Position numbers and translations under genes: made by a program. Shown here in pieces: positions 1 to 64,000 of a stretch of DNA of 64,000 nt. The stretch lies in NCBI GenBank assembly GCA_018434355.1, contig JAHDPL010000020.1, positions 1-64,000 on the forward strand, given 5' to 3'. This stretch comes from Sporomusaceae bacterium (GTDB lineage: Bacteria; Bacillota; Negativicutes; UBA1444). Position 1 is the first letter of the stretch, and every line of letters starts with the position of its first letter. The notes beneath the pieces were generated by a model. It was given only the letters and a program-made list of their open reading frames with translations, ran no database searches and was not told the origin of the DNA.

Positions 1-121
1 GCACCAGCGGCGTCGGTGAGGAGTCGTAGGAATATCCGAAGCGGTCCAGCTCCGAGGTCAGTACGTGTTCTTTGCCTACCGTCTCCTGCAGTTGCCGCAG
101 GATGGCTGCTCCGATGGCCAT
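1..121 (-). CDS. FAD-linked oxidase, GlcD-like (N-terminus only)
   Basis: Forty codons run off the left edge of the window. They begin at an ATG preceded by an AAGGGG-type ribosome binding site. The peptide opens MAIGAAILRQLQETVGKEHV and continues with LTSELDRFGYSYDSSPTP, which matches the start of glycolate/lactate oxidase GlcD-family flavoproteins (a helix, then the YSYD-x-TP segment before the FAD_binding_4 domain). Such enzymes oxidise 2-hydroxyacids and in anaerobes often work with electron transfer flavoprotein. The FAD and C-terminal domains lie outside the window, so substrate and partners cannot be judged. It is transcribed away from amtB. Confidence 0.7.
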   Translation of the reverse strand, partial: MAIGAAILRQLQETVGKEHVLTSELDRFGYSYDSSPTPLV

Positions 122-248
122 GTTTCTTCAGCCCCTTTCGAAAGTTGATTGATAATAATTATTCATCATTGTATCATGTTTATCGGCAGCAGCGAAATCG
201 TCGACAACCCAAATAGGTTTTCTGTCAATTCCGACTGTTTTTTTCCTC

Positions 249-277
249 TTGACAAGCATTTTATCTGCTGTTATATT
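249..277 (+). promoter_or_regulatory. Sigma-70-type promoter of amtB-glnK
   Basis: A consensus TTGACA (249-254) is separated by exactly 17 bases from TATATT (272-277). Transcription should start near 284, giving a leader of about 140 nucleotides before amtB that contains both hairpin/terminator units described separately. A near-perfect promoter followed by terminators fits control by antitermination rather than by initiation. Confidence 0.8.
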
Positions 278-299
278 TTACACAAAGCAAAATAACTTT

Positions 300-336
300 A
301 GGCAATGAAGCCTTCGCATTTGTGCGGAGGCTTTTT
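300..336 (+). promoter_or_regulatory. ANTAR-like hairpin overlapping intrinsic terminator 1
   Basis: AGGC and GCCT (300-303 and 310-313) enclose the hexaloop AATGAA, with A at position 1 and G at position 4 as in ANTAR-protein RNA targets. The 3' arm is also the 5' arm of a 9-bp terminator stem (310-318 with 323-331, loop TTTG) followed by five T residues. The two folds are mutually exclusive, the arrangement expected of an antiterminator and terminator. No ANTAR protein is encoded in this window. Confidence 0.6.
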
Positions 337-346
337 CTGTCTTCAC

Positions 347-391
347 GGACAATGACGTCCCGTGGCTAAATGGCCGCGGGCGTTTTCTTTT
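347..391 (+). promoter_or_regulatory. ANTAR-like hairpin overlapping intrinsic terminator 2
   Basis: A second unit follows eleven bases after the first terminator. GGAC and GTCC (347-350 and 357-360) enclose the hexaloop AATGAC, again A1 and G4. The end of the 3' arm is shared with terminator stem 359-366/373-380 (8 bp, one G-T pair, six-base loop), followed by a T-rich tract to 391. Unit and loop sequence repeat those at 300-336 although the stems differ, which suggests selection on the loop. Confidence 0.6.
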
Positions 392-426
392 AAAGTACAA
401 ATCATTGAAGAAGGAAGGGAAAGAAA

Positions 427-1824
427 ATGACAAAAAGATTGTCCTCTCTAGCAAGTTTCAGTCTGGCTCTCCTCGCGGCCCTGCCTACTGCCTTAGCGGC
501 GGAAGCGGCTCCCGCCAAGATCGATACCGGCGACACTGCCTTCGTGTTGATCAGCGCCGCGCTCGTACTACTGATGACTCCGGCGTTAGCCTTGTTCTAC
601 GGCGGCATGTGCCGGACCAAGAACGTATTGAGCACGATCATGCAAAGCTTCTTCATCATCGGGATCATTTCCGTGCAATGGGTATTATTCGGTTATTCCT
701 TGGCCTTCGGTCCTGACATCAGCCACTTCGTCGGTAGCCTTGAATGGATTGGCCTGAATGGCGTCGGAAATTCACCAAACGCCGACTACGCAGCAACGAT
801 TCCCCATTCTGCATTCATGATCTTCCAAGGAATGTTCGCCGTGATCACCCCCGCGCTAATCACCGGCGCGTTTGCCGAACGGATGAAGTTTTCCGCATTC
901 GCCGTTTTCACCGTAGTCTGGGCCACGTTGGTCTATGATCCGGTTGCCCACTGGGTATGGGGTGTTGGCGGTTGGTTGCGTGAAATGGGCGTTCTCGACT
1001 TTGCCGGCGGCACAGTCGTCCACATCATCTCCGGCGTATCCGGTCTGGTGATTGCACTGATGATCGGCAAACGCAAAGGCTATGGCAGTGAAGTCATGTT
1101 GCCTCACCATTTGCCGATGACGGTTCTCGGCGCCGGTTTACTCTGGTTCGGTTGGTTCGGCTTCAACGCCGGCAGCGCTCTCGGCGCCAACGAAATCGCT
1201 TCCAACGCGTTTGTCGTCACACATGTATCAGCAGCTGCCGCCACCGTCTCCTGGGTACTGGCCGAATGGCTGATGCATGGGAAACCGACCGTCCTCGGCG
1301 CAGCCAGCGGTTGCATCGCAGGACTGGTCTCGATCACTCCCGCCGCTGGTTTTGTCAGTCCCTTATCTGCTGTGGCCATCGGTTTGCTGGGCGGCGTCAT
1401 CTGCTACCTGTCTGTCAGCGTCGTCAAAGCGAAACTAGGTTACGACGATTCGCTCGATGCCTTTGGCGTGCATGGCGTCGGCGGCGCTTGGGGCGCTCTG
1501 GCCACCGGACTCTTCGCTTCCAAAGCCGTCAATGAGGCAGGCGCCGATGGGTTGTTTTTCGGCAATGCCGCCCAGTTCACCAATCAAGTGATCGGTGTTG
1601 CTGCCAGTTGCCTGTTTGCTGCCGTGATGACATTCGTTATAATTAAAATCATGGGCCTGGTTATGGACCTTCGGGTCAGCGAAGCGCAGGAAATGCAAGG
1701 ACTCGATCTCTCGGAGCACGGTGAACGCGGTTACTCCTATCAGGATCTGGTCACCGGTTCCCCTGTCAGTTTTGCCGCCCTGGAGTCGCAACCGGTTCCG
1801 GCCACCAAGACAAGCATGGCTTGA
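427..1824 (+). CDS. amtB: Ammonium transporter AmtB
   Basis: This 465-residue Amt/Rh-family membrane protein takes up ammonium across the cytoplasmic membrane. A cleavable-looking signal segment (about residues 1-25) precedes eleven predicted helices, as in mature AmtB trimers. Family segments are visible, including MTPALALFYGGM early and DDSLDAFGVHGVGGAWGA late, the latter carrying the second pore histidine region. The ATG follows a GGAAGGGA site. It lies 27 bases upstream of glnK, the usual amtB-glnK pair in which the PII protein plugs the channel under nitrogen sufficiency. Expression is probably controlled through the two leader terminators. Confidence 0.95.
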   Translation: MTKRLSSLASFSLALLAALPTALAAEAAPAKIDTGDTAFVLISAALVLLMTPALALFYGGMCRTKNVLSTIMQSFFIIGIISVQWVLFGYSLAFGPDISHFVGSLEWIGLNGVGNSPNADYAATIPHSAFMIFQGMFAVITPALITGAFAERMKFSAFAVFTVVWATLVYDPVAHWVWGVGGWLREMGVLDFAGGTVVHIISGVSGLVIALMIGKRKGYGSEVMLPHHLPMTVLGAGLLWFGWFGFNAGSALGANEIASNAFVVTHVSAAAATVSWVLAEWLMHGKPTVLGAASGCIAGLVSITPAAGFVSPLSAVAIGLLGGVICYLSVSVVKAKLGYDDSLDAFGVHGVGGAWGALATGLFASKAVNEAGADGLFFGNAAQFTNQVIGVAASCLFAAVMTFVIIKIMGLVMDLRVSEAQEMQGLDLSEHGERGYSYQDLVTGSPVSFAALESQPVPATKTSMA

Positions 1825-1851
1825 AGGCGAATAGAGCAGGAGGGTTGACAG

Positions 1852-2229
1852 ATGAGAAAAATGACCAAAATAGAAATCATTACCCGTCCGGAGAAGTTGG
1901 AAGCGCTGAAAGAAGGCATGAATAAAATCGGCGTGACCGGCATGACCGTCTCTCAGGTGCTGGGCTATGGTCTGCAAAAAGGACATCGTGAAGTTTATCG
2001 CGGGACTGAGTATAACGTGAATCTGGTGCCAAAAGTCAAAGTGGAAATCGTAGTCTGTGAAGTCCCAGTGGAAAGTGTGATCGAAACCGCCAAAACAGTC
2101 TGCCGCACCGGCAATGTCGGCGATGGCAAGATCTTCGTCTATGGCATCGACAACGCGGTCCGCATCCGGACAGGCGAAGAAGGCGACAGCGCCATCCTTG
2201 ACCCGGCCGATATCCACAAGTTGAAATAA
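1852..2229 (+). CDS. glnK: Nitrogen regulatory protein P-II (GlnK-type)
   Basis: This 125-residue PII signal protein senses 2-oxoglutarate and ATP/ADP and gates AmtB. The T-loop stretch KGHREVYRGTEYNVNLVPK is intact, and its tyrosine (Tyr54 here) corresponds to the uridylylation Tyr51 of enterobacterial PII. The B-loop GNVGDGKIFVY and the C-terminal RIRTGEEG are also present. An AGGAGGG site lies just before the chosen ATG; starting at the next ATG (1861) would restore canonical Tyr51 numbering and cannot be excluded. It forms an operon with amtB and ends at a bidirectional terminator. Confidence 0.95.
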   Translation: MRKMTKIEIITRPEKLEALKEGMNKIGVTGMTVSQVLGYGLQKGHREVYRGTEYNVNLVPKVKVEIVVCEVPVESVIETAKTVCRTGNVGDGKIFVYGIDNAVRIRTGEEGDSAILDPADIHKLK

Positions 2230-2261
2230 GCTTTCCTCTTCCCCCTCTTCCCCTTCCCCCC

Positions 2262-2301
2262 GCAAAAAGCCCCCTGCCGCTTTGGGCAGAGGGCTTTTTG
2301 C
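2262..2301. terminator. Bidirectional terminator between glnK and korB
   Basis: A long stem formed by GCAAAAAGCCC and GGGCTTTTTGC, extended inward by CTGCC/GGCAG around a five-base loop, lies between the convergent genes. A/T tracts on both sides let it work in both directions. It touches the korB stop codon. Confidence 0.85.
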
Positions 2302-3056
2302 TATTCCCTCAGATAAATCAAGCCGGTGATCAGGCCTTCTGTTTCCATTACCCGCTGCATCGCCGCCATCCGGTCATGTCGGTTGTAGTCGGGGCTGTCG
2401 CCGACTTTTTGCAGACGCTGGCTATACCACTCATACGTGTTGACTTTGTTAAAAGTCACACAGGGACTGAAAACATTGATAAAGGAAAACCCCGGGTGAC
2501 GGATCCCTGCTTCAATCAGCGCCGCCAGTTCATTCAACTCTTTGGAAAAACCCTGGGCAATAAATCCGGCGCCGGCTGACAAAGCCAGTTCCAGCGCAGA
2601 AACCGGCGTCTCCGCCGAACCGGCCGGACTGGTCTTGGTGACGAAACCCCTGTCGCTGCGCGGCGAAACCTGCCCTTTCGTCAACCCGTAGACATGATTG
2701 TCCATTACGATATACGTAATGTCGAGATCGCGCCGCATCGCATGGATGGTATGTCCCAAGCCGATCGCAAACCCGTCGCCGTCGCCGCCGCAAGCCAGCA
2801 CTGTCAATGCCGGATTGGCCAACTTCACGCCCTGCGCCAGCGGCAACGATCGTCCATGTGTGGAATGAAAGCCGTAAGCGTTGATATAGCCCGGCAAACG
2901 GCTGGAACAGCCGATACCGGAGACGATGACCACTTCGTGCGGCAACCGGCCGAGATTGCCGAGCGCCCGTTGAATCGCCGCCTGCACCGAAAAATCACCG
3001 CAACCGGGGCACCAGTTTTGTTTCACATTCAGTTGGAAATCGGCTGCCGGGCTCAT
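2301..3056 (-). CDS. korB: 2-oxoacid:ferredoxin oxidoreductase, beta (TPP) subunit
   Basis: This 251-residue thiamine-diphosphate subunit belongs to a two-subunit 2-oxoacid:ferredoxin oxidoreductase, most like 2-oxoglutarate oxidoreductase KorB. NWCPGCGDF near the N-terminus and the TPP/Mg motif GGDGDGFAIGLGH with a later VMDNHVYGLTKGQ are diagnostic. There is no extra ferredoxin domain. The chosen ATG overlaps the korA stop by four bases and is preceded by GGAGGTG; a longer in-frame start at 3074 would place that site inside the gene. With KorA it would catalyse reversible oxidation of a 2-oxoacid, CoA and ferredoxin. 2-Oxoglutarate is the best guess but the substrate is inferred. Confidence 0.9.
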   Translation of the reverse strand: MSPAADFQLNVKQNWCPGCGDFSVQAAIQRALGNLGRLPHEVVIVSGIGCSSRLPGYINAYGFHSTHGRSLPLAQGVKLANPALTVLACGGDGDGFAIGLGHTIHAMRRDLDITYIVMDNHVYGLTKGQVSPRSDRGFVTKTSPAGSAETPVSALELALSAGAGFIAQGFSKELNELAALIEAGIRHPGFSFINVFSPCVTFNKVNTYEWYSQRLQKVGDSPDYNRHDRMAAMQRVMETEGLITGLIYLRE

Positions 3057-4801
3057 TTCAACACCTCCCTGCATCCAGCGACAATTTCCGCCGGTCGAAA
3101 CGGGTTGCCGTCAAACTTTCGCACCGCCTGCAGCGGTCGCACCAATCGGCAATGCGTTTGGACTAGTTGCGCCAACTGGCCGCCGGCGTTGTGTTCCACC
3201 ACAACAACCTGGTCTGCCTTATCCAATTCCGTTTGCAAAACTTCGGCCGGAAATGGTTGCAATAACCGGATTTGCGCCTGATTGACCTTTATGCCCTGTT
3301 GACGCAGACTTGCTGCGGCTTCCTGCACAGCCCCATTGGCGCCACCTAATGAAAGCAATAATAGCTGCGCTTGGGCATACGGCGCGTCAATCCGAACCGG
3401 CTGCGGAAAGTTCGCCACTACTCCTTGCAACTTGCGCAGACGTTTTTCCGTCTGGGTGATGCGATTGGCCGTCCCTTCAAACGGACGACCGGTTTCATCG
3501 TGTTCCAGGCCGGTAACGTGGTGCATGCCGTTCGGAGTGCCCGGCAGCACACGAGGAGAGATTCCGTCCGGCGTCAGTTGATAGCGTTTAAAATATTGAT
3601 TTTTCGGCAAATCAGGCAAAGGATCTTCCCCGACAAGTTTTCCGCGCTGGACCGGCGGCACGTCAGTCGCCGGTTTATCCTGCGTCTGATTAGCCAACGA
3701 CAGCTGCATGTCGGACAGCAAAACGACCGGACACTGATACTGTTCAGCCAGATTAAATGCCGCTACTGTATCGGATTGCATCGCCGCCAAAGCATCCGGA
3801 GCCATCACAATTTTTGCCGCTTCACCATGCGTCGAATGGATTGCTGCCAGAATGTCCGATTGCTCATGCTTCGAGGGCAAGCCGGTAGAGGGTCCGCCGC
3901 GCTGTACATCCACCACCACCAATGGCGTCTCCGTCATTCCTGCCAATCCGATCGACTCAGCCATCAATGAAAATCCTGGTCCCGAAGTAGCCGTAAAAGC
4001 ACGGCTTCCCGCATAATTGGCGCCAATCGCCATCATGCAGGCAGCAATCTCATCTTCGGTCTGGACCATGACGCCGCCTCGCTTCGGCAACTGCTTGACC
4101 AGGATCTCCATAATTTCTGAAGCCGGTGTGATCGGATAGGCTGCCATCAGCTTCACGCCGGCGTCCAGCGCTCCCTGGGCGATTGCTTCATTGCCGGTCA
4201 GATAGTCCCTCGATACCCCGTCGCCATCAACCAACAGGAAGGCCTGCGTCAAATCTGCCGGCAACTGCGCGGCATATTCCCAGCCCAGACGAAGCGCCTG
4301 GAGATTTCCCGCCAGCAACGCATCGCCTTTTTCGGCGAATTCGCCTGCCAGTGCTTCATCAGCGACTGCCAAAGATTTGCCCAGTAACGCCAGCGTCAAC
4401 CCCAGCGCAACCACATTGCGCATTTTTGCGTTGCCGGCCTGCTCAGCCATTTTCGTTAACGGCGCGCCAATCAGCCGTACGTTAGTGCCAGCCGGCAATA
4501 CCGGACCGAACTGATCATCGGCCAGCACCAGCCCTTTCTCCGACAGCTCGCTGCCGCACAAAGCGATTGTTTCCTGATCCAGTGCAATCAGTAAGTCGAT
4601 ATGATCAGCGATGGCTGCGACCGCTTTCGTGCCGACCCGTAATTGATAATCGGTATGACCACCCCTGATTCGCGAAGAAAATACACGATAGCCATACAAA
4701 TGGTAGCCGTTCCTTGCTAGGCAGCGTGCCAGCAATTCGCCGGCGCTTTCGATTCCTTCGCCTTGCTGTCCGCCGATCTTCCAGGCAATCTCCTGCATCA
4801 T
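3053..4801 (-). CDS. korA: 2-oxoacid:ferredoxin oxidoreductase, fused gamma-alpha subunit
   Basis: This 582-residue protein joins a gamma domain (about residues 1-190, beginning IAWKIGGQQGEGIESAGELL) to the alpha pyrimidine-binding and transketolase-C domains (about 200-580, with TEDEIAACMMAIGANYAG and ATSGPGFSLMAE). This fused form is typical of KorAB/OorAB-type enzymes of Firmicutes and actinobacteria rather than four-subunit pyruvate oxidoreductases. An AGGAGG lies eight bases before the ATG. Together with KorB it links 2-oxoacid metabolism to ferredoxin. It converges on amtB-glnK, whose PII protein senses 2-oxoglutarate, but the operons are separately transcribed. Confidence 0.9.
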   Translation of the reverse strand: MMQEIAWKIGGQQGEGIESAGELLARCLARNGYHLYGYRVFSSRIRGGHTDYQLRVGTKAVAAIADHIDLLIALDQETIALCGSELSEKGLVLADDQFGPVLPAGTNVRLIGAPLTKMAEQAGNAKMRNVVALGLTLALLGKSLAVADEALAGEFAEKGDALLAGNLQALRLGWEYAAQLPADLTQAFLLVDGDGVSRDYLTGNEAIAQGALDAGVKLMAAYPITPASEIMEILVKQLPKRGGVMVQTEDEIAACMMAIGANYAGSRAFTATSGPGFSLMAESIGLAGMTETPLVVVDVQRGGPSTGLPSKHEQSDILAAIHSTHGEAAKIVMAPDALAAMQSDTVAAFNLAEQYQCPVVLLSDMQLSLANQTQDKPATDVPPVQRGKLVGEDPLPDLPKNQYFKRYQLTPDGISPRVLPGTPNGMHHVTGLEHDETGRPFEGTANRITQTEKRLRKLQGVVANFPQPVRIDAPYAQAQLLLLSLGGANGAVQEAAASLRQQGIKVNQAQIRLLQPFPAEVLQTELDKADQVVVVEHNAGGQLAQLVQTHCRLVRPLQAVRKFDGNPFRPAEIVAGCREVLK

Positions 4802-4833
4802 TGCGCATGCCTCCTCTCATACTAAGGTAATAC

Positions 4834-4870
4834 CATAAAAAACGGCAAATCCCTGCAAAGGACTTGCCGT
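4834..4870 (-). terminator. Terminator of tctCBA
   Basis: Read on the minus strand, an 11-bp stem (4860-4870 with 4842-4852, one mismatch) is followed by a run of T residues. It lies between the tctA stop and korA. Confidence 0.8.
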
Positions 4871-4902
4871 CATCAGACGAGTTAACAGGTTTTCTTTTGG
4901 AA

Positions 4903-6393
4903 TCAGTTTTCCAGTTTTAACAACCGGTGCTTTTTGCGTTGTTGGATGTACGCGCCGACGACGGAAAACACGGTCAGTGTCAGAATCGCCACGCAGATCG
5001 GTCGAGTGAAAAAGATCGAGAAAGAGCCGGAAGACAATAACAGGCTGCGCCGGAACTCGCCTTCGACCATCGGGCCGAGAATCAGCGCCAGCACAATTGG
5101 CGACACCGGAAATTTGAATTTGTCCATTAGATAACCGAGCACGCCAAAAAACATCATAACCAACAGATCAAACATACTATTGTTGATCGAGTAGGAACCG
5201 ACGATGCACAGCACGAAGATGATCGGCGTCAGAATCGGCTTGGGAATGTTGATGACCCGAGCGATGTATTTGATTGCAAACAAACCGAACAGCATAAAGA
5301 TAATGTTGGCAAGAAACATCCCGGCAAAGATCGCATACACCAGTTCGGCATTATCCTTGAACAGTAGCGGACCTGGCCGTAATCCCTGCAGCATCAGCGC
5401 GCCGAGAAAAATCGCCGTAACCGCGTCGCCGGGAATTCCCAGCGTCATTAGTGGAATCAACGCCCCGCCGGTTACCCCGTTATTAGCCGCTTCCGGCGCC
5501 GCCACGCCTTCCAGCTCGCCGGTACCGAACTTTTCGCCGTTCTTGGAGCTGCGCTTTGCTTCGCCATAAGCCAGAAATGCAGCAATATCACCGCCGGTAG
5601 CCGGAATGATTCCAATCATCGTGCCGATTGCCGAGCTTTTCAGTATCGTCTTGGCGCAACCGCGCAATTCGCTGAATGAAGGCAAGACCCCAGACAATTT
5701 GAAATCGACATGAGCAGTTTTCAGCATCGACTCGGTGGTTCGCAATGCTTCTGACACCGCGAACAAGCCGATCAAGACGGGGATGAAAGATACTCCGTTC
5801 AATAAATCGACCAAACCGAAAGTAAACCGCGGATAACCGTTCAGATTATCGAGACCAACCAAGCCAACCAACAATCCGATACAGGCGCTGATCAAGCCCC
5901 TGACCACATAATCGCCGGAGATGCTGGCCACGATCGACAAGCCCAGCAATCCCATCGCAAAATACTCGGGCGAACTGAAAGACAGCGCCACCCTAGCCAG
6001 TTCCGGCGCAATAAACGTCAGGCACAGCGCACTGAACACGCCGCCGGCGCAGGAAGCAATCGCCGACATGCCGAGTGCTTTGCCGGCCAGTCCTTTTTTC
6101 GCCAGTTCATTGCCGTCAAATACCGTCGCCGCAGCTGCCGGTGTTCCCGGCGTACGAATCAGGATCGCTGAAATCGAACCGCCGTAGATCGCGCCACAAT
6201 ATATGCCGCACAACATGACCAGACCGGTGGCCGGCGGCAAACTAAACGTCAATGGCGTCAACAGGGCAACCCCCATCGTGGCGGTCAACCCGGGCAAGGA
6301 GCCGATGATGATCCCGCCCAGCGTGCCGGCGACCAGGATAAAGAATATCTGCGGCTGCAAAACCGTAGCGAATCCATGCACCAATAAATCCAT
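4903..6393 (-). CDS. tctA: Tripartite tricarboxylate transporter, large membrane subunit TctA
   Basis: This 496-residue protein with about 11-12 hydrophobic helices is the large permease of a tripartite tricarboxylate transporter. Hallmarks are GSLPGLTATMGVALLTPLTF near the N-terminus, GAIYGGSISAILIRTPGTPA, and IPATGGDIAAFLAYGEAKR followed by the APEAANNGVTGGALIP region. It follows tctB by 18 bases and is the last gene of the operon, ahead of a terminator. It imports organic acids captured by the periplasmic TctC, driven by ion gradients in this family. The specific substrate cannot be read from sequence. Confidence 0.93.
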   Translation of the reverse strand: MDLLVHGFATVLQPQIFFILVAGTLGGIIIGSLPGLTATMGVALLTPLTFSLPPATGLVMLCGIYCGAIYGGSISAILIRTPGTPAAAATVFDGNELAKKGLAGKALGMSAIASCAGGVFSALCLTFIAPELARVALSFSSPEYFAMGLLGLSIVASISGDYVVRGLISACIGLLVGLVGLDNLNGYPRFTFGLVDLLNGVSFIPVLIGLFAVSEALRTTESMLKTAHVDFKLSGVLPSFSELRGCAKTILKSSAIGTMIGIIPATGGDIAAFLAYGEAKRSSKNGEKFGTGELEGVAAPEAANNGVTGGALIPLMTLGIPGDAVTAIFLGALMLQGLRPGPLLFKDNAELVYAIFAGMFLANIIFMLFGLFAIKYIARVINIPKPILTPIIFVLCIVGSYSINNSMFDLLVMMFFGVLGYLMDKFKFPVSPIVLALILGPMVEGEFRRSLLLSSGSFSIFFTRPICVAILTLTVFSVVGAYIQQRKKHRLLKLEN

Positions 6394-6411
6394 TTATCTT
6401 TCCCCTCCCTG

Positions 6412-6837
6412 CTAAAATGACCAAGCCGGCAGCGGTACGTCAAGCATCATTTGAAAAACATAATAAATCGCTGCCGTCGTGATGACCGACGACAAGATTT
6501 TTACTTTCCAGTCGCCTTTCTCCAGCACCTGCATCATAAGTAGCAGACAGATCGGGGTTGTGATCAGGAATCCTACATAGGCCATTATCACCAGATAGAT
6601 ACTTGTTATGACAAAAATGATTGCGGTACGGCGATAATTGAACTTTTCCCACTCGAAAACGACTTGATCTCTCACTGTGCGATTTTCAAGCAGCATCAGG
6701 ATTGTCAGCCCCAACATGATTGCAGCGACGGCTCTTGGAAAATAGGATGAATCCGCCGTGAATGCGGCCGAGCCGATCCAGACAACAATCGCCAGTGCTA
6801 TCAGCAGGAACCCGGCGACAATACTTCCTCGCTTCAC
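6412..6837 (-). CDS. tctB: Tripartite tricarboxylate transporter, small membrane subunit TctB
   Basis: This 141-residue TctB-family protein has four predicted helices and opens with the family's FLLIALAIVVWIGSAAF helix. TctB proteins are poorly conserved, so recognition rests on size, topology, the SSYFPRAVAAIMLGL segment (PF07331-like) and position between tctC and tctA. It is required for transport together with TctA. Confidence 0.85.
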   Translation of the reverse strand: MKRGSIVAGFLLIALAIVVWIGSAAFTADSSYFPRAVAAIMLGLTILMLLENRTVRDQVVFEWEKFNYRRTAIIFVITSIYLVIMAYVGFLITTPICLLLMMQVLEKGDWKVKILSSVITTAAIYYVFQMMLDVPLPAWSF

Positions 6838-6857
6838 AATTTCACCTCTTCATGGAA

Positions 6858-6885
6858 AGAGGGCGGGCTAATGCGTCCGCCCTCT
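6858..6885 (-). terminator. Intercistronic hairpin after tctC
   Basis: AGAGGGCGG and CCGCCCTCT form a perfect 9-bp stem in the 77-base gap between tctC and tctB. On the minus strand the tail is only TTTCC, so it probably acts as a leaky terminator or 3'-end stabiliser. That would favour tctC transcripts over tctBA, as is common for periplasmic binding protein genes. Confidence 0.55.
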
Positions 6886-6914
6886 CTGTACTAATCTCCG
6901 TTACAGTAAGGAAA

Positions 6915-7919
6915 TTACTTCTTCTGTTGCTTGAGACCGAGTTTGTCAACCAGCTTTGCGTAGTTGGCAAAGTCGGCATCCATGAATTTGGTGAAATCGG
7001 CTGCGTTGAGGTAGGCAAGCCCTAAACCGAGTTTGTCGGCCTGCGCGATGAATCCGGGATCATCCATGGCTTTTTTGAACGCGTCATGCAGGATCTTGAC
7101 TACAGGTTCGGGCGTGCCTTTGGGTACGCCGAGTCCGCGCCAGGTTCCGACGACGACTTCATAGCCTTGCTCTTTGAATGTCTTGACTTCCGGGAATGCT
7201 TTTTCGCGTTTGTCCGACATGACGCCAAGAATCTTCAGTTTGCCGGATGCGACCTGGGCGCCGACTTCGGCCGGACTGACCGCCACCGCTTCAATCGCGC
7301 CGCCGAGTAGCGCCGTGACTGCAGGAGCCGCGCCGCCATAAGGCACATGGTTGAATTTCACGCCGGTCTTGTCTTCGACGGTAGCCGCCGCCAGATGCCA
7401 GATGCTGCCGGGGCCGGAGTTGCCCATACGGACTTTGCCGGGATTCGCTTTGGCATAATCAAGAAACTCTTTGAGGGTCTTCCAGGGCGCGTCCGCTTTG
7501 ACGGTGATCGCGGCCGGGTCCATGTTCACGCGCATGATCGGCACGAACAGTTTGTGGTCGGCCTGAGCGATTCCCAGATGCGGCACAATGACGATTTCAG
7601 CAAAGAACATTGTCACGGTATAGCCATCCGGTTTGGCTGTCTGACCGGCAGTAAAACCTACCGTGCCGCTGCCGCCCGGCTTATTGACGATTACTACCGG
7701 TTGTCCGAGCAAATCCTTGGCTTTATTGGCCATCGCCCGGGCCAGCATGTCAGTTCCGCCGCCGGCGCCCGCCGGTACAATGATTTCAATTTGTTTGGTC
7801 GGAAATTTCGGCGCTTCCGGCGCTTTTTCCGCCGGCTTCGCACCGCCGCCGCAACCAGCGACCACCAGCATCAACGATACGACAAGAACCATTGCCACCA
7901 TTGCCCACGTTTTCTTCAC
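6915..7919 (-). CDS. tctC: Tripartite tricarboxylate transporter substrate-binding lipoprotein TctC
   Basis: This 334-residue extracytoplasmic binding protein of the Bug/TctC family starts with a lipoprotein signal peptide ending in the lipobox VVAGC, followed by a Lys/Pro/Ala-rich linker. Family features include IEIIVPAGAGGGTDMLAR, which contacts the carboxylate ligand, and NKPGGSGTVG. It is the first gene of tctCBA, 77 bases from tctB. The protein would be anchored to the outer face of the cytoplasmic membrane and feed TctAB. The ligand is probably a carboxylate but its identity is unknown. Confidence 0.93.
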   Translation of the reverse strand: MKKTWAMVAMVLVVSLMLVVAGCGGGAKPAEKAPEAPKFPTKQIEIIVPAGAGGGTDMLARAMANKAKDLLGQPVVIVNKPGGSGTVGFTAGQTAKPDGYTVTMFFAEIVIVPHLGIAQADHKLFVPIMRVNMDPAAITVKADAPWKTLKEFLDYAKANPGKVRMGNSGPGSIWHLAAATVEDKTGVKFNHVPYGGAAPAVTALLGGAIEAVAVSPAEVGAQVASGKLKILGVMSDKREKAFPEVKTFKEQGYEVVVGTWRGLGVPKGTPEPVVKILHDAFKKAMDDPGFIAQADKLGLGLAYLNAADFTKFMDADFANYAKLVDKLGLKQQKK

Positions 7920-8043
7920 ATTCAGTCCTCCCCTTTTTCTAAAACGGTTTAGATTGTGAAAATACCTATTTTGTTATTTCTCGACACAAGAAAAAACTCC
8001 TGCTAATTTTGTAAAATTCACAGTAATCAATTTGTCGCTAACG

Positions 8044-8835
8044 CTATTTCCAGGGAATCAAAAATCGTTCCAATCGTTCCAACACCCGGTTAAACAAAAG
8101 TCCCAACAAGGATAACACCAGCACGCCCACCATCAGCTTCGTCGTCAGCATCAGGTCGCCATAGTGCAGCACCATCGCGCCGATTCCTTCTTTGGCAGCG
8201 ATCATTTCTGCCGCAACCAAGAGCAATAGCGATGTGCCGGCAGCCAGTTTCAGCCCGGCAAAAATCACCGGCAACGCCGCCGGCAAAACAACTTTGCGAA
8301 TGATATTCAGCTGTGAAGTGCGATAGCTGACCGCCACCTTAATCAACAGCGGATCAACATTTTTCACACCGGAATAGGTGTTGATTACCACCGGGAAAAA
8401 CACGCCGAGGCTGATGATTGATATCTTCGATACCTCGCCGATGCCCAGCCAGAGGATGATCAGCGGCAACAGGGCAATCTTGGGCACCGGATACAATGAG
8501 TAAATCAAAGGATTTCCCACTGCTTCCGCTAGTTTGGAAAAGCCGGTCAATAGCCCGATAAGAATGCCGGCGATGCTGCCGACGAAAAAACCCCAGCCGA
8601 TCCGTTGCAAGCTGGCTTTCATATTGACGGCGATTTCGCCGCTCACCAGCATTTCCCAACCGGTCTGCAAAATCGATGTGGGCGCCGGCAGATACAGCTC
8701 CGAGACCAAGCCGCTCATACACAAAGCCTGCCACAGCAACAGTAACGTCAAAATCCCCGCCGGTCCAGCCCAGCGCGGTGCGCGCCGTTCCAGAAAAGCG
8801 AGGCGGAATTTCACTTCCCGTTCAAATGAAGCCAT
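8044..8835 (-). CDS. ABC transporter permease, nitrate/sulfonate/taurine type
   Basis: This 263-residue inner-membrane permease has about six helices and belongs to the SsuC/TauC/NrtB branch. The cytoplasmic EAA loop is visible near YRTSQLNIIRKVVLPAALPV. It begins three bases after the ATPase gene ends and is the last gene of a binding protein-ATPase-permease operon. Substrates of this branch include alkanesulfonates, taurine, nitrate, riboflavin and pyrimidine precursors; nothing here selects among them. Confidence 0.9.
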   Translation of the reverse strand: MASFEREVKFRLAFLERRAPRWAGPAGILTLLLLWQALCMSGLVSELYLPAPTSILQTGWEMLVSGEIAVNMKASLQRIGWGFFVGSIAGILIGLLTGFSKLAEAVGNPLIYSLYPVPKIALLPLIILWLGIGEVSKISIISLGVFFPVVINTYSGVKNVDPLLIKVAVSYRTSQLNIIRKVVLPAALPVIFAGLKLAAGTSLLLLVAAEMIAAKEGIGAMVLHYGDLMLTTKLMVGVLVLSLLGLLFNRVLERLERFLIPWK

Positions 8836-8838
8836 CTG

Positions 8839-9615
8839 CTACACCTCCCTGAGCGCCTCTTCCGCATCTTTGCGGATGAGGTTCCAGATAAGGTCGCAGT
8901 AGCCGTTGAAGCGGGCGATATGTTCAGCGCCGTCACGTCCACGGCGCGGCATGTCGATTGGAATGATCCGGTTGATCCGACCGGGGCGGCGTGAAAGCAC
9001 AACGACCCGGTCGGCCAGATACACGGCTTCCTGGATATTGTGCGTCACATAGAGCGTGCTGAGCCGATGTTGTTCCCATATTCGCAGCAGTTCTTCCTGC
9101 ATCAGGGTCCGCGTCTGTGCGTCCAGCGCCGAAAATGGTTCGTCCATCAGCAGCAGGTCCGGTTGAATGGCCAGAGTGCGAGCGATGCCGGCCCGTTGGC
9201 GCATGCCGCCGGAAAGTTGATGCGGGTAGGAGTTTTCGAAGCCGCTCAGACCAACAAGTTCGATGTGTCGATCAATCCGTTGCTGTTTCTGTTCTGGCGG
9301 CAACGACGATTCTTCCAGGCCAAAACCGATGTTTTCCTCAACCGTCCGCCAAGGGAACAGGCCGACCTCTTGAAACACCATACCAACCGATGGATCGCGG
9401 TCTTCCGCCAGCCCTTCGACAAAGATCCGGCCAGATGACGGCGCCAGCAAACCGCCGACCATATTCAGCAGCGTCGATTTGCCGCAACCACTTGGCCCAA
9501 CTAAGACGACAAACTCTTCTTCTTCAATGCAAAGGCAGATATCTTCCAGCGCGGTGACCGGACTACCGTCCGGCCCCGCATATTGTTTCCCCACATGGTC
9601 GATGACAATCCTCAT
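8839..9615 (-). CDS. ABC transporter ATP-binding protein, nitrate/sulfonate type
   Basis: This 258-residue ATPase has Walker A GPSGCGKST, signature LSGGMRQRAGIARTL, Walker B LLLMDEPFSALD and a switch histidine in LYVTHNIQEA. These are the standard features of the SsuB/TauB/NrtD family. It overlaps the upstream binding-protein gene by four bases, so translation is probably coupled. It powers the permease encoded immediately downstream. Confidence 0.92.
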   Translation of the reverse strand: MRIVIDHVGKQYAGPDGSPVTALEDICLCIEEEEFVVLVGPSGCGKSTLLNMVGGLLAPSSGRIFVEGLAEDRDPSVGMVFQEVGLFPWRTVEENIGFGLEESSLPPEQKQQRIDRHIELVGLSGFENSYPHQLSGGMRQRAGIARTLAIQPDLLLMDEPFSALDAQTRTLMQEELLRIWEQHRLSTLYVTHNIQEAVYLADRVVVLSRRPGRINRIIPIDMPRRGRDGAEHIARFNGYCDLIWNLIRKDAEEALREV

Positions 9616-10691
9616 TTGGCGGCGCCAACCTTCTGCAGCGCCTCCTCCCAGAGTTTGCCGTCGACAACCTGGTCCGCAGCGATTTTCTTCTCAATCATCT
9701 TGTGGTTGAAATACCAGTCGATTTGGGTTTGAATATCACTGGCCAGCAACTTGCCGTCCCTGTCCATGTACGGCAGTCCCAGTTTGATGTCCGCCGCCGG
9801 TGCGCCGGTATATTTGGCGATAATGCCGACAACTTCGTCATAGTTGGCGCCTGGCGCCAACTTGCCGTCCTTCTTGACCAACGTCGCATCGTAATAGTAG
9901 CGGCAGGATTTGATGTAGGCCGCCAGGAACCGCACGGCGGCATCGCGGTTTTTACTGAACTCCGGTGAAAAGAAAATCGCCGAAGTCTGATAATCGATTG
10001 CATCGCCGACCTGGATCACCACCTTGCCATGACCGGCTTTTTCCATCTTGGTGATATTCGGTTCGTTCAGAATGACTGCATCGACCTGTTTTCCCTGCAA
10101 GGCCGCCATGACCGAACTGAGTTTGCCCAGTGGCACGACTTCCACGTCGCTCAGTTTCAATCCCTTGGTTTCCAGCAGCCGACCCAGCATATAATGGAAG
10201 GTGGAGCCGGTTTGGGTAATCCCAACCCGTTTCCCCTTAAGATCTTCGATTTTCTTAGCACCGCCATCCCACAAATCGCTGCGCATCAGCAGCGCTGAAG
10301 ATGAATAGCCTTTCTGTTCGCGTCCCTTATCAGCGACTATCGCCAACTTTTGCCCACCGGACACCATGTTGAACAAACTGGCGGTAATGCCTGTCGCGCC
10401 TACCTGCACTTTATTGGAAGCCGTCGCCACCGCAATCGGGTGGGCCGCATCAAACCACTGCGGCTCGATTTCAATCCCCTGCTCTTTGAAATAGCCTTTT
10501 TCCATGCCGATAAAAATTGGCGCCGTGCTGGTCAGTTTCAGAATGCCGACCGACACTTTCGCTGTCTTGACCGGAGCCGCCGACGCCGCAGGTTTGGCTG
10601 GTTCGGCTGCTTTTCCGCAGCCCAGCAGCAGACCCGTCAGAATAAAAATCGCCAAAACCCCCAGAATCAATCCCTGTCGTTGTTTTTTCAC
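9612..10691 (-). CDS. ABC transporter substrate-binding lipoprotein, SsuA/NMT1-like
   Basis: This 359-residue lipoprotein has a signal peptide ending in LLLGC and then an NMT1/SsuA-like periplasmic fold (VSVGILKLTSTAPIFIGMEKGYFKEQG is cut here by the limit: the key part is the GMEKGYFKEQGIEI segment). The ELPN-type motif for aliphatic sulfonates is not obvious, so the ligand may differ from sulfonates. It is first in the operon. A good promoter lies about 85-115 bases upstream. Confidence 0.88.
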   Translation of the reverse strand: MKKQRQGLILGVLAIFILTGLLLGCGKAAEPAKPAASAAPVKTAKVSVGILKLTSTAPIFIGMEKGYFKEQGIEIEPQWFDAAHPIAVATASNKVQVGATGITASLFNMVSGGQKLAIVADKGREQKGYSSSALLMRSDLWDGGAKKIEDLKGKRVGITQTGSTFHYMLGRLLETKGLKLSDVEVVPLGKLSSVMAALQGKQVDAVILNEPNITKMEKAGHGKVVIQVGDAIDYQTSAIFFSPEFSKNRDAAVRFLAAYIKSCRYYYDATLVKKDGKLAPGANYDEVVGIIAKYTGAPAADIKLGLPYMDRDGKLLASDIQTQIDWYFNHKMIEKKIAADQVVDGKLWEEALQKVGAAK

Positions 10692-10778
10692 GTCAATACT
10701 CCCTTTCTACCTTTCTACCCTTCAACTCTACAATAGAGTCCGTTCAGAAAAAACAGGCGCTTCGCCCATTTGAACCTG

Positions 10779-10807
10779 ATTATATTACAATCGCCGCTCT
10801 GCGGCAA
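10779..10807 (-). promoter_or_regulatory. Promoter of the SsuABC-like operon
   Basis: On the minus strand TTGCCG (10802-10807) and TATAAT (10779-10784) are separated by exactly 17 bases. A start near 10773 would leave an untranslated leader of roughly 80 nucleotides before the binding-protein gene. The spacer contains a short CCGC/GCGG dyad. Confidence 0.65.
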
Positions 10808-10964
10808 CAACATCCCGCTACTTACACGCACCACCGTCTATCTTTCAATACACTCTTCACCGATCCGTCTAAAATCATTAACAATATTTCTTCGCTAAAC
10901 GGCAGGATTCTGTCTACACAGGCCGAATTTTATGTTTAAGGTCCATTTTTCGGCATTTCCCGCA

Positions 10965-10981
10965 TTGGCATGATTATTGCA
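10965..10981 (+). promoter_or_regulatory. Sigma-54 (-24/-12) promoter of the soluble transducer gene
   Basis: TTGGCATGATTATTGCA matches the RpoN consensus TTGGCAYG-N4-TTGCA at every conserved position, with GG and GC elements at the obligatory spacing. The rest of this 369-base intergenic region (10692-11060) holds only the divergent promoter for the ABC operon and AT-rich sequence. The start site would be near 10993, about 68 bases before the ATG. Confidence 0.8.
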
Positions 10982-11060
10982 TTTAGTATATAGATTAGGT
11001 AATGTTGCGTTGATTGTCTATCCATTTTTGGCAATTTACAATTAGGGAGGAGAAGGATTC

Positions 11061-11903
11061 ATGTCCGATGTCAATCCTGTTCTGGAAAAGTTTTTGCATG
11101 TGATGCCACTACTAGGCGCCATGTTCTCAGCCGATATCGGCATAGCCGTGACCGACCGGGAAAAATATCTGCTATACAAGCCTGGTCGTCAGCTGGACCT
11201 GAAAATCAGCGCCGGCACGCCACTCAAGCAAGGCACGGCAATTGTGCGAGCGATGAACGAAAACCGCCGGGTATCTGTTCGCGGCGACAAAGCCACCTTC
11301 GGCCTGCCCTATATCGCTACCGCGATGCCGATTCATGACGACAACGGCACAGTTGTCGGCGGTGCGGTCATCATCGAATCGGTCGACCAACAGGACCGGT
11401 TGAAAGAAATGGCGGAAAAATTGGCCGACAGCACCAGCACGCTGGCCAGCACTTCACAGGAGATCTCGGCCCAGACCGAAGAAATCAGCGCCGTAAGCCG
11501 CGCGATGTCGCTGGCAGCCAGCCAGTCGCAAAACCGATTAAAGGAAACCGACCAGGTCGTCGGGCTTATTAAGGCGATTGCCGGTCAAACCAATATGCTC
11601 GGCCTGAACGCGGCCATCGAAGCGGCCCGTGTCGGCGAACAAGGTCGCGGTTTCGGCGTCGTCGCCGAGGAAATCCGCAAACTGGCAGCCTCGACCGGTG
11701 AATCGATCAAGCAGATCGAGGCGACGCTGCGGGCGATTCGCGAGGACAGCGGCAAAAACTATGAACAGGCCTGCCGGATTGACGAAGTAATGCCTCAGAT
11801 CGCCCAGGCGATCACCCAGGTTGCCGGCACGGTGCAGGATGTCAACGAAATGGCGCGGAATCTGAACCAGATGGCGGAAGACCTGACCAAAGACCAGGGG
11901 TAG
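11061..11903 (+). CDS. Soluble methyl-accepting chemotaxis-type transducer
   Basis: This 280-residue cytoplasmic signal transducer has no membrane helix. About 125 N-terminal residues form a compact sensory domain (with a [12 protein letters not shown] strand pair). The C-terminal half is helical and carries the conserved chemoreceptor tip [20 protein letters not shown] followed by [15 protein letters not shown], which contacts CheA/CheW. The signalling hairpin is short. An AGGGAGGAGAAGG site precedes the ATG. A sigma-54 promoter drives it, and no che genes are nearby. It is paralogous to the gene at 38693. The 3' end overlaps the convergent glycosyltransferase gene by 62 bases. Confidence 0.88.
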
Positions 11904-13296
11904 GCCGGTAATCGCGGCAGCGGTAAACCTGCAAACTCCGTTCGATATAGCGCCCCGTATAGATTAATGGCGGCAATGGAATGACTTCGACAAAGAGTTG
12001 TTCCAGCGCCGCTTTTTGTTCTGCATAACCGAAAAACAACGCATCTTCACCAGGGTTGACCGGCAACTTGCGCCGCCAGTAGTCATACTGCGAGAGCCGT
12101 GACGGCGTCAGCACCGTAACGGCAGGTTGACCCGGCAGATAGTACGCCGCCAACGAGGCCAGTTTGTAATCGGCGGCAATCACTCTTTCGCCGGCGACAA
12201 GATAACCGCCGGCTGTTTCGAACATCTCATCATAGCCAAGCAGCTGTCGTTTCATCACCAGTTTCGTCGGCAGGAAATCAAACGCCTCGGGCAATTTGAG
12301 CAACAATACCAATATGATGCCGAGTGCGACGCCAGCTCTGTATAGCTGACGGTACCTTTGCTGGTCCAACCAGCGGGCCAGCAGTATGATGCCGGACACA
12401 TGGGCCGGTGCGGCCCAGTTTCCTTCCGCCCGTTTGAACAGAGCGGCGTAGGCGAAGAAAACCAAAACAGTCAGGCAGGGCCACAGCAGGAATGTCTGCT
12501 TTTCATCACGGAGCATCGTCGGCAAATGTCGCCCGATTAAATAAAGTAGAAGCAAAAAAAACAGCGGCCCGAGGGCAACAGCCTGAACGCCGAGATACTC
12601 GAAGAATGTTGCCGCTTGAAGCGATCTCGGGCCGGCAAATCCGTGGTCCAGTTGAAACCGGAACGACACCCAGTCCTGGCCGGCATTCCAGAGGATGACC
12701 GGCAAGAATACAACTAGCGCCAAACCGACCGCGAGAAGCAACTCGCGCCACAACAACTTTCGCCGCAAAGATGAGCAAAGCGCAAATCCTAATAGTGCGG
12801 GAAACAGCAGAACGGCTGTGTATTTTGACAACAGTGCGAACCCGGCCGCCAGGCCGGCAAAGTAATACCAGCGGCAACGTTGTTCAAAAAAAGCCCGGTA
12901 TGCATAGAACAAGGTCAGCGCCCAGCCGAGAATCAGCGGCGCATCAGGCGTCGCCAAGGTAAATCCCATCTGCGCCAGCGGCGAGAGTAAAAATATCAAT
13001 AGTGCTTTGTCGGCAATAGCCGAAGTATACATTAATGCAGCCAGTCGCCAGATCGTCAGGCCGGTCAGCGCGGCGCAGCCAAGCGGAACCATGCGGATCA
13101 GCCATTCCGCATCGCCCAGCAACCTAGTCACACCGATCAACCAGGCAATCATCGGCGGATGGTCAAAATAAGAAAGCTGCGGCTGTTTGGACCAAACCCA
13201 ATAATAGGCTTCGTCAAAATGCAGCGGCAGCGTCATGTTGTAAAATAGGTTGAATGCGATGACCAAGGCAAAGAAGACGGCAACCGACCGCCTCAT
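11842..13296 (-). CDS. GT39/ArnT-like membrane glycosyltransferase
   Basis: This 484-residue protein has about ten to twelve helices and belongs to the PMT/ArnT-like (GT39, PF13231) family, which transfers sugars from polyprenyl-phosphate donors on the periplasmic side. The first loop contains [14 protein letters not shown] with the catalytic Asp-Glu pair, followed by [14 protein letters not shown] chose the ATG overlapping the upstream GT2 stop by four bases; an in-frame ATG at 13329 would overlap by 37. It ends a gtrA-GT2-GT39 operon that probably decorates a cell-envelope glycolipid such as lipid A or LPS. The last 20 codons lie opposite the 3' end of the transducer gene. Confidence 0.85.
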
Positions 13297-14018
13297 GCCG
13301 AAATGCTGGAATCCATTCGAAGCTTCCATACCATCAGAACTGCTTCTAGGAATATTTTACGCGACATCTTCGATTTGCCGGCTGTGCGATCCTCAAACAC
13401 AATCGGCGTTTCGCAAATACGAAATCCCTTGCACCGGGCCCGATACGTCATTTCGATCTGAAACGAATAACCGTTGGACTTGACGGAATCCAGGTCGATC
13501 GCTTCCAGCACCTGCCGCCGGAAACATTTGAAACCGCCGGTCAGATCTCGCAGGGAGAGACCAAGGATTGTGCGGGCGTAAAGGCTGCCGCCACGACTGA
13601 TGAATTTGCGCAATAAGCCCCAGTTTTTCACGCCGCCGCCTGGCACATAACGACTGCCGAGCACTAGGTCATTCTTTTCAATCGCAGCCAAGAAAGCTGG
13701 CAGATATTTCGGGTCATGCGAAAAGTCGGCATCCATTTCAAAAATGTAATCGTAATCGCGAGCCAGCGCCCATTTGAAACCGGCGATATAGGCTGTTCCG
13801 AGCCCCAGTTTTCCGGCGCGTTTCAACAAAAATAACCGGCCCGGATAGCTGGTATGCATCAACCGCTCTACGATTTCATAAGTCCGGTCCGGTGAATTGT
13901 CGTCAACAATCAGGACATGCGCCGCCGGATCGGTCCGACTGATCAAGTCCAACAGTTTCTCAATGTTGTCACTTTCATTATATGTGGGGATAATGATCAG
14001 GTGTCCTGCCACAGTCAC
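13293..14018 (-). CDS. Polyprenol-phosphate sugar synthase (GT2, DPM1-like)
   Basis: This 241-residue family 2 glycosyltransferase has the dolichol-phosphate mannose synthase pattern IIPTYNESDNIEKLLDLI, the LIVDDNSPDRTYEIV nucleotide-binding segment and EMDADFSHDPKYLP containing the DxD metal site. No C-terminal membrane domain follows, which fits a separate GtrA partner. It charges polyprenyl-phosphate with a sugar that the downstream GT39 enzyme would use. It overlaps both neighbours by four bases. Confidence 0.92.
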   Translation of the reverse strand: MTVAGHLIIIPTYNESDNIEKLLDLISRTDPAAHVLIVDDNSPDRTYEIVERLMHTSYPGRLFLLKRAGKLGLGTAYIAGFKWALARDYDYIFEMDADFSHDPKYLPAFLAAIEKNDLVLGSRYVPGGGVKNWGLLRKFISRGGSLYARTILGLSLRDLTGGFKCFRRQVLEAIDLDSVKSNGYSFQIEMTYRARCKGFRICETPIVFEDRTAGKSKMSRKIFLEAVLMVWKLRMDSSISA

Positions 14019-14428
14019 GCTTCCCTTCCATTCATATCATCCGAGTCGGCAGCTTTTTCGCCGAAAGTGAACCGCGAGTTCATCAGAAAATTCAAGATGC
14101 TGACGAGTCCGATCGACACCAATTGCGCCAACGTCTTATCCATGCTCAGGGTTTCGACAAACAGTCGCAGCAATAGCAGATTGACTCCCAGGTTGAGCAC
14201 GCTGACAGCCAAAAAGCGGAAATATTTGTTGCGGCGGCTGCGGAAAGCAGCCTGTCCTTTGAAAGTCCAGCGGAAATTCCAGTAAAAATTATTGGTCACC
14301 GCGAACAAAAAAGAGATAACCGCCGCTATCAGGTAGTAAAGACCGCTGTTCACAGCGATCGCATAAACTGCCATATTGACTAGTGTTCCTGACAATCCGA
14401 CGACTGAAAACTTGATAAACCGCTTCAC
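14015..14428 (-). CDS. GtrA-family membrane protein (polyprenyl-P-sugar flippase-like)
   Basis: This 137-residue protein has four predicted helices. FSVVGLSGTLVNMAVYAI at the start and FWNFRWTFKG-type aromatic/basic motifs in the middle are typical of GtrA (PF04138), proposed to flip undecaprenyl-phosphate-linked sugars. It is the first gene of the operon with GT2 and GT39 enzymes, overlapping the GT2 gene by four bases. Confidence 0.88.
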   Translation of the reverse strand: MKRFIKFSVVGLSGTLVNMAVYAIAVNSGLYYLIAAVISFLFAVTNNFYWNFRWTFKGQAAFRSRRNKYFRFLAVSVLNLGVNLLLLRLFVETLSMDKTLAQLVSIGLVSILNFLMNSRFTFGEKAADSDDMNGREA

Positions 14429-14528
14429 CCAAAAATACCCTGCCTTGCACTACTTCAAAAATTCCTTTTCAATTATAACACAGCAGTCCAACACAAACCA
14501 AAAATGCGGAGAAATCGGCGGCAATTCA

Positions 14529-14557
14529 TTGATAACATTTCTCCACCGCAGTATAAT
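14529..14557 (+). promoter_or_regulatory. Promoter of TM1266-aspA-hydF operon
   Basis: TTGATA (14529-14534) is followed after 17 bases by a perfect TATAAT (14552-14557). A start near 14564 gives a leader of about 170 nucleotides. Confidence 0.75.
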
Positions 14558-14563
14558 GACAGC

Positions 14564-14709
14564 ATAGGCAACTAATGAAATAATGAACTGGTAAAAAACC
14601 TGCGGAACAGGGTACTTGCCTGACGCCAAGGGATGATCAAACTGATGCAGCCGCTTTGTGTCAAGCTGTTCATCCGCTCTGTGCGTCCGGCGCAGAGTTT
14701 TATTTTTTT
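14564..14709 (+). promoter_or_regulatory. Structured 5' leader with intrinsic terminator
   Basis: The leader contains several helices: CCTG/CAGG around 14602-14616, CTTG/CAAG near 14625, and a longer arm pairing GGATGA with TCATCC that encloses CAGC/GCTG. It ends in a terminator (14677-14684 with 14690-14697, loop GTCCG, then a T-rich tract to 14709) only 26 bases before the first gene. This arrangement implies attenuation or riboswitch control. I do not recognise it as any riboswitch class I can recall. Confidence 0.55.
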
Positions 14710-14735
14710 CCTAAATATTTTTCGGGAGGTCACTC

Positions 14736-14990
14736 ATGAACCAGCGTCTCGGTTTCATCGGCATCGTGATCGAAGACCCGGCTAAAGCGCCGGAAATCAA
14801 CAATATCCTTAGCCGGCACGGCCAGATCATCGCCGGTCGGATGGGAATCCCCCGCATTCATCACAACGAAGCCGGCATCTCGGTGATTACGTTGATTGTC
14901 CAGGGCACTACCGATGAACTCGGCGCGCTCACCGGCCAGCTCGGCAAGGTCGGCGGCGTACAGGTGCGTTCGGCATTGAGCAGCAAATAA
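14736..14990 (+). CDS. TM1266-family putative iron-only hydrogenase system regulator
   Basis: This 84-residue ACT/NikR-C-like small protein matches the TM_1266 family, often annotated as iron-only hydrogenase system regulator because it co-occurs with hydEFG. RLGFIGIVIEDPAKAPEINN and the HNEAGISVITLIVQGT strand are characteristic. It has no DNA-binding domain, so a direct regulatory role is unproven. CGGGAGG precedes the ATG. It leads an operon with aspA (22-base gap) and hydF. Confidence 0.85.
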   Translation: MNQRLGFIGIVIEDPAKAPEINNILSRHGQIIAGRMGIPRIHHNEAGISVITLIVQGTTDELGALTGQLGKVGGVQVRSALSSK

Positions 14991-15012
14991 GATGGATTGG
15001 CAGGAGGCAACT

Positions 15013-16443
15013 ATGTACCGTACGGAAACCGACTTTCTCGGCGAAAAATCAGTCCCCGCTGCTGCCTATTACGGGATCCACACCGTCCGTGCGCTAGAAA
15101 ATTTCGCGGTGTCCCGGCAAACCGTCCACCCCGAGCTGATTCGCGCTATCGCCACCGTCAAGCAGGCAGCGGCGGAAACGAATATGCATCTGGGCCTGCT
15201 CGATTCCCGGGTCGGTTCCGCGATATTCCAGGCCGCCGGCGAAATAGCCGAAGGCCGTTTTGCCGATCAGTTCCCTCTGGATGCATTACAGGGTGGCGCC
15301 GGAACCTCAACCAACATGAATGTCAATGAAGTCATCGCCAACCGCGCCTGCGAACTGCTCGGCAGCTCCAAAGGCGACTACGCCGTGGTGCATCCGCTGG
15401 ATCAGGTCAATCTATCCCAATCCACCAACGATGTCTATCCCACCGCCTTGCGGGTTGCCGCCATCCGTTTGTTGCAGGGCCTGGCCGAAGCCTGCGCCCA
15501 GTTGCAGGGTGCGCTGCAAAAAAAAGAAGCCGAATTCGCCGGCGTGCTGAAACTGGGCCGCACCGAGATGCAAGATGCCGTGCCGGTCACACTGGGCCAG
15601 GAGTTTGCCGCCTGGGCCGAGGCGATCGCCCGCGACCGCTGGCGACTCTACAAAGTCGAAGAACGGCTGCGCGAGGTGAATCTCGGCGGCACTGCCGTCG
15701 GCACCGGTCTTAACGCCGAACGAAAATATGTATTTGGCGTTGTCGAACGCCTGCGTTCGCTGACCGGCATCGGTCTGGCCCGCGATGAAAACATGATCGA
15801 CACGACCCAGAATGCGGACGTGTTTGTCGAAGTATCCGGACTGCTTAAGGCCTGCGCTACCACATTGATCAAAATCAGCAATGACCTGCGGATCTTATCC
15901 TCAGGGCCGCGCGGCGGTTTCGGCGAGATCCGCCTGCCCGACCTGCAGGCCGGCTCTTCGATCATGCCCGGCAAAGTCAACCCTGTCATGCCGGAACTGC
16001 TGGCCCAGGTCGCCTACCAGACCATCGCCCGCGACTTGGCGATTACGCTGGCGGCACAAGGCGGCCAGCTCGAGCTGAACGCTTTCCTGCCTCTCGTCGC
16101 CGCCAACCTGTTGCCGGCGATGGAAGAGCTGACCGGCGCGATGAAACTTTTTGCCGAGCGCTGCGTTAGCGGCATCGAAGCCAATAGCGAACGTTGCCGG
16201 TTCCACCTGGAAAACAGCGTCGCTCTCGTCACGGCGCTGGCGCCGCTGATTGGTTACGACCGGGCGGCGAGCCTCGCCAAGCAGGCGCTGCAGACCGATT
16301 CGTCCGTTAAAAAATCGTTGCTTGATTCCGGCCTGTTTACGGCTGAAGAACTCGACACTCTGCTGCGACCGGAAGCCCTGACCCGGCCGGGGATGGTAAA
16401 GCGACCGACAGCAGCCAAACCGAAGGAGGCCGCCCATGAATGA
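15013..16443 (+). CDS. aspA: Aspartate ammonia-lyase
   Basis: This 476-residue member of the fumarase/aspartase superfamily converts aspartate to fumarate plus ammonia. Conserved regions include GGAGTSTNMNVNEVIANRA, QSTNDVYPTALRVAA and the signature GSSIMPGKVNP with the catalytic mobile loop. The chosen ATG follows GGCAGGAGG, whereas an in-frame ATG at 14992 lacks a site and touches the upstream stop. It overlaps hydF by eight bases. Location between TM1266 and hydF is recurrent in Firmicutes hydrogenase-maturation clusters, possibly because HydF/HydG chemistry and fumarate/ammonia metabolism are co-regulated. Fumarase is the alternative but AspA context is strong. Confidence 0.9.
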   Translation: MYRTETDFLGEKSVPAAAYYGIHTVRALENFAVSRQTVHPELIRAIATVKQAAAETNMHLGLLDSRVGSAIFQAAGEIAEGRFADQFPLDALQGGAGTSTNMNVNEVIANRACELLGSSKGDYAVVHPLDQVNLSQSTNDVYPTALRVAAIRLLQGLAEACAQLQGALQKKEAEFAGVLKLGRTEMQDAVPVTLGQEFAAWAEAIARDRWRLYKVEERLREVNLGGTAVGTGLNAERKYVFGVVERLRSLTGIGLARDENMIDTTQNADVFVEVSGLLKACATTLIKISNDLRILSSGPRGGFGEIRLPDLQAGSSIMPGKVNPVMPELLAQVAYQTIARDLAITLAAQGGQLELNAFLPLVAANLLPAMEELTGAMKLFAERCVSGIEANSERCRFHLENSVALVTALAPLIGYDRAASLAKQALQTDSSVKKSLLDSGLFTAEELDTLLRPEALTRPGMVKRPTAAKPKEAAHE

Positions 16444-17668
16444 AACACCACGTGGCAACCGCCTGCACATCGCACTGTTTGGTCGCCGCAACGCCGGCAA
16501 ATCGAGCCTGATCAATGCCCTGACCAATCAGTCGCTGGCGATCGTCTCCGACGTTGCCGGAACCACCACTGACCCGGTCTACAAATCGATGGAAATTCTG
16601 CCGCTCGGACCTGTGGTTGTCATCGACACCGCCGGCCTGGATGACGTCGGCGAACTGGGAATGCTGCGCATTGAAAAATCGCTAGAAGTGCTGCGCAAAA
16701 CCGATCTGGTTTTGCTTGTCGTCGATGCAACCATCGGCATCGCCGAGCCGGAGCGCGAACTGGCCGAAAAATGCCGAACGCAGAATATCCCGTTCATCCT
16801 GGTATTCAACAAATCCGATTTGCAAATAACGACGCCGGATGTGCTGGAAAGCATCAAAACCACGCTTGGTGCGGCAGCCGCCGTGGCAGTCAGCGCCGAA
16901 CAGCGACAAGGCATTGGCGAACTGAAAATCGCCATGGTCCGGCACGCGCCGGCCCGCTGGGATACGCAGACCATTGTCGGCGATCTGCTGCAACCCGGCG
17001 ATATTGCCGTGCTGTGCGTACCGATCGATCTGGCCGCGCCGGCTGGCCGACTGATTTTGCCGCAGGTCCAGATGATCCGCGACATTCTCGACCATGACGC
17101 ACTGGCTTACACGGTGAAAGAACGCGAACTGAAAGAGTGCATCGCCAGCCTGAACCGCAAACCGAAAATCGTGATCACCGATTCGCAGGTGTTTCTCAAA
17201 GCCGATGCCGACACGCCGCCGAATGTACTACTCACTTCTTTTTCGATCCTGTTCGCCCGTTACAAGGGAGATCTGGAAACGATGGTACGTGGCGCCAGGG
17301 CGATCGACCGGCTGAAACCGGGCGACAAGGTGCTGATCAGCGAATCCTGCACGCATCACCGGGTGGAAGACGATATCGGCACTGTGAAGATTCCCCGCTG
17401 GCTCAGACAGCACGTCGGCGGTGAGCTGGTCGTCGACCATTCCAGCGGCCTCAGTTTTCCGAAAAATCTCAGCGAATACAAGTTGGTGCTGCATTGCGGC
17501 GCCTGCATGACCAACCGGCGCGAAATGCTGGCCCGCATCGTCGAAGTCCAGCAGGCCGGCGTGCCAATCGTCAATTACGGCGTGGCGATCGCCGCGCTGA
17601 TGGGCATTCTGCGTCGGGCCTTGTCACCGTTCCCTTTGCTGCAGGACATTCTCGACGAGGAAGAATAA
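16436..17668 (+). CDS. hydF: [FeFe]-hydrogenase H-cluster maturation GTPase HydF
   Basis: This 410-residue scaffold GTPase assembles and delivers the 2Fe subcluster of [FeFe]-hydrogenase. The N-terminal G domain has LFGRRNAGKSSLINAL, DVAGTTTDPV, DTAGLDD and NKSD. The C-terminal [4Fe-4S] site is present as Cys305-x-His307 and His353-Cys354-x-x-Cys357, the CxH...HCxxC pattern of HydF. Its partners HydE and HydG are not in this window, although they commonly flank aspA-hydF. Confidence 0.95.
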   Translation: MNETPRGNRLHIALFGRRNAGKSSLINALTNQSLAIVSDVAGTTTDPVYKSMEILPLGPVVVIDTAGLDDVGELGMLRIEKSLEVLRKTDLVLLVVDATIGIAEPERELAEKCRTQNIPFILVFNKSDLQITTPDVLESIKTTLGAAAAVAVSAEQRQGIGELKIAMVRHAPARWDTQTIVGDLLQPGDIAVLCVPIDLAAPAGRLILPQVQMIRDILDHDALAYTVKERELKECIASLNRKPKIVITDSQVFLKADADTPPNVLLTSFSILFARYKGDLETMVRGARAIDRLKPGDKVLISESCTHHRVEDDIGTVKIPRWLRQHVGGELVVDHSSGLSFPKNLSEYKLVLHCGACMTNRREMLARIVEVQQAGVPIVNYGVAIAALMGILRRALSPFPLLQDILDEEE

Positions 17669-17691
17669 AGGGAAAACAGGCAATAAGAAAG

Positions 17692-17724
17692 GGGCTGTGC
17701 CGGATGAAAAATCCAGCACAGCCC
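17692..17724. terminator. Terminator between hydF and convergent binding-protein gene
   Basis: GGGCTGTGC and GCACAGCCC form a perfect 9-bp stem, extended by partial pairing inside. T-rich flanks on both strands (TTGTTT rightward, CCTTTCTTATT leftward) allow bidirectional termination. Confidence 0.8.
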
Positions 17725-17758
17725 TTGTTTGATTTATTAGCGAACTTGACTTATTTCC

Positions 17759-18940
17759 TTAAGGTTTTACCGTCGTCTTGTAAACCATTTTTCCGTCTTT
17801 CATTTCGATGATAACTGCACTCTTGACCGCATCATGGTTTTCATTCAGCGTGGTCGCGCCGGTAACTGCAGGGAAATTTTTGGTGGCTACGAGGGCTGCT
17901 TGGATTTTGGCAGAATCGGCTGCGCCGGCCCGTTTGATCGCATCAACCAGGACGTAGGCGGCGTCATAACCGAGCACTGCCATCGCGTCCGGCATTACGC
18001 CATATTCTTTTTTATAAGCTTCGACGAATTTTTTCGAGGCAGGGCTGGAATCTTCCGGCGAATAGTGGTTGGTGAAGTAGGTGTTGTTCATGCCGGCTGC
18101 GCTGCCGATTTCAACCAGTTTGGGGGAATCCCAGCCGTCGCCGCCGACGATTGGCATCATCAGGCCCATTTCACGGGCTTGTTTGGCGATCATGCCGACT
18201 TCTTCATAGTAACCAGGCAGATAGATGACTTCCGGATTCATGCCTTTGATCTTGGTCAGGATGGCCTTGAAGTCCTTGTCTTTTTGCAGATAAGCTTCTT
18301 CGCCGGCAATCGTCCCGCCGCCTTTGGTATAAGCTTCCTTGAAGAACTTGGCCAAGCCTTTGCTATAGTCGCTGGAGTTGTCGATCATGACAACCGCTTT
18401 TTTCAGTTTCAGGTCTTTCAGCACGAAGTTCGCGCCGACAGTGCCTTGGAACGGGTCGATAAAGCAAACGCGGAAGGTGTAAGGTTTTGCTTTGCCGGTT
18501 TTTTCATCCACCGTCACTTTGGGGTTGGTCGTCGCTGCAGCAACGAAGGGAATCTTGTTCGCTTCGTTGACTGCCGAACCGGCGATACCGTTGGAGCTGG
18601 TGGTGAAACCTACGACGGCAACCACTTTGTCCTGAGTGATGACTTTGGTCATCGCATTGGCCGATTCGGAAGGCTCGCCTTTGTTGTCCGCCGTCACGGT
18701 GGTGATTTTTTTGCCGAGCACTCCGCCAGCAGCATTGATTTCTTTGAACGCCAGTTTGGTTCCGTTATTGGCGGCGGTACCGAATGAAGCGGTGCCACCG
18801 GTCAGTTCATAGACAACACCGATTTTGATATCCTTGGATTCGGCCGGTTTCGCCGCAGGCGCTCCGCCACCGCAACCGGTCACCGCAAACGCGACAAGAA
18901 CCAATAAGGCCAAGGCAAACATCAAATTTCTCTTTTTCAC
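17759..18940 (-). CDS. Branched-chain amino acid-type ABC binding lipoprotein (LivK family)
   Basis: This 393-residue periplasmic binding protein of the LivK/Peripla_BP_6 family has a lipobox VTGC, then the family start IKIGVVYELTGGTASFG, AFKEINAAGGVLGKKI and VVAVVGFTTSS. It is encoded alone: no LivH, LivM, LivG or LivF gene lies nearby, so it must use a transporter encoded elsewhere or serve sensing. It follows the proline-type dehydrogenase operon in the same orientation but is separated by a terminator and about 280 bases. Ligand unknown; amino acids or betaine-like compounds are plausible. Confidence 0.88.
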   Translation of the reverse strand: MKKRNLMFALALLVLVAFAVTGCGGGAPAAKPAESKDIKIGVVYELTGGTASFGTAANNGTKLAFKEINAAGGVLGKKITTVTADNKGEPSESANAMTKVITQDKVVAVVGFTTSSNGIAGSAVNEANKIPFVAAATTNPKVTVDEKTGKAKPYTFRVCFIDPFQGTVGANFVLKDLKLKKAVVMIDNSSDYSKGLAKFFKEAYTKGGGTIAGEEAYLQKDKDFKAILTKIKGMNPEVIYLPGYYEEVGMIAKQAREMGLMMPIVGGDGWDSPKLVEIGSAAGMNNTYFTNHYSPEDSSPASKKFVEAYKKEYGVMPDAMAVLGYDAAYVLVDAIKRAGAADSAKIQAALVATKNFPAVTGATTLNENHDAVKSAVIIEMKDGKMVYKTTVKP

Positions 18941-19071
18941 AAAAAACCCTCCTCAAATTTTATCCACTACTAGCATAATTGTCTGATCCTCCAATACTCT
19001 GGTTAAGGCCCCCCTTCGCCATTGGTTATTGCCTTTAGTTTGACAAAAAATGCACTCGAGACCCGTAATTG

Positions 19072-19135
19072 AAAAAAGAAGCTTTGGGCAAAATACCCAC
19101 TGGATATTTTACCAAAAGCTTCTTTGCTTTTGCTA
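19072..19135 (-). terminator. Terminator of the proline-type dehydrogenase operon
   Basis: AAAGAAGCTTT and AAAGCTTCTTT close a long stem-loop, followed on the minus strand by six T residues. It lies about 90 bases after the P5C dehydrogenase stop. Apart from this hairpin, the 284-base gap 18941-19224 shows nothing else. Confidence 0.7.
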
Positions 19136-19224
19136 TAATCACAATCATTTGTCTCTTCCAAACGCCCTTGAAGATGATTATAGACCTCAATATATAATTT
19201 TACAAGTGATTTTTGCGAAAAAAG

Positions 19225-20772
19225 TTACATTTTTTCTGCAACAACCTTGGCTTGCATGAATAATAGTAAATAATCGGCCCCGCCAGCCTTGGAATCGGTA
19301 CCCGACATATTGAACCCGCCGAAAGGTTGCACGCCGACCAGCGCGCCGGTGCATTTGCGGTTCAGATACAGGTTGCCGACATGGAAGTCGCGGCGAGCTT
19401 GTTCCAGTTTGGCACGGTTGCGGGAGTACACCGCGCCGGTCAAGCCATACTCGGTGTCATTGGCAATCCGCAGCGCATCGGCAAAATCTTCAGCGCAGGT
19501 AATCGCCACCACCGGGCCAAAAATTTCTTCCTGGGCAATGCGGGACTTCGCCGGCGCATCGGCAAACACCGTCGGCTCGATGAACCAGCCTTTGTCGCCT
19601 GCCGTATTGCCGCCGGCAACCAGCCGCGCTTCGGTTTTGCCGATTTCGATGTATTCGAGGATTTTTTTATAGGCGCTTTCATCGATCACCGGACCCATAT
19701 TGACGCCCAGTTCAGCTGCCGGGCCAACTTTGAGCGCCTTGGTTTTCGCGGCGACTTTGGCTACCACTTCATCATAGACGCTTTTTACGACAATCGCCCG
19801 CGAGCAGGCCGAGCATTTCTGGCCCTGGAAACCAAACGCCGAGGCCACAATGCCGTTGGCGGCTTCTTCCAAATCGGCTTCCTCATCGACAATAATCGCG
19901 TCTTTGCCGCCCATTTCCGCCACAACCCGCTTGATCCAGATCTGCCCCGGCGCCACATCGGCCGCCAGCTTATTGATCCGCAGGCCGACTTCTTTGGAAC
20001 CGGTAAAGTTGATGAACCGCACCTGCGGGTGCGATACCAGCGCGTCGCCGATACTGCCGCCGCTACCGGGCAGATAGTTGATCACGCCAGCCGGCGCACC
20101 GGCTGCTTCGAACAGTTCCATCAGCTTGGCTGCGATCACCGGCGTACTGCTGGCCGGTTTCATGATGACCGTGTTGCCTGCCACCACCGCAGCGGCGACC
20201 ATGCCGGCCAAAATCGCCAGCGGGAAGTTCCAGGGCGGAATGACTACACCAACGCCCAGCGGGATATAAAAGCACTCGTTCTGTTCGCCCGGAACGGAGA
20301 TGACCGGCATGCCGGCCGCGTAGCGAAGCATTTCCCGCGCATAGTATTCCATGAAATCGATTGCCTCGGCTGTATCGGCATCCGCTTCGGCCCAGTTCTT
20401 TCCTGCTTCCTCGACCAGCCAGGCCGAGTATTCGAATTTGCGTCGGCGCAAAATCGCCGCCGCTTTGAACAGCAGGCGGGCCCGCACTTCCGGCGCCACA
20501 TGTTTCCAACTGGCAAACGCGTCTTGCGCCGCTTTGACGGCCTGATCAGCCAGTTCGACATTGGCCCGGGCCACGGTGCCGATGACTTCCGAGAAGCAGG
20601 AGGGATTCACCGAGGTGATGCGGGCTTCGGTATCAATCGCTTTGCCGGCGATCTTCAGCGGATAGTGGCGGCCTTTTTCGGATGCCACCAGTTGCAGCGC
20701 CGCCTCCATGGCCGCTTTGTTCTCTGGGATGCTAAAATTCGTGAACGGTTCGTTTTGGTACGCTGTTTGCAT
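19225..20772 (-). CDS. rocA: Delta-1-pyrroline-5-carboxylate dehydrogenase (RocA/PruA type)
   Basis: This 515-residue NAD-dependent aldehyde dehydrogenase oxidises glutamate semialdehyde/P5C to glutamate. The nucleophile is Cys320 in [16 protein letters not shown], a segment characteristic of RocA-type P5C dehydrogenases. The general-base glutamate lies in [22 protein letters not shown] precedes the chosen ATG; an upstream in-frame ATG at 20790 lacks a site. It is the last gene of the operon, 35 bases after the DAO-family subunit, completing proline-to-glutamate conversion. Confidence 0.92.
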
Positions 20773-20807
20773 AAGGTGAGCCCTCCTCAATATTTCATCG
20801 TTCTTGA

Positions 20808-21956
20808 TTAAACTACTGACGGTTCGACAAATAGGTCGCCGCGGGCAAATCGACCGGCATCGAGCAGTTCGACAGGCAGGGCGGTTTTGAGCCCCAGCAG
20901 CTTTTCGGCAACGATCTGGCCGGTGATCGGCGCGATCATGAAGCCATGTCCGCTGAATCCCGCCGCGACATGAAACCCTTCCACATCGCCCGCCGGCCCA
21001 AGAATCGGCTGACGATCCGGCGACATGTCATAAAGCCCGGCCCATTGGCGCACCACATTCAGTCCGGCCAGCGGCGGCAAAATCTCAATCAGTCGGCGGG
21101 CCATCTCGCCGAGGAACTGCCAGCTGGATTCGGTGTTGAAGCTCTCCGGCTCGTCGGGATGGCCAATGCCCATGATAAAGCTGCCATGCGGACTTTGTTG
21201 GCAATACAGGTTGTGATGGAAACTCATCACCATCGAATCCTGCATCGGCTCGACCGGCTCGGTCACCAGGATTTCATGTCGTTCGGGGTAAATCGGCAAT
21301 TCGACGCCGACCATCCGGCCCAGCTGTTTGGAATAGCCGCCGGCAGCGACCACTACCCGTGGGGTACTGATAGTACCCCACCGGGTCTTGACCCCGGTGA
21401 TCCGGCAGCACTCCGCCTCGATTCCAGTCACTTCGCTATTCGTGCGAATCTCCACGCCATGCCGCTCGGCCGCTTTTGCATAGGCGGCGGTCGCCTTGAA
21501 CGGGTTGCAGTGGCCGTCTTTGGCGCAGAAGGTTGCGCCCAGCAGCCCGGCCGTATTCAAATGCGGCACGATTTCCTTTGCTTCTGCCGGCGTTACCCAG
21601 CGCGACGGAATTCCCAGCGAATTTTGCAACTGCAGGTTCTTTTTGAACTGGGCCGCCATCTTTTCGGTATAAGCCAGCAGCAAGTAGCCACCCTGTTTCA
21701 GTTCGATATCGATATCAACATCCAGCAGCTCCGGCAGCTGTTCCAGCATCCGGGTGCTTTCCCGCGACAACAGGCAATTGGTTTCGGTTCCCCATTGCAT
21801 CCGCATGCCGGCGCCGCAGCGACCGGTGGCCCCGCTGGCCAGATAGTCGCGTTCCAAAAGCACCACCTTGCCGGCGCCGAGCCGGGCCAGGTTGTAGGCC
21901 GTGGCGCAGCCGACTATGCCGCCGCCGATGACTACTACATCCGCCGTATCATTCAT
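20808..21956 (-). CDS. FAD-dependent amino acid dehydrogenase, DAO family (Pdh/HcnC-like catalytic subunit)
   Basis: This 382-residue flavoprotein has an N-terminal Rossmann motif [21 protein letters not shown] and the DAO-family end [21 protein letters not shown]. It resembles the catalytic beta subunit of archaeal-type multisubunit L-proline dehydrogenase, HcnC and sarcosine oxidase beta. Electrons from the amino acid would pass to the Fe-S and second FAD subunits encoded upstream. The ATG follows GGAGGTG and overlaps the upstream stop by eight bases. Because P5C dehydrogenase is next, L-proline is the most likely substrate; D-hydroxyproline or sarcosine dehydrogenase are alternatives. Confidence 0.85.
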
Positions 21957-22236
21957 GCCGTTCACCTCCGGCCAGCGCACCCAAGCTAATCGCCGCCACC
22001 GGCTGCCGGAATGTCGGCAGCGAAATCTCGGCTAACGGTTTGCCGGTCGCCTTGGCCAGTTCCTGCGCCACCAGCGGCATACAGGTCCGGCCCTGGCAGG
22101 GTCCCATGCCGCAGCGGCAGCTGCGTTTGATTTCTTCGGTGCTCAAGTTGCCGTCGGCAATACTCTGGCGGATTTCCGACAGTTTGATATCTTCGCACCG
22201 ACAAATGATAATATCGTCTTCCAGTTGTTCACTCAT
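21949..22236 (-). CDS. BFD-like [2Fe-2S]-binding subunit
   Basis: This 95-residue protein carries the bacterioferritin-associated-ferredoxin-like motif IICRCEDI...CRCGMGPCQGRTC, giving four cysteines for a [2Fe-2S] cluster. In HcnB/Pdh-alpha and sarcosine oxidase alpha proteins this domain is fused to the NAD/FAD subunit; here it is a separate gene. It overlaps the ferredoxin gene by four bases and the catalytic gene by eight, which suggests fixed subunit stoichiometry. Confidence 0.88.
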   Translation of the reverse strand: MSEQLEDDIIICRCEDIKLSEIRQSIADGNLSTEEIKRSCRCGMGPCQGRTCMPLVAQELAKATGKPLAEISLPTFRQPVAAISLGALAGGERHE

Positions 22237-22727
22237 CCCGCCACTTCCTTTCGCTGCCGGATGTTGCGCACATCCATCGCAATCGCCTTGTCAACCGCCA
22301 GCCACAGAACCGTCGTCCGGTTGGCCTGTTGCTGCACCCGCTGCACCGTTGCCGCGCCAACAACTTTTCCTGCCCGGTCGATCGCCGCGACGACTTCGCC
22401 GCTGACCGGCAGCGGGGCAAATTCATAAGGGATTTTCAGCAACGCCTCGCCATCTGCAAACGAGTAGTCGACGACAAAAATGGCCAGACCGGGGCAACGC
22501 GTGATGCAGAGGCCGCAGCCATTGCATTTCGTTTCATCAAACACCGGTCGTTCGCTGATGCTGCCCGGCATGACAATCGCGCCGCGGGGACAAGCTTCGG
22601 CGCAGGGATTGCAGGGGATCTGCTGAAAACACTCGATCACCGCCACCGGGCCTTGCCGTAGTCGGCTCTCTGCCGGCAATACTGCCTGTAAATCCTCAGT
22701 TGACGGGATTCCATCCACTGCCAGCAT
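22233..22727 (-). CDS. [4Fe-4S] ferredoxin-type electron transfer subunit
   Basis: This 164-residue protein has two cysteine clusters: CNPCAEACPRGAI (residues about 45-57) and CNGCGLCITRCPGLAI. It is a two-cluster ferredoxin domain followed by a ~75-residue beta-rich tail of unknown fold. Starting at the ATG after GGGGAGG, one base past the upstream stop, removes a spurious extension. It would connect the FAD subunits of the complex to ferredoxin or a membrane acceptor. Comparable ferredoxin-like proteins accompany anaerobic HcnABC/Pdh clusters. Confidence 0.85.
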   Translation of the reverse strand: MLAVDGIPSTEDLQAVLPAESRLRQGPVAVIECFQQIPCNPCAEACPRGAIVMPGSISERPVFDETKCNGCGLCITRCPGLAIFVVDYSFADGEALLKIPYEFAPLPVSGEVVAAIDRAGKVVGAATVQRVQQQANRTTVLWLAVDKAIAMDVRNIRQRKEVAG

Positions 22728-22728
22728 G

Positions 22729-23817
22729 TTAAACCGCCTCCCCGAGCATGACTTTGCATAATCCATTGCAGACTTTTGCGCTGACCGGCGCGCTGCGCAG
22801 CGCATTCAGCTGCGATTTGGCCTCGTGATAAAGCGCGGCAAAGTTTTCACTCTGATAACGCAGGGCAAACGCCGCCGCCAGTCCTGCCAGTTTCCCTTCG
22901 ACCATGGCCGCCGAAGCTTCTTCGACGCCGGCCACATCGCCGGCCACGTAAATATTGTGGTGCGTTGTCAGCAGATCGGCGTTGCGCCAGGGAACATAGC
23001 CGCCGAGTTCCGGCACAAACTCCATTTTGCAGCCGGCCTGCCACAGCAGTTCGGTCAGCGGACTCAGGCCAACAGCCAGACATAGCCCGTCTACCGCGAA
23101 ATCCTGTTCCGTGCCGGGGATCTGGTTCCATTTTTCATCCAGCCGGCAAACGGTAACGCCGCTCAGCCGGTCGGTCCCATAGGCTTTTTTGATCGTATGG
23201 CCGGTAAGGATCGGCACGCCGCAGCGCTGGATTTTTGACGCATGTACCCAGTAAGCACCGATTTTCGGCGCCGCTTCGATAATCGCCGCCACTTCGACTC
23301 CCGCCTGCAACAGTTGGTAGGCAACAATCACGCCAATATTGCCTGCGCCGACCATCAACACCCGATCAGCCGGCTTGACGCCATAGACATTCATCAGGGT
23401 CTGCACAGCGCCGGCGCCGTAAATACCGGGCAGGTCGTTGTTGGGAAACGCCAACGTCTTTTCCGACGCGCCGGTCGCCACGATCAGTTTCTTCGGTTTG
23501 ACCAGGCAAAACGAGTTGCCCTGCTTGACCGACAACACGCCGTCCGGGTAATAACCGAGGGCTGTGGCATTCTTCCACACCGTGACATTGGATAACTGCA
23601 CCAACTGATCCATCAGTTTATGGGCGATTTCAAAGCCGCGTTCGCCAGCGTATTCTTCGCGCGAACCGAAAAACTTGTGCGTCTGTTTGATCAGCTGCCC
23701 ACCCAACTCGTTGGCTCGTTCCAGCAGCAATACCTGCGCCCCCATTTCGGCGGCCTGAATCGCTGCCATCAGTCCGGCCGGACCGGCGCCGACAATCGCG
23801 ATATCCGTCTGCCTCAT
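22729..23817 (-). CDS. NAD(P)/FAD-dependent oxidoreductase subunit (HcnB/Pdh-alpha-like)
   Basis: This 362-residue pyridine-nucleotide-disulfide-type flavoprotein has DIAIVGAGPAGLMAAIQAAEMG at the N-terminus (FAD), ATGASEKTLAFPNNDLPG, a second Rossmann motif VLMVGAGNIGVIVAYQLLQ and the FAD-closing VAGDVAGVEEASAAMVEG. It matches the large electron-transfer subunit of amino acid dehydrogenases such as hydrogen cyanide synthase HcnB, with the C-terminal BFD domain split off as its own gene. It overlaps the 2Fe-2S subunit gene by four bases. Confidence 0.9.
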   Translation of the reverse strand: MRQTDIAIVGAGPAGLMAAIQAAEMGAQVLLLERANELGGQLIKQTHKFFGSREEYAGERGFEIAHKLMDQLVQLSNVTVWKNATALGYYPDGVLSVKQGNSFCLVKPKKLIVATGASEKTLAFPNNDLPGIYGAGAVQTLMNVYGVKPADRVLMVGAGNIGVIVAYQLLQAGVEVAAIIEAAPKIGAYWVHASKIQRCGVPILTGHTIKKAYGTDRLSGVTVCRLDEKWNQIPGTEQDFAVDGLCLAVGLSPLTELLWQAGCKMEFVPELGGYVPWRNADLLTTHHNIYVAGDVAGVEEASAAMVEGKLAGLAAAFALRYQSENFAALYHEAKSQLNALRSAPVSAKVCNGLCKVMLGEAV

Positions 23818-24119
23818 ACCAGTTTTCCCTTCCCTTCCTGGGTTTCCACCTGCATCCCGGCCCGTAGCGGTTCGACGCAAATCCGCACGTTGGGCACTCC
23901 ATCCACCGTCATCAGACAGGAAGAACAGTTGCCGATGGCGCAAAACAAGCCGCGCGGCCTGTGAAACCGACTACTGTGATGCAAAGACCTCACACCCGCC
24001 GCGTGCAGCGCCGCTGCGATCGGTTCGCCGGCCAGCCCGGTCACTTCTTTGCCATCAAAAACAAACTTCACGGTTTCCCGCTGCGGAAACTCCAGAATCG
24101 GATGATTCGCAATACGCAC
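23814..24119 (-). CDS. [2Fe-2S] ferredoxin-like subunit (HcnA/SoxA-N-like)
   Basis: This 101-residue protein resembles the N-terminal ferredoxin domain of sarcosine oxidase alpha and HcnA: FDGKEVTGLAGEPIAAALHA, then RPRGLFCAIGNCSSCLMTVDG and VRICVEPLRAG, giving the CxxxxCxxC...C cluster ligands. I start it at GTG 24119 after GGAGGTG. A longer in-frame reading to 24215 would include the sigma-54 promoter and cannot be the true start. It is the first gene of the operon. Confidence 0.85.
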   Translation of the reverse strand: MRIANHPILEFPQRETVKFVFDGKEVTGLAGEPIAAALHAAGVRSLHHSSRFHRPRGLFCAIGNCSSCLMTVDGVPNVRICVEPLRAGMQVETQEGKGKLV

Positions 24120-24166
24120 TGATCTTTCACCTCCGTTTGAAACCTCAACTATGAAAAGGTATATAT

Positions 24167-24183
24167 TGCACAAACCATGCCAA
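24167..24183 (-). promoter_or_regulatory. Sigma-54 promoter of the proline-type dehydrogenase operon
   Basis: Read on the minus strand, TTGGCATGGTTTGTGCA carries GG and GC with the required ten intervening bases; only the first base of TTGCA differs from the RpoN consensus. It lies 48 bases before the GTG start and immediately after the terminator of the activator gene. Confidence 0.75.
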
Positions 24184-24189
24184 GTGAAC

Positions 24190-24223
24190 AAAAAAATCGG
24201 CAATGCCTGTAGCAAAGCCGATT
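24190..24223 (-). terminator. Terminator of the sigma-54 activator gene
   Basis: AATCGGC and GCCGATT pair around a 15-base loop and are followed on the minus strand by a run of T residues. It separates the activator transcript from the sigma-54-driven operon. Confidence 0.7.
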
Positions 24224-24262
24224 GCGCGATTTTTACCGCATTGGTTTCGTGGTGCAGAAATG

Positions 24263-25771
24263 TCAGCTTTTCGACACTTTCGTCGATTCTTCGACATCGA
24301 TCTGCAGGTTTTTCATTTTGTAATATAAAGTACTGCGGGGAATCCCCAGCTTTTTCGCTGCCAACAGCTTGTTAAAGTTCACTTCCGCCAGCACTCTGCC
24401 GATCAACTCGCGTTCCATCGCTTCGGTCGTATCAGTCAGCGACTGCCCCGTTGCCGATCGCGACTGCGGTTGTGTAGCTGCGCCAGCCACTCCGGCGGCG
24501 GATTCGGCGGCGAGGTTCGTCGGCAAATTGGCCGGCGTCAACACTTCGCCGTCGCACAAAATCACCATTCGCTCCAGCGCATTGTATAGTTCGCGCACGT
24601 TTCCCGGCCAGTCATAGTTGAGCAAGGCCGCCATCGCCGCGGGGTCCAGCCGGCGAATCTGTTTGCCATGCAAGTGGCTGAAATGTTGAATCCCCCGGTG
24701 CACAAGCTCCGGTATGTCCTCGCGACGTTCCCGCAACGAGGGTAATGGAATCGTCACCACATTCAGCCGGTAATACAAGTCTTCGCGGAATTCCCCCCGC
24801 GCAATCATCGCTTCCAGGTCGCGATGCGTCGCCGCAATCACCCGGATATCGACATGGACCGACTTGCCGCCGACCCGGTGAAAGCGTTGCTCCTGCAGCA
24901 CCCGCAGCAGTTTTACCTGCATTTCTTTGGGCATTTCGCCGATTTCGTCCAAAAACAACGTGCCGGCATGCGCCTGCTCCAAATAACCCAGTTTGCCCTT
25001 CTTGTCCGCGCCGGTGAAAGATCCCGCGTCATAACCGAACAATTCGCTTTCAAACAGACTGGCCGGAATCGCGCCGCAATTGATCGCCACGAACTGGCCG
25101 CGCCGACCGCTGGCCCGGTGGATGGCGCTGGCGAACAGTTCCTTGCCGCTGCCGCTCTCGCCGCGCAACATGACCGAAACATTGGTGGCCGCAACCCGGC
25201 GGGCCACGCGAACCGCCTCCATTACCAACGGACTGTGGCCGTAAATCGCCGTAAATTCGTCCGCCGTGGCCTGGATCTTGTCAATTTCTTCGCGCAGACT
25301 ACGCACTTCATTGCCCGCTTCCGACAGCTGCTGATTCAGATTGACCACTTCAGTGATATCCCGCTCGGCGGAAACGCCGCCGACAATCTTGCCTTCCAGC
25401 CGGACCGGTTGGGCATTGATCAAGACATGCGTGCCGGGACAAGGTTTGTGATACGCTTCGCGCACCAGCAAGCCCTGCGTCATCGCCTGGGTGACCATCA
25501 GATTGGAAAAAAATTTGCCGATCGGCTGCCCGATGATTTCGGTCGACGCAATGCCATAAAGCAGCTCGGCCCGCCGGTTCCAGCCAGTCACCCGGTTTTC
25601 GGCATCGATCACGCAGACGGCTTCTTCCAGCACATCGAGCAGCTCCTGCCAACGCGCCGCCTGCAGCAAATTCTCCGCCAACAGTTCCTGGCAAAGGCGC
25701 TTCAATTCTTCCGCTGAACTGGTATTCATTCGATTCTGCAACAATTCCCAGGCCTGATTCCCCATTCTCAA
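24263..25771 (-). CDS. Sigma-54-dependent transcriptional activator with PAS domain
   Basis: This 502-residue enhancer-binding protein has a PAS sensory domain (about residues 35-150), a coiled linker, an AAA+ ATPase and a C-terminal Fis-type helix-turn-helix. Walker A is GESGSGKE. The sigma-54 contact loop reads GSFTGA instead of GAFTGA, a substitution also seen in RocR-type activators. Walker B is GTLFLDEIGEMP, and the HTH region reads AAKKLGIPRSTLYYKMKNL. There is no receiver domain, so it probably responds to a small ligand. The adjacent sigma-54 promoter makes the dehydrogenase operon its evident target. Confidence 0.92.
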   Translation of the reverse strand: MRMGNQAWELLQNRMNTSSAEELKRLCQELLAENLLQAARWQELLDVLEEAVCVIDAENRVTGWNRRAELLYGIASTEIIGQPIGKFFSNLMVTQAMTQGLLVREAYHKPCPGTHVLINAQPVRLEGKIVGGVSAERDITEVVNLNQQLSEAGNEVRSLREEIDKIQATADEFTAIYGHSPLVMEAVRVARRVAATNVSVMLRGESGSGKELFASAIHRASGRRGQFVAINCGAIPASLFESELFGYDAGSFTGADKKGKLGYLEQAHAGTLFLDEIGEMPKEMQVKLLRVLQEQRFHRVGGKSVHVDIRVIAATHRDLEAMIARGEFREDLYYRLNVVTIPLPSLRERREDIPELVHRGIQHFSHLHGKQIRRLDPAAMAALLNYDWPGNVRELYNALERMVILCDGEVLTPANLPTNLAAESAAGVAGAATQPQSRSATGQSLTDTTEAMERELIGRVLAEVNFNKLLAAKKLGIPRSTLYYKMKNLQIDVEESTKVSKS

Positions 25772-25820
25772 CCGCCTCCGTTACCCGCTGTATTTAGCTC
25801 GCAACCCGCTACGCCGACCA

Positions 25821-25866
25821 AAATAAGAAAAAGCTGCCGCACCCCTAATAGGAGTGTCGAGCAGCT
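25821..25866 (-). terminator. Terminator/attenuator between crp-type gene and sigma-54 activator
   Basis: On the minus strand AGCTGC and GCAGCT close an imperfect 15-bp stem (25832-25866) followed by TTTTTCTTATTTT. It can end transcripts of the Crp-family gene. Because a good promoter lies upstream of it at 25907-25935 and the activator gene starts 50 bases downstream, it may also attenuate activator transcription. Confidence 0.7.
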
Positions 25867-25872
25867 CTGCTC

Positions 25873-25894
25873 TGTCAGTGACGAAAAACTGACA
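25873..25894. repeat. Inverted repeat in the activator leader
   Basis: TGTCAGT and ACTGACA (7-bp arms, 8-base spacer) lie between the promoter and the attenuator. It could be an RNA hairpin in the leader or a protein-binding site. Confidence 0.4.
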
Positions 25895-25906
25895 CTATTA
25901 TTTAGT

Positions 25907-25935
25907 ATTATACGTGGCGGCGGGTGAATTGACAA
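25907..25935 (-). promoter_or_regulatory. Probable promoter of the sigma-54 activator
   Basis: On the minus strand TTGTCA (25930-25935) and a perfect TATAAT (25907-25912) are 17 bases apart. Transcription would start near 25900 and pass through the inverted repeat and the terminator before reaching the activator gene. Confidence 0.65.
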
Positions 25936-25976
25936 GAGAGAACTTTAGTTCACAGAATATCACTCGCAGCATTTCA

Positions 25977-26669
25977 TTAGTACCAATCAAACGCACTTGT
26001 CAACAACCTTGAAAAGTCAGCAATAATGATTCGTCCTCTGACGATGTCTTCAATAATTCCTTCTTGTTTCAATTTTGCCATCGCATGATTCAGGGTAACT
26101 CGATGAACTCCGAGTAATCCAGCTAATTCCATTTGCGACAGATTGCTTTTACAAACAACTCTACCTGTTGAAGCTTGATCTGGCTCTCGTTCAACCATAT
26201 ATAGGAGCATTTTGCATAATCTTTTCTTTAATGGCATCAGATCACTGGCCTGAATCGAAAGAAATCTTGCTTTGCTGGCCAAACCTTCAATCATGTTAAG
26301 CATCAAATTGGGATGTCTCAGTAAAATTTCCTGTTCGATGCAGTTACGGGAAAACGAATAGACTACAGACTCTTCCATCGCAACAAATATGCCTTCCATC
26401 GGCTTCCTGTCCCAAAACGGCGTCTCACCGAACAGATTATTCTTTTCAAGATACCAGACAATTTTCTCCGTTCCGTCAGACAATATTTTTGACAAACGAA
26501 TTTTACCGGACTGAAGATAATAAAGATGGTCAATCACCATGCCGTTGCCGATTATCGTCGCATTTTTTTTGTAAGTTTGTTTCTTACCCAAATGAATCAC
26601 AGACTCCCACATGGAATTTTTCGCATTGATCCATGGCGAAGAATAGTCACGCACTATCGGCTTCGACAC
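25977..26669 (-). CDS. Crp/Fnr-family transcriptional regulator
   Basis: This 230-residue regulator has an N-terminal cyclic-nucleotide-binding-like beta barrel (about residues 20-140, with YYLQSGKIRLSKILSDGTEK and LFGETPFWD) and a C-terminal winged helix (about 150-220, with MELAGLLGVHRVTLNHAMAKL as recognition region). It lacks the Fnr cysteine cluster, and the cAMP-contacting RxS motif is not apparent, so the effector differs from cAMP. CprK-like regulators of Desulfitobacterium are a possible relation. It is divergent from the gcvH-lpd-grx genes, whose likely regulator it is. Confidence 0.88.
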   Translation of the reverse strand: MSKPIVRDYSSPWINAKNSMWESVIHLGKKQTYKKNATIIGNGMVIDHLYYLQSGKIRLSKILSDGTEKIVWYLEKNNLFGETPFWDRKPMEGIFVAMEESVVYSFSRNCIEQEILLRHPNLMLNMIEGLASKARFLSIQASDLMPLKKRLCKMLLYMVEREPDQASTGRVVCKSNLSQMELAGLLGVHRVTLNHAMAKLKQEGIIEDIVRGRIIIADFSRLLTSAFDWY

Positions 26670-26767
26670 AACGCCTGACCCCTTTCATTTTCAAATATAT
26701 CAAATCCGCTCTTTATTAGAACCTTTGCCGACATTTCCGAAAATATTCAAAAATTTAGCGAATATGT

Positions 26768-26777
26768 AGTATATACT
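26768..26777. promoter_or_regulatory. Palindrome in the crp-gcvH intergenic region
   Basis: AGTATATACT is a perfect 10-bp palindrome in the 175-bp divergent region. Its right half, TATACT, could be a -10 element for gcvH but no good -35 sits 17 bases upstream, as expected for an activator-dependent promoter. Role uncertain. Confidence 0.3.
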
Positions 26778-26844
26778 GCTGAAATCTCTCCATAGTCATG
26801 TTAGTTTAGAGTTGAAAATTTATTCTTGAAAGGATGATTGGCTG

Positions 26845-27258
26845 ATGGCGCAAACCAAGAAGCGTATTGACGAAATCGATATACCCGATAGCATTTTATA
26901 TTATGCAGAACACACCTGGGTCGCCCGTGATGGAGAGTATTATCGAATCGGCATCACCGACTTCGCCCAAGACCAACTCGGCGAAATCATTTTCATTGAA
27001 TTGCCGGAAGTAGGAGCTGGTTATCGCAAAGGGAAAACGTTTGGTTGCGCGGAATCGACCAAATCAGTATCCAGTCTGTATATGCCGATTAGTGGCGAAA
27101 TCGTACAAGTCCATACCACAGTATCTGACAACCCGGAACTTGTCAATCAAGACGCTTATGGCGAGGGCTGGATGATTCTTATTAAACCGACCAATCCAGA
27201 TGATTTGCAAGAATTGCTGTCAGCCGAAAGTTACCGTCGTCAACTATCGTCCGTCTAA
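26845..27258 (+). CDS. GcvH-like lipoyl carrier protein
   Basis: This 137-residue protein aligns over its length with glycine cleavage H protein: HTWVARDGEYYRIGITDFAQDQ (split here at the family start), LGEIIFIELPEVGA, the lipoyl-lysine hairpin AESTKSVSSLYMPISGEI with Lys73, and the NPELVNQDAYGEGWM segment. No gcvT, gcvP or lipoate ligase gene is present, so it is probably a lipoyl carrier for another reaction. It precedes a dihydrolipoamide dehydrogenase gene by 15 bases. AAAGGATG precedes the ATG. Either a moonlighting glycine-cleavage H protein or a dedicated carrier is possible. Confidence 0.88.
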   Translation: MAQTKKRIDEIDIPDSILYYAEHTWVARDGEYYRIGITDFAQDQLGEIIFIELPEVGAGYRKGKTFGCAESTKSVSSLYMPISGEIVQVHTTVSDNPELVNQDAYGEGWMILIKPTNPDDLQELLSAESYRRQLSSV

Positions 27259-27273
27259 AGGAAGGTGTATGCT

Positions 27274-28656
27274 ATGAAAAATTTTGATGTCGCCATCCTT
27301 GGTGGTGGACCGGGAGGCTATGTAGCTGCCGTGCGGTGTAGTCAACTCGGGCAATCCGTCGCTTTGATAGAAAAGGAAGCACTCGGGGGGACCTGTGTCA
27401 ACTGGGGATGCATTCCAACCAAGTCTATGCTTAAAAATGCCGAAGTCATACACATGCTGAATTGCGGCAAAAATTTCGGATTTTCTTGCGACAACAGGGT
27501 GGTGGACTATGGGGCTGCGCACTCACGCAGTCGACAGATAGCAAAACGCCAAAGCAAGCGGATTGAACTGCTGCTGAAAAACCACAATATCCAGATAATT
27601 CAAGGTCAGGCTCACTTTATCAATACCAAAGTTTTGCAAATTCAACCATCGGGGGAACAGATCGCTGCAAACAGCATCATTCTTGCAACGGGCTCGAAAC
27701 CTCGGAGCATTCCCGGCATCGCATTTGACGGGGAACGGATAATAACCGCTCGCGATGCATTGCAACTGAACCAAGCCCCAACCAGCGTCATTATCGTTGG
27801 CGCCGGTCCGATTGGCATGGAATTTGCCAGTTTATGGAGCCGATTCGGTTCGACCGTTACGGTAGTCGAAATGATGCCTAACGTGCTTCCAATGGAGGAC
27901 GGGGAAATTTCACGCGAAGCTGGAGTATTTTTCCGCAACGCAGACATTGCCGTTAAAACGGCCACCAGCGTATCTGCGGTGCAAGTCAAGGAAAATGGAG
28001 TCGAAGTTGTCGTTAGCTGTGATGGCCTGGATGAAGTATTGCATGCCGAAAAAATTTTGATCGCTACCGGATTTACTCCTAACACTAGCGAGTTGGGCCT
28101 TGATGTGCCCGGCGTAAAAACCACTCGCTGCGTCATTGATATCGATGACCAAATGCGAACAAACATCCCCGGGATTTATGCAATCGGAGACATCACCGGA
28201 AAACTCGGATTGGCTCACGTTGCATCCGCCCAGGGATTGATCGCTGCCGAAACCATAACCGGTCATGCCCCCCAGTCGTTGAATTACAAAAACATCCCCC
28301 GTTGCACCTTCAGCGCAATCGAAGTCGCTTCTGCCGGTCTCTCCCAGGACGAGGCCGAAAAAAGCTTCCCGTCTGTACTCGTGCAAAAAAGCCCTTTTGC
28401 ACCAAACGGAAAAGCGCTCGCCCTCAATGAAAATATTGGATTTGTCAAAATCGTAGCAGATGCTGACAGTAGAAAATTATTAGGAATTCATATGATTGGA
28501 CCTCATGTTACCGAACTGATATCAGGTCCTGCGGCATTCCTTTCATTGGGTCTAACGATTGATCAATTACGCCACCTCGTATATCCGCATCCTACGCTAT
28601 CCGAGGCTTTTATGGAGGGCATCCATGCAATATCGGGGCATGGCGTCCATCTTTAA
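27274..28656 (+). CDS. lpdA: Dihydrolipoamide dehydrogenase
   Basis: This 460-residue flavoprotein disulfide reductase reoxidises dihydrolipoyl groups with NAD. It has VAILGGGPGGYVAAVRCSQLG (FAD), the redox pair Cys41/Cys46 in GGTCVNWGCIPTK, a second Rossmann motif VIIVGAGPIGMEFASLW, and the C-terminal catalytic His-Glu region HPTLSEAFMEG. The Trp inside the CxxxxC loop replaces the usual Val. The ATG after AAAGGAAGG is preferred over an upstream GTG. It follows the GcvH-like gene by 15 bases and is most likely its oxidase. Confidence 0.93.
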   Translation: MKNFDVAILGGGPGGYVAAVRCSQLGQSVALIEKEALGGTCVNWGCIPTKSMLKNAEVIHMLNCGKNFGFSCDNRVVDYGAAHSRSRQIAKRQSKRIELLLKNHNIQIIQGQAHFINTKVLQIQPSGEQIAANSIILATGSKPRSIPGIAFDGERIITARDALQLNQAPTSVIIVGAGPIGMEFASLWSRFGSTVTVVEMMPNVLPMEDGEISREAGVFFRNADIAVKTATSVSAVQVKENGVEVVVSCDGLDEVLHAEKILIATGFTPNTSELGLDVPGVKTTRCVIDIDDQMRTNIPGIYAIGDITGKLGLAHVASAQGLIAAETITGHAPQSLNYKNIPRCTFSAIEVASAGLSQDEAEKSFPSVLVQKSPFAPNGKALALNENIGFVKIVADADSRKLLGIHMIGPHVTELISGPAAFLSLGLTIDQLRHLVYPHPTLSEAFMEGIHAISGHGVHL

Positions 28657-28685
28657 TCCATTTTATCATTAAAGGAGCTGATTTT

Positions 28686-29435
28686 GTGAGTTACACGATC
28701 TATACTCTTCCCGGCTGCACCCGCTGCAAAATCCTGAAACAATGTATGTGCGAGCAAGGACTCGCTTATACCGAAAAAGATACGCAAGCAGAAGGGAAAG
28801 AAGAGTTTCAAAAATTCTACGGTCAGAACCGCAAATCCATTATTCGAGGATCAGTTGGGATAGAATTTCCCATCCTTGCCAGCTCCGAGGGAATCTGGCA
28901 AGGCTTGCCCAAAACGCTGGCCCATGTACTGTTTGACAAAAAACTTGATGGATTCGTCAGCTTAGGCACCCTCCACAAAGAATGGGTGGATGGGTTGCAC
29001 ATCTCCGGCGGCAATCCGGCGTATGCTGACGAATTTCTGCAACTACTTCACTATATCAAGAACAACAATATGCAATTGCAAATAGATACTGATGGCCGTC
29101 ATCCTGAAATTTTGCATCGGGTTCTGTCAAACAACCTTGCTTCTGTTCTCATATTAAACGCGCAAGAAGCAGACTCGCCCGATATCCGTAAAAGTCTTGA
29201 GCTTGCTGTAAAATTTCCGGTCTACAAGATTCGCACAGTTGTCTCGCCTGAAATCACGCCTGCTGAAGTCGGCGCCATCGCCCGCATGATAGGAGAAATT
29301 ACCGGCAACATGAAAACTCCCTACCTTCTATTTGCGGACGCCAAAGACGAAACACCAAACTTATTGACTCATCGTTCAGCGGCGCGCAAACACCTCGTCC
29401 TCGCCGACATTGCGACCGAGACAGTAACTGTGTAA
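28686..29435 (+). CDS. Glutaredoxin fused to radical-SAM-like (NrdG-like) region
   Basis: This 249-residue protein begins at GTG after AAAGGAG. Residues 1-80 look like a glutaredoxin, with a CTRC active site (Cys11, Cys14) in TIYTLPGCTRCKILKQC. Residues about 95-230 resemble the barrel of anaerobic ribonucleotide reductase/pyruvate formate-lyase activating enzymes (SGGNP at 107-111, LQIDTDGRHPEILHRVL, then YKIRTVVSPEITPAEVG), but the CxxxCxxC [4Fe-4S] motif of radical SAM enzymes is absent. It may be a redox protein that reuses the fold without SAM chemistry. It lies 29 bases after lpdA, so it probably exchanges electrons with the lipoyl pair. Function unknown. Confidence 0.7.
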   Translation: MSYTIYTLPGCTRCKILKQCMCEQGLAYTEKDTQAEGKEEFQKFYGQNRKSIIRGSVGIEFPILASSEGIWQGLPKTLAHVLFDKKLDGFVSLGTLHKEWVDGLHISGGNPAYADEFLQLLHYIKNNNMQLQIDTDGRHPEILHRVLSNNLASVLILNAQEADSPDIRKSLELAVKFPVYKIRTVVSPEITPAEVGAIARMIGEITGNMKTPYLLFADAKDETPNLLTHRSAARKHLVLADIATETVTV

Positions 29436-29469
29436 GCGCAGTACCTAAACACTGCCGTACAATCTTAGC

Positions 29470-29501
29470 AAAGCTCCTCAGTTATAAACCGAGGAGCTTT
29501 T
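29470..29501. terminator. Bidirectional terminator between grx fusion and DASS gene
   Basis: AAAGCTCCTC and GAGGAGCTTT form a perfect 10-bp stem with an 11-base loop and T/A tails on both sides, between the convergent genes. Confidence 0.85.
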
Positions 29502-29533
29502 CCTGTTTGCTTTGCAACAGCTGTCCGCTGCAG

Positions 29534-30976
29534 CTATTTTATCAATCCAATCAATTTCCAGTATGGGTAGGCTACAACAAGCATCACTACACCACTGACA
29601 GCCATTCGTATTGCAACAACTTTAACCAACGCTTTCATGGAAATATAGCCATAGGAATAGACAAATAACAACCCGGCGAACTCGTACGGCAATATATACT
29701 GATCCAACCCAAACAGATAGGAATACACTATTGGCAATGGATTAAAGCCAGCCTTTATGCATACTTCAGCAATAGGAGCGGTAAAACTCGCCATTGCGGC
29801 TAAAGGTGTTAGCAAAAAATTAATCGCAACACCAAAAAACCATGCAGCCATCATTGTATACATTGCGCCACTTCCCGCCAGGAAGGGAAACAATACATTT
29901 GCCAGCCACTTTCCCGATCCTGATGCGGTCGCCACAATACCAATCGACATGCAGCCAGCCACAAAAAATATCATTTTGTAGTTTAACTTTCCAAGTTGGG
30001 TATCATCCATCAGATCAACGCCAGGCAGGAAACAGATGCCCCCCAAGATAACGAAAATCCAGCCCGGGTCAATATTATGGATGGAATCCGTAAGTAGTGC
30101 AATAATTGTGACAACCAACACCACACAGACTTTTTTCTCCGCCGATGAGAGCGGGCCCAGTTCTTTATATTTTTGCACGATTACGTCCTTGGCTTCCAAC
30201 TCTGTTTCCGGTTTTAAAGCCCAGATGACGATAAGCAACCCGACCAAAGTCAAAGACAAAGCGATAAACAAATTATGATATGCATACTCCGTCCAGGAAA
30301 CTGGTGCCGCAGTTATTTTGCTCACGATATTCACCATCATAGGGATGCCGCCATCACCAGTGAAGAAACCAATTCTAGTTGTAGCAACCCCCAAAAAAGC
30401 GGCAAGCATTACAGCTGAGGCGCCACGTGATTGTGGTTCCATTTTGAATACCTGGCAAATCCCCATAGCGATTGGAACAATAATCGCCAATTTCCCCATA
30501 ATACTGGGAACAAACGGATTGATAACGATACCGGTTATAGTTAACCCAATGAGAGCGCCATTAAAAGTCCCTCCGCTTTTAATGATGGTCAGATAGGCAA
30601 TACGCTTGGCAATACCTGATGTCATCAACACGTTGGCGATCAGCATGCCCCCCACCGTAATCCACACTACGCTGGTTGTCCATGGAGCTAATGCTGCCTG
30701 CGGTTTTGCAACATTCGCCACAATATAGAATATCGGTAGTAATATAGCAATAAGCGCACTAGGCAAAATATCAGTCGCCATAGCAGTAACAGCCCACACG
30801 GTAACGGCCAAAAAACGTTTAACCGTGACTGTCATTCCGGCATATTCCGGTAGCAGCAAAATTACTAAAGGCAACACCAGCGACAGTGCCCAAAACAACA
30901 CGTTCGGTTTCTTTTCTTCCGGTTTTTTTGTTTGAGGACTTGGGCCGACTGGGCTGGTTTCCTTTACGTTAGTCAT
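29534..30976 (-). CDS. DASS (SLC13/CitT-family) anion transporter
   Basis: This 480-residue membrane protein has about 12 hydrophobic segments and belongs to the divalent anion:sodium symporter family. Features include VTVWAVTAMATDILPSALIA and a GVAINFLLTPLAAMASFTAP region in the second half. A soluble 25-residue charged N-terminus precedes helix 1. The ATG after GGGAGGG is preferred over one five codons upstream. It sits 107 bases downstream of the arylsulfotransferase-like gene, same strand. Dicarboxylates, sulfate or organosulfur anions are possible substrates. Confidence 0.88.
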   Translation of the reverse strand: MTNVKETSPVGPSPQTKKPEEKKPNVLFWALSLVLPLVILLLPEYAGMTVTVKRFLAVTVWAVTAMATDILPSALIAILLPIFYIVANVAKPQAALAPWTTSVVWITVGGMLIANVLMTSGIAKRIAYLTIIKSGGTFNGALIGLTITGIVINPFVPSIMGKLAIIVPIAMGICQVFKMEPQSRGASAVMLAAFLGVATTRIGFFTGDGGIPMMVNIVSKITAAPVSWTEYAYHNLFIALSLTLVGLLIVIWALKPETELEAKDVIVQKYKELGPLSSAEKKVCVVLVVTIIALLTDSIHNIDPGWIFVILGGICFLPGVDLMDDTQLGKLNYKMIFFVAGCMSIGIVATASGSGKWLANVLFPFLAGSGAMYTMMAAWFFGVAINFLLTPLAAMASFTAPIAEVCIKAGFNPLPIVYSYLFGLDQYILPYEFAGLLFVYSYGYISMKALVKVVAIRMAVSGVVMLVVAYPYWKLIGLIK

Positions 30977-31083
30977 AGCAGTCCCTCCCAAAAACTTTTG
31001 TAGGCCCCAAATTCACTTTTTATTAGAAACTTCACTTAACAAGGACCGGGGACGAGGGCTGAATAACCCTCGCCCCTTTGTCG

Positions 31084-32520
31084 TTATTTTGCTTCTTCGT
31101 CATCCGCAATGCAAAGCGCGGTCGTTCCCTGATAAGGCATCACGCCTTCCACTTTAGACTCTTTGCTACGTACAATTGAGGCCCCCGGCACGCGGAAAGT
31201 CTTAACATTTATCGGTTGAATAGCAGTTTCTACAGGGGTGGGGATTTGCGGAACCCAATCATAAGGTACGCGATAGGCTCGGTAAACCATATTCATTTTC
31301 ATATGCGCACCCCAGTAAGGGCTGATAAACTCCCAGACAATTTCATGCTGCGGAGTTACTTCAATCAAGCGTCCACCTGATCCTTCAGTGATTAATGTAT
31401 TTCCATTTTCCAAGCGTTGAGCGCCACTAATGAACGGACTGTAGAAACGATACGAATCCGCCGGCATTACCAATCCCGCTTCTGCAGGAGTATACTGCCA
31501 AACGATTTTCAATGTTGTCGGATCAAACTCCAATACCCTAGAGTAGTCCCGCCAGACATTTTTCGCACCCTTAGGGGCCATCGGATTGGGCAAGCCATAT
31601 CCGGCCCAGCCGCCGTTGTCAAACACAAGAATATTTCCTTCGCCGGCCAACCCGCGCGGAATCATATGGGCATGATGCATGCCGACCAACCAACCTAATT
31701 TTTTCAATTCAGGACTCGTGTCATATTCAGGGCCAATTTGCCATACAATTTTACCGGTTTTCTTGGAAATAATCGCCATGATGTTAGCCTCACGGCTATC
31801 CCAAATAATATTATCCGGATGAAAGCGTTCATCTCCAGCGTCATACCATTTGTTCGGACCCAATACAGACATTGAGTTGATATGCATCCAGTCGCCCATT
31901 CCGCCGCCGGCAGCCCGCATATTCGGGTCGCGACAGAGAATATTCTTTGCAGCTTCACTGAAGTTCAATTCGTCAAAATGCTCACTGCATATCCATTCCC
32001 AGACAATTTCCCCCGCCCAGTTTACTTCGATAATGCTGTCATCCAGCAGGCGTTTATCTGACACTTTGGGGTTTGTCAAATTTTTGTGACACAACAAAAG
32101 TGTATTTCCTTCGGTTACTTTGGGATCTAATCCCGGAGCATAATATCCTACCGGATTGCCTTCCCGCTGGTAATCATGGTGTACTCTAGCCATCCATTGC
32201 GGTTTCTCGCCCGGATCTTCAATGTATTCGTATTGATCAAACTTCCATACCACATTGCCGTCCCAGTCGACCTGAACCAAATCGGTCTGGTCCTGCATTC
32301 CATAAGCATTGTTGCGCAAACCCAGATGCCCCATCACATACCCGCCCGGAAGAATCTTATTGGGGAATCCATGCAACCCTTTCCAAAAGTTCACTTCAGT
32401 CCCGTTCATGTCAATGAGCATGGCTCCCTGCTCCCTGGCTTGGAAGATTGTATAACCGCTACTGCACTTTTCCGGCTTAAATACGGTTACTCCTGTGGGA
32501 TACACTGATGGATACGACAT
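31084..32520 (-). CDS. Arylsulfotransferase (ASST)-family protein without signal peptide
   Basis: This 478-residue protein belongs to the ASST family (PF05935), a six-bladed propeller that in enterobacteria transfers sulfate between phenolic compounds in the periplasm through a histidine. The catalytic-region motifs GDWMHINSM and VGMHHAHMIPRG are present, with repeated IVWEW/IVWQY blade strands. Unlike periplasmic AssT it starts directly with mature sequence and has no signal peptide or DsbL-type partner, so it is probably cytoplasmic. ATG chosen seven bases after GAGGAGT. Likely co-transcribed with the DASS gene. Confidence 0.82.
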   Translation of the reverse strand: MSYPSVYPTGVTVFKPEKCSSGYTIFQAREQGAMLIDMNGTEVNFWKGLHGFPNKILPGGYVMGHLGLRNNAYGMQDQTDLVQVDWDGNVVWKFDQYEYIEDPGEKPQWMARVHHDYQREGNPVGYYAPGLDPKVTEGNTLLLCHKNLTNPKVSDKRLLDDSIIEVNWAGEIVWEWICSEHFDELNFSEAAKNILCRDPNMRAAGGGMGDWMHINSMSVLGPNKWYDAGDERFHPDNIIWDSREANIMAIISKKTGKIVWQIGPEYDTSPELKKLGWLVGMHHAHMIPRGLAGEGNILVFDNGGWAGYGLPNPMAPKGAKNVWRDYSRVLEFDPTTLKIVWQYTPAEAGLVMPADSYRFYSPFISGAQRLENGNTLITEGSGGRLIEVTPQHEIVWEFISPYWGAHMKMNMVYRAYRVPYDWVPQIPTPVETAIQPINVKTFRVPGASIVRSKESKVEGVMPYQGTTALCIADDEEAK

Positions 32521-32751
32521 TTTTTTCACTCCTCTTTTTGTTTTCCTGGCGCGGCTTTGTTTTTGTGATTCACCTCTTGAGAATACTTTTCCGGTCCTTT
32601 AGTTCTTCTTTTCACAAACCCTCTTCTTATTAAAGGTTACTTCATCATTGCCCATAAGCGCAGTAACAATTATTACACTTTTTCAAAATATTTTACAAAA
32701 GTCCGATGATAGATCCTCACTTTCGAAAATTCAAGCTTTTTCTTTTTCATA

Positions 32752-32787
32752 CAACAAAGAAAAGTGCCGGGCCAAACAGCCCGACAC
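32752..32787 (-). terminator. Terminator of the hutH-pcp operon
   Basis: On the minus strand GTGTCGGGC and GCCCGGCAC pair around a six-base loop and are followed by TTTTCTTTG. It lies 100 bases past the pcp stop. The rest of the 366-base gap 32521-32886 is AT-rich and shows no gene or clear promoter. Confidence 0.75.
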
Positions 32788-32886
32788 CGACTACCTCTCG
32801 TCAGAAAAAAACAATACGATCTTCACCATCTTGATATTTACTGAACCAATCCTCGACATCGTTACTCGCCTATCTGCCGCTCTCCT

Positions 32887-33534
32887 TCAGCAGATCGTGC
32901 CGCCGGTCTGTTTAATGTCGCTCTCCACCGACATGGCTGCCACTAGTGCGACTTCCAGACCTTTGACAATCGTCTCCACCGCCATGCTCGGCTGACCGCC
33001 CAAACGGGCCGCCTGTTCCGGCAGATAAGGAATGTGCACGAATCCGCCGCGGACCCGATTGCCGTGCTCGGCCAGATAGTGCATCAGACCATAAAACAAG
33101 TGATTGCAAACGAACGTACCTGCCGAGTTCGACACGGCAGCCGGAATACCGGCCTGTTTCATCGCCGCCACCATCGCCTTGATCGGCAAACTGCTCCAAT
33201 AAGCGACCTGCGCCCCGGCTACAATCGCTTCGTCGACCGGCTGGAATCCACCATTGTCGGGAATCCGAAAATCATCCATGTTGATCGCCACCCGCTCCGG
33301 CGTAATTTCCAAACGTCCGCCAGCCTGCCCCACTGCCAGCACCAGCACCGGCTCGGTTTCAACAATGTACTTTTCCATCGCTTCGATCGAGGCAAACCGG
33401 GTCACCGGCAATTCTTTCGTGACAATCGTGTAGTCGCCAAGTTGCCGTCCATCCAGCAACTTTATCGCTTCCAGCGCCGGATTGACCGGTTCGCCGCCAA
33501 ATGGACCAAATCCGGTTACTAAAATATTGTTCAT
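32887..33534 (-). CDS. pcp: Pyroglutamyl-peptidase I
   Basis: This 215-residue cysteine peptidase (family C15) removes N-terminal pyroglutamate from peptides. The catalytic triad is in place: Glu80 in GGRLEITPERVAIN, Cys143 in SNSAGTFVCNHLFYG and His167 in GGFVHIPYLPEQ. It overlaps the hutH stop by four bases, the last gene of an operon that begins with the DUF4337 gene. Confidence 0.95.
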   Translation of the reverse strand: MNNILVTGFGPFGGEPVNPALEAIKLLDGRQLGDYTIVTKELPVTRFASIEAMEKYIVETEPVLVLAVGQAGGRLEITPERVAINMDDFRIPDNGGFQPVDEAIVAGAQVAYWSSLPIKAMVAAMKQAGIPAAVSNSAGTFVCNHLFYGLMHYLAEHGNRVRGGFVHIPYLPEQAARLGGQPSMAVETIVKGLEVALVAAMSVESDIKQTGGTIC

Positions 33535-35063
33535 GCCAGCGCCTGCAAATCGCCGACTGCGGCCTGCACCTGGTTCACAATCGTTTCACCGACCAGCAGT
33601 CGGTATACCGTCGCAATATCTTCCGCCGGCACCCGGTCCTCCTCCAGATGCGGTACTTCCGCTCGGATAGCCTGATACGCGGCCCGCACGCCGACACCCG
33701 GCTCCAGCGGCTGCAAAAAGTCGAGTCCCTGCGCCGCAACCAGCATTTCAATCGCGATCACGTGGCGGACATTTTCCAGGATTTCGCGCGACTGTCGGGC
33801 CGCAATCGTACCCATGCTGACATGGTCTTCCTGATTGGCCGAAGTGGGAATCGAATCAACGCAGGCGGGATGCGCCAGCACTTTATTCTCTGACACGAGG
33901 GCCGCCGCCGTGTATTGGGTGATCATCAGGCCGGAATCGACCCCGGGATAGGCCGTCAGGAAAGGTGGCAAATCGCTGAGGTGCGCATCCAGCATCCGGT
34001 TTACCCGCCGTTCGGCAATACTGCCGATTTCGGCCAGGGCGGTCTTCAGATAATCCATCACCAGAGCCACCGGTTGTCCATGAAAATTACCGCCGGAAAT
34101 CACTTCGCCGGTATCGGGGAAAATCAGCGGATTGTCGGTAGCCGAGTTCATCTCGATTTCAATCGTTTCCAGGGCCCGCCGCACCGCGTCCTTGGATGCG
34201 CCATGCACTTGCGGCACGCAGCGCAGCGAATAAGCGTCCTGCACCTTGTCGCAATGCTCGTGTGACTCCATAATTCTACTGTCATCGGTTAATTTCAGCA
34301 GATTGCCGCTGGTTGCCAGTTGCCCCGTATGGGGGCGAATCCGGCTGATTCTTTCATCATAAGCGGTTCGGGTTCCCCGCAAGGCTTCCAGCGACATCGC
34401 AGCTGCAATATCAGCTGCCTTCATCAATAGTGCTGCATCGTGCACCACCAGGGCGCCGACCGCCGTCATGATCTGGGTGCCGTTGATCAGCGCCAGGCCT
34501 TCTTTGGCGGCGAACGCGATCGGCGACAAGCCCGCTGCCGCCAGAGCCTGCGCGCCTGTCACCAGTTTGCCGGCGACAAACGCCTTGCCTTCTCCCATCA
34601 GCACGAGCGCAATATGCGATAACGGCGACAAGTCGCCGCTGGCACCCACCGATCCTTTGCTGGGCACCGCCGGATAAACGCCCCGGTTGAGCAATTCCAG
34701 CAACCGCTCGACCGTCGCCGGCCGGATGCCGGAATAGCCTTTGACCAGCGAGTTGGCCCGCATCAGCATCGCCGCCCGCACCACGTCCTCCGGCAGATAG
34801 TCGCCAACCCCGGCTGCGTGGCTGAGAATCAGGTTTCGCTGCAAGGCTTCGCGTTCTTCCGGCGAAATCCAGATCTGGCTAAGGTTGCCGAATCCGGTGG
34901 AAATGCCGTAAACCGGCTTGGCCGAGTCCAGCAGTTTATCTACGATGGCACGACTGGCCGCCAACTGTTGCTGCCCTGTTGGGCTGATTTCCACTGTTTC
35001 CCGTTGTCTTGCCACCCGAACGACTTCAGCGAGTGTCAGCGAGTTTCCGTCAATACTTATCAT
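33531..35063 (-). CDS. hutH: Histidine ammonia-lyase
   Basis: This 510-residue enzyme deaminates histidine to urocanate. The MIO cofactor-forming triad Ala141-Ser142-Gly143 lies in GSVGASGDLSPLSH, and the FHGQPVALVMDYLK and QEDHVSMGTIAARQ regions are intact. Length is typical for HutH. It begins four bases after the methyltransferase stop and overlaps pcp, but hutU, hutI and hutG are not in the window. An ancillary role outside the complete Hut pathway is therefore possible. Confidence 0.95.
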   Translation of the reverse strand: MISIDGNSLTLAEVVRVARQRETVEISPTGQQQLAASRAIVDKLLDSAKPVYGISTGFGNLSQIWISPEEREALQRNLILSHAAGVGDYLPEDVVRAAMLMRANSLVKGYSGIRPATVERLLELLNRGVYPAVPSKGSVGASGDLSPLSHIALVLMGEGKAFVAGKLVTGAQALAAAGLSPIAFAAKEGLALINGTQIMTAVGALVVHDAALLMKAADIAAAMSLEALRGTRTAYDERISRIRPHTGQLATSGNLLKLTDDSRIMESHEHCDKVQDAYSLRCVPQVHGASKDAVRRALETIEIEMNSATDNPLIFPDTGEVISGGNFHGQPVALVMDYLKTALAEIGSIAERRVNRMLDAHLSDLPPFLTAYPGVDSGLMITQYTAAALVSENKVLAHPACVDSIPTSANQEDHVSMGTIAARQSREILENVRHVIAIEMLVAAQGLDFLQPLEPGVGVRAAYQAIRAEVPHLEEDRVPAEDIATVYRLLVGETIVNQVQAAVGDLQALA

Positions 35064-35067
35064 ATTT

Positions 35068-35766
35068 TCACCCTTTCACCGCGTAAAATCCTGCCTGTAG
35101 CCCTGACGCCCAAAGGATTTCCACCACTGAAAATCCAATCTGCCGCAAGAGACGCAGATGCTCCTCAATCGTAATCGGCAATAGTTCGACACCATAACGA
35201 CTGATGTGTTTTTCTACCTCTTCTGCCGGTTTGCCGCTAGCCAGCTGATGCTGCCGCCAGCGCTCCAGTCCGATCGCCGTTGCCGCTTCCGAACATGGCC
35301 GGATGGTTTCAAACGTCACATAGACGCCGCCCGGCTTTAGCGCCGCAAAACAATTGTCGGTCGCCTGCCGGCGCTGCCCGGCAGTCAGGTAATGATGCGA
35401 CATGATCGCCGTGACCACATCGACAGACTCTCGCAGCGACAGCGCTTCACTGCCGGACTGAATATATTCGACGGCAACCTCCTGCAGCTTTTCTCTGGCA
35501 ATGTCCAGCATCGCCGGCGAGGGGTCGCTGAGGATAAACTTTACTCCGGCAAAACGGTCCGCCGCTTTGACAGCCAGATTGCCGGTGCCACAGCCTGTAT
35601 CCAGCCACAACGCAGATTCCGGCATCACCGAACCGACAAGGTCCAGCGTTTGCGCATGAAATTGCGAATACCAAGGAATTGTTTTCTCGACATTGGCGTC
35701 ATAAAGCGCCGCCGACTGCGAAGTCGTGTTGTCGCGCGGAGCAGGTTTTTCGTTCTTTTGTTCCAT
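35068..35766 (-). CDS. SAM-dependent methyltransferase (class I)
   Basis: This 232-residue protein has the class I SAM-binding motif ALWLDTGCGTGNLAVKAADRF and the post-motif FILSDPSPAMLDIAREKL. Substrate unknown. The ATG overlaps the upstream stop as TGATG, so translation is coupled to the DUF4337 gene. It precedes hutH by four bases. Confidence 0.82.
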   Translation of the reverse strand: MEQKNEKPAPRDNTTSQSAALYDANVEKTIPWYSQFHAQTLDLVGSVMPESALWLDTGCGTGNLAVKAADRFAGVKFILSDPSPAMLDIAREKLQEVAVEYIQSGSEALSLRESVDVVTAIMSHHYLTAGQRRQATDNCFAALKPGGVYVTFETIRPCSEAATAIGLERWRQHQLASGKPAEEVEKHISRYGVELLPITIEEHLRLLRQIGFSVVEILWASGLQAGFYAVKG

Positions 35767-36332
35767 CACGGCGCCACCGCCAACGCGTAGAAAAAGGCCA
35801 GGATGCCGCCAGCGCCGCTGACCGCACCCGCATACCAGTAAACATGATTCTTGCTGATAGACGACAAAGAAGAAAATAAAATGCCGATCTGCAGCAAAAT
35901 CAACGCCCGGCCGAAATTTCCGCCATAAACCTGGTAATCATCGCGTGCTTGCTCCAATTTCTTGGCATCGGCCATGATTTCAGCCTTTTCCTTTTTATAA
36001 CGGGCAACTTCTTTGTCATACTCGGCGATCTTGGCCTTGAATGACGCTTCCAGCCCAGGATTCTGCTTCGCTGTTAGCTCCATCATGTCGCGTTGGGTCT
36101 GATAAGCGGTTTCCTTAATGCTTTTCGCCTGGTAATATGCCCATTGGTCGGAGGATTGGTTTTGCGCCAACACCATTTTAGTGCTATAGCCACCAGCCTT
36201 GAAAGAGGCCAAGGTTGCACAGACTGCTAAAAATAATGTGGTAATGGCAATCAGGGTGGGGATCCGGTCTTTCCATGTTTTCTTGACTGGTTCCGTTGAT
36301 TCGGTTTCATTTGCTTTGTTTTCCTGGGACAT
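35766..36332 (-). CDS. DUF4337-like membrane protein
   Basis: This 188-residue protein has one helix near residues 27-45, a long charged coiled coil (about 60-135, many Lys/Glu) and two helices at the C-terminus. The pattern and the KAGGYSTKMVLAQNQSSDQWAYYQ (key part: NQSSDQWAYYQAKSIKE) segment resemble DUF4337 family proteins, which have no known function. It is the first gene of the operon with the methyltransferase, hutH and pcp. Confidence 0.75.
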   Translation of the reverse strand: MSQENKANETESTEPVKKTWKDRIPTLIAITTLFLAVCATLASFKAGGYSTKMVLAQNQSSDQWAYYQAKSIKETAYQTQRDMMELTAKQNPGLEASFKAKIAEYDKEVARYKKEKAEIMADAKKLEQARDDYQVYGGNFGRALILLQIGILFSSLSSISKNHVYWYAGAVSGAGGILAFFYALAVAP

Positions 36333-36403
36333 TATTGCGTTTCATCCTCTCTTTATCTTAAATATTTTACTATTGTATGATCGATTGCTTTCCTCCAGGA
36401 AGA

Positions 36404-37264
36404 TCAATCTTCAAACTCCATCGCTTTGTAAGGTTTGCGCAATTCCAGCAGTTCATGACGCCGGGCAATAAAGTCCTGTTTGATGCTTTCCAGCCGTTCG
36501 CCATGTTCTGTCATGCCGGCAGGCGAATAGCGGAAATGCTCCGGAACTTGCCATTGGCAAGTCAGCTTTGGCTCCGATGACGAGGCCAGATGCAACTGAC
36601 CTATTGCGCCGCATAGTACACAGTGTGCTTCGCCTGCTTCGTTCAGCCGCACAATACCGCTGCCGCATGCAGTGCAGGAAATTGCCGCCGTTTCCGACGC
36701 AAACCCATCGAGCAATGGAGTCTCTGCCGTTTCAGGCAGCAAGCGTCGCGCCAGCTCCGCCGCCTTCGCCAGGATTTCCGGTCTGACCGCTTCGCCGGGA
36801 TTCGCCGCATGCACCGGCAGTACCCCGACCACGTCGAGATGCAGGAACCGAGCAAAACTCAATGTCGCTTCCACTCCGTAGCCTTGCCAACCTTCCACCC
36901 CGTAAGGAACCGCGACCACGCAGCGTCGTCCGCTGTATTCAGCCGATTCGTTGAGTACACTGATTAATCGGTCGCACAGCAGTTTCAACCGGGTGTGCAT
37001 GCCGAGAAAATAGACCGGCGATGCGATGATGACCGCGTCAGCCGCTCTGACCTGCGCCAGAAATCGGTTGAAATCATCGTCAATCACACATTCCTTACCA
37101 GCGCCAAGACAGGCATAACAAGCACGACAGGGTTCGATCGTCAACTCGTCCAATCGTAGCAGGCTCTTTTCCACCGATTCCGGCAGCGCCGACAGCATGC
37201 CTTTGGCCAGAATCTCCGAATTCCCCGTCTTCCGGGCCGAAGCTACAATCGCCAATACTTTCAT
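36404..37264 (-). CDS. NAD(P)H-dependent FMN reductase-like flavoprotein with C-terminal zinc ribbon
   Basis: This 286-residue protein begins with a flavodoxin/NADPH-FMN-reductase domain (VLAIVASARKTGNSEILAKG; IIASPVYFLGMHTRLKLLCD). CRACYACLGAGKEC at about residues 46-59 is the iron-sulfur flavoprotein-type cysteine cluster. A tail with CTACG...CVLCG looks like a zinc ribbon or rubredoxin-like site, then a short helix. ATG chosen six bases after GGAGG. It starts directly after the molybdopterin oxidoreductase stop, so the two may form a redox pair. Confidence 0.82.
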   Translation of the reverse strand: MKVLAIVASARKTGNSEILAKGMLSALPESVEKSLLRLDELTIEPCRACYACLGAGKECVIDDDFNRFLAQVRAADAVIIASPVYFLGMHTRLKLLCDRLISVLNESAEYSGRRCVVAVPYGVEGWQGYGVEATLSFARFLHLDVVGVLPVHAANPGEAVRPEILAKAAELARRLLPETAETPLLDGFASETAAISCTACGSGIVRLNEAGEAHCVLCGAIGQLHLASSSEPKLTCQWQVPEHFRYSPAGMTEHGERLESIKQDFIARRHELLELRKPYKAMEFED

Positions 37265-37266
37265 CA

Positions 37267-38463
37267 CTAGCCTCCCTTATTCTGTTGCGGCTTGATCCAG
37301 GCGTCAACCGGATAGCCGCGTTCTTCCCAATACCCCTTGTGCGGCGCTGCGACAAGCTCCATGCCGACCAGCCATTTCACCGCTTTATAAGCGAACATCT
37401 GAGGAACCACCAGGCGCACCGGCCCTCCCAGATCAGACGGGATTTCGCCGCCATCAATCAACACTGCCGCCATTACATCCGGCAACTTCGTCTGTTCCAA
37501 CGACAAGGCATCGGTATAAACCCTTTCGGCCGAATAAAACTTCACGTACCGGGCTTCCGGTTTGACGCCGACCAAATTCAGCAAGTCCGCCAGTCGGACC
37601 CCCTCGTAGGTGATCCGGTACACCGACCATCCCTCCACACAGTGGAAATCGCTCACCTGCACGGTTCGCGGCAACTTGAGAAAATCTTCCCAGCGCAGCG
37701 TCATTGGCTTGTCGACCAACCCACCGATTTGAAACTGCCAACTGGCAGAGTCAGCGCAGGGAATCTCCCGTTCGATTTTATACACCTTGAATTTTCCGGT
37801 ATAGCCGCCACCTTTGGGCGGCGAAGAATCAGGCAACGGTTTGGGAGACGGCGACATCCGGTTGCATTGGGCAAAGGCGGCTAGTGTCTCTGTCTTGATA
37901 TTTGCGGCCTGCTGTCCCAGCCATTTCCAAAGACCGAACGCAGCAGCAACCAAAGTCCCTCCCAGTAGGTACCGCAAGAACCCGCGGCGACTTTGTCCGT
38001 TCGGCTGTTTTTTTGTTGTGACGGCAACAGGCGCTTTCGCTTGCGGACGGCGCCGCGTCGCGTGCAGCAAATGCGGCAGCACCAGCCAGATCGAGGCGAC
38101 CGCAGCGCCGATGTGCAACGTGTGAATCAAGTTGATCGCCGGCCCGCTCCATCCGGCATAGGGAAATACGACCAATATCAGTCCCGACAACACGCTGGTC
38201 GCCATGACCGCCAATAGCGCCAGCAACAAACCCGCCCGGTTCGGTCCAGCGCCTGTGCCCTGACGGTTTTGCCAACAATAGGGCAAGTTGGCGAAAAAGG
38301 TCAGGCTAAAACCCATTCCCGCCAATAGGTGAATCCAACGAATCACAGACCGGTATTCGGCAAAACGTGTCCGTAGCGCCTCATTATATAGGAAAGCGCC
38401 GCTGAGCAGCAAAATCAGAAATAATGGCGCCAGCAACCGGTGGAGACGACGTTGCAAATCCAA
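37267..38463 (-). CDS. Membrane-anchored molybdopterin oxidoreductase (YedYZ-like fusion)
   Basis: This 398-residue protein has four N-terminal helices (about 10-28, 42-61, 79-99, 110-131) resembling cytochrome b561/YedZ-type anchors with histidines. A twin-arginine segment SRRGFLRYLLGG (Arg159-Arg160) follows with a fifth helix, then an oxidoreductase molybdopterin domain (about 220-390) of the sulfite oxidase/MsrP family. The Mo-ligating cysteine is Cys275 in SDFHCVEGWSV. MsrPQ normally consists of two proteins; here both are one chain. Oxidation-damage repair or reduction of S/N-oxides are possible roles. Confidence 0.82.
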   Translation of the reverse strand: MDLQRRLHRLLAPLFLILLLSGAFLYNEALRTRFAEYRSVIRWIHLLAGMGFSLTFFANLPYCWQNRQGTGAGPNRAGLLLALLAVMATSVLSGLILVVFPYAGWSGPAINLIHTLHIGAAVASIWLVLPHLLHATRRRPQAKAPVAVTTKKQPNGQSRRGFLRYLLGGTLVAAAFGLWKWLGQQAANIKTETLAAFAQCNRMSPSPKPLPDSSPPKGGGYTGKFKVYKIEREIPCADSASWQFQIGGLVDKPMTLRWEDFLKLPRTVQVSDFHCVEGWSVYRITYEGVRLADLLNLVGVKPEARYVKFYSAERVYTDALSLEQTKLPDVMAAVLIDGGEIPSDLGGPVRLVVPQMFAYKAVKWLVGMELVAAPHKGYWEERGYPVDAWIKPQQNKGG

Positions 38464-38578
38464 GCAAACTTCTCCTTTCGCTCGCCTTATTTAATAACTG
38501 TTTATATTCCCTTTCGACTGCGTCGACTCCTCCAAACCAACAATATTTAAGCGACTTTAACTGCCATTTCTTGCAAAA

Positions 38579-38607
38579 TTGACAGAAATCTGGCTCAGGC
38601 CTATAAT
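38579..38607 (+). promoter_or_regulatory. Sigma-70 promoter of second transducer gene
   Basis: TTGACA (38579-38584) and TATAAT (38602-38607) are exactly 17 bases apart, both perfect. A start near 38614 rules out translation from the in-frame ATG at 38621 and supports the start at 38693. Confidence 0.85.
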
Positions 38608-38692
38608 GAAGTCGAAATAATTGCAGTATCTAAATTCCACTTGCACCGAACAACCTGTTTCCGGAAAACAAAAAGTGGGGGGAACAATACGA

Positions 38693-39553
38693 ATGGCAGA
38701 GTATCCACAACGCAATCGGACCGCCTCGGAATATCTGGAAATGATGGCAGAACTCGTTCCGTATTTCAATGACCTGATCCCCGGCGATGTCAGCGTTTCG
38801 GTCATTCGCGACGGCAAATATATCGCCTATATGCCGGCCGACACCATGGACCTGAAAAACAAAATCGGCGATCCGGTCAAAGGCGCTGTCAGTCAACGTT
38901 GTCTGGAAACCGGCCAGCCCCAGTCGGCGCTTGTTTCCAAAGAAAAATCCAACTACGGCTTCGCCTATGCAGCCAATGCGGTGCCGTTCAAGGATGGCAA
39001 TACGGTAGTAGGTTGCGCCACCACCACGATCCGCGTCGACAAACAGGAGAAAATCATCGCGGTCAGCAGTGAACTGGCCGCCTCTTCCGAGGAATTAAAC
39101 GCCGGCATGGAAGAGCTGTCAGCCAGCGCCCACGAAGTCGCAGCCACCACCGGCGAACTGACTCGACTCAGCCAGGAAGTCGCCAAAGCGACTCGTCAGA
39201 TGGATGAGGTAGTCTCCTTCATCAAAAATATCGCCGGACAAACCAACCTGCTCGGCCTAAACGCCGCCATTGAAGCGGCCCGGGTCGGCGAGCAGGGACG
39301 CGGTTTCGGCGTGGTCGCCGAAGAAGTCCGCAAATTGGCCTCTTCCAGCGCCGAGTCGGTCAAGACGATCACCCAGTCGCTGCAACACATCCAAGCTTCG
39401 ATCGATTCGCTGTCCAGCCAGCTGTCCACCATCGACCGCAATGTCGGCGAACAATCCACGGCCGTTGGCGAAATGACCAAGTTCAGCCAAAACTTGGCTT
39501 CGCTGTCGACGGAATTGACGCAGGTAGCCGGCACGCTATTCGACAACCGATAA
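38693..39553 (+). CDS. Soluble methyl-accepting chemotaxis-type transducer (second copy)
   Basis: This 286-residue cytoplasmic protein has a ~125-residue sensory domain ([38 protein letters not shown]) and a helical signalling domain with the same chemoreceptor tip [20 protein letters not shown] as the gene at 11061. There is no membrane segment. The ATG follows a G-rich site (GTGGGGGG). It has a constitutive-looking promoter and its own terminator, so it is monocistronic. Confidence 0.88.
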
Positions 39554-39588
39554 AGCGTTGTTTTGCCTGTTATATTGGATACAGCTCG

Positions 39589-39618
39589 ACCCGCTTCGCC
39601 GCCGGCGCAGCGGGTTTT
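39589..39618 (+). terminator. Terminator of the second transducer gene
   Basis: ACCCGCT and AGCGGGT form a 7-bp stem with an inner GC-rich extension, followed by TTTTTC. Confidence 0.75.
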
Positions 39619-39698
39619 TCTCTTGTCATCGCCGGTAAAATGCGGTAGAATGTCATCGTGCGTCGTGCAAATGTTCATTCGTAAAGGAGTTTTTTGTT

Positions 39699-40859
39699 AT
39701 GCGTCCATTGTCGAAACTAACCAATGGGTTGGTCGGTCAGCCAATGCTGGAAATTCTGACCACCGTCACTGCCATGGAAGCCGCCGGCACAAAAGTTTAT
39801 CGTTTCGAAGTCGGAGATTCCGATTTTGATGCACATCCGCATATCGTCGATGCAACCAAAGCAGCACTCGATGCCGGTCATACCCGCTACGTAGGATCGA
39901 TGGGCATCGAACCGCTGCGCCAATCTATCCGCGGCTATATCGAACGCGGCTGGGGCTTTCTGCCCGATTTGGAGCAAATTGTTGTCGCCCCTTCGAACAG
40001 TCTGATTGATTTTGCCGTTCGCTGCGTCGCCGACCCCGGCGATGAGGTCATCTTTACCGACCCGGGCTTTCCTTCCTACTTTGCCGTCACCAATTATCTG
40101 GGAATTCGCGACGTAAGGGTACCGGTTCACGAATCCAACGGATTCCGGATCAATCCGGATGACCTGGAAGCGCGGATCACTGAAAAAACCCGCCTACTCA
40201 TCGTCAATACACCGCAGAATCCGACCGGGGCGGTGATGACTGCCGACGAAGCGGCCCGAATTGCGGCCATCGCCAAAAAGCACCAGCTCTGGGTACTCAG
40301 CGACGAAATGTATTCAGAAAATCTCTATGATGGCGCCATTCACCATTCCCCTGCCGTGTTTGACCAGTGCCGCGAACAGACAATCATTTTGCATGGTTTC
40401 TCCAAAGGGTTTTCAATGTCCGGCTGGCGTCTAGGCTATGCTGTCGGCCCCGCCGCATTAATGGCCAAGATTGGCTTGATGTTCAATACGATTTACACCT
40501 GTGTCCCGCCGTTCATCCAATATGCCGGCATCAGTGCGCTGGAGGGCGACCGCAGCCTGATGCGGCAACGAGTGGAGCACTATCGTCAGCTGCGCGACGT
40601 AATGGTCGGCGCACTGAACGAGATTCCCGGCGTTTCCTGTCCCACGCCCAAGGGCGCGATTTATGCTTTTCCCAACATCAAAGGCACCGGCCTGTCCAGT
40701 CAGGCGTTTGCCAAGACCGTACTGGAAAAAGCCGGCGTCGCCACAGTGCCGGGAACCTGTTTCGGTCCAAGCGGTGAAGGTTATGTCCGCTTCTGCTACC
40801 TGCGCGAGGAAACGCTAATCCGCGAAGCCTGCGCCAAAATGAAACTGGCGCTGCAATAA
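39699..40859 (+). CDS. Class I/II pyridoxal-phosphate aminotransferase
   Basis: This 386-residue fold-type I aminotransferase binds PLP at Lys236 in LHGFSKGFSMSGWRLGY. NTPQNPTGAVMTADEAARI and the C-terminal arginine in EGYVRFCYL are typical of aspartate/aromatic-type enzymes. An AAAGGAG lies before the ATG. The amino donor cannot be specified. It stands alone between two terminators. Confidence 0.92.
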   Translation: MRPLSKLTNGLVGQPMLEILTTVTAMEAAGTKVYRFEVGDSDFDAHPHIVDATKAALDAGHTRYVGSMGIEPLRQSIRGYIERGWGFLPDLEQIVVAPSNSLIDFAVRCVADPGDEVIFTDPGFPSYFAVTNYLGIRDVRVPVHESNGFRINPDDLEARITEKTRLLIVNTPQNPTGAVMTADEAARIAAIAKKHQLWVLSDEMYSENLYDGAIHHSPAVFDQCREQTIILHGFSKGFSMSGWRLGYAVGPAALMAKIGLMFNTIYTCVPPFIQYAGISALEGDRSLMRQRVEHYRQLRDVMVGALNEIPGVSCPTPKGAIYAFPNIKGTGLSSQAFAKTVLEKAGVATVPGTCFGPSGEGYVRFCYLREETLIREACAKMKLALQ

Positions 40860-40870
40860 TCGCTCTTAGA

Positions 40871-40914
40871 AAAACAACGCGTCCGGCAAATCATGTCGGT
40901 CGCGTTGTTTTTTT
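40871..40914 (+). terminator. Terminator of aminotransferase gene
   Basis: AACAACGCG and CGCGTTGTT form a 9-bp stem enclosing a smaller CCG/CGG hairpin, followed by seven T residues. It overlaps the gap to the convergent MFS gene. Confidence 0.8.
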
Positions 40915-40933
40915 GCCAGTTTCGCAGTTTCTG

Positions 40934-42097
40934 CTATCGGTTTCGCGGATTCACCACCGGAATCGTCAGCAAGAGCAGAGTCCCCCCCAGCATCAACAGG
41001 GAAGCCGCCGTCAGCGCCGGCCCAAGCGAGCCTGTCTGGTCGCGCAGAAAGCCAGAAACCACCGGTGCGACCACCGCCGACAACATGATCGAGCCATTGA
41101 AAATCCCCACTGATGCCCCGGTCAGCCCCGGATGACGTTTTTCCACGATATCGGCCGACCAGGCCAGCATCGAAGGCACAAACGCCGTATTGCTCAGCAT
41201 GCCGAACAGGACTAGCAGGCCTACCAGCACATAGTGACCTTCCAATAAAGACAACAGCATCAGTACAAGCGCCGAAGCCGGCAGTACGAACAATGCGACC
41301 TTTTTCCTGCCGATCCGGTCGGCCATCCGGCCCCAGAACATCGAAGCCGGAATCGCGCTGACCGCAATCAGGCCGGTGAAAAATCCCGAAGCCCCAAGCG
41401 AAAAGCCTCGCTCCACCTTGAGAAACGTCGGCCCCCAAGTCACTGCAACCCAAAAGCCGTACAGTGCGGTAAACGTCGTCAGGTTGATCCGCCACAAATC
41501 AAAATCCAGCAAAATCGCCTTGTACTGTGACCACTTCGCCGAAGGCGCAGCCGCAGTATCCGGCAGATAGCGGTAAAACAGGCAAAACATCAGGATCGAC
41601 GGCAACGCCAGTAACAAGATGGGAACCCGGATGTCGCGATATATTTCATATAGCGAACCACTAGCCGTCATCCCAGCCAAAAGGCCGAGCGCCATGCCGA
41701 TACCGATGAGCGATGAGCTGAAAGCCCGTTTGTGTGGCAGCACCTTCTGCATCATCATGCCGAAAGAAGATGGATAGAAGCCGCCGGCGCCCAAGCCGTG
41801 CAGCGCCATGCAAAAAATCATCGCCGGATAATTGCCGATGACCAGTCCGAGCCCGATCGCCCCCACCGCCGCCACAGCATAGGTCCAGAGCAACACCCGG
41901 CGCATGCCAAGTCGGTCACCGAGGATGCCGGCCGGCACCTGCAGCAGCAAATAGGTGAAAAAATAGCTGCTGGTAAGCATGCCTACGTCGGCGGATGACA
42001 AGGAATAGTCGGCGGCGATAATCGCCAACAGGGGATACAATACCGTCCGGTTAGCATAGGTCAGCATCCAGCCGGCGGCAAGCAAAAACAACATCAT
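40934..42097 (-). CDS. Major facilitator superfamily transporter
   Basis: This 387-residue protein has twelve predicted helices. The MFS loop 2-3 signature appears as AGILGDRLGMRRVLLWTYA and a repeat in loop 8-9 as GRMADRIGRKKVALFVL. It resembles anion:cation symporter or NNP-type carriers of small organic acids, but the substrate is unknown. It is the last gene of an aminotransferase-epimerase-MFS cluster, 23 bases after the epimerase gene. Confidence 0.88.
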   Translation of the reverse strand: MMLFLLAAGWMLTYANRTVLYPLLAIIAADYSLSSADVGMLTSSYFFTYLLLQVPAGILGDRLGMRRVLLWTYAVAAVGAIGLGLVIGNYPAMIFCMALHGLGAGGFYPSSFGMMMQKVLPHKRAFSSSLIGIGMALGLLAGMTASGSLYEIYRDIRVPILLLALPSILMFCLFYRYLPDTAAAPSAKWSQYKAILLDFDLWRINLTTFTALYGFWVAVTWGPTFLKVERGFSLGASGFFTGLIAVSAIPASMFWGRMADRIGRKKVALFVLPASALVLMLLSLLEGHYVLVGLLVLFGMLSNTAFVPSMLAWSADIVEKRHPGLTGASVGIFNGSIMLSAVVAPVVSGFLRDQTGSLGPALTAASLLMLGGTLLLLTIPVVNPRNR

Positions 42098-42120
42098 AGT
42101 GTGGCAAATCCTTTTTATGT

Positions 42121-43005
42121 TTACTTTTCGATGAATGCGCTTCGCACCGCGGCACGCAGCTCGGGATGGCGGAACGAATAACCCGCCGCCTGCAGTCTGG
42201 TCGGCAAAACACGTTGCCCGTTCAAAATCAGTTCATCGGCCATTTCACCGAACAGCAACCTTAGCGGCAAAGCCGGCGTGCGTAGCCAGGACGGCCGCTG
42301 CAGAGCATCGCCGATTGCCGACGCCATTTCGTTCATCGTCGCCGGCTGCGGCGCCGTAAGATTATAAGGGCCTTTCATCGCCGCATCCGTCAACGTCCGG
42401 CCGACGACCGCCACCACATCGTCGCGGTGGATCCAGGAAATCGGCTGCGTCCCCGCACCGGCCGGCCCACCGACAAATAATCGGAACGGCGTTGCCAACC
42501 TGGCCAGAAACCCTCCCGGCCCCAGCACCACGCCCAGCCTCAGCACGACCAGTCGGACACCGGCTTCACCGACTCTCGCCGCCGCTGCCTCCCAGTCCCG
42601 TGCCACGCCGCACAGCCAGCTGTCGCCGGCCGGACTCTGTTCATCGAAGCTTTGCGTCGGATGCGTTCCATAATAGCCGACGGCAGAAAAACTGACCAGC
42701 ACTTTGGGCGTCGGTTGTCCGTTTGCCGCAGCCGCCGAGCAGGCCTCCGCCAGCGCTCGTGTCAGGCTGATCCGGCTGTCACGAATCTTCTGTTTGTAAG
42801 CTGCTGTCCAGCGCCCGCCGGCAATGCTCTCCCCGGCCATATTAACAACCACGTCGATTCCGTCGAGCCATTGCGTTGCCAGCGCCGCTCCCGGCGCAGG
42901 AACATCATGACGAGTCAGGAGCACGGTCTCGTGCCCCTGACTTTTCAGCGCCTCATTTAATGCAGACCCGACAAACCCGGTTCCTCCCGTAAGCAGAATC
43001 CGCAT
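42121..43005 (-). CDS. TIGR01777-family NAD-dependent epimerase/dehydratase-like protein
   Basis: This 294-residue short-chain-dehydrogenase-fold protein starts with the Rossmann motif MRILLTGGTGFVGSAL and has NMAGESIAGGRWT and FSAVGYYG, both diagnostic of the YfcH/SulA-type TIGR01777 family. A C-terminal DUF1731-like domain (PALPLRLLFGEMADELILNG) follows. Function unknown in this family. ATG chosen after GGGAGTG; 14 bases after the aminotransferase stop. Confidence 0.9.
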   Translation of the reverse strand: MRILLTGGTGFVGSALNEALKSQGHETVLLTRHDVPAPGAALATQWLDGIDVVVNMAGESIAGGRWTAAYKQKIRDSRISLTRALAEACSAAAANGQPTPKVLVSFSAVGYYGTHPTQSFDEQSPAGDSWLCGVARDWEAAAARVGEAGVRLVVLRLGVVLGPGGFLARLATPFRLFVGGPAGAGTQPISWIHRDDVVAVVGRTLTDAAMKGPYNLTAPQPATMNEMASAIGDALQRPSWLRTPALPLRLLFGEMADELILNGQRVLPTRLQAAGYSFRHPELRAAVRSAFIEK

Positions 43006-43019
43006 GCCGGTCACTCCCT

Positions 43020-44165
43020 TCAGCCTTTGTGCCACTCCGCCCAGGCCGCGCCAACTGCCGCTCCTTGCGCCACTTTGACGCCGAGAGCCGTCAGGGCCCG
43101 TTCCACTGCGTACAGCGTCAGCACCAGCTCGTTGATGCAGATATTGCCCATGTGGCCGACCCGGAAAATCTTGCCCTTCAGCGGCCCGACGCCGCCGGCC
43201 ACCACGATATCGTACTCTTCCATCTTGGCACGGAACGCCACATCGTCCAGTCCCTCAGGGTATTTGATTACCGACAGGGTCGGCGCCACTGCATCGTCGG
43301 CAGTGATCAGTTCCAGCCCAATCGCCTTCAAACCGGCGCGGAAACTGCGGGCAATCCGTTCATGCCGGGCGTAACGAGCTTCCAGTCCTTCTTCAAGTAT
43401 CATCTGCACCGATTTGGCCAGCGCCTGGATCAGGTTCACCGGTGGAGTGGAGAAATACATCGACGGGTTGTCCATAATCGGCAGCCAATTCTTCCAGTCG
43501 ACATAATAGCCGGCGACGGTTCCCATCTGTTCACGTCGGGCCAGCGCTTTCTCGTTGAATGCAACGATCGTCAGTCCCGGCGGCGTGCCGAATGCCTTTT
43601 GACTGGTCGTGATCACTACGTCGATGCCAAGTTCCTTCATCGGTTCCGGCACACCGGCGCTGGCGCAAACACCGTCCAGAATGAACAGGGTATCATACTT
43701 TTTCGCCAGTGCGGCGACTTCGGCAACCTGTCCCATTACCCCAGTGGAAGTGTCCACATGGGTCAGGGTCATCGCCGCATACTTGTTTTGTTTCAGTTTT
43801 GCTTCGATATCCGCCAGCGGAACCCGTTCGCCGGCCGGCGCCGTCAGCACGTCCGGCACGATGCCGAGCGCCTTGGCCAGCGGCACAAACCGTTCGCCGA
43901 AATAGCCCTGGGTAATCACGAGCACCGACTCGCCTGCCTTCACCGTATTCACCAGGCCCATTTCCATCGACAGAGTGCCTGCACCGCCGACTGCCACCAC
44001 ATGGTCAGCCTGGAAAATCGTTTTCAGTCCTTGCAGGCACTCTTTGTAAATCGCCACGAACGGGCCGTAGGTATGGCCATAGGTCGGTCCGGCCAATGCC
44101 TGACGGATCGGTTCTGCCACGGGAGTCGGTCCGGGGATCATCACCAGCGGATTTTGTTTCATCAT
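43020..44165 (-). CDS. Alanine-glyoxylate / serine-pyruvate-type aminotransferase
   Basis: This 381-residue class V aminotransferase has MIPGPTPVAEPIRQALAG at the start, GGAGTLSMEMGLVNT and the PLP lysine in TTSQKAFGTPPGL. Close relatives include serine-glyoxylate, alanine-glyoxylate and ureidoglycine-glyoxylate (PucG) aminotransferases; the window does not resolve which. Start uncertain: GAGGAG lies 14 bases before the chosen ATG, and an ATG at 44186 precedes that site. First gene of the cluster with the epimerase and MFS carrier. Confidence 0.9.
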   Translation of the reverse strand: MMKQNPLVMIPGPTPVAEPIRQALAGPTYGHTYGPFVAIYKECLQGLKTIFQADHVVAVGGAGTLSMEMGLVNTVKAGESVLVITQGYFGERFVPLAKALGIVPDVLTAPAGERVPLADIEAKLKQNKYAAMTLTHVDTSTGVMGQVAEVAALAKKYDTLFILDGVCASAGVPEPMKELGIDVVITTSQKAFGTPPGLTIVAFNEKALARREQMGTVAGYYVDWKNWLPIMDNPSMYFSTPPVNLIQALAKSVQMILEEGLEARYARHERIARSFRAGLKAIGLELITADDAVAPTLSVIKYPEGLDDVAFRAKMEEYDIVVAGGVGPLKGKIFRVGHMGNICINELVLTLYAVERALTALGVKVAQGAAVGAAWAEWHKG

Positions 44166-44306
44166 GATAAATTGTTCACTCCTCATAAGAATTTTGCTTT
44201 CTGTTCATTGTTTCTCGCCAATTGCAGATAATCCTGCCAAAATAGCAACCGAATTCGTGAAAAACACAAGGGACCATTGAATAATTCCGATTTCAACGAC
44301 TCTCTT

Positions 44307-44678
44307 TTACTGTTTGTTGACTTTTTCGCGGTATTCGACAATCAGCGGACAACCTTTTTCGCACTGTCCACAGCCAAAACACTTGCCGACTTTACGTTTT
44401 TTCAAGACGTACTCGGTTTGGTCATCCATCTGCCTGTGCACAGATAGCTTCATATACAGCAGGGCCAGCAGGCAGAGCAGCGTAAAAATGTTGGCCAAAA
44501 ACACCGAAGGACTGGCGATAAAATAGCCATACACCATCCACAAGAAAACGCCGACCGCCATCAGTACCAGCCACAACCAGGACAGATCGCCGGTCGAGCG
44601 GCTGCGCAGTGTCTTGACCACCTGGGGCACAAAGGCGCAGGTCGTCAACACGCCTGCAACAATGCCGATCCATTCCAC
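44307..44678 (-). CDS. SemiSWEET-type (PQ-loop) membrane protein with C-terminal [4Fe-4S] motif
   Basis: This 123-residue protein begins as a SemiSWEET sugar transporter half-unit: three helices (about 2-20, 33-53, 57-77) with the PQ-loop Pro18-Gln19 in TTCAFVPQVVKTLRSRSTGD and the SWLWLVLMAVGVFLW helix. A basic linker then leads to CFGCGQCEKGCP (Cys100, 103, 106, 110), the CxxCxxCxxxCP signature of a [4Fe-4S] ferredoxin site. The annotated GTG has no site; a CTG at 44696 nine bases after GGAGG would add six residues (L/M-TIESN) and may be the true start. Last gene of the tonB operon. Confidence 0.75.
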   Translation of the reverse strand: MEWIGIVAGVLTTCAFVPQVVKTLRSRSTGDLSWLWLVLMAVGVFLWMVYGYFIASPSVFLANIFTLLCLLALLYMKLSVHRQMDDQTEYVLKKRKVGKCFGCGQCEKGCPLIVEYREKVNKQ

Positions 44679-44709
44679 ATTCGATTCAATTGTCAGTCCG
44701 ATTCGCCTC

Positions 44710-45615
44710 CTATTTCGCCGCGTCTTTAAAGAAATTCCAGATCAGCGTGTTTGCGTCCACATCCTGTGAGGTTTTACCGATGAAACGTTCCGGCAGGTAC
44801 TGATAACCACCCGGCCAGGTGTGGCCGCCACCCTCGATCGCTGCTAATTTTACCGCCGCTCCGGCGGGACAGGACGCGAACACTTCCATTTTGACCCTGG
44901 TGCCATCTTTGGGATCGCGGTCCGGTTCCGTAGCAATCACACCGCCGTCGCCGCACCGATTATTGGCGGCCCAAAATTTGGCAGTTTCGCGGGCGGACAG
45001 CACTTTGCCAAAATCTTCGAATCCGGCGACAGCGCCGCCGGCCCAGGGAACGATCGGGTCTTCCGTGCCATGGATCACCAAAACCGGCAGAGGACGCGTC
45101 GGTTTGCAAGTTGCCTGCAATGGTTCCGGCAATCCACCAGCCACCGTAGCGATGCCGGCGATCCGGTCCGCTTGTTCGCAAGCCAGTCGCTGCGCCATCA
45201 TCCCGCCGTTGGATATGCCGGTGACATAAACCCGGGTCTTGTCAACCAATCCGTCGGCAACCAGCTTGTCGACGATGGTCAGCAAAAATCCGACATCGTC
45301 TACCATGCCGCCCTGGTCGTTCCAGCGTCGTTCCAGCGCATCCGGGTAAACCAAGACAAACTTTTCCTTGTCAGCCAGCCGCTCAAAACCGCGCTGGGTC
45401 ACTTTCATCATATCTTCGCCGCTGCCTGCGCTGCCATGCAGCACCAGCAATAACGGAGCCGGTTTTGCCCTGTCGATGCCTTCCGGACTGACCAGCCAAT
45501 AATTGCGCAAATCACCGCCGGATTTCAGCGTTTCGGAAACCGGCGCGGCCAGCGTGACCACCGACGCCGTCAGCCAAAACAGCCCGCCGATGAATAGTAT
45601 CACTAGTTTTTTCAT
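44710..45615 (-). CDS. Secreted esterase of the PHB depolymerase / LpqC family
   Basis: This 301-residue alpha/beta hydrolase has a signal peptide (MKKLVILFIGGLFWLTASVV, cleaved near residue 23). The oxyanion segment LLLVLHGSAGSG is followed by the nucleophile Ser in VYVTGISNGGMMAQRLA, the acid Asp in VIHGTEDPIVP and His in EGGGHTWPGG. This is the CE1/poly-hydroxyalkanoate depolymerase-feruloyl esterase fold. ATG chosen after AAGGAG. It follows tonB by seven bases, so it may process a substrate imported through the TonB system. Confidence 0.88.
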   Translation of the reverse strand: MKKLVILFIGGLFWLTASVVTLAAPVSETLKSGGDLRNYWLVSPEGIDRAKPAPLLLVLHGSAGSGEDMMKVTQRGFERLADKEKFVLVYPDALERRWNDQGGMVDDVGFLLTIVDKLVADGLVDKTRVYVTGISNGGMMAQRLACEQADRIAGIATVAGGLPEPLQATCKPTRPLPVLVIHGTEDPIVPWAGGAVAGFEDFGKVLSARETAKFWAANNRCGDGGVIATEPDRDPKDGTRVKMEVFASCPAGAAVKLAAIEGGGHTWPGGYQYLPERFIGKTSQDVDANTLIWNFFKDAAK

Positions 45616-45622
45616 TTCTTCG

Positions 45623-46306
45623 TCACTCCTTTTTCGTGCCAAACTGGACCCAGACTGAAGTCAACACCCGTACCGGTTTGTTTGCCTGCGGTTGCCAAGC
45701 CGGCTGAAAACTCCAGCCGGCGACATATTGCCGAGCAAATTCATCCAAATCCCGCCTGCCGCTGGAACGGATCACGCGGCTTGCGCCTACCCGCCCATCC
45801 GCCAACACTTCCACCTGCAGCAGCACTTCGCCGGTCGCATTGGCCAGAGCCGGCGGCATTGCCGGCAGCGGTCGCTCCCGCAGTCGCGGCGGCACAATCG
45901 CATAGCCGGTACCAGGCGGCGCATCATCCGGCGGTCCGGTGGAAACCGGCGGCGGCGACGTTGTTGGCGAGGCTGGCTTTGGCGGGGCTGGCTGGGCTCC
46001 TGTCGCTTGCGGTGAAACCGCCTGCGGGGTTGTTGGTACAGGCGTTGCCGGCGACGCTGTCGCCGGATTTGCGGCGGACGTGACGGGGGGCGCGGCTGGA
46101 GCGGCCGGAGTAGCTGAAACCGGTGGTGGTGCGAGCTGCGGCGTTGATTGCGGCGCCGACCATACCCACTCCAGTTTGGTTTCCGTCTGCTGCGGCGTCA
46201 AAACGCCGTCCAGCCCCACAAACAACCCCAATAACCCGGCATGAATCAACAGCGACCAGAGTAGCGCCGAACGAAAACCTGCTTCGGCAGGTCCGCGCCA
46301 TTTCAC
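45623..46306 (-). CDS. tonB: TonB energy-transducing protein
   Basis: This 227-residue protein has one N-terminal helix (about 12-32), a Pro/Ala/Thr-rich periplasmic spacer (about 48-125) and the C-terminal TonB domain RPLPAMPPALANATGEVLLQVEVL with AGWSFQPAWQP near the end. It couples the ExbBD proton channel to outer-membrane receptors, showing the cell has an outer membrane. It overlaps exbD by four bases. No TonB-dependent receptor gene is in the window. Confidence 0.9.
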   Translation of the reverse strand: MKWRGPAEAGFRSALLWSLLIHAGLLGLFVGLDGVLTPQQTETKLEWVWSAPQSTPQLAPPPVSATPAAPAAPPVTSAANPATASPATPVPTTPQAVSPQATGAQPAPPKPASPTTSPPPVSTGPPDDAPPGTGYAIVPPRLRERPLPAMPPALANATGEVLLQVEVLADGRVGASRVIRSSGRRDLDEFARQYVAGWSFQPAWQPQANKPVRVLTSVWVQFGTKKE

Positions 46307-46710
46307 GGCTGCTGCTCCACCGCAACCGTCAACCGCTGTACATTCAGCTTGCGAAAAATATCCAGCACTTCCACCACCCGGCCATAAGCCACTGCCCGGT
46401 CGGCCCGCAACACAAACCGGCTGTCGCGGTCGCCGGATAGCGCCAGTTGAATCTTTGTTTCCAGCGCCGCCAAAGAAACCGGCTCCTCGCCAAAACGCAG
46501 CGTCGCATCAGCCAGCACGGTCACCGCCACGCTGCGGGTCGTATCGACCTGGGCCGCCGTTGCCGCAGGCAGTGTAACCGGCAGGACTTTCTGCTCGACC
46601 ATGAACATCGTGCTCATCATGAAAAATACCAAAAGAAAGAAAATCACATCAATCATTGGAATGATCATCAAACGAGGATTTTCCATGATCCGCCGGTCCC
46701 GCAGTTTCAT
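46303..46710 (-). CDS. exbD: Biopolymer transport protein ExbD
   Basis: This 135-residue protein has a single N-terminal helix with the essential aspartate in IIPMIDVIFFLLVFFMMST and a periplasmic domain ending in VYGRVVEVLDIFRK-like sequence (AYGRVVEVLDIFRKLN). It overlaps exbB and tonB by four bases each. Confidence 0.92.
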   Translation of the reverse strand: MKLRDRRIMENPRLMIIPMIDVIFFLLVFFMMSTMFMVEQKVLPVTLPAATAAQVDTTRSVAVTVLADATLRFGEEPVSLAALETKIQLALSGDRDSRFVLRADRAVAYGRVVEVLDIFRKLNVQRLTVAVEQQP

Positions 46711-47330
46711 GGTTCCTGCTCCAGCGCCGCTTCCAGCACCATCGCCGCCGTCTCTTCCAAATCACCGAGCACTGCGTCGAGACGCATCCGAAAATAACTG
46801 AGCAAACTGAGCGCGAGAATCGCGACGCAAAGTCCGGCTGCCGTCGCCACCAGCGCTTCGCCGACGCCGCCGGTAATCGCAAACGGCTGTCCGGAACTAA
46901 CATTGAGCACATTGAATGCGCGGATCATGCCTACCACCGTCCCCAACAGGCCGAGCAGCGGCGCCATCGTCACCATCAGACTCAACAGGTCCAGCCGTTG
47001 CCGCAGCCGGGCCGCACCACGGTTCGCCGTTTCTTCCATCACCAGCTCCATCGCCCGGCTGCCGCGTTCGCGGCGGCTCAGGCCAGCCGCCGCCACGACA
47101 GCCGACAGGTTCTGGTACTGGCAGGACAATTCCAGCGCCGCCGCGAGGTCGCCGGCAGCCAGCTTCTCAGACAGTTGTTCTTGAAAAATTGCCGCCCCGG
47201 CAGTCGCCCGACCAAAAACCCTGAGACGTTCCACCGCCACCGCCACCGCCAGTACCGATCCAGCCAGGAGCAACGGCATGACCAGGCCGCCTTTTTCAAA
47301 CAATGCCACCATTTCTATCCACGCAGCCAT
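46707..47330 (-). CDS. exbB: Biopolymer transport protein ExbB (MotA/TolQ/ExbB family)
   Basis: This 207-residue protein has three helices in the ExbB layout. APLLGLLGTVVGMIRAFNVL and the GVGEALVATAAGLCVAILAL segment, which line the proton channel, are conserved. It begins 21 bases after the secreted protein gene. With ExbD it forms the proton motor for TonB. Confidence 0.93.
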   Translation of the reverse strand: MAAWIEMVALFEKGGLVMPLLLAGSVLAVAVAVERLRVFGRATAGAAIFQEQLSEKLAAGDLAAALELSCQYQNLSAVVAAAGLSRRERGSRAMELVMEETANRGAARLRQRLDLLSLMVTMAPLLGLLGTVVGMIRAFNVLNVSSGQPFAITGGVGEALVATAAGLCVAILALSLLSYFRMRLDAVLGDLEETAAMVLEAALEQEP

Positions 47331-47351
47331 CCTTGTTCCTCCATCCTTTGA

Positions 47352-47843
47352 TTAGCGTTCGCCGCCGACCTCGGCGAAAAACTGCCACACGGCAAAATCC
47401 TCGCAACCATAAGAAGTCACCCGCCCACGGATTAACGCCTGTCCGGCGCCGATCTGCAGCGTGCCTGCCAGGTCGATCATCCGGTAACTGGCGTCATCGG
47501 GTTGTTCCAGCCAGTGTTGTTGTTTCAGCACCAATTGGCCGGTCGCCCGGTCGAGGCTGCCGACCAGCCGGAACGAGCCTTTGGGTACGCTGGGGTTGTC
47601 GGGGTCCGGTGCAAATGCGAAATCCGCCTCCCAGCGCTGACCGCCGGGCTGCGGTCGCAGCGTCAGTTGCAACCTGGTCAGCCCCTGATTGCAGACATAG
47701 GAACCATGCCAAGGCGAAGTTACGATTTGCAACCAAGGGTCTGCCGCCGCCGCGACTGGTCTGGAAAAGGCAGGCGCTCCGCCAAGCAGCACCGCGAGCA
47801 GCGCTCCGAACAGCAAAAATCGACACAACATCAATCGCTTCAC
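47352..47843 (-). CDS. Secreted protein of unknown function, first gene of the tonB operon
   Basis: This 163-residue protein starts at GTG after AAGGAG. A signal peptide (KRLMLCRFLLFGALLAVLL core, cleaved near residue 30) precedes a beta-rich domain with two cysteines (in YVCNQG and YGCEDF) that could form a disulfide. I do not recognise a family. A longer in-frame reading to 47909 is unlikely because it would bury the ribosome binding site. Confidence 0.7.
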   Translation of the reverse strand: MKRLMLCRFLLFGALLAVLLGGAPAFSRPVAAAADPWLQIVTSPWHGSYVCNQGLTRLQLTLRPQPGGQRWEADFAFAPDPDNPSVPKGSFRLVGSLDRATGQLVLKQQHWLEQPDDASYRMIDLAGTLQIGAGQALIRGRVTSYGCEDFAVWQFFAEVGGER

Positions 47844-48016
47844 AGGCGACTCCTTAAAAACTTCTTCTTGCGTCCTGTTCCAATTTACTAATTCCCTGTC
47901 GTCCGGCAAACTCCTCCCGACTGCCGCCCTAGCCTGGGCAGGAAACGACTGGCCAACTGAAGAAAGATACAGTAGAAAACATTCCGAAATGATTTCATTT
48001 GCAGGAGGGTTCGTTG

Positions 48017-48961
48017 TTGTCTTTGCCCAGCCGACTCACAACGCAGGTCCGGATGATTACGATATTGCTCCTGGTCGCTTTATTGATGGCGGGCTGTCTC
48101 TCTTCGCGCAGCAACCCCTACATCGATCTGACCAAACTGGAACCGGCTGCTCCTGCCGCAGCGCCGGTTGCCGGCCCCAGTCCGCTTAGGATCGCCGTGT
48201 CCCCTTCCCTGTCCAGCCGAGACACCGTCGGATCCTACCGCCTGATTGCCGAACATATCGCCATTCAGACCGGGCAACCGACCGAACTGATTTATCGACG
48301 AAACAATGCGGAAACCCAAGCGCTACTGTCCAGCCAGGGCGCTGACCTGGCGTTTTTTTCGACCGGTTCTTTCCTGACTTACAGCGGCACGGAACCGATT
48401 GAGCCTCTGGTAATTCCTGAACTGGAAAACGGGCCGTTTTATCAGGCATTGATCATCGTTCATCAGAACAGCCGAATCGAGAACCTATCCGGCCTGGCCG
48501 GCAAACGTTTTGCATTCAGCGACGCAGCCAGTTTTTCGGGCTATCTGTTCCCGGTCTATTTACTGAAGCTTCGACAACAGACACCGGAGAAGTTTTTCGG
48601 TCAGAGCCTGTTCAGCCAAAACCATGCCAAGTCGCTACAATCTGTGGCGATGAACCTGCTGGATGGCGCTGCGATTGACAGCATCGCTTACGATCATGCC
48701 CGCCGGAACAATCCGGAACTTGCCGCCAGAGTCCGCATCATCCATTCATCGGAACCGATCGGCGTCGGACCGGTCGTGATCCGCCAAGCCTTGCCTGCGC
48801 AACAGAAGGATCTGCTGAAAACGATTTTCCTCAATATGCACTATAACCAGGACATGCGAAAAGTTCTGCGCGATCTAATGTTCGAACGATTCAGCGTCGT
48901 TCCTGACAAATTGTATGATGCGCCGCGACAAATCCTGCAAGAAATGAAACAAGCGCCATGA
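48017..48961 (+). CDS. PhnD-like periplasmic binding lipoprotein
   Basis: This 314-residue protein has a lipoprotein signal (LLLVALLMAGC) and a phosphonate/phosphate-type binding fold: PLRIAVSPSLSSRDTVGSYR, GADLAFFSTGSFLTYS, LAGKRFAFSDAASFSGYLFP. PhnD proteins bind phosphonates for ABC import, but no ABC genes follow. Instead the stop overlaps a histidine kinase gene by four bases, so it probably serves as the ligand sensor of that kinase. Start: TTG seven bases after AGGAGGG; ATG 48053 is the alternative. Confidence 0.82.
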   Translation: MSLPSRLTTQVRMITILLLVALLMAGCLSSRSNPYIDLTKLEPAAPAAAPVAGPSPLRIAVSPSLSSRDTVGSYRLIAEHIAIQTGQPTELIYRRNNAETQALLSSQGADLAFFSTGSFLTYSGTEPIEPLVIPELENGPFYQALIIVHQNSRIENLSGLAGKRFAFSDAASFSGYLFPVYLLKLRQQTPEKFFGQSLFSQNHAKSLQSVAMNLLDGAAIDSIAYDHARRNNPELAARVRIIHSSEPIGVGPVVIRQALPAQQKDLLKTIFLNMHYNQDMRKVLRDLMFERFSVVPDKLYDAPRQILQEMKQAP

Positions 48962-50340
48962 ACAAACTTCGGCAGTGGAAGATTTTTCACAAACTGGCCG
49001 CCACCAACATTTCTTTGGCGCTGCTGCTTGGCGTGTTGCTTAGCGATGTGGCGCTGGCCTCGCTGCATGAGCTGAACAGCCGCCAACAGGAAAAACGCGG
49101 CCTGGAAATCGCCGGCCATGTTGCATCGCTTGTCGCCAGCCCGATCCTAGTCAGCGACCACTACACGCTCGGCGAAATTCTGCATGACTTCAAGAGCGAC
49201 ACTGAAGATTTGCGCTACCTGTTGGTCTTTGACCACACCGGGCAACTCTTGGCGCACACGTTTCCCACTCGGTTGCCGGCAGGACTGCGCAACGCCAACC
49301 CGATCCCGCTGCGCACCGAAGCGCGCATCGTCGAGCTCTCCACCAACGAAGGCGTCATCCGCGACATCCTGTCGCCAGTCGAAAACGGCGCCATCGGCTA
49401 TATCCGGGTCGGACTCAGCGAGGAATTTTCCAAAGCCCTGATCGGTAAAACCACCGCTTCACTGCTGGCAATCACCGTCTTCTTTTGCAGCCTGGCTGCC
49501 TTGCTGGCCATCCTGCTGTCGCGTTTCATCACCGCCCCGATCAATTCCCTGGTCGATTCAGCGCAAGCGATAGCCGCGGGTCATCTCGACACGCGGGCTC
49601 CGGTCACTACAGGCGACGAGCTGGCAAAACTGGCGCGTTCCTTTAACGAAATGGCCGGCGGGCTGCAGGAAAAGGAGCAATTGCGGGCCAGTCTGCTGCA
49701 TCAGGTCATCACGGCCCAGGAAGCAGAACGAAAACGATTATCGCGCGAACTGCACGACGAAACCGCTCAGGCTTTGACTTCATTGATCGTTTCGATGCGG
49801 GTGCTCGCCGGCAAAGCCACTGACGAACAGCAGCGCGAACTGTTGCTCAACGCCCGCGACGTAGCTGCAGAAGTGCTGCTGGACATCCGCAACATGGCGG
49901 TGGAACTGCGGCCAACCGCGCTGGACGATCTCGGCCTGGCGGCAGCCATGCGAAAATATGTCGCCGACTTTCAGGAACGGTTCGGCATCACGGTTCAGTT
50001 TTCGGCAGACGCAAATATCCCGGCGCTGGACAGCGATGTATCCGTCACATTGTATCGAATCGTTCAGGAAAGCTTGACCAATGCCGCCCGTCATTCTGGC
50101 GCCGACAATGTCGAAATCGCCCTGCAGGCAACGAACGAAGCTATCCGGCTCGAAATCCGCGACAATGGCAACGGGATGCCGGAAGGCGAGCTGGAGAGGG
50201 CGTTGCGCGAGAAGCGCCTAGGCATTTTCGGCATGCAGGAACGGGTCGAACTCTGTCGCGGGCAATTCACTCTGGAATCCTCGCCTGACAACGGCACACG
50301 CATCATCGTCAGCATTCCTATCAACAAAAAGGGAGAATAG
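48958..50340 (+). CDS. Membrane sensor histidine kinase, NarX/LiaS type
   Basis: This 460-residue kinase has helices near residues 10-32 and 160-183 flanking a ~125-residue periplasmic domain, then HAMP (about 184-237), a HisKA_3 phosphoacceptor domain with His266 in RKRLSRELHDETAQALTSL, and a HATPase domain (NAARHSGADNVEI; DNGNGMPEGE). It is preceded by the binding lipoprotein and followed after one base by its response regulator. Confidence 0.93.
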   Translation: MNKLRQWKIFHKLAATNISLALLLGVLLSDVALASLHELNSRQQEKRGLEIAGHVASLVASPILVSDHYTLGEILHDFKSDTEDLRYLLVFDHTGQLLAHTFPTRLPAGLRNANPIPLRTEARIVELSTNEGVIRDILSPVENGAIGYIRVGLSEEFSKALIGKTTASLLAITVFFCSLAALLAILLSRFITAPINSLVDSAQAIAAGHLDTRAPVTTGDELAKLARSFNEMAGGLQEKEQLRASLLHQVITAQEAERKRLSRELHDETAQALTSLIVSMRVLAGKATDEQQRELLLNARDVAAEVLLDIRNMAVELRPTALDDLGLAAAMRKYVADFQERFGITVQFSADANIPALDSDVSVTLYRIVQESLTNAARHSGADNVEIALQATNEAIRLEIRDNGNGMPEGELERALREKRLGIFGMQERVELCRGQFTLESSPDNGTRIIVSIPINKKGE

Positions 50341-50341
50341 C

Positions 50342-50998
50342 ATGACCAGCAAACTCCGTATTGCCCTGGCCGACGACCATCGCCTGATCCGGTCCGGTCT
50401 GAAGCTGCTGCTTGGCAGCAATGAGAACATTTCCATCGTCGGTGAAGCCTCCGACGGTGCATCCGCGCTGTTGCTGGTGGAGCAGTTGCAGCCTGACATC
50501 CTGTTGCTGGATCTGGCCATGCCTGGCATGGACGGCCTGGAATGCCTGCGGGAACTGAAGCGGCGCAATTTTCCCACCCGAGTCATCGTGCTCACAATGT
50601 TCGAGGATGAAAATTATGTTTTAGCAGCGATGTCGGCTGGTGCAATGGGCTATGTGCAGAAAAGCGCGATCGATACCGAGCTGTTTCAGGCAATCGACAA
50701 TGTCGCCGCCGGTCGACTACACCTGAACGAAAACTCGGCAAAATCTTTGCTGTCGATGCTGCTGGTCGAGCGGCAACAGGCTGCTTTGCCGCCGGCTACC
50801 GCCGTACTGAGTCCGCGTGAGCTGGAAGTGCTGCGCTGGTACGCACGCGGGTTTTCCTTGCGCGAAATCGGCGAACAACTCGGCCTCAGCGTCAAGACCG
50901 TCGACACCTACAAAACCCGGATCATGGAAAAGCTGGGTTTCGAAAAAAAAAGCGAGCTGATCGCTTATGCAGCAAAGCAGGGTTTGTTTGAACCGTGA
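50342..50998 (+). CDS. NarL/FixJ-family response regulator
   Basis: This 218-residue regulator has a receiver domain with phosphoacceptor Asp57 in ILLLDLAMPGMDGLE and a LuxR-type helix-turn-helix (LSPRELEVLRWYARGFSLRE; LGLSVKTVDTYKTRIMEKLG). It is activated by the adjacent kinase. Its targets are unknown; the next gene 78 bases downstream is a candidate. Confidence 0.94.
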   Translation: MTSKLRIALADDHRLIRSGLKLLLGSNENISIVGEASDGASALLLVEQLQPDILLLDLAMPGMDGLECLRELKRRNFPTRVIVLTMFEDENYVLAAMSAGAMGYVQKSAIDTELFQAIDNVAAGRLHLNENSAKSLLSMLLVERQQAALPPATAVLSPRELEVLRWYARGFSLREIGEQLGLSVKTVDTYKTRIMEKLGFEKKSELIAYAAKQGLFEP

Positions 50999-51076
50999 TA
51001 AACCCGTTACTTTTTTCAGCTCTCTGCGTTTATTTAACCGAATAAATAAAAAAATCGTATCAGGAGGTGACCGACA

Positions 51077-51991
51077 GTGATCAGAACTTTCTTCAACGGC
51101 TTAGCAATCACGATGTTAGCACTCGGCCTGGTCTTCAGCCAGCCACAACCGGCCTTCGCCGACCGCGGCTCAATCCCCTGGGGCAATTGGGATGCGCAAA
51201 ACATGCCGGAAATCTTTGAACCGGCGCAAAACGCCATCATCGCCTGGAACGGCAAAGAGGAAATTCTACTGCTATCTACCGATCTGAAAGCTTCCAAACC
51301 GACCAAAGTGCTGGAGGTTCTGCCACTGCCGTCCGAGCCGGTGGTAACGCGCGGCGATGTTGCGACTTTTGCCAAAATCAATGCCTTGATCAATGACGAG
51401 TTGCGCCAAAACTGGTTCGGCGGCAAAGGACCGAGTGAAACGCGCGCCGCGAACGGTGCGGCCGAAGTGACTTTTCATGAAAAAATCGGCGCTCATGATA
51501 TACGGGTGGTCCACGTGCTGGAGAGCAGCGAGTTTGAACAATGGATCCGCGACTTCTTTAAAAAAGAGGGAACCGGTCCGCAACAGATATCGCCGGTGCT
51601 GCTGGCAACGATCGAGCAATACCTGCTTGACGGATACCATTGGTTTGTTTTTGATGTCGTGGAACTGGGCTTGCAGTTGAAGTCCAACGACGCGATCCAG
51701 TACCGGTTTGCGACTGACAAATTTTATTATCCGTTGCGGATATCCGCCACCGACTCCGGCGAGACAAACATCCGGCTTGTTGCACTGACTGAGCGCGGCT
51801 TGTCCCGCTATATCGGCCTGCCGCAGGAGTCGATCCGGCAGGCGCATCGAAAACTGCCGGTGGAGAAAGCAAAAATCGTCGACATCAACCAGGAAATGGC
51901 GAGTCTGTTCAGCGGCGAAACAATCAGCGTCCAATCTTTGCGAATCCAGGGAAACTTAAAATCTTTTGATCTGGATGTATTGGCGAGGTAG
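51077..51991 (+). CDS. Secreted protein, possibly DUF2330-like
   Basis: This 304-residue protein starts at GTG after CAGGAGGTG. A signal peptide is cleaved after QPAFA (about residue 28). The mature part begins with QNAIIAWNGKEEILLLSTDL, resembling the DUF2330 opening in which a bound-text strand follows a NAIIAY/WN motif; the family assignment is tentative. No membrane anchor or metal motif is seen. It may be an output of the two-component system upstream. Confidence 0.65.
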   Translation: MIRTFFNGLAITMLALGLVFSQPQPAFADRGSIPWGNWDAQNMPEIFEPAQNAIIAWNGKEEILLLSTDLKASKPTKVLEVLPLPSEPVVTRGDVATFAKINALINDELRQNWFGGKGPSETRAANGAAEVTFHEKIGAHDIRVVHVLESSEFEQWIRDFFKKEGTGPQQISPVLLATIEQYLLDGYHWFVFDVVELGLQLKSNDAIQYRFATDKFYYPLRISATDSGETNIRLVALTERGLSRYIGLPQESIRQAHRKLPVEKAKIVDINQEMASLFSGETISVQSLRIQGNLKSFDLDVLAR

Positions 51992-52016
51992 AAATGTAGA
52001 GCCCCTTTTTCGCAGG

Positions 52017-52065
52017 AAACACAGCAACCCCCCGTCCGTAAATCGGACGGGGGGTTGCTGTGTTT
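52017..52065. terminator. Strong bidirectional terminator
   Basis: A perfect 22-bp stem (52017-52038 with 52044-52065, loop TAAAT) lies between the convergent secreted-protein and gldA genes. It is the longest perfect hairpin among the terminators seen. Confidence 0.9.
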
Positions 52066-52074
52066 CAGCTTCTT

Positions 52075-53178
52075 CTATTTGATCCTGGTCTTCTGCGCCC
52101 GGCCGAGCGCGTCCGCTGCCAGGATGGCCGAATATACCGATCGGGCCGACACCTTGAACGGTTCGTTGTGAATCGTTTCCCCTTCGCTGCAGGCTTTGGT
52201 CGCCACTTGCATGATCTTCGCCTCGTTCACCTGCGCTACCCCGAGGTCCGCCAGGCAGGTCGGCAAGCCGACTTCACCGCAGAACCGCAGCACTTCGTCC
52301 AGTTCCTGCCGCGAGCGGTTTTCCAGCACCATCTGCACCAGCGTACCAAAAGCGACTTTTTCGCCGTGATATGCCTGATGGGTTTCCGGCAGCGCCGTAA
52401 ACCCGTTGTGAATCGCATGGGCCGCCGCCAGGCCGGAACTTTCAAATCCCAGTCCGCTGAGCAGCGTGTTCGCCTCGACCACCTTCTCCACTGCCTCGGT
52501 GACGACGCCCTGTTCTACGGCCAGTTTCGCCAGATAACCATATTGCATCAGGATGTCGTAGCACAACCGGGCCAGGCTGAGAGCGGCAGTCGTCGAGGAA
52601 CCGCCGGTCAGATTGCCGGAAAACGCCTTGGCGCAGGCATCGGCTTCGAACCAGGTGGCCAGGGCATCGCCCATTCCCGACACCAACAGACGCACCGGTG
52701 CTTTGGCGACAATTGCCGTATCGACCAGCACCAAGTCAGGATTTCGCCGGAACAGCACATACGATTCATACACCCCGTCGGGGCTGTAAATGACCGAAAG
52801 CGCGCTGCACGGCGCATCGGTGGCAGCAATCGTCGGCGCCACCGCGACCGGCAATCTGGCATAGTGGGCGGTGGCCTTGGCCGTGTCGAGCGCTTTGCCG
52901 CCACCGACGCCAATCACCAGGTCGCTGCCGCTCTGCCGGACCAGCGCGACAAACCGCTCTATTTCGCACCGGCTACATTCTCCGCCGAAGGGTTCGAACC
53001 GCGCCGCAATTCCGGCCCGATCCAGGCTGGCTTCCATCGCGGCCCGCACGCTGCCAAGCCCTTTGTGACCGCCAAGCACCAGCGCGTTCGTACCGATCCC
53101 TTTCAGATGCTCGCCAATTTCCTCGATCGCACCGGCGCCCTGAACGTATCGACCGGGAGCAATCATCACTCTGCTCAT
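52075..53178 (-). CDS. gldA: Glycerol dehydrogenase-type iron/zinc alcohol dehydrogenase
   Basis: This 367-residue group III metal-dependent dehydrogenase oxidises glycerol or a related polyol with NAD. It has the nucleotide-binding [15 protein letters not shown] and metal ligands in GMGDALATWFEAD, AAAHAIHNGF and AYHGEKVAFG. The sequence closely follows GldA. It is divergent from an FbpABC-like transporter, which might import its substrate or a precursor. Confidence 0.88.
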   Translation of the reverse strand: MSRVMIAPGRYVQGAGAIEEIGEHLKGIGTNALVLGGHKGLGSVRAAMEASLDRAGIAARFEPFGGECSRCEIERFVALVRQSGSDLVIGVGGGKALDTAKATAHYARLPVAVAPTIAATDAPCSALSVIYSPDGVYESYVLFRRNPDLVLVDTAIVAKAPVRLLVSGMGDALATWFEADACAKAFSGNLTGGSSTTAALSLARLCYDILMQYGYLAKLAVEQGVVTEAVEKVVEANTLLSGLGFESSGLAAAHAIHNGFTALPETHQAYHGEKVAFGTLVQMVLENRSRQELDEVLRFCGEVGLPTCLADLGVAQVNEAKIMQVATKACSEGETIHNEPFKVSARSVYSAILAADALGRAQKTRIK

Positions 53179-53327
53179 GCATTTCCCTCCAAACTACTAT
53201 TATTAGTTGTCCTTTCTGGATGGCAAGAATTTCGCCGCGCAACCGGGAAATCCCTTTGCCGTAAATCGCAGTATTGTGATACCTTACTAAAAGTAACCCA
53301 CCCGTTTTCCCTGTCTCGACTTGTCGC

Positions 53328-53348
53328 GTGTAAGATTTTTTCTTACAC
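53328..53348. promoter_or_regulatory. Inverted repeat overlapping a possible fbpB promoter
   Basis: GTGTAAGA and TCTTACAC form perfect 8-bp arms around TTTTT; a third copy CGTAAGA follows at 53353. TTGTCG (53321-53326) and TACACT (53344-53349), 17 bases apart, could be the promoter, so a protein bound here would block it. The rest of the 263-base gap gives no other clear signal. Confidence 0.45.
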
Positions 53349-53441
53349 TCCGCGTAAGACTAATCCCGCTACCTGGAATCTGACGAACCATTTAGAATAT
53401 CAATTGAGAGAGTAATGCGACAATATCCACAGGAGGCTATC

Positions 53442-55148
53442 ATGACAGCATTTTTTCGGCGTTGGCGGTTTCAGTTCCTCGATGACCTGGCTCAGATGAA
53501 AAAAATCGCCCGTGACCCGATCCTGACCAGCGCAATTTTGCTCTGCATCGTTTCGCTGTTCCTGTTTGTCGTATTTCCGCTATACAAGGTGCTGCAGCAG
53601 AGTTTTTTCAACCCTGACGGCGCATTTTCGCTGGATGCGTACAAACTGCTGTTCACCTCCGGTGAAAACTTCAAGGCATTTTCCAACACCGTGCTACTCG
53701 GCTCTGTCGTCGGACTGCTGGCAACCTTCGTCGGTTTCATGTTCGCCTACTGCTACACCTATCTGGCGATCCGCGGCAAAAAACTGTTTAACCTGGTGGC
53801 GATGCTACCGATGATTTCGCCGCCATTCGCTGTCGCCCTATCGATCATCCTGTTGTTTGGCAGCCGCGGCTTTATCACCAACACTCTGCTTGGCCTGCGC
53901 GACGCCAATATTTACGGTTTCAAGGGCCTGATCCTGGTACAGACGCTGTCTTTTTTCCCGATTGCCTACCTGCTGTTGGTCGGCATGCTCAAGTCGATCG
54001 ACCCGGCGATCGAAGACGCCGCCCGCGACCTCGGCGCTTCCCGCTGGCAGACGTTCCGCCGGGTGACGGCGCCGCTGGTCGGCCCGGGTATCGCCAACTC
54101 GTTCCTGCTTGTGTTCATCAAATCAGTGGCCGACTTCGCCAACCCGATGGCCATCGGCGGTAACTTCGCCACCCTGGCGACCCAGATCTACATCCAATCG
54201 ATCGGCAACTACGATGTGCAAGGCGGCGCCGCGGTCGCTGTGCTGCTGCTGGACCTGTCGATGCTGCTGTTTATCATTTCGAAATACTGGGTAGAAAAGA
54301 AAGTCTATGTCACCGTGACCGGCAAGGCTTCGCGCGAGCGCATGCCGATATCCGACCGCCTGGTGGTCTGGCCGGTCGCCGGCTTCTGCTACGCTGTCGC
54401 CGGCATCGTGCTGGCTCTGTACATCCTGATTCCGATCGGTTCGTTCATCAAACTTTGGGGCATCAACTACAGCTTTACCCTGGACCATTACATCTATGCC
54501 TTCGGCGTCGGTAGCAAAGCGATTTTTGACACAACCTGGCTGTCGGTCCTGGCCACGCCGATCACCGGCCTGCTGGGCATGGTCATCGCCTTTCTGGTAG
54601 TGCGCAAACGCTTCATCGGCAAAGGCTTCATCAATTTCGCCTCACTGCTCAGCATCGCCGTGCCCGGCACCGTCATCGGCGTCGGCTATATCCTGGCCTT
54701 TAACACGCCGCCGATTGTGCTGACCGGCACCGCCACCCTGCTGGTTGCCGCTTTCATCGTGCGCAGTCTGCCGATCGGCATCCGGGCCGGCGTGGCCTCG
54801 CTGCAGCAGATTGACCCGGCAATTGACGAAGCGGCAGCTGACCTGGGCGCTTCGTCGCGGCAAATCTTTTTCAAGATTACCCTGCCGCTGATCAAAACGG
54901 CCTTCTTCAGCGGCCTGATCTATACGTTCATCCGCAGCATGACTTCGATCAGCGCCGTCATCTTCCTAATCACCGCCAAATACAACCTGATCACGATCGC
55001 CGTGCTCGACCAGGTCGAATCTGCCAAGTTCGGCGTTGCTTCAGCCTTTTCCACCATCCTAATCCTGATTGTCTATCTGGCCATCTTCATCACCAACCAA
55101 GTCCTGACCCGTCTGGACCCAAATATCAAAAAAATCGAACTGACATAA
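53442..55148 (+). CDS. ABC transporter permease, fused FbpB/PhnV-type
   Basis: This 568-residue protein contains two BPD_transp_1 domains and about 12 helices. Two EAA loops are visible: AARDLGASRWQTFRRVTAPL and AAADLGASSRQIFFKITLPL. The fused form is typical of FbpB/AfuB and 2-aminoethylphosphonate permeases. ATG chosen after AGGAGG; an in-frame ATG at 53415 lacks a site. First gene of a permease-ATPase-binding protein operon. Confidence 0.92.
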   Translation: MTAFFRRWRFQFLDDLAQMKKIARDPILTSAILLCIVSLFLFVVFPLYKVLQQSFFNPDGAFSLDAYKLLFTSGENFKAFSNTVLLGSVVGLLATFVGFMFAYCYTYLAIRGKKLFNLVAMLPMISPPFAVALSIILLFGSRGFITNTLLGLRDANIYGFKGLILVQTLSFFPIAYLLLVGMLKSIDPAIEDAARDLGASRWQTFRRVTAPLVGPGIANSFLLVFIKSVADFANPMAIGGNFATLATQIYIQSIGNYDVQGGAAVAVLLLDLSMLLFIISKYWVEKKVYVTVTGKASRERMPISDRLVVWPVAGFCYAVAGIVLALYILIPIGSFIKLWGINYSFTLDHYIYAFGVGSKAIFDTTWLSVLATPITGLLGMVIAFLVVRKRFIGKGFINFASLLSIAVPGTVIGVGYILAFNTPPIVLTGTATLLVAAFIVRSLPIGIRAGVASLQQIDPAIDEAAADLGASSRQIFFKITLPLIKTAFFSGLIYTFIRSMTSISAVIFLITAKYNLITIAVLDQVESAKFGVASAFSTILILIVYLAIFITNQVLTRLDPNIKKIELT

Positions 55149-55161
55149 GGAGCACGGAATC

Positions 55162-56247
55162 ATGCGCAAAATGACCACGATCGAACTCAGGAACATCACC
55201 AAGCAATTTGTCACGCCGGACAAAGCGGGCACGTTCAAAGCAGTCGACGATGTGTCGCTGCGGATTGAGGCTGGCAAGTTCGTCACCCTGCTCGGTCCGT
55301 CCGGTTGCGGCAAAACCACGATTTTGCGGATGATCGCCGGCTTTGAGACACCGACGGCAGGCGAGATCTTGGTCGACGGCAAGCGGATCAACGACCTGCC
55401 TCCCGACAAGCGCGACTCGGCGATGGTATTCCAGAGTTACGCCCTGTTCCCTCATCTGAGCGTGTTCAACAACGTGGCGTTCGGCTTGGAACTGAAACAA
55501 ATGTCAGCGGCGCTGATCGCGGAAAAAGTCAACGCGGCACTGCAGATGGTCGGTCTGGCCGGGCTGGAAAACCGACAGCCCAACCAGTTGTCCGGCGGCC
55601 AGCAGCAGCGGGTCGCCCTGGCCCGGGCGCTGGTCATGGAACCGTCGGTGTTGCTGTTTGACGAACCGCTGTCCAATCTCGACGCCAAGCTGCGGGTGCA
55701 CATGCGGCGGGAAATCCGCCATATCCAGCGCCAGCTCGGCCTGACCAGCGTTTATGTCACTCATGACCAGTCGGAGGCGATGAGCCTGTCCGACCAGGTC
55801 ATCGTAATGAACCATGGCGTGATCGAACAGATCGGCGAGCCGGCCGAAGTCTACCAGAAGCCGGCCAGCGAATTCGTCGCCGATTTTATCGGCGTGGCCA
55901 ACTTCCTGGATGCCGAGGTGCTGGCGACCGAAGCCGAAAAAACGGTAGTCCGGCTGTTGGATACCCCGTTTGCGGTACCTGGACGACGAGACGATCTGCA
56001 ACCCGGCGAACAGGTCCGTCTGGTCATCCGCCCGGAAACGGTGCGTCTGGGTCGCGAAGGCGCGTTTGCCGCGACAGTCACCTATTCGACCTATATGGGA
56101 CCTTCCCAGGAATACAGCATCGACCTCGGCGGCATCCGCCTGCAGGTCGAACAACCGGACCCGGTCGGCAAGGAGCGGTTTGCCGAAAACAGCCAGGTGA
56201 TGGTGTCGTTTCGCGAAGAAAGCCTGCATATCGTGAAAAAGCACTGA
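55162..56247 (+). CDS. ABC transporter ATP-binding protein, FbpC/PotA type
   Basis: This 361-residue ATPase has Walker A GPSGCGKTT, signature LSGGQQQRVALARAL, Walker B VLLFDEPLSNLDAKLR and switch VYVTHDQSEAMSLSD, followed by a TOBE-type regulatory tail (about 280-355). The DEPLSNLDAKLR form is that of the CUT1/FbpC group. It lies 13 bases after the permease gene. Confidence 0.93.
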   Translation: MRKMTTIELRNITKQFVTPDKAGTFKAVDDVSLRIEAGKFVTLLGPSGCGKTTILRMIAGFETPTAGEILVDGKRINDLPPDKRDSAMVFQSYALFPHLSVFNNVAFGLELKQMSAALIAEKVNAALQMVGLAGLENRQPNQLSGGQQQRVALARALVMEPSVLLFDEPLSNLDAKLRVHMRREIRHIQRQLGLTSVYVTHDQSEAMSLSDQVIVMNHGVIEQIGEPAEVYQKPASEFVADFIGVANFLDAEVLATEAEKTVVRLLDTPFAVPGRRDDLQPGEQVRLVIRPETVRLGREGAFAATVTYSTYMGPSQEYSIDLGGIRLQVEQPDPVGKERFAENSQVMVSFREESLHIVKKH

Positions 56248-56296
56248 TATTTCAGCTCATTTCATTTTAACTAAAGATAAAAGGGAGGCAATGTTC

Positions 56297-57334
56297 ATGC
56301 AGAAAACAGCCAAATCAGTCGCCCTGCTCCTCGCGCTCACGTTTATCCTTTCGCTCGCCGGTTGCGGCGGCGGCGCCCCGGCCAAACCGACTGCCCCGCA
56401 GAAACCCAAAGAACTGACCATGTATATCGGCGTCGTCGAGCAACAGGCGCTGGTCATCGCCAAGGAATTCGAAAAAGACTCCGGCATCAAGGTCAATTTC
56501 GTCCGGATGAGCGGCGGCGAAACCCTCGGTCGCATACGGGCCGAGAAGCAGAGCCCCAAGGCCAGCGTCTGGTACGGTGGACCGGCGGATTCTTTTATCG
56601 CCGCCAAGAAAGAAGGCCTGCTGGAACCTTACAAATCGAAAAACGCCGCCGGCATCAAGGATAACTTCAAAGACAAGGATGGCTACTGGACCGGAATCTA
56701 CCAGGGCTATCTCGGCTTCATCCTCGACAACCGGTTCTTCGAGGAGCGAAAACTCGCTCTGCCCAAGTCCTGGAACGATCTGCTGAAACCAGAGTTGAAA
56801 GGCCAGATCATCGTTGCCAATCCCGGTTCGGCCGGCACAGCCTATACGGTCCTGTCCACGCTGGTCCAGATGAAAGGCGAGCAGGAAGCGCTGCAGTACA
56901 TGGCCCAGCTGCACAAACAGATCAAGCAATACACCAAAGCCGGTGAAGCGCCAGCCCGCTCGGCGGCGCTCGGCGAAGCCGCCGTCGGCATCACCTTCAT
57001 CCATAACGGCATCCGCCTGATCAAGGAAGGTTACACCAACCTGAAACTGGCGGTGCCGGAAGAAGGCACCGGCTATGAAATCGGCGCGGTCGGCATCATC
57101 AAGGGCGGACCGGAACCGGAAGCCGCCAAGATTTTCGTCGACTGGTGCCTGACGAAAAATGCCCAGGAGTTGGGTCAGAAAAACGGTTCTTACCAGTTCC
57201 TGACCAACCCCGAAGCGAATCCGCCGGCAGAAGCGCTGCCGTTCAAGAATACCAAACTGATCGATTACAAACTCGAGTGGTCCGGCGACAACCGTCAACG
57301 CTTGGTCGAAGCCTGGAACAAAGCGATCAAGTAA
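56297..57334 (+). CDS. ABC transporter binding lipoprotein, FbpA/AfuA family
   Basis: This 345-residue protein has a lipobox LSLAGC and a FbpA-type fold (TMYIGVVEQQALVIAKEF; SVWYGGPADSFIAAKKEG). At the position where ferric FbpA proteins carry a consecutive iron-binding tyrosine pair (NNYYW) this protein reads ITFIHNGIRL, so iron is an unlikely ligand. AfuA-type sugar phosphates or other phospho-compounds are alternatives. ATG 56297 is chosen over 56291, which is too close to GGGAGG. Confidence 0.88.
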   Translation: MQKTAKSVALLLALTFILSLAGCGGGAPAKPTAPQKPKELTMYIGVVEQQALVIAKEFEKDSGIKVNFVRMSGGETLGRIRAEKQSPKASVWYGGPADSFIAAKKEGLLEPYKSKNAAGIKDNFKDKDGYWTGIYQGYLGFILDNRFFEERKLALPKSWNDLLKPELKGQIIVANPGSAGTAYTVLSTLVQMKGEQEALQYMAQLHKQIKQYTKAGEAPARSAALGEAAVGITFIHNGIRLIKEGYTNLKLAVPEEGTGYEIGAVGIIKGGPEPEAAKIFVDWCLTKNAQELGQKNGSYQFLTNPEANPPAEALPFKNTKLIDYKLEWSGDNRQRLVEAWNKAIK

Positions 57335-57357
57335 GCGGAAATATATTGCAATTCAAC

Positions 57358-57398
57358 AAAAATGCTTGTATCCGTTCAGTCGGGAGCAAGCATTTTTT
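57358..57398 (+). terminator. Terminator of the FbpABC-like operon
   Basis: AAAAATGCTTG and CAAGCATTTTT form an 11-bp stem with an 18-base loop, the 3' arm ending in T residues. Confidence 0.75.
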
Positions 57399-57500
57399 AT
57401 TCAATTTAAGGTGTTTCTCCGGCCCCAAATTTTTTCCGAAAAAATATAAATAATTCAGAAATGCTAGCAGGATTTTTCAAAATACAAAAGAATATAATAA

Positions 57501-57543
57501 AATTAGAAATATAATTTCAATATGTGAAATTATATTTCTAATT
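57501..57543. promoter_or_regulatory. 43-bp perfect palindrome, probable IclR-family operator
   Basis: AATTAGAAATATAATTTCA (57501-57519) is matched by its exact reverse complement at 57525-57543, with spacer ATATG. Nested inside is TTTCA-N5-TGAAA, the shape of known IclR-family operators. A further TTTC-N8-GAAA dyad overlaps the right side. It lies 43 bases before the IclR start codon, an autoregulatory position. Confidence 0.75.
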
Positions 57544-57586
57544 AATGAAATTTTTAATAACATATTGAATTATGCGAGGTGTTTCC

Positions 57587-58363
57587 ATGTCGACGGATGA
57601 CGCACGAGGCGGATTGAATAATAGCATTACCAAGGCAGTTGCTTTGCTCAATTGCTTTACTTATGAACAGCCGCGGCTTCGCCTGAAAGAATTGAGTGCG
57701 ATGGCCAATGTCAATCAGGCAACCGCATACCGGATGCTAACCACACTCAAGGAAAATAATCTGATTGAGCATCAAGACGGATTTTATTCATTGGGACGGG
57801 GTTTTCTGAAATATGAAAGCATCGTGCTGAACTCAATGGAAATCCGGCGAATCGGATTGCCCTATCTTGAAGAGTTGTCGCACAACCTGCGGGTGAATGT
57901 GAATCTGGCGGTGTTGGACGATAAAGAGGTCGTTTATGTCGCCAGGGCAGAAACTCCGTATTGTGCATACGGTTATTTTCACATCGGAATGCGGCGACCG
58001 ATCCACTGTACAGCGCTGGGCAAAGTATTAACATGCAAAACTCCCGGCATTGCCAGTGAATGTTTTAGACGGGGCGTTACGCGATACACGCTAAACACCA
58101 TCACTGACGAAGCCGCATATTTACAGGAAATCGAACAAGTCCGCCTGCAAGGCTATGCGGTGGACCGCGAAGAGTGGAGCAATGGCATCAACTGCATCGC
58201 GGCGCCGCTGGTAGACGGGGTCGGCGACATCGTGGCCGGAATCAGTATTTCGGGGCCGACCAGTCTTTACCCGGCAGAGAAGATTTTGGAACATGTCCCG
58301 GTGTTGATTGACTATGCACATCGAATCTCAGCGCATATAAAGCTGCGCGGCAGCAGTCGCTAA
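57587..58363 (+). CDS. IclR-family transcriptional regulator
   Basis: This 258-residue regulator has an N-terminal winged helix (about residues 8-70; LKELSAMANVNQATAYRMLTTL split at RM) and an IclR effector domain (about 75-250; GMRRPIHCTALGKVLT, GYAVDREEWSNGINCIAAPL). Start at the ATG five bases after GAGGTG; an ATG at 57572 precedes that site. It heads the hexarate cluster. Like KdgR-type regulators it probably senses a sugar-acid intermediate. Confidence 0.92.
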   Translation: MSTDDARGGLNNSITKAVALLNCFTYEQPRLRLKELSAMANVNQATAYRMLTTLKENNLIEHQDGFYSLGRGFLKYESIVLNSMEIRRIGLPYLEELSHNLRVNVNLAVLDDKEVVYVARAETPYCAYGYFHIGMRRPIHCTALGKVLTCKTPGIASECFRRGVTRYTLNTITDEAAYLQEIEQVRLQGYAVDREEWSNGINCIAAPLVDGVGDIVAGISISGPTSLYPAEKILEHVPVLIDYAHRISAHIKLRGSSR

Positions 58364-58416
58364 ACAGCCCGAATGGCAACATTCATTCCGTGTTTATGTG
58401 AGGGAGGTAGATAACC

Positions 58417-59325
58417 ATGACAACTAATCCAAAACAGTTCACCCCGCGCGGGATCATCCCGGCAGTCGTAACTCCGTTAACCGCATCCGGCAGTTTCAGC
58501 GAACCCGCAATGCGAAAACTGATCAGCTACCTGATTGACGGGGGAGTGCATGGTCTGTTTGTTACCGGGACGACCGGTGAGTTTTACGGTCTATCGTCCG
58601 AAGAAAAAAAAGAAATATTCCAGGTCACTTTGGACGAAACAAAGGGCAGGGTGCCGGTTTATGCCGGAACCAACGGCATTACCACCCGCGAAAGCGTCAT
58701 GTTGACCCAACTTGCCGAGGAATGCGGCGTAGATGCGGTGTCGATTTTGACGCCGATGTTCATCACCCCTTCGCAAGAACAATTGATTGGGCATTATAAA
58801 ACGATTGCCGCCAACACCTCGCTGCCGGTACTGATGTACAACAACCCGCCAAAGACCGGGGTAAACCTTACCGCGCCCACCGTCGCAAAGCTGGCTGAAG
58901 TGCCGAATATCGTCAGCATCAAAGATTCCAGCGGCGATTTGACGCTCACGGCAGAGTACATTCGCTTGACTCGCGGTATCGAAAATTTCAATGTGCTGAT
59001 GGGGCGCGATACCCTGATTTATGGGGCGCTCTGCTACGGCGCCGCCGGTTCGATCGCCTCTTGCGCGAATGTTGCGCCGCGCTTGTGCGCTGACATTTAT
59101 GACAAATACATGGCCGGTGATCTCAAAGGTTCGCTGGAGGCGCAGTTCAAGCTGGCGCCGCTGCGCATCGCTTTTACGATCGGCACATTCCCGGCGGTGA
59201 TCAAGGAATCGCTGGCGTTACTGGGGATTGACGCCGGTCCCTGCATGGACCCGGTCGGGCCGATGAGCGACGAAGAACGGGAAAAAGTCCGTCAGGTTCT
59301 GATCGGCATGGAACTGCTCAAGTGA
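58417..59325 (+). CDS. DapA-family aldolase/dehydratase (probable hexarate pathway enzyme)
   Basis: This 302-residue member of the DHDPS/N-acetylneuraminate lyase superfamily forms a Schiff base at Lys169 (IVSIKDSSGD), with Tyr141 in VLMYNNPPKTGV and GTTGEFYGLSSEEKKE. The gene is not in a lysine context. With glucarate dehydratase downstream, the best reading is an enzyme acting on 5-keto-4-deoxy-glucarate: either the decarboxylating dehydratase KdgD or an aldolase. DHDPS proper is less likely. Confidence 0.85.
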   Translation: MTTNPKQFTPRGIIPAVVTPLTASGSFSEPAMRKLISYLIDGGVHGLFVTGTTGEFYGLSSEEKKEIFQVTLDETKGRVPVYAGTNGITTRESVMLTQLAEECGVDAVSILTPMFITPSQEQLIGHYKTIAANTSLPVLMYNNPPKTGVNLTAPTVAKLAEVPNIVSIKDSSGDLTLTAEYIRLTRGIENFNVLMGRDTLIYGALCYGAAGSIASCANVAPRLCADIYDKYMAGDLKGSLEAQFKLAPLRIAFTIGTFPAVIKESLALLGIDAGPCMDPVGPMSDEEREKVRQVLIGMELLK

Positions 59326-59359
59326 TATTTCTGTATCTTGTATAGGAGGGAATGCGGTT

Positions 59360-59854
59360 ATGGCTCGATATAAAGACATTTTGGGCGGACTGTTCTGGCT
59401 GGCGGTCGCTATCGGTATGTATTACGCTTCCTTTAGCATCCGGGTATTGGCTATCGGCAGCGGATCGACTTCTTTTGTCGGTTCGGGATTTATGCCCCGC
59501 CTGGTTGCGACCGGCATGATGATTCTCAGTTTGACCATTATGTGGCAGTCCTGGCAAAAACTAAAAACCGCGCAAACTGATGCCGGCAGCAACGACGAGT
59601 TGTCGTTTCGCGAAAAATATCTGCCGGTGCTGGCCAGTCTCGGATTACTAATCGCCTATATCGCCTTCATGGAAATGTTGGGATTTGTGATCATGACGGC
59701 GGTTTATTTGTGCGGGCAGATGTTTATCCTGGCGACGCCGGAGCATCGCAAACCGGTTCTCTTTGTGGCGATTTCTGTTGTGAGTGCGCTGGCCATCTTC
59801 TATACGTTTGTCGAAGTGTTCCAGTTGATGCTGCCGGAAAATCGGCTGTTTTAG
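59360..59854 (+). CDS. tctB: Tripartite tricarboxylate transporter small subunit TctB
   Basis: This 164-residue TctB-like protein has four helices, starting with LGGLFWLAVAIGMYYASF, and the GFMPRLVATGMMILSL segment of PF07331. It begins 34 bases after the DapA-family gene and nine before tctA. Here the order is tctB-tctA-tctC, different from the operon at 4.9-7.9 kb. Confidence 0.87.
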   Translation: MARYKDILGGLFWLAVAIGMYYASFSIRVLAIGSGSTSFVGSGFMPRLVATGMMILSLTIMWQSWQKLKTAQTDAGSNDELSFREKYLPVLASLGLLIAYIAFMEMLGFVIMTAVYLCGQMFILATPEHRKPVLFVAISVVSALAIFYTFVEVFQLMLPENRLF

Positions 59855-59863
59855 GAGGATATT

Positions 59864-61378
59864 ATGCTGGATATGTTTATCGCCGGGTTTGCCTCGGTTC
59901 TCACGTTCAAAGTTATGGCCCTGATTGTGCTGGGAGTTGTCGTCGGGATTATTTTCGGCTCCATCCCTGGTCTGACCGCGACAATGGCGGTTGCACTGTG
60001 CATCCCGCTGACTTTCGGCATGGATATTACCGCCGCGATTTCTCTGTTGATCGGATTGTACGTTGGGGGAGTTTCCGGCGGCTTACTCTCTGCGATTTTG
60101 ATTAATATTCCCGGTACGCCTTCCTCGGTAGCCACCTGCTTTGATGGAGCGCCAATGGCCAAGCGGGGTGAGGCCGGCAAAGCACTGGGAGTAGGTATCG
60201 TATTTTCATTTTGGGGTGGTTTGCTCAGCGTGTTTGCACTGATTTTCCTGGCGCCGCCGCTCTCCACCATCGCGCTCAAATTCGGACCTTACGAATATTT
60301 TGCCATCGCGGTATTTTCGCTTACACTGATTGCCAGTTTGTCGAGCAAATCGATGCCGAAAGGGCTGCTTGCCTGTTTGATCGGCATGATGATGGCCTTT
60401 GTCGGGATTGCTCCGATTGACGCCACCCAACGTTTCACTTTCGGCATTGACCAACTGTCTTCCGGCTTCGACCTGCTGCCGGTGTTGATCGGTCTGTTCG
60501 CGGTGACGGAAGTCATGAAGGAGGCAGAGGGGTGTTGGGTCAAGGGCCGGGTTTATGACGCAGCGAAACACAAGATCGCGCTCGGCAAGATTAAAGGCTT
60601 TGGCTTTACTTTGGCCGAAGCGATGACGCAAAAACTCAACTTTATCCGTTCCTTCATCATCGGCTTGGTGATCGGCATTCTGCCCGGCATCGGCGGCGGC
60701 ACTTCCAATTTACTTGCTTATGCAGTGGCAAAAAGCCAGTCGAAAACACCGGATAAATTTGGTACTGGGATTATTGACGGTGTGGTTGCTTCGGAAACGT
60801 CGAATAATGCCTCCGTGGGCGGCGCCTTCCTGCCATTGCTGACGCTGGGGATTCCGGGCGATACCGTGACGGCAATGCTACTCGGCGGCTTCATGATCCA
60901 CGGCGTGACGCCCGGCCCGCTATTGCTGACTTCGCACGGCAAGTTGGTATATGCCATTTTTGCTGCGCTGATTATTGCCCATATTGTGATGTTGGTCGTG
61001 GAGTTTTGGGGACTGCGCATTTTTATCAAAGCGCTGGACATTCCGAAGTATATCTTGCTGCCGATTATTATCTCGCTATGCGTAGTCGGCGCTTTTGGCC
61101 TGAACAACGACCTGACCGATGTCTGGAGCCTGTTGATCTTTGGCTTGCTTGGCTTCGGACTGGAAAAACTGGGGTACCCGTTGGCGCCGTTAATCTTAGG
61201 TTTCATCCTCGGGCCGATGGTTGAGACCAATCTGCGACGCGGGTTAATGCACACCGGCGGCGATTTCATGCCGTTCTTTGCCCAACCGATTGCCGCATTG
61301 TTCTTTGCGCTTACGGCGCTCTCCGTTGGCTGGATCATTTACCAGGGCTACAAAAAAAGGTCTCCCTCCGGCGTTTGA
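59864..61378 (+). CDS. tctA: Tripartite tricarboxylate transporter large subunit TctA
   Basis: This 504-residue permease with about 11-12 helices has GSIPGLTATMAVALCIPLTF, GGVSGGLLSAILINIPGTPS and LPGIGGGTSNLLAYAVAKSQ, the TctA hallmarks. It is a divergent paralogue of the gene at 4903. With TctB and TctC it probably imports a hexarate such as glucarate, given its operon partners. Confidence 0.93.
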   Translation: MLDMFIAGFASVLTFKVMALIVLGVVVGIIFGSIPGLTATMAVALCIPLTFGMDITAAISLLIGLYVGGVSGGLLSAILINIPGTPSSVATCFDGAPMAKRGEAGKALGVGIVFSFWGGLLSVFALIFLAPPLSTIALKFGPYEYFAIAVFSLTLIASLSSKSMPKGLLACLIGMMMAFVGIAPIDATQRFTFGIDQLSSGFDLLPVLIGLFAVTEVMKEAEGCWVKGRVYDAAKHKIALGKIKGFGFTLAEAMTQKLNFIRSFIIGLVIGILPGIGGGTSNLLAYAVAKSQSKTPDKFGTGIIDGVVASETSNNASVGGAFLPLLTLGIPGDTVTAMLLGGFMIHGVTPGPLLLTSHGKLVYAIFAALIIAHIVMLVVEFWGLRIFIKALDIPKYILLPIIISLCVVGAFGLNNDLTDVWSLLIFGLLGFGLEKLGYPLAPLILGFILGPMVETNLRRGLMHTGGDFMPFFAQPIAALFFALTALSVGWIIYQGYKKRSPSGV

Positions 61379-61431
61379 CCGCTACGGCGTGAATAGAAAA
61401 GAAAAATAAAAAATGGGAAGGGGTTTTATTC

Positions 61432-62451
61432 ATGAAACGCTCAAAGTCCATCGTAAGTCTGGTTGTAGGGATCTTCATTCTGGGACTGCTGGTTGCCGGC
61501 TGCGGCGGCGGCGCGAAACCGGAAGCCAAGCCTGAGGCAAAACCAGCCGTTCAGTGGCCGACCAAACCGGTGCAAATTGTCGTTCCGGCCGGCGCCGGCG
61601 GCGATACCGACACCAATGCCCGGATTATGGGAAAATACCTGGAAAAAGAACTGGGGAAAGCGGTTGTCATTGTTAACGCGGGAGCTGCCAGCGGCACTGC
61701 CGGCACGAAAAAAGTCAAGGATGCGCCGCCGGATGGCTACACAGTGCTGTTCTATCACCCCGGCTTCCCCCTGCACCGAATCATGGGGTTGACTGACTTC
61801 TCGTATGATGACCTGGCTGTGGCAAACGTGGCCCTGCTCGACGACACCAACGTGTTTGCCGTCAGCGCCGAATCCAAGTTCAAAACGATGAAAGACGTAA
61901 TTGACCAGTCGAAAGCGAACCCGAAGAGTGTGAAATTCGCGACCGAAGTTGGCAATTTCACCCACATCCACGTGTTGGCTGTTGAGGAAAAGAGCGGAAT
62001 CAAGCTGAACGTGGTTGACGTCGGTTCCGCCGCTGCGAAAACAGCCGCGCTGATGGGCAACCAGATTGATATCATCGGCACCCAGTATGGCCTGATCAAG
62101 CAGTACATCGACGCGGGAAAATTCCGGGTCATCGGTGTGCTGTCCGACAAGCGCCATCCGCAAATGGCCAATGTGCCTACATTTAAAGAGCAAGGCATCG
62201 ACGTTTCCTTCTCCAAATACTTCTTCTTTGCTTTCCCCAAGGGAACACCGAAGGAAATCATTGAGAAATTCAATGCTGCTGTAGAAAAAGTCAGCAAAAA
62301 CCCGGATTTCAAAGCGGAAATGGACAAGTTCATGATCACTGCCAATTACATGCCTTCGGACAAGGCCGTCGAGTATTTGAAAAAAGACGAAGCGGTATTG
62401 AAGGGTCTTGTTGAAAAGGCCGGCTTTGCCGGTGCTGCCAAGAAAAAATAG
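61432..62451 (+). CDS. tctC: Tripartite tricarboxylate transporter binding lipoprotein TctC
   Basis: This 339-residue Bug/TctC-family protein has a lipobox LLVAGC and the ligand-site motifs VQIVVPAGAGGDTDTNAR and NAGAASGTAG. The glycine-rich AGAGGDTDTN differs from the AGAGGGTDML of the paralogue at 6915, suggesting a different ligand. It is followed by a strong intercistronic terminator, typical of highly expressed binding proteins. Confidence 0.92.
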   Translation: MKRSKSIVSLVVGIFILGLLVAGCGGGAKPEAKPEAKPAVQWPTKPVQIVVPAGAGGDTDTNARIMGKYLEKELGKAVVIVNAGAASGTAGTKKVKDAPPDGYTVLFYHPGFPLHRIMGLTDFSYDDLAVANVALLDDTNVFAVSAESKFKTMKDVIDQSKANPKSVKFATEVGNFTHIHVLAVEEKSGIKLNVVDVGSAAAKTAALMGNQIDIIGTQYGLIKQYIDAGKFRVIGVLSDKRHPQMANVPTFKEQGIDVSFSKYFFFAFPKGTPKEIIEKFNAAVEKVSKNPDFKAEMDKFMITANYMPSDKAVEYLKKDEAVLKGLVEKAGFAGAAKKK

Positions 62452-62461
62452 TTTTACCACG

Positions 62462-62500
62462 GAAGGGTAAGGAGTTTTCCAACTCTTTACCCTTCTTTTT
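62462..62500 (+). terminator. Terminator between tctC and alcohol dehydrogenase genes
   Basis: A 15-bp stem (62462-62476 with 62481-62495, one G-T pair, loop TTCC) is followed by five T residues. The genes after it are in the same pathway, so it likely lets only part of the transcripts through. Confidence 0.8.
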
Positions 62501-62521
62501 ACAACAAGGAGGGTACATATT

Positions 62522-63631
62522 TTGAGCGACACTGTAAATAAGCAGCTGACCCGGTTGCCATTTCCGGGCAAGGTGGTTCGAGGGCCAGGTGCGTTGGTAA
62601 ATTTGGGTTCGATTTGCCAAACACAGGGCAAGAAACTGTACGTTTTGGGTGGTAAAACCGCGCTGGCAAAAACCAAACAAAGCATTTACGCCGGTATTGC
62701 GCAGGCTGGTCTGGATATTGCCGCTTTTGCCTGGTATGGCGGTGAATGTTCTCAGGAAAATATCGACAAGCTGTCGGAAGATGTCGTTTCCTGCCAGGCT
62801 GATGTCATCGTTGCCGTCGGCGGTGGCAAAGCGCTGGACACGGGAAAATCCGTCGGCGCCAAGTGTAGTCTGCCGGTCGTGACGGTTCCCACGATTGCCG
62901 CCACCTGCGCAGCAGTGACGCCGTTGTCGGTGGTTTACAACAATCAGGGAGAATTCGCCGGCAACCTGTTTCTGGACGATTGTCCGACCGGGGTGATTGT
63001 CGATACCTCCATAATCCTCGCGACTCCCGTATCCTGGTTAATCGCAGGGCTGGGCGATACCTTGGCGAAAATGTATGAACTGCGGGCCGCAGCGTCGGTG
63101 ATGCCACCAAGCAGCTTAACCATTTCGGCGGTGATGAATGGACAGATTTGTTATGAGATTATTCAACGCTTTGGGCAGGCCGCCCGGCAAGCGGTGGAGA
63201 AGCAACAATTGAGCGATGAGTTTGACTCGATTATTGACGCGATTATTCTCAGTGCCGGATTGTCGTCGATTTTTGGCGGGGAAAAACTGCGCAATGCGGC
63301 AGCGCATGCGATTTATAACGGATTTACCAAGATTCCGGCCACTCACGCGGTTGCCCATGGCAGCATCGTCGGCTATGGCAATCTGTGTCTGCTGGCACTG
63401 GAACAGCGGCCGGACGGCGAGATTATCGAAGAAATCAAACTTGCCAAGCGTTGCGGTATTCCGACAATGCTGAGCCAGATTGCTGACCTGTCGGAAGCCG
63501 AACTGCAACTGGCCTGTAAGGCGTCGGCTGCAGCCACAGCAATGCACTGCATGCCGTTTGCCGTCACGGCAGAAATGGTGCTGGCGGCGATTCGCCGTAT
63601 CGATCAGTTGGCTGTTCAATTGAAAGATTAA
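62522..63631 (+). CDS. GldA-like iron-type alcohol dehydrogenase
   Basis: This 369-residue group III dehydrogenase starts at TTG after AAGGAGGG. It has [20 protein letters not shown], metal-site segments [21 protein letters not shown] and [12 protein letters not shown]. It is related to the gene at 52075 but clearly distinct. Between tctC and glucarate dehydratase it may reduce a semialdehyde produced by the pathway (for example tartronate semialdehyde), in place of GarR; this is inferred from position only. Confidence 0.85.
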
Positions 63632-63654
63632 GTAATTTGATAGGGAGCGATGTT

Positions 63655-64000
63655 ATGAATCCGCAACTTGGCAATCCTTTCTCAGGCGGCGCACCGAAAG
63701 TAACCGAGATGACTGTAATCCCGGTCGCCGGTTTTGACAGTATGTTGCTCAACCTCAGCGGGGCGCACAGTCCGTTTTTTACCCGCAATATCGTAATCTT
63801 GAAAGATAATGCGGGACACACCGGTGTCGGCGAAATCCCCGGCGGCGAGCGAATCCGGCAAACGCTGGAAGCTGCGAAACCATTGGTGGTCGGCCAGTCG
63901 ATCGCAACCTACAACAATATCCTCAACCAGGTCCGACAGCAATTTGCCGACCGGGATGCCGGCGGCCGCGGCTTACAGACCTTTGATCTGCGGATCACGA
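63655..64000 (+). CDS. gudD: Glucarate dehydratase (N-terminal part)
   Basis: The first 115 residues of an enolase-superfamily dehydratase run off the right edge. They follow GudD closely: [39 protein letters not shown], and [19 protein letters not shown]. GudD converts D-glucarate (and L-idarate) to 5-keto-4-deoxy-D-glucarate. GGGAG precedes the ATG. The catalytic barrel lies outside the window. Confidence 0.93.

Follow-up and report, generated by a model that had tools for sequence, protein, structure and literature searches.

We describe a protein, encoded in the window (the whole 64,000-nucleotide stretch of a Sporomusaceae genome that was analysed), in which a glutaredoxin is fused to a half barrel homologous to the core of the radical SAM activases. 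It belongs to a conserved family, for which the name GrxB was coined here, and its genes are accompanied at nearly every locus by the gene of a leaderless arylsulfotransferase (ASST). GrxB is probably the redox partner of this ASST and, judged from sequence, could well act as a dithiol reductase dedicated to a cytoplasmic pathway that converts organosulfates to sulfite. The parts of this system are of known kinds, and their combination and the proposed route appear to be new; we found no description of an ASST-glutaredoxin-lipoyl gene cluster or of the fusion family in the open-licence literature.

A glutaredoxin fused to an activase-like half barrel

The preliminary description of this DNA had placed a CTRC glutaredoxin site at residues 11 to 14 and an SGGNP segment at residues 107 to 111 of the encoded protein. 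Both positions were exact, the open reading frame was real (Table 1), and the second segment forms the end of a longer stretch, HKEWVDG..SGGNP, at residues 97 to 111. The downstream region had also been likened to NrdG/PflA, and this resemblance proved to be above chance. The NCBIfam NrdG2 model (TIGR02495) matched residues 98 to 156 of the window protein with an E value of 1.2e-8 and matched all 12 of the family members scanned, with a best E value of 7.9e-17. Glutaredoxin models (YruB and Uxx-star) matched residues 4 to 39 of the window protein and likewise found 12/12 scanned members. When the matches of the window protein were checked against the curated cut-offs, all of them fell below (34.5 of 131 bits for NrdG2 and 16 of 29.5 bits for PF04055), and GrxB is therefore, on these scores, a relative of the named families and a member of none. 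Alignment of the GrxB family to an intact NrdG2-like protein (from locus L004) with hhalign gave an E value of 2.5e-12 over 140 columns, starting past the cluster-binding part.

The AlphaFold2 model of GrxB (mean pLDDT of 89.4, pTM of 0.86) exhibited a glutaredoxin fold at residues 1 to 84 and six strands alternating with helices at residues 100 to 242, and a partial TIM barrel was thus seen past residue 90, where the preliminary description had expected one. The top match of this model in VIA-align was a pyruvate-formate-lyase-activating-enzyme domain, 3can (Z of 13.3, rmsd of 2.9, 140 residues, model residues 98 to 244), followed lower down by NifB (Z of 10.6) and the complete PFL-AE 3cb8 (Z of 10.3 over 148 residues). 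The first half of the model matched NrdH redoxins with Z of 10 to 11 (10.8 for NrdH 1h75). With Foldseek alone, the matches were mostly glutaredoxins and GSTs, none with an E value below 0.001, and the activase match came from VIA-align. Taken together, the profile comparisons and the model indicate that the GrxB barrel is a partial TIM barrel homologous to the radical SAM activase core, with strand 1 missing. Since the hhalign alignment began past the cluster-binding part and the fold matches covered both halves, the glutaredoxin occupies the place of the first beta-alpha unit and cysteine loop of an activase.

Compared with the NrdG2 and PFL activases (TIGR02495, TIGR02493), GrxB is homologous over residues 98 to 242, with the same fold and common DG..SGG.P and DT.G signatures, but it lacks both the CxxxCxxC motif and the glutamate of GGE and has a glutaredoxin for the first beta-alpha unit. 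Compared with the NrdH and YruB glutaredoxins, residues 1 to 84 have the same fold and a CxxC dithiol site, but in GrxB this domain is fused to a barrel and does not reach the cut-offs of those families.

Loss of the cluster motif and conservation of the dithiol site

No CxxxCxxC motif was found in any of 18 GrxB members or in a six-frame translation of positions 28501 to 29600. Its absence from the window protein, reported in the preliminary description, was thereby confirmed and found to be a property of the family. Local decay of a formerly intact activase gene was rejected, the motif being missing in all relatives too, and GrxB is a conserved family and not a decayed gene. The GGE SAM-binding motif was replaced by GGN, GGD, SGN, RGN, HGN or QGD, with the glutamate in none of the aligned members. 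Homologues also allowed cysteine conservation to be assessed: the CxxC pair was invariant (18/18), its variants CTRC and CVRC being of the dithiol type, and C11 and C14 were the only conserved cysteines, with six members (L013, L015, L017, L020, L093 and L094) having no other cysteine at all.

These observations bear on whether GrxB retains an Fe-S cluster, either a glutaredoxin-type [2Fe-2S] cluster or a displaced radical SAM cluster. Certain glutaredoxins bind clusters and the activase fold is retained in GrxB, but a protein family with two conserved cysteines in a dithiol site and with GGE lost is highly improbable as a cluster carrier. An unusual cluster on the glutaredoxin cysteines, which the preliminary description had offered as one of two interpretations, is unsupported and was rejected on cysteine conservation. 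The other interpretation, in which a retired activase fold has been reused to bind a partner or substrate in dithiol chemistry, has good support from the homology, the loss of strand 1 and the cluster loop, the altered GGE, the invariant CxxC and the lipoyl, reductase and ASST neighbors; the partners themselves, the arylsulfotransferase and the link to sulfite reduction had no place in that description.

Other conserved positions included H97 and E99-W100-x-D102-G103, which precede strand 2 and were kept in nearly all members, and the segment FYxANRK.IFRG.GVEFP in the glutaredoxin part. The thioredoxin fold with its N-terminal CxxC is present, and the GVEFP (cis-Pro) segment is conserved across the relatives by sequence; GrxB is probably a dithiol reductase. 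The barrel is probably a former activase that has lost its radical chemistry. For protein evolution it is a clear example of how the barrel of a radical SAM activase shed its cluster half, acquired a glutaredoxin there and was retained under selection.

Relatives were 45 to 53% identical to the window protein, which is the shortest member, about 30 residues under the others through deletions in barrel loops. Named records that carry GrxB included Desulforamulus aeronauticus, Desulfotomaculum sp., Peptococcaceae CEB3, Clostridiaceae BRH_c20a and a Desulfohalobiaceae MAG, among others. A phage or plasmid origin of the gene was rejected, as no match was found in the phage or plasmid collection.

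The gene cluster around GrxB

Table 1. Features of the GrxB locus in the window
Feature	Position	Strand	Evidence or remarks
Crp/Fnr-type regulator	25977..26669	-	PF00027, PF13545; divergent from the GcvH-Lpd-GrxB operon
GcvH-like lipoyl carrier	26845..27258	+	PF01597, E 4.9e-40; lipoyl-lysine K73 invariant in 16/16 non-redundant copies
Dihydrolipoyl dehydrogenase (Lpd)	27265..28656	+	TIGR01350, 499.5 bits, over cut-off; redox Cys44/Cys49 in 12/12
GrxB, glutaredoxin fused to cluster-less NrdG2/PflA-type half barrel	28686..29435	+	GTG start, 249 aa
Glutaredoxin domain of GrxB, residues 1-84, NrdH/YruB-like	28686..28937	+	AF2 model, VIA matches, GlrX_YruB
CTRC redox site of GrxB, residues 11-14	28716..28727	+	C11 and C14 invariant (18/18)
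(beta-alpha)5-beta half barrel of GrxB, residues 98-242	28977..29411	+	Without strand 1 and CxxxCxxC loop
DASS-family anion symporter	29534..30991	-	PF00939, E 1.7e-35
Leaderless arylsulfotransferase (ASST)	31084..32529	-	PF05935, E 1.2e-24

Synteny was compared across 19 GrxB loci. An ASST of the same family lay within about 10 kb of GrxB in 18 of them, and the remaining locus, L090, had a canonical AssT instead. This ASST was the constant partner of GrxB and, at 66 to 79% identity to the window ASST, was conserved more than GrxB itself. A GcvH-like gene was present at 17/19 loci, Lpd at 13/19 (missing from six), a Crp/Fnr-type regulator at 15/19 and LipB together with LipA at 6/19. Most loci also encoded a transporter, either of the DASS family (9/19) or an aromatic-acid-like MFS or a TRAP transporter, and the DASS symporter is the probable importer of a (carboxylated) organic sulfate. 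No glycyl radical enzyme gene was recognised at the GrxB loci.

At L014, GcvH and Lpd were absent and a thioredoxin reductase was present (TIGR01292, 345 bits, over cut-off). Its occurrence in their place speaks for recharging of the barrel protein by a dithiol reductase. The same locus carries a second AssT, canonical but leaderless (630 aa), at positions 6352 to 8244 between the ASST and the thioredoxin reductase, and a similar AssT at positions 3545 to 5400 of L090 looks broken.

A role for GcvH and Lpd in glycine cleavage was rejected because the P-protein was not at the window locus; a GDC-P gene was found in the window's genome (G000) on another contig, C50, and was absent from G382, a MAG in which absence is weak evidence. 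The lipoyl genes could also be read as the targets of GrxB, which would then aid lipoylation of the GcvH-like protein, by maturing LipA or supplying it with sulfur, and take no part in sulfate-ester chemistry. We consider this very unlikely: LipB and LipA at six loci and the frequency of GcvH fit it, but 13/19 loci are without LipA/LipB, L014 and L020 have no GcvH, and the partner that stays constant is the ASST.

The arylsulfotransferase partner

The window ASST scored 87.5 bits against PF05935 (gathering score of 24.2), and the model matched 13/13 members. A single-sequence search found no solved relative in the PDB. The equivalents of E. coli AssT His356, Arg374 and His436 were H216, R246 and H286, which were invariant in 25/25 members; the E. 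coli motifs NWAHVN, SSRHQ and TQHTAW aligned with DWMHIN, DSREAN and MHHAHM. These residues were mapped by motif, partly by eye, through the canonical AssT of L014 (AssT2) and 3elq (the 4p04 sequence carries Asn at His436), and the equivalent of His252 (H117/H118) was assigned with less certainty. We accordingly predict that this family, like other members of PF05935 such as E. coli AssT and Desulfitobacterium DhAST, transfers sulfuryl groups from aryl sulfates. It differs from those PAPS-independent enzymes in being leaderless and distant, in carrying an invariant tail cysteine and in having a reducing rather than an oxidising thiol partner. Most members begin directly with M-x-Y-P-S-V-Y-P, without an N-terminal leader, and the ASST should therefore be cytoplasmic. 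The single tail cysteine, Cys473, was invariant (25/25) in a C-terminal tail that is otherwise variable. The AlphaFold2 model of the ASST had a pLDDT of 57, too low for a fold search or for placing Cys473 relative to H286.

According to the passages searched in a review of ASSTs (PMC13426309), in which no mention of a thiol acceptor was seen, catalysis runs via a sulfuryl-histidine, and periplasmic E. coli AssT is served by a dedicated thiol-disulfide pair, DsbL/DsbI. By analogy, GrxB, the lipoyl carrier and Lpd could be the reducing counterpart of that pair, a housekeeping reductase that keeps or repairs Cys473 while the ASST carries out ordinary transsulfation of alcohols or phenols. The precedent of dedicated partners, the invariance of Cys473 and the near-obligate GrxB-ASST pairing all fit such a role. 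However, a chain of NADH, Lpd, lipoyl carrier and glutaredoxin, with its own LipB/LipA at six loci, seems heavy for the upkeep of one cysteine in the cytoplasm of an anaerobe, and the genomes with dsrA and without sat and aprA (see below) would be left unexplained. We therefore regard a housekeeping role as unlikely.

Co-occurrence with sulfite respiration

The distribution of GrxB was surveyed in 380 Negativicutes genomes and 113 genomes of the Desulfotomaculum-type (Desulforamulus) class. In the Negativicutes, full-length GrxB was found in three genomes (G000, G008 and G090), the identical three that carry the ASST, and a fourth, G130, gave a weak match to the barrel part only. The Desulfotomaculum-type class had GrxB in 9/113 genomes, the ASST in 10/113 and both in nine, an overlap with a chance of about 1.7e-12 by a hypergeometric calculation that ignores phylogeny. 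One genome, G456, had the ASST and no GrxB.

All 12 GrxB genomes of the two surveyed classes carried dsrA. By the same type of calculation, again ignoring phylogeny, the presence of all three Negativicutes among the 15 dsrA-positive genomes of 380 gave p of about 5e-5, and that of all nine Desulfotomaculum-type genomes among the 75 dsrA-positive of 113 gave p of about 0.02. In G383, a fragmented MAG whose aprA is cut, GrxB was present and dsrA undetected. The dsrA, dsrB and dsrC genes were contiguous in G000 (contig C49, positions 1654 to 4272, locus L097), and the window lies on contig C46. G000, G008, G090 and G381 had dsrA over the cut-off, no aprA over the cut-off and no sat, and because of this combination they are predicted to reduce sulfite and not sulfate. 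Desulfotomaculum-type GrxB genomes had sat wherever it was tested and aprA wherever that was tested, and for these bacteria the GrxB route is therefore dispensable. An anaerobic sulfite reductase gene, asrC, was over the cut-off in 4/12 genomes, including G006, which has no GrxB cluster. As 12 of the 15 dsrA-positive Negativicutes lacked the GrxB system, other sources of sulfite must exist, and the system is an accessory source at best.

The thiol relay might instead reduce some other substrate, such as a disulfide, a thiosulfonate or the DsrC trisulfide, with the ASST supplying or removing sulfuryl groups elsewhere in the pathway. The chemistry of glutaredoxin, lipoyl carrier and Lpd is generic, and the link to dsrA is genome-wide and not one of a single operon, both of which would suit such a function, but the near-perfect pairing and adjacency of GrxB and ASST indicate a direct functional link, and we judge another substrate to be improbable.

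A proposed route from organic sulfates to sulfite

In bacteria that respire sulfite, the near-obligate pairing of an ASST with a dithiol system fed by NADH suggests, as the simplest function, that a sulfuryl group is passed to a thiol and sulfite is released; the product of the GrxB-ASST system may well be sulfite. From what was observed directly (the barrel homology, the loss of the cluster motif, the conserved redox and catalytic residues, the synteny, the co-occurrence of GrxB with ASST and dsrA and the absence of sat and aprA from four genomes), we infer the substrate, every step of the chemistry, the sequence in which the thiols act and the use of the barrel for docking. The full scheme is put forward tentatively as reductive desulfation, a new pathway of energy metabolism in which a cytoplasmic ASST and a glutaredoxin/lipoyl dithiol relay would provide dissimilatory sulfite reductase directly with sulfite and spend no ATP on activation, with the barrel as redox scaffold.

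An organic sulfate ester, probably carboxylated or aromatic, would be imported by the DASS, MFS or TRAP transporter, and its sulfuryl group would be transferred onto H286 of the ASST with release of the alcohol or phenol. The sulfuryl group would then pass to a thiol rather than to another alcohol, most likely the ASST's own Cys473 or else one on GrxB or on the lipoyl carrier, and an S-sulfonate (R-S-SO3-) would form. Cleavage of the S-sulfonate by the CTRC dithiol of GrxB would yield sulfite and oxidised GrxB, which would be recharged by dihydrolipoyl-GcvH, itself reduced by Lpd and NADH (by thioredoxin reductase at L014). DsrAB would take the sulfite as respiratory electron acceptor, making ATP sulfurylase and APS reductase unnecessary. 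The former activase barrel would most likely be a docking part that joins the glutaredoxin to the ASST, the lipoyl carrier or both.

At two loci, L089 (positions 10979 to 14228) and L094 (9472 to 12720), etfB-etfA was found with genes for a GlcD-like dehydrogenase and for a MutS-like protein. The first two hint that the desulfated product may be a 2-hydroxy acid in those strains.

The thiol chemistry of this scheme has precedents. PAPS reductase forms a Cys-S-sulfonate that is resolved by thioredoxin or glutaredoxin, and the PAPS and APS reductases resemble the proposed route in that the sulfuryl group is placed on a (C-terminal) cysteine and a dithiol frees sulfite. The donor in the GrxB pathway, in contrast, would be an organic sulfate acting via the ASST, and the proteins are unrelated. 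S-sulfocysteine is converted to cysteine and sulfite by E. coli NrdH and Grx1, and the sulfite goes on to sulfite reductase (PMC3528435). In Bilophila, the isethionate sulfite-lyase IslA acts on an organosulfur compound and supplies sulfite for respiration (PMC6386719). The GrxB pathway would serve the same end, but it would reduce an O-sulfate through thiols, whereas IslA cleaves a C-S bond by glycyl radical chemistry.

Sulfatases are already known to make sulfate available from organic sulfates, among them sulfated phenols, sugars and hydroxy acids. If the proposed route is correct, the sulfuryl group would stay activated and go straight to sulfite, sparing the ATP of sulfate activation, and bacteria unable to reduce sulfate could breathe sulfate esters. 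It would also account for dsrAB in some Negativicutes and Clostridia without sat and aprA and would represent a further source of sulfide from organic matter. One GrxB carrier, D. aeronauticus, is a named cultured sulfate reducer.

Other genes in the window and at GrxB loci

The minus-strand region at positions 19225 to 25771 of the window has the look of a gene cluster for the catabolism of an amino acid (proline or hydroxyproline). It encodes a P5C dehydrogenase (19225 to 20790), a SoxB-like oxidase (20808 to 21980), a sarcosine-oxidase-alpha-like protein, a small 2Fe-2S protein and a PrdR-like sigma-54 regulator. A PII-type protein adjoining an ammonium transporter is encoded at positions 1852 to 2229 (plus strand), and in Desulforamulus (L012, positions 18561 to 20130) a NifH-like and two PII-like genes, identified by reading the sequence, follow closely after the GrxB cluster; the PII-type genes near GrxB clusters are probably chance neighbors. 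Positions 16436 to 17668 of the window (plus strand) encode HydF, the [FeFe]-hydrogenase maturation GTPase (573.7 bits, over cut-off).
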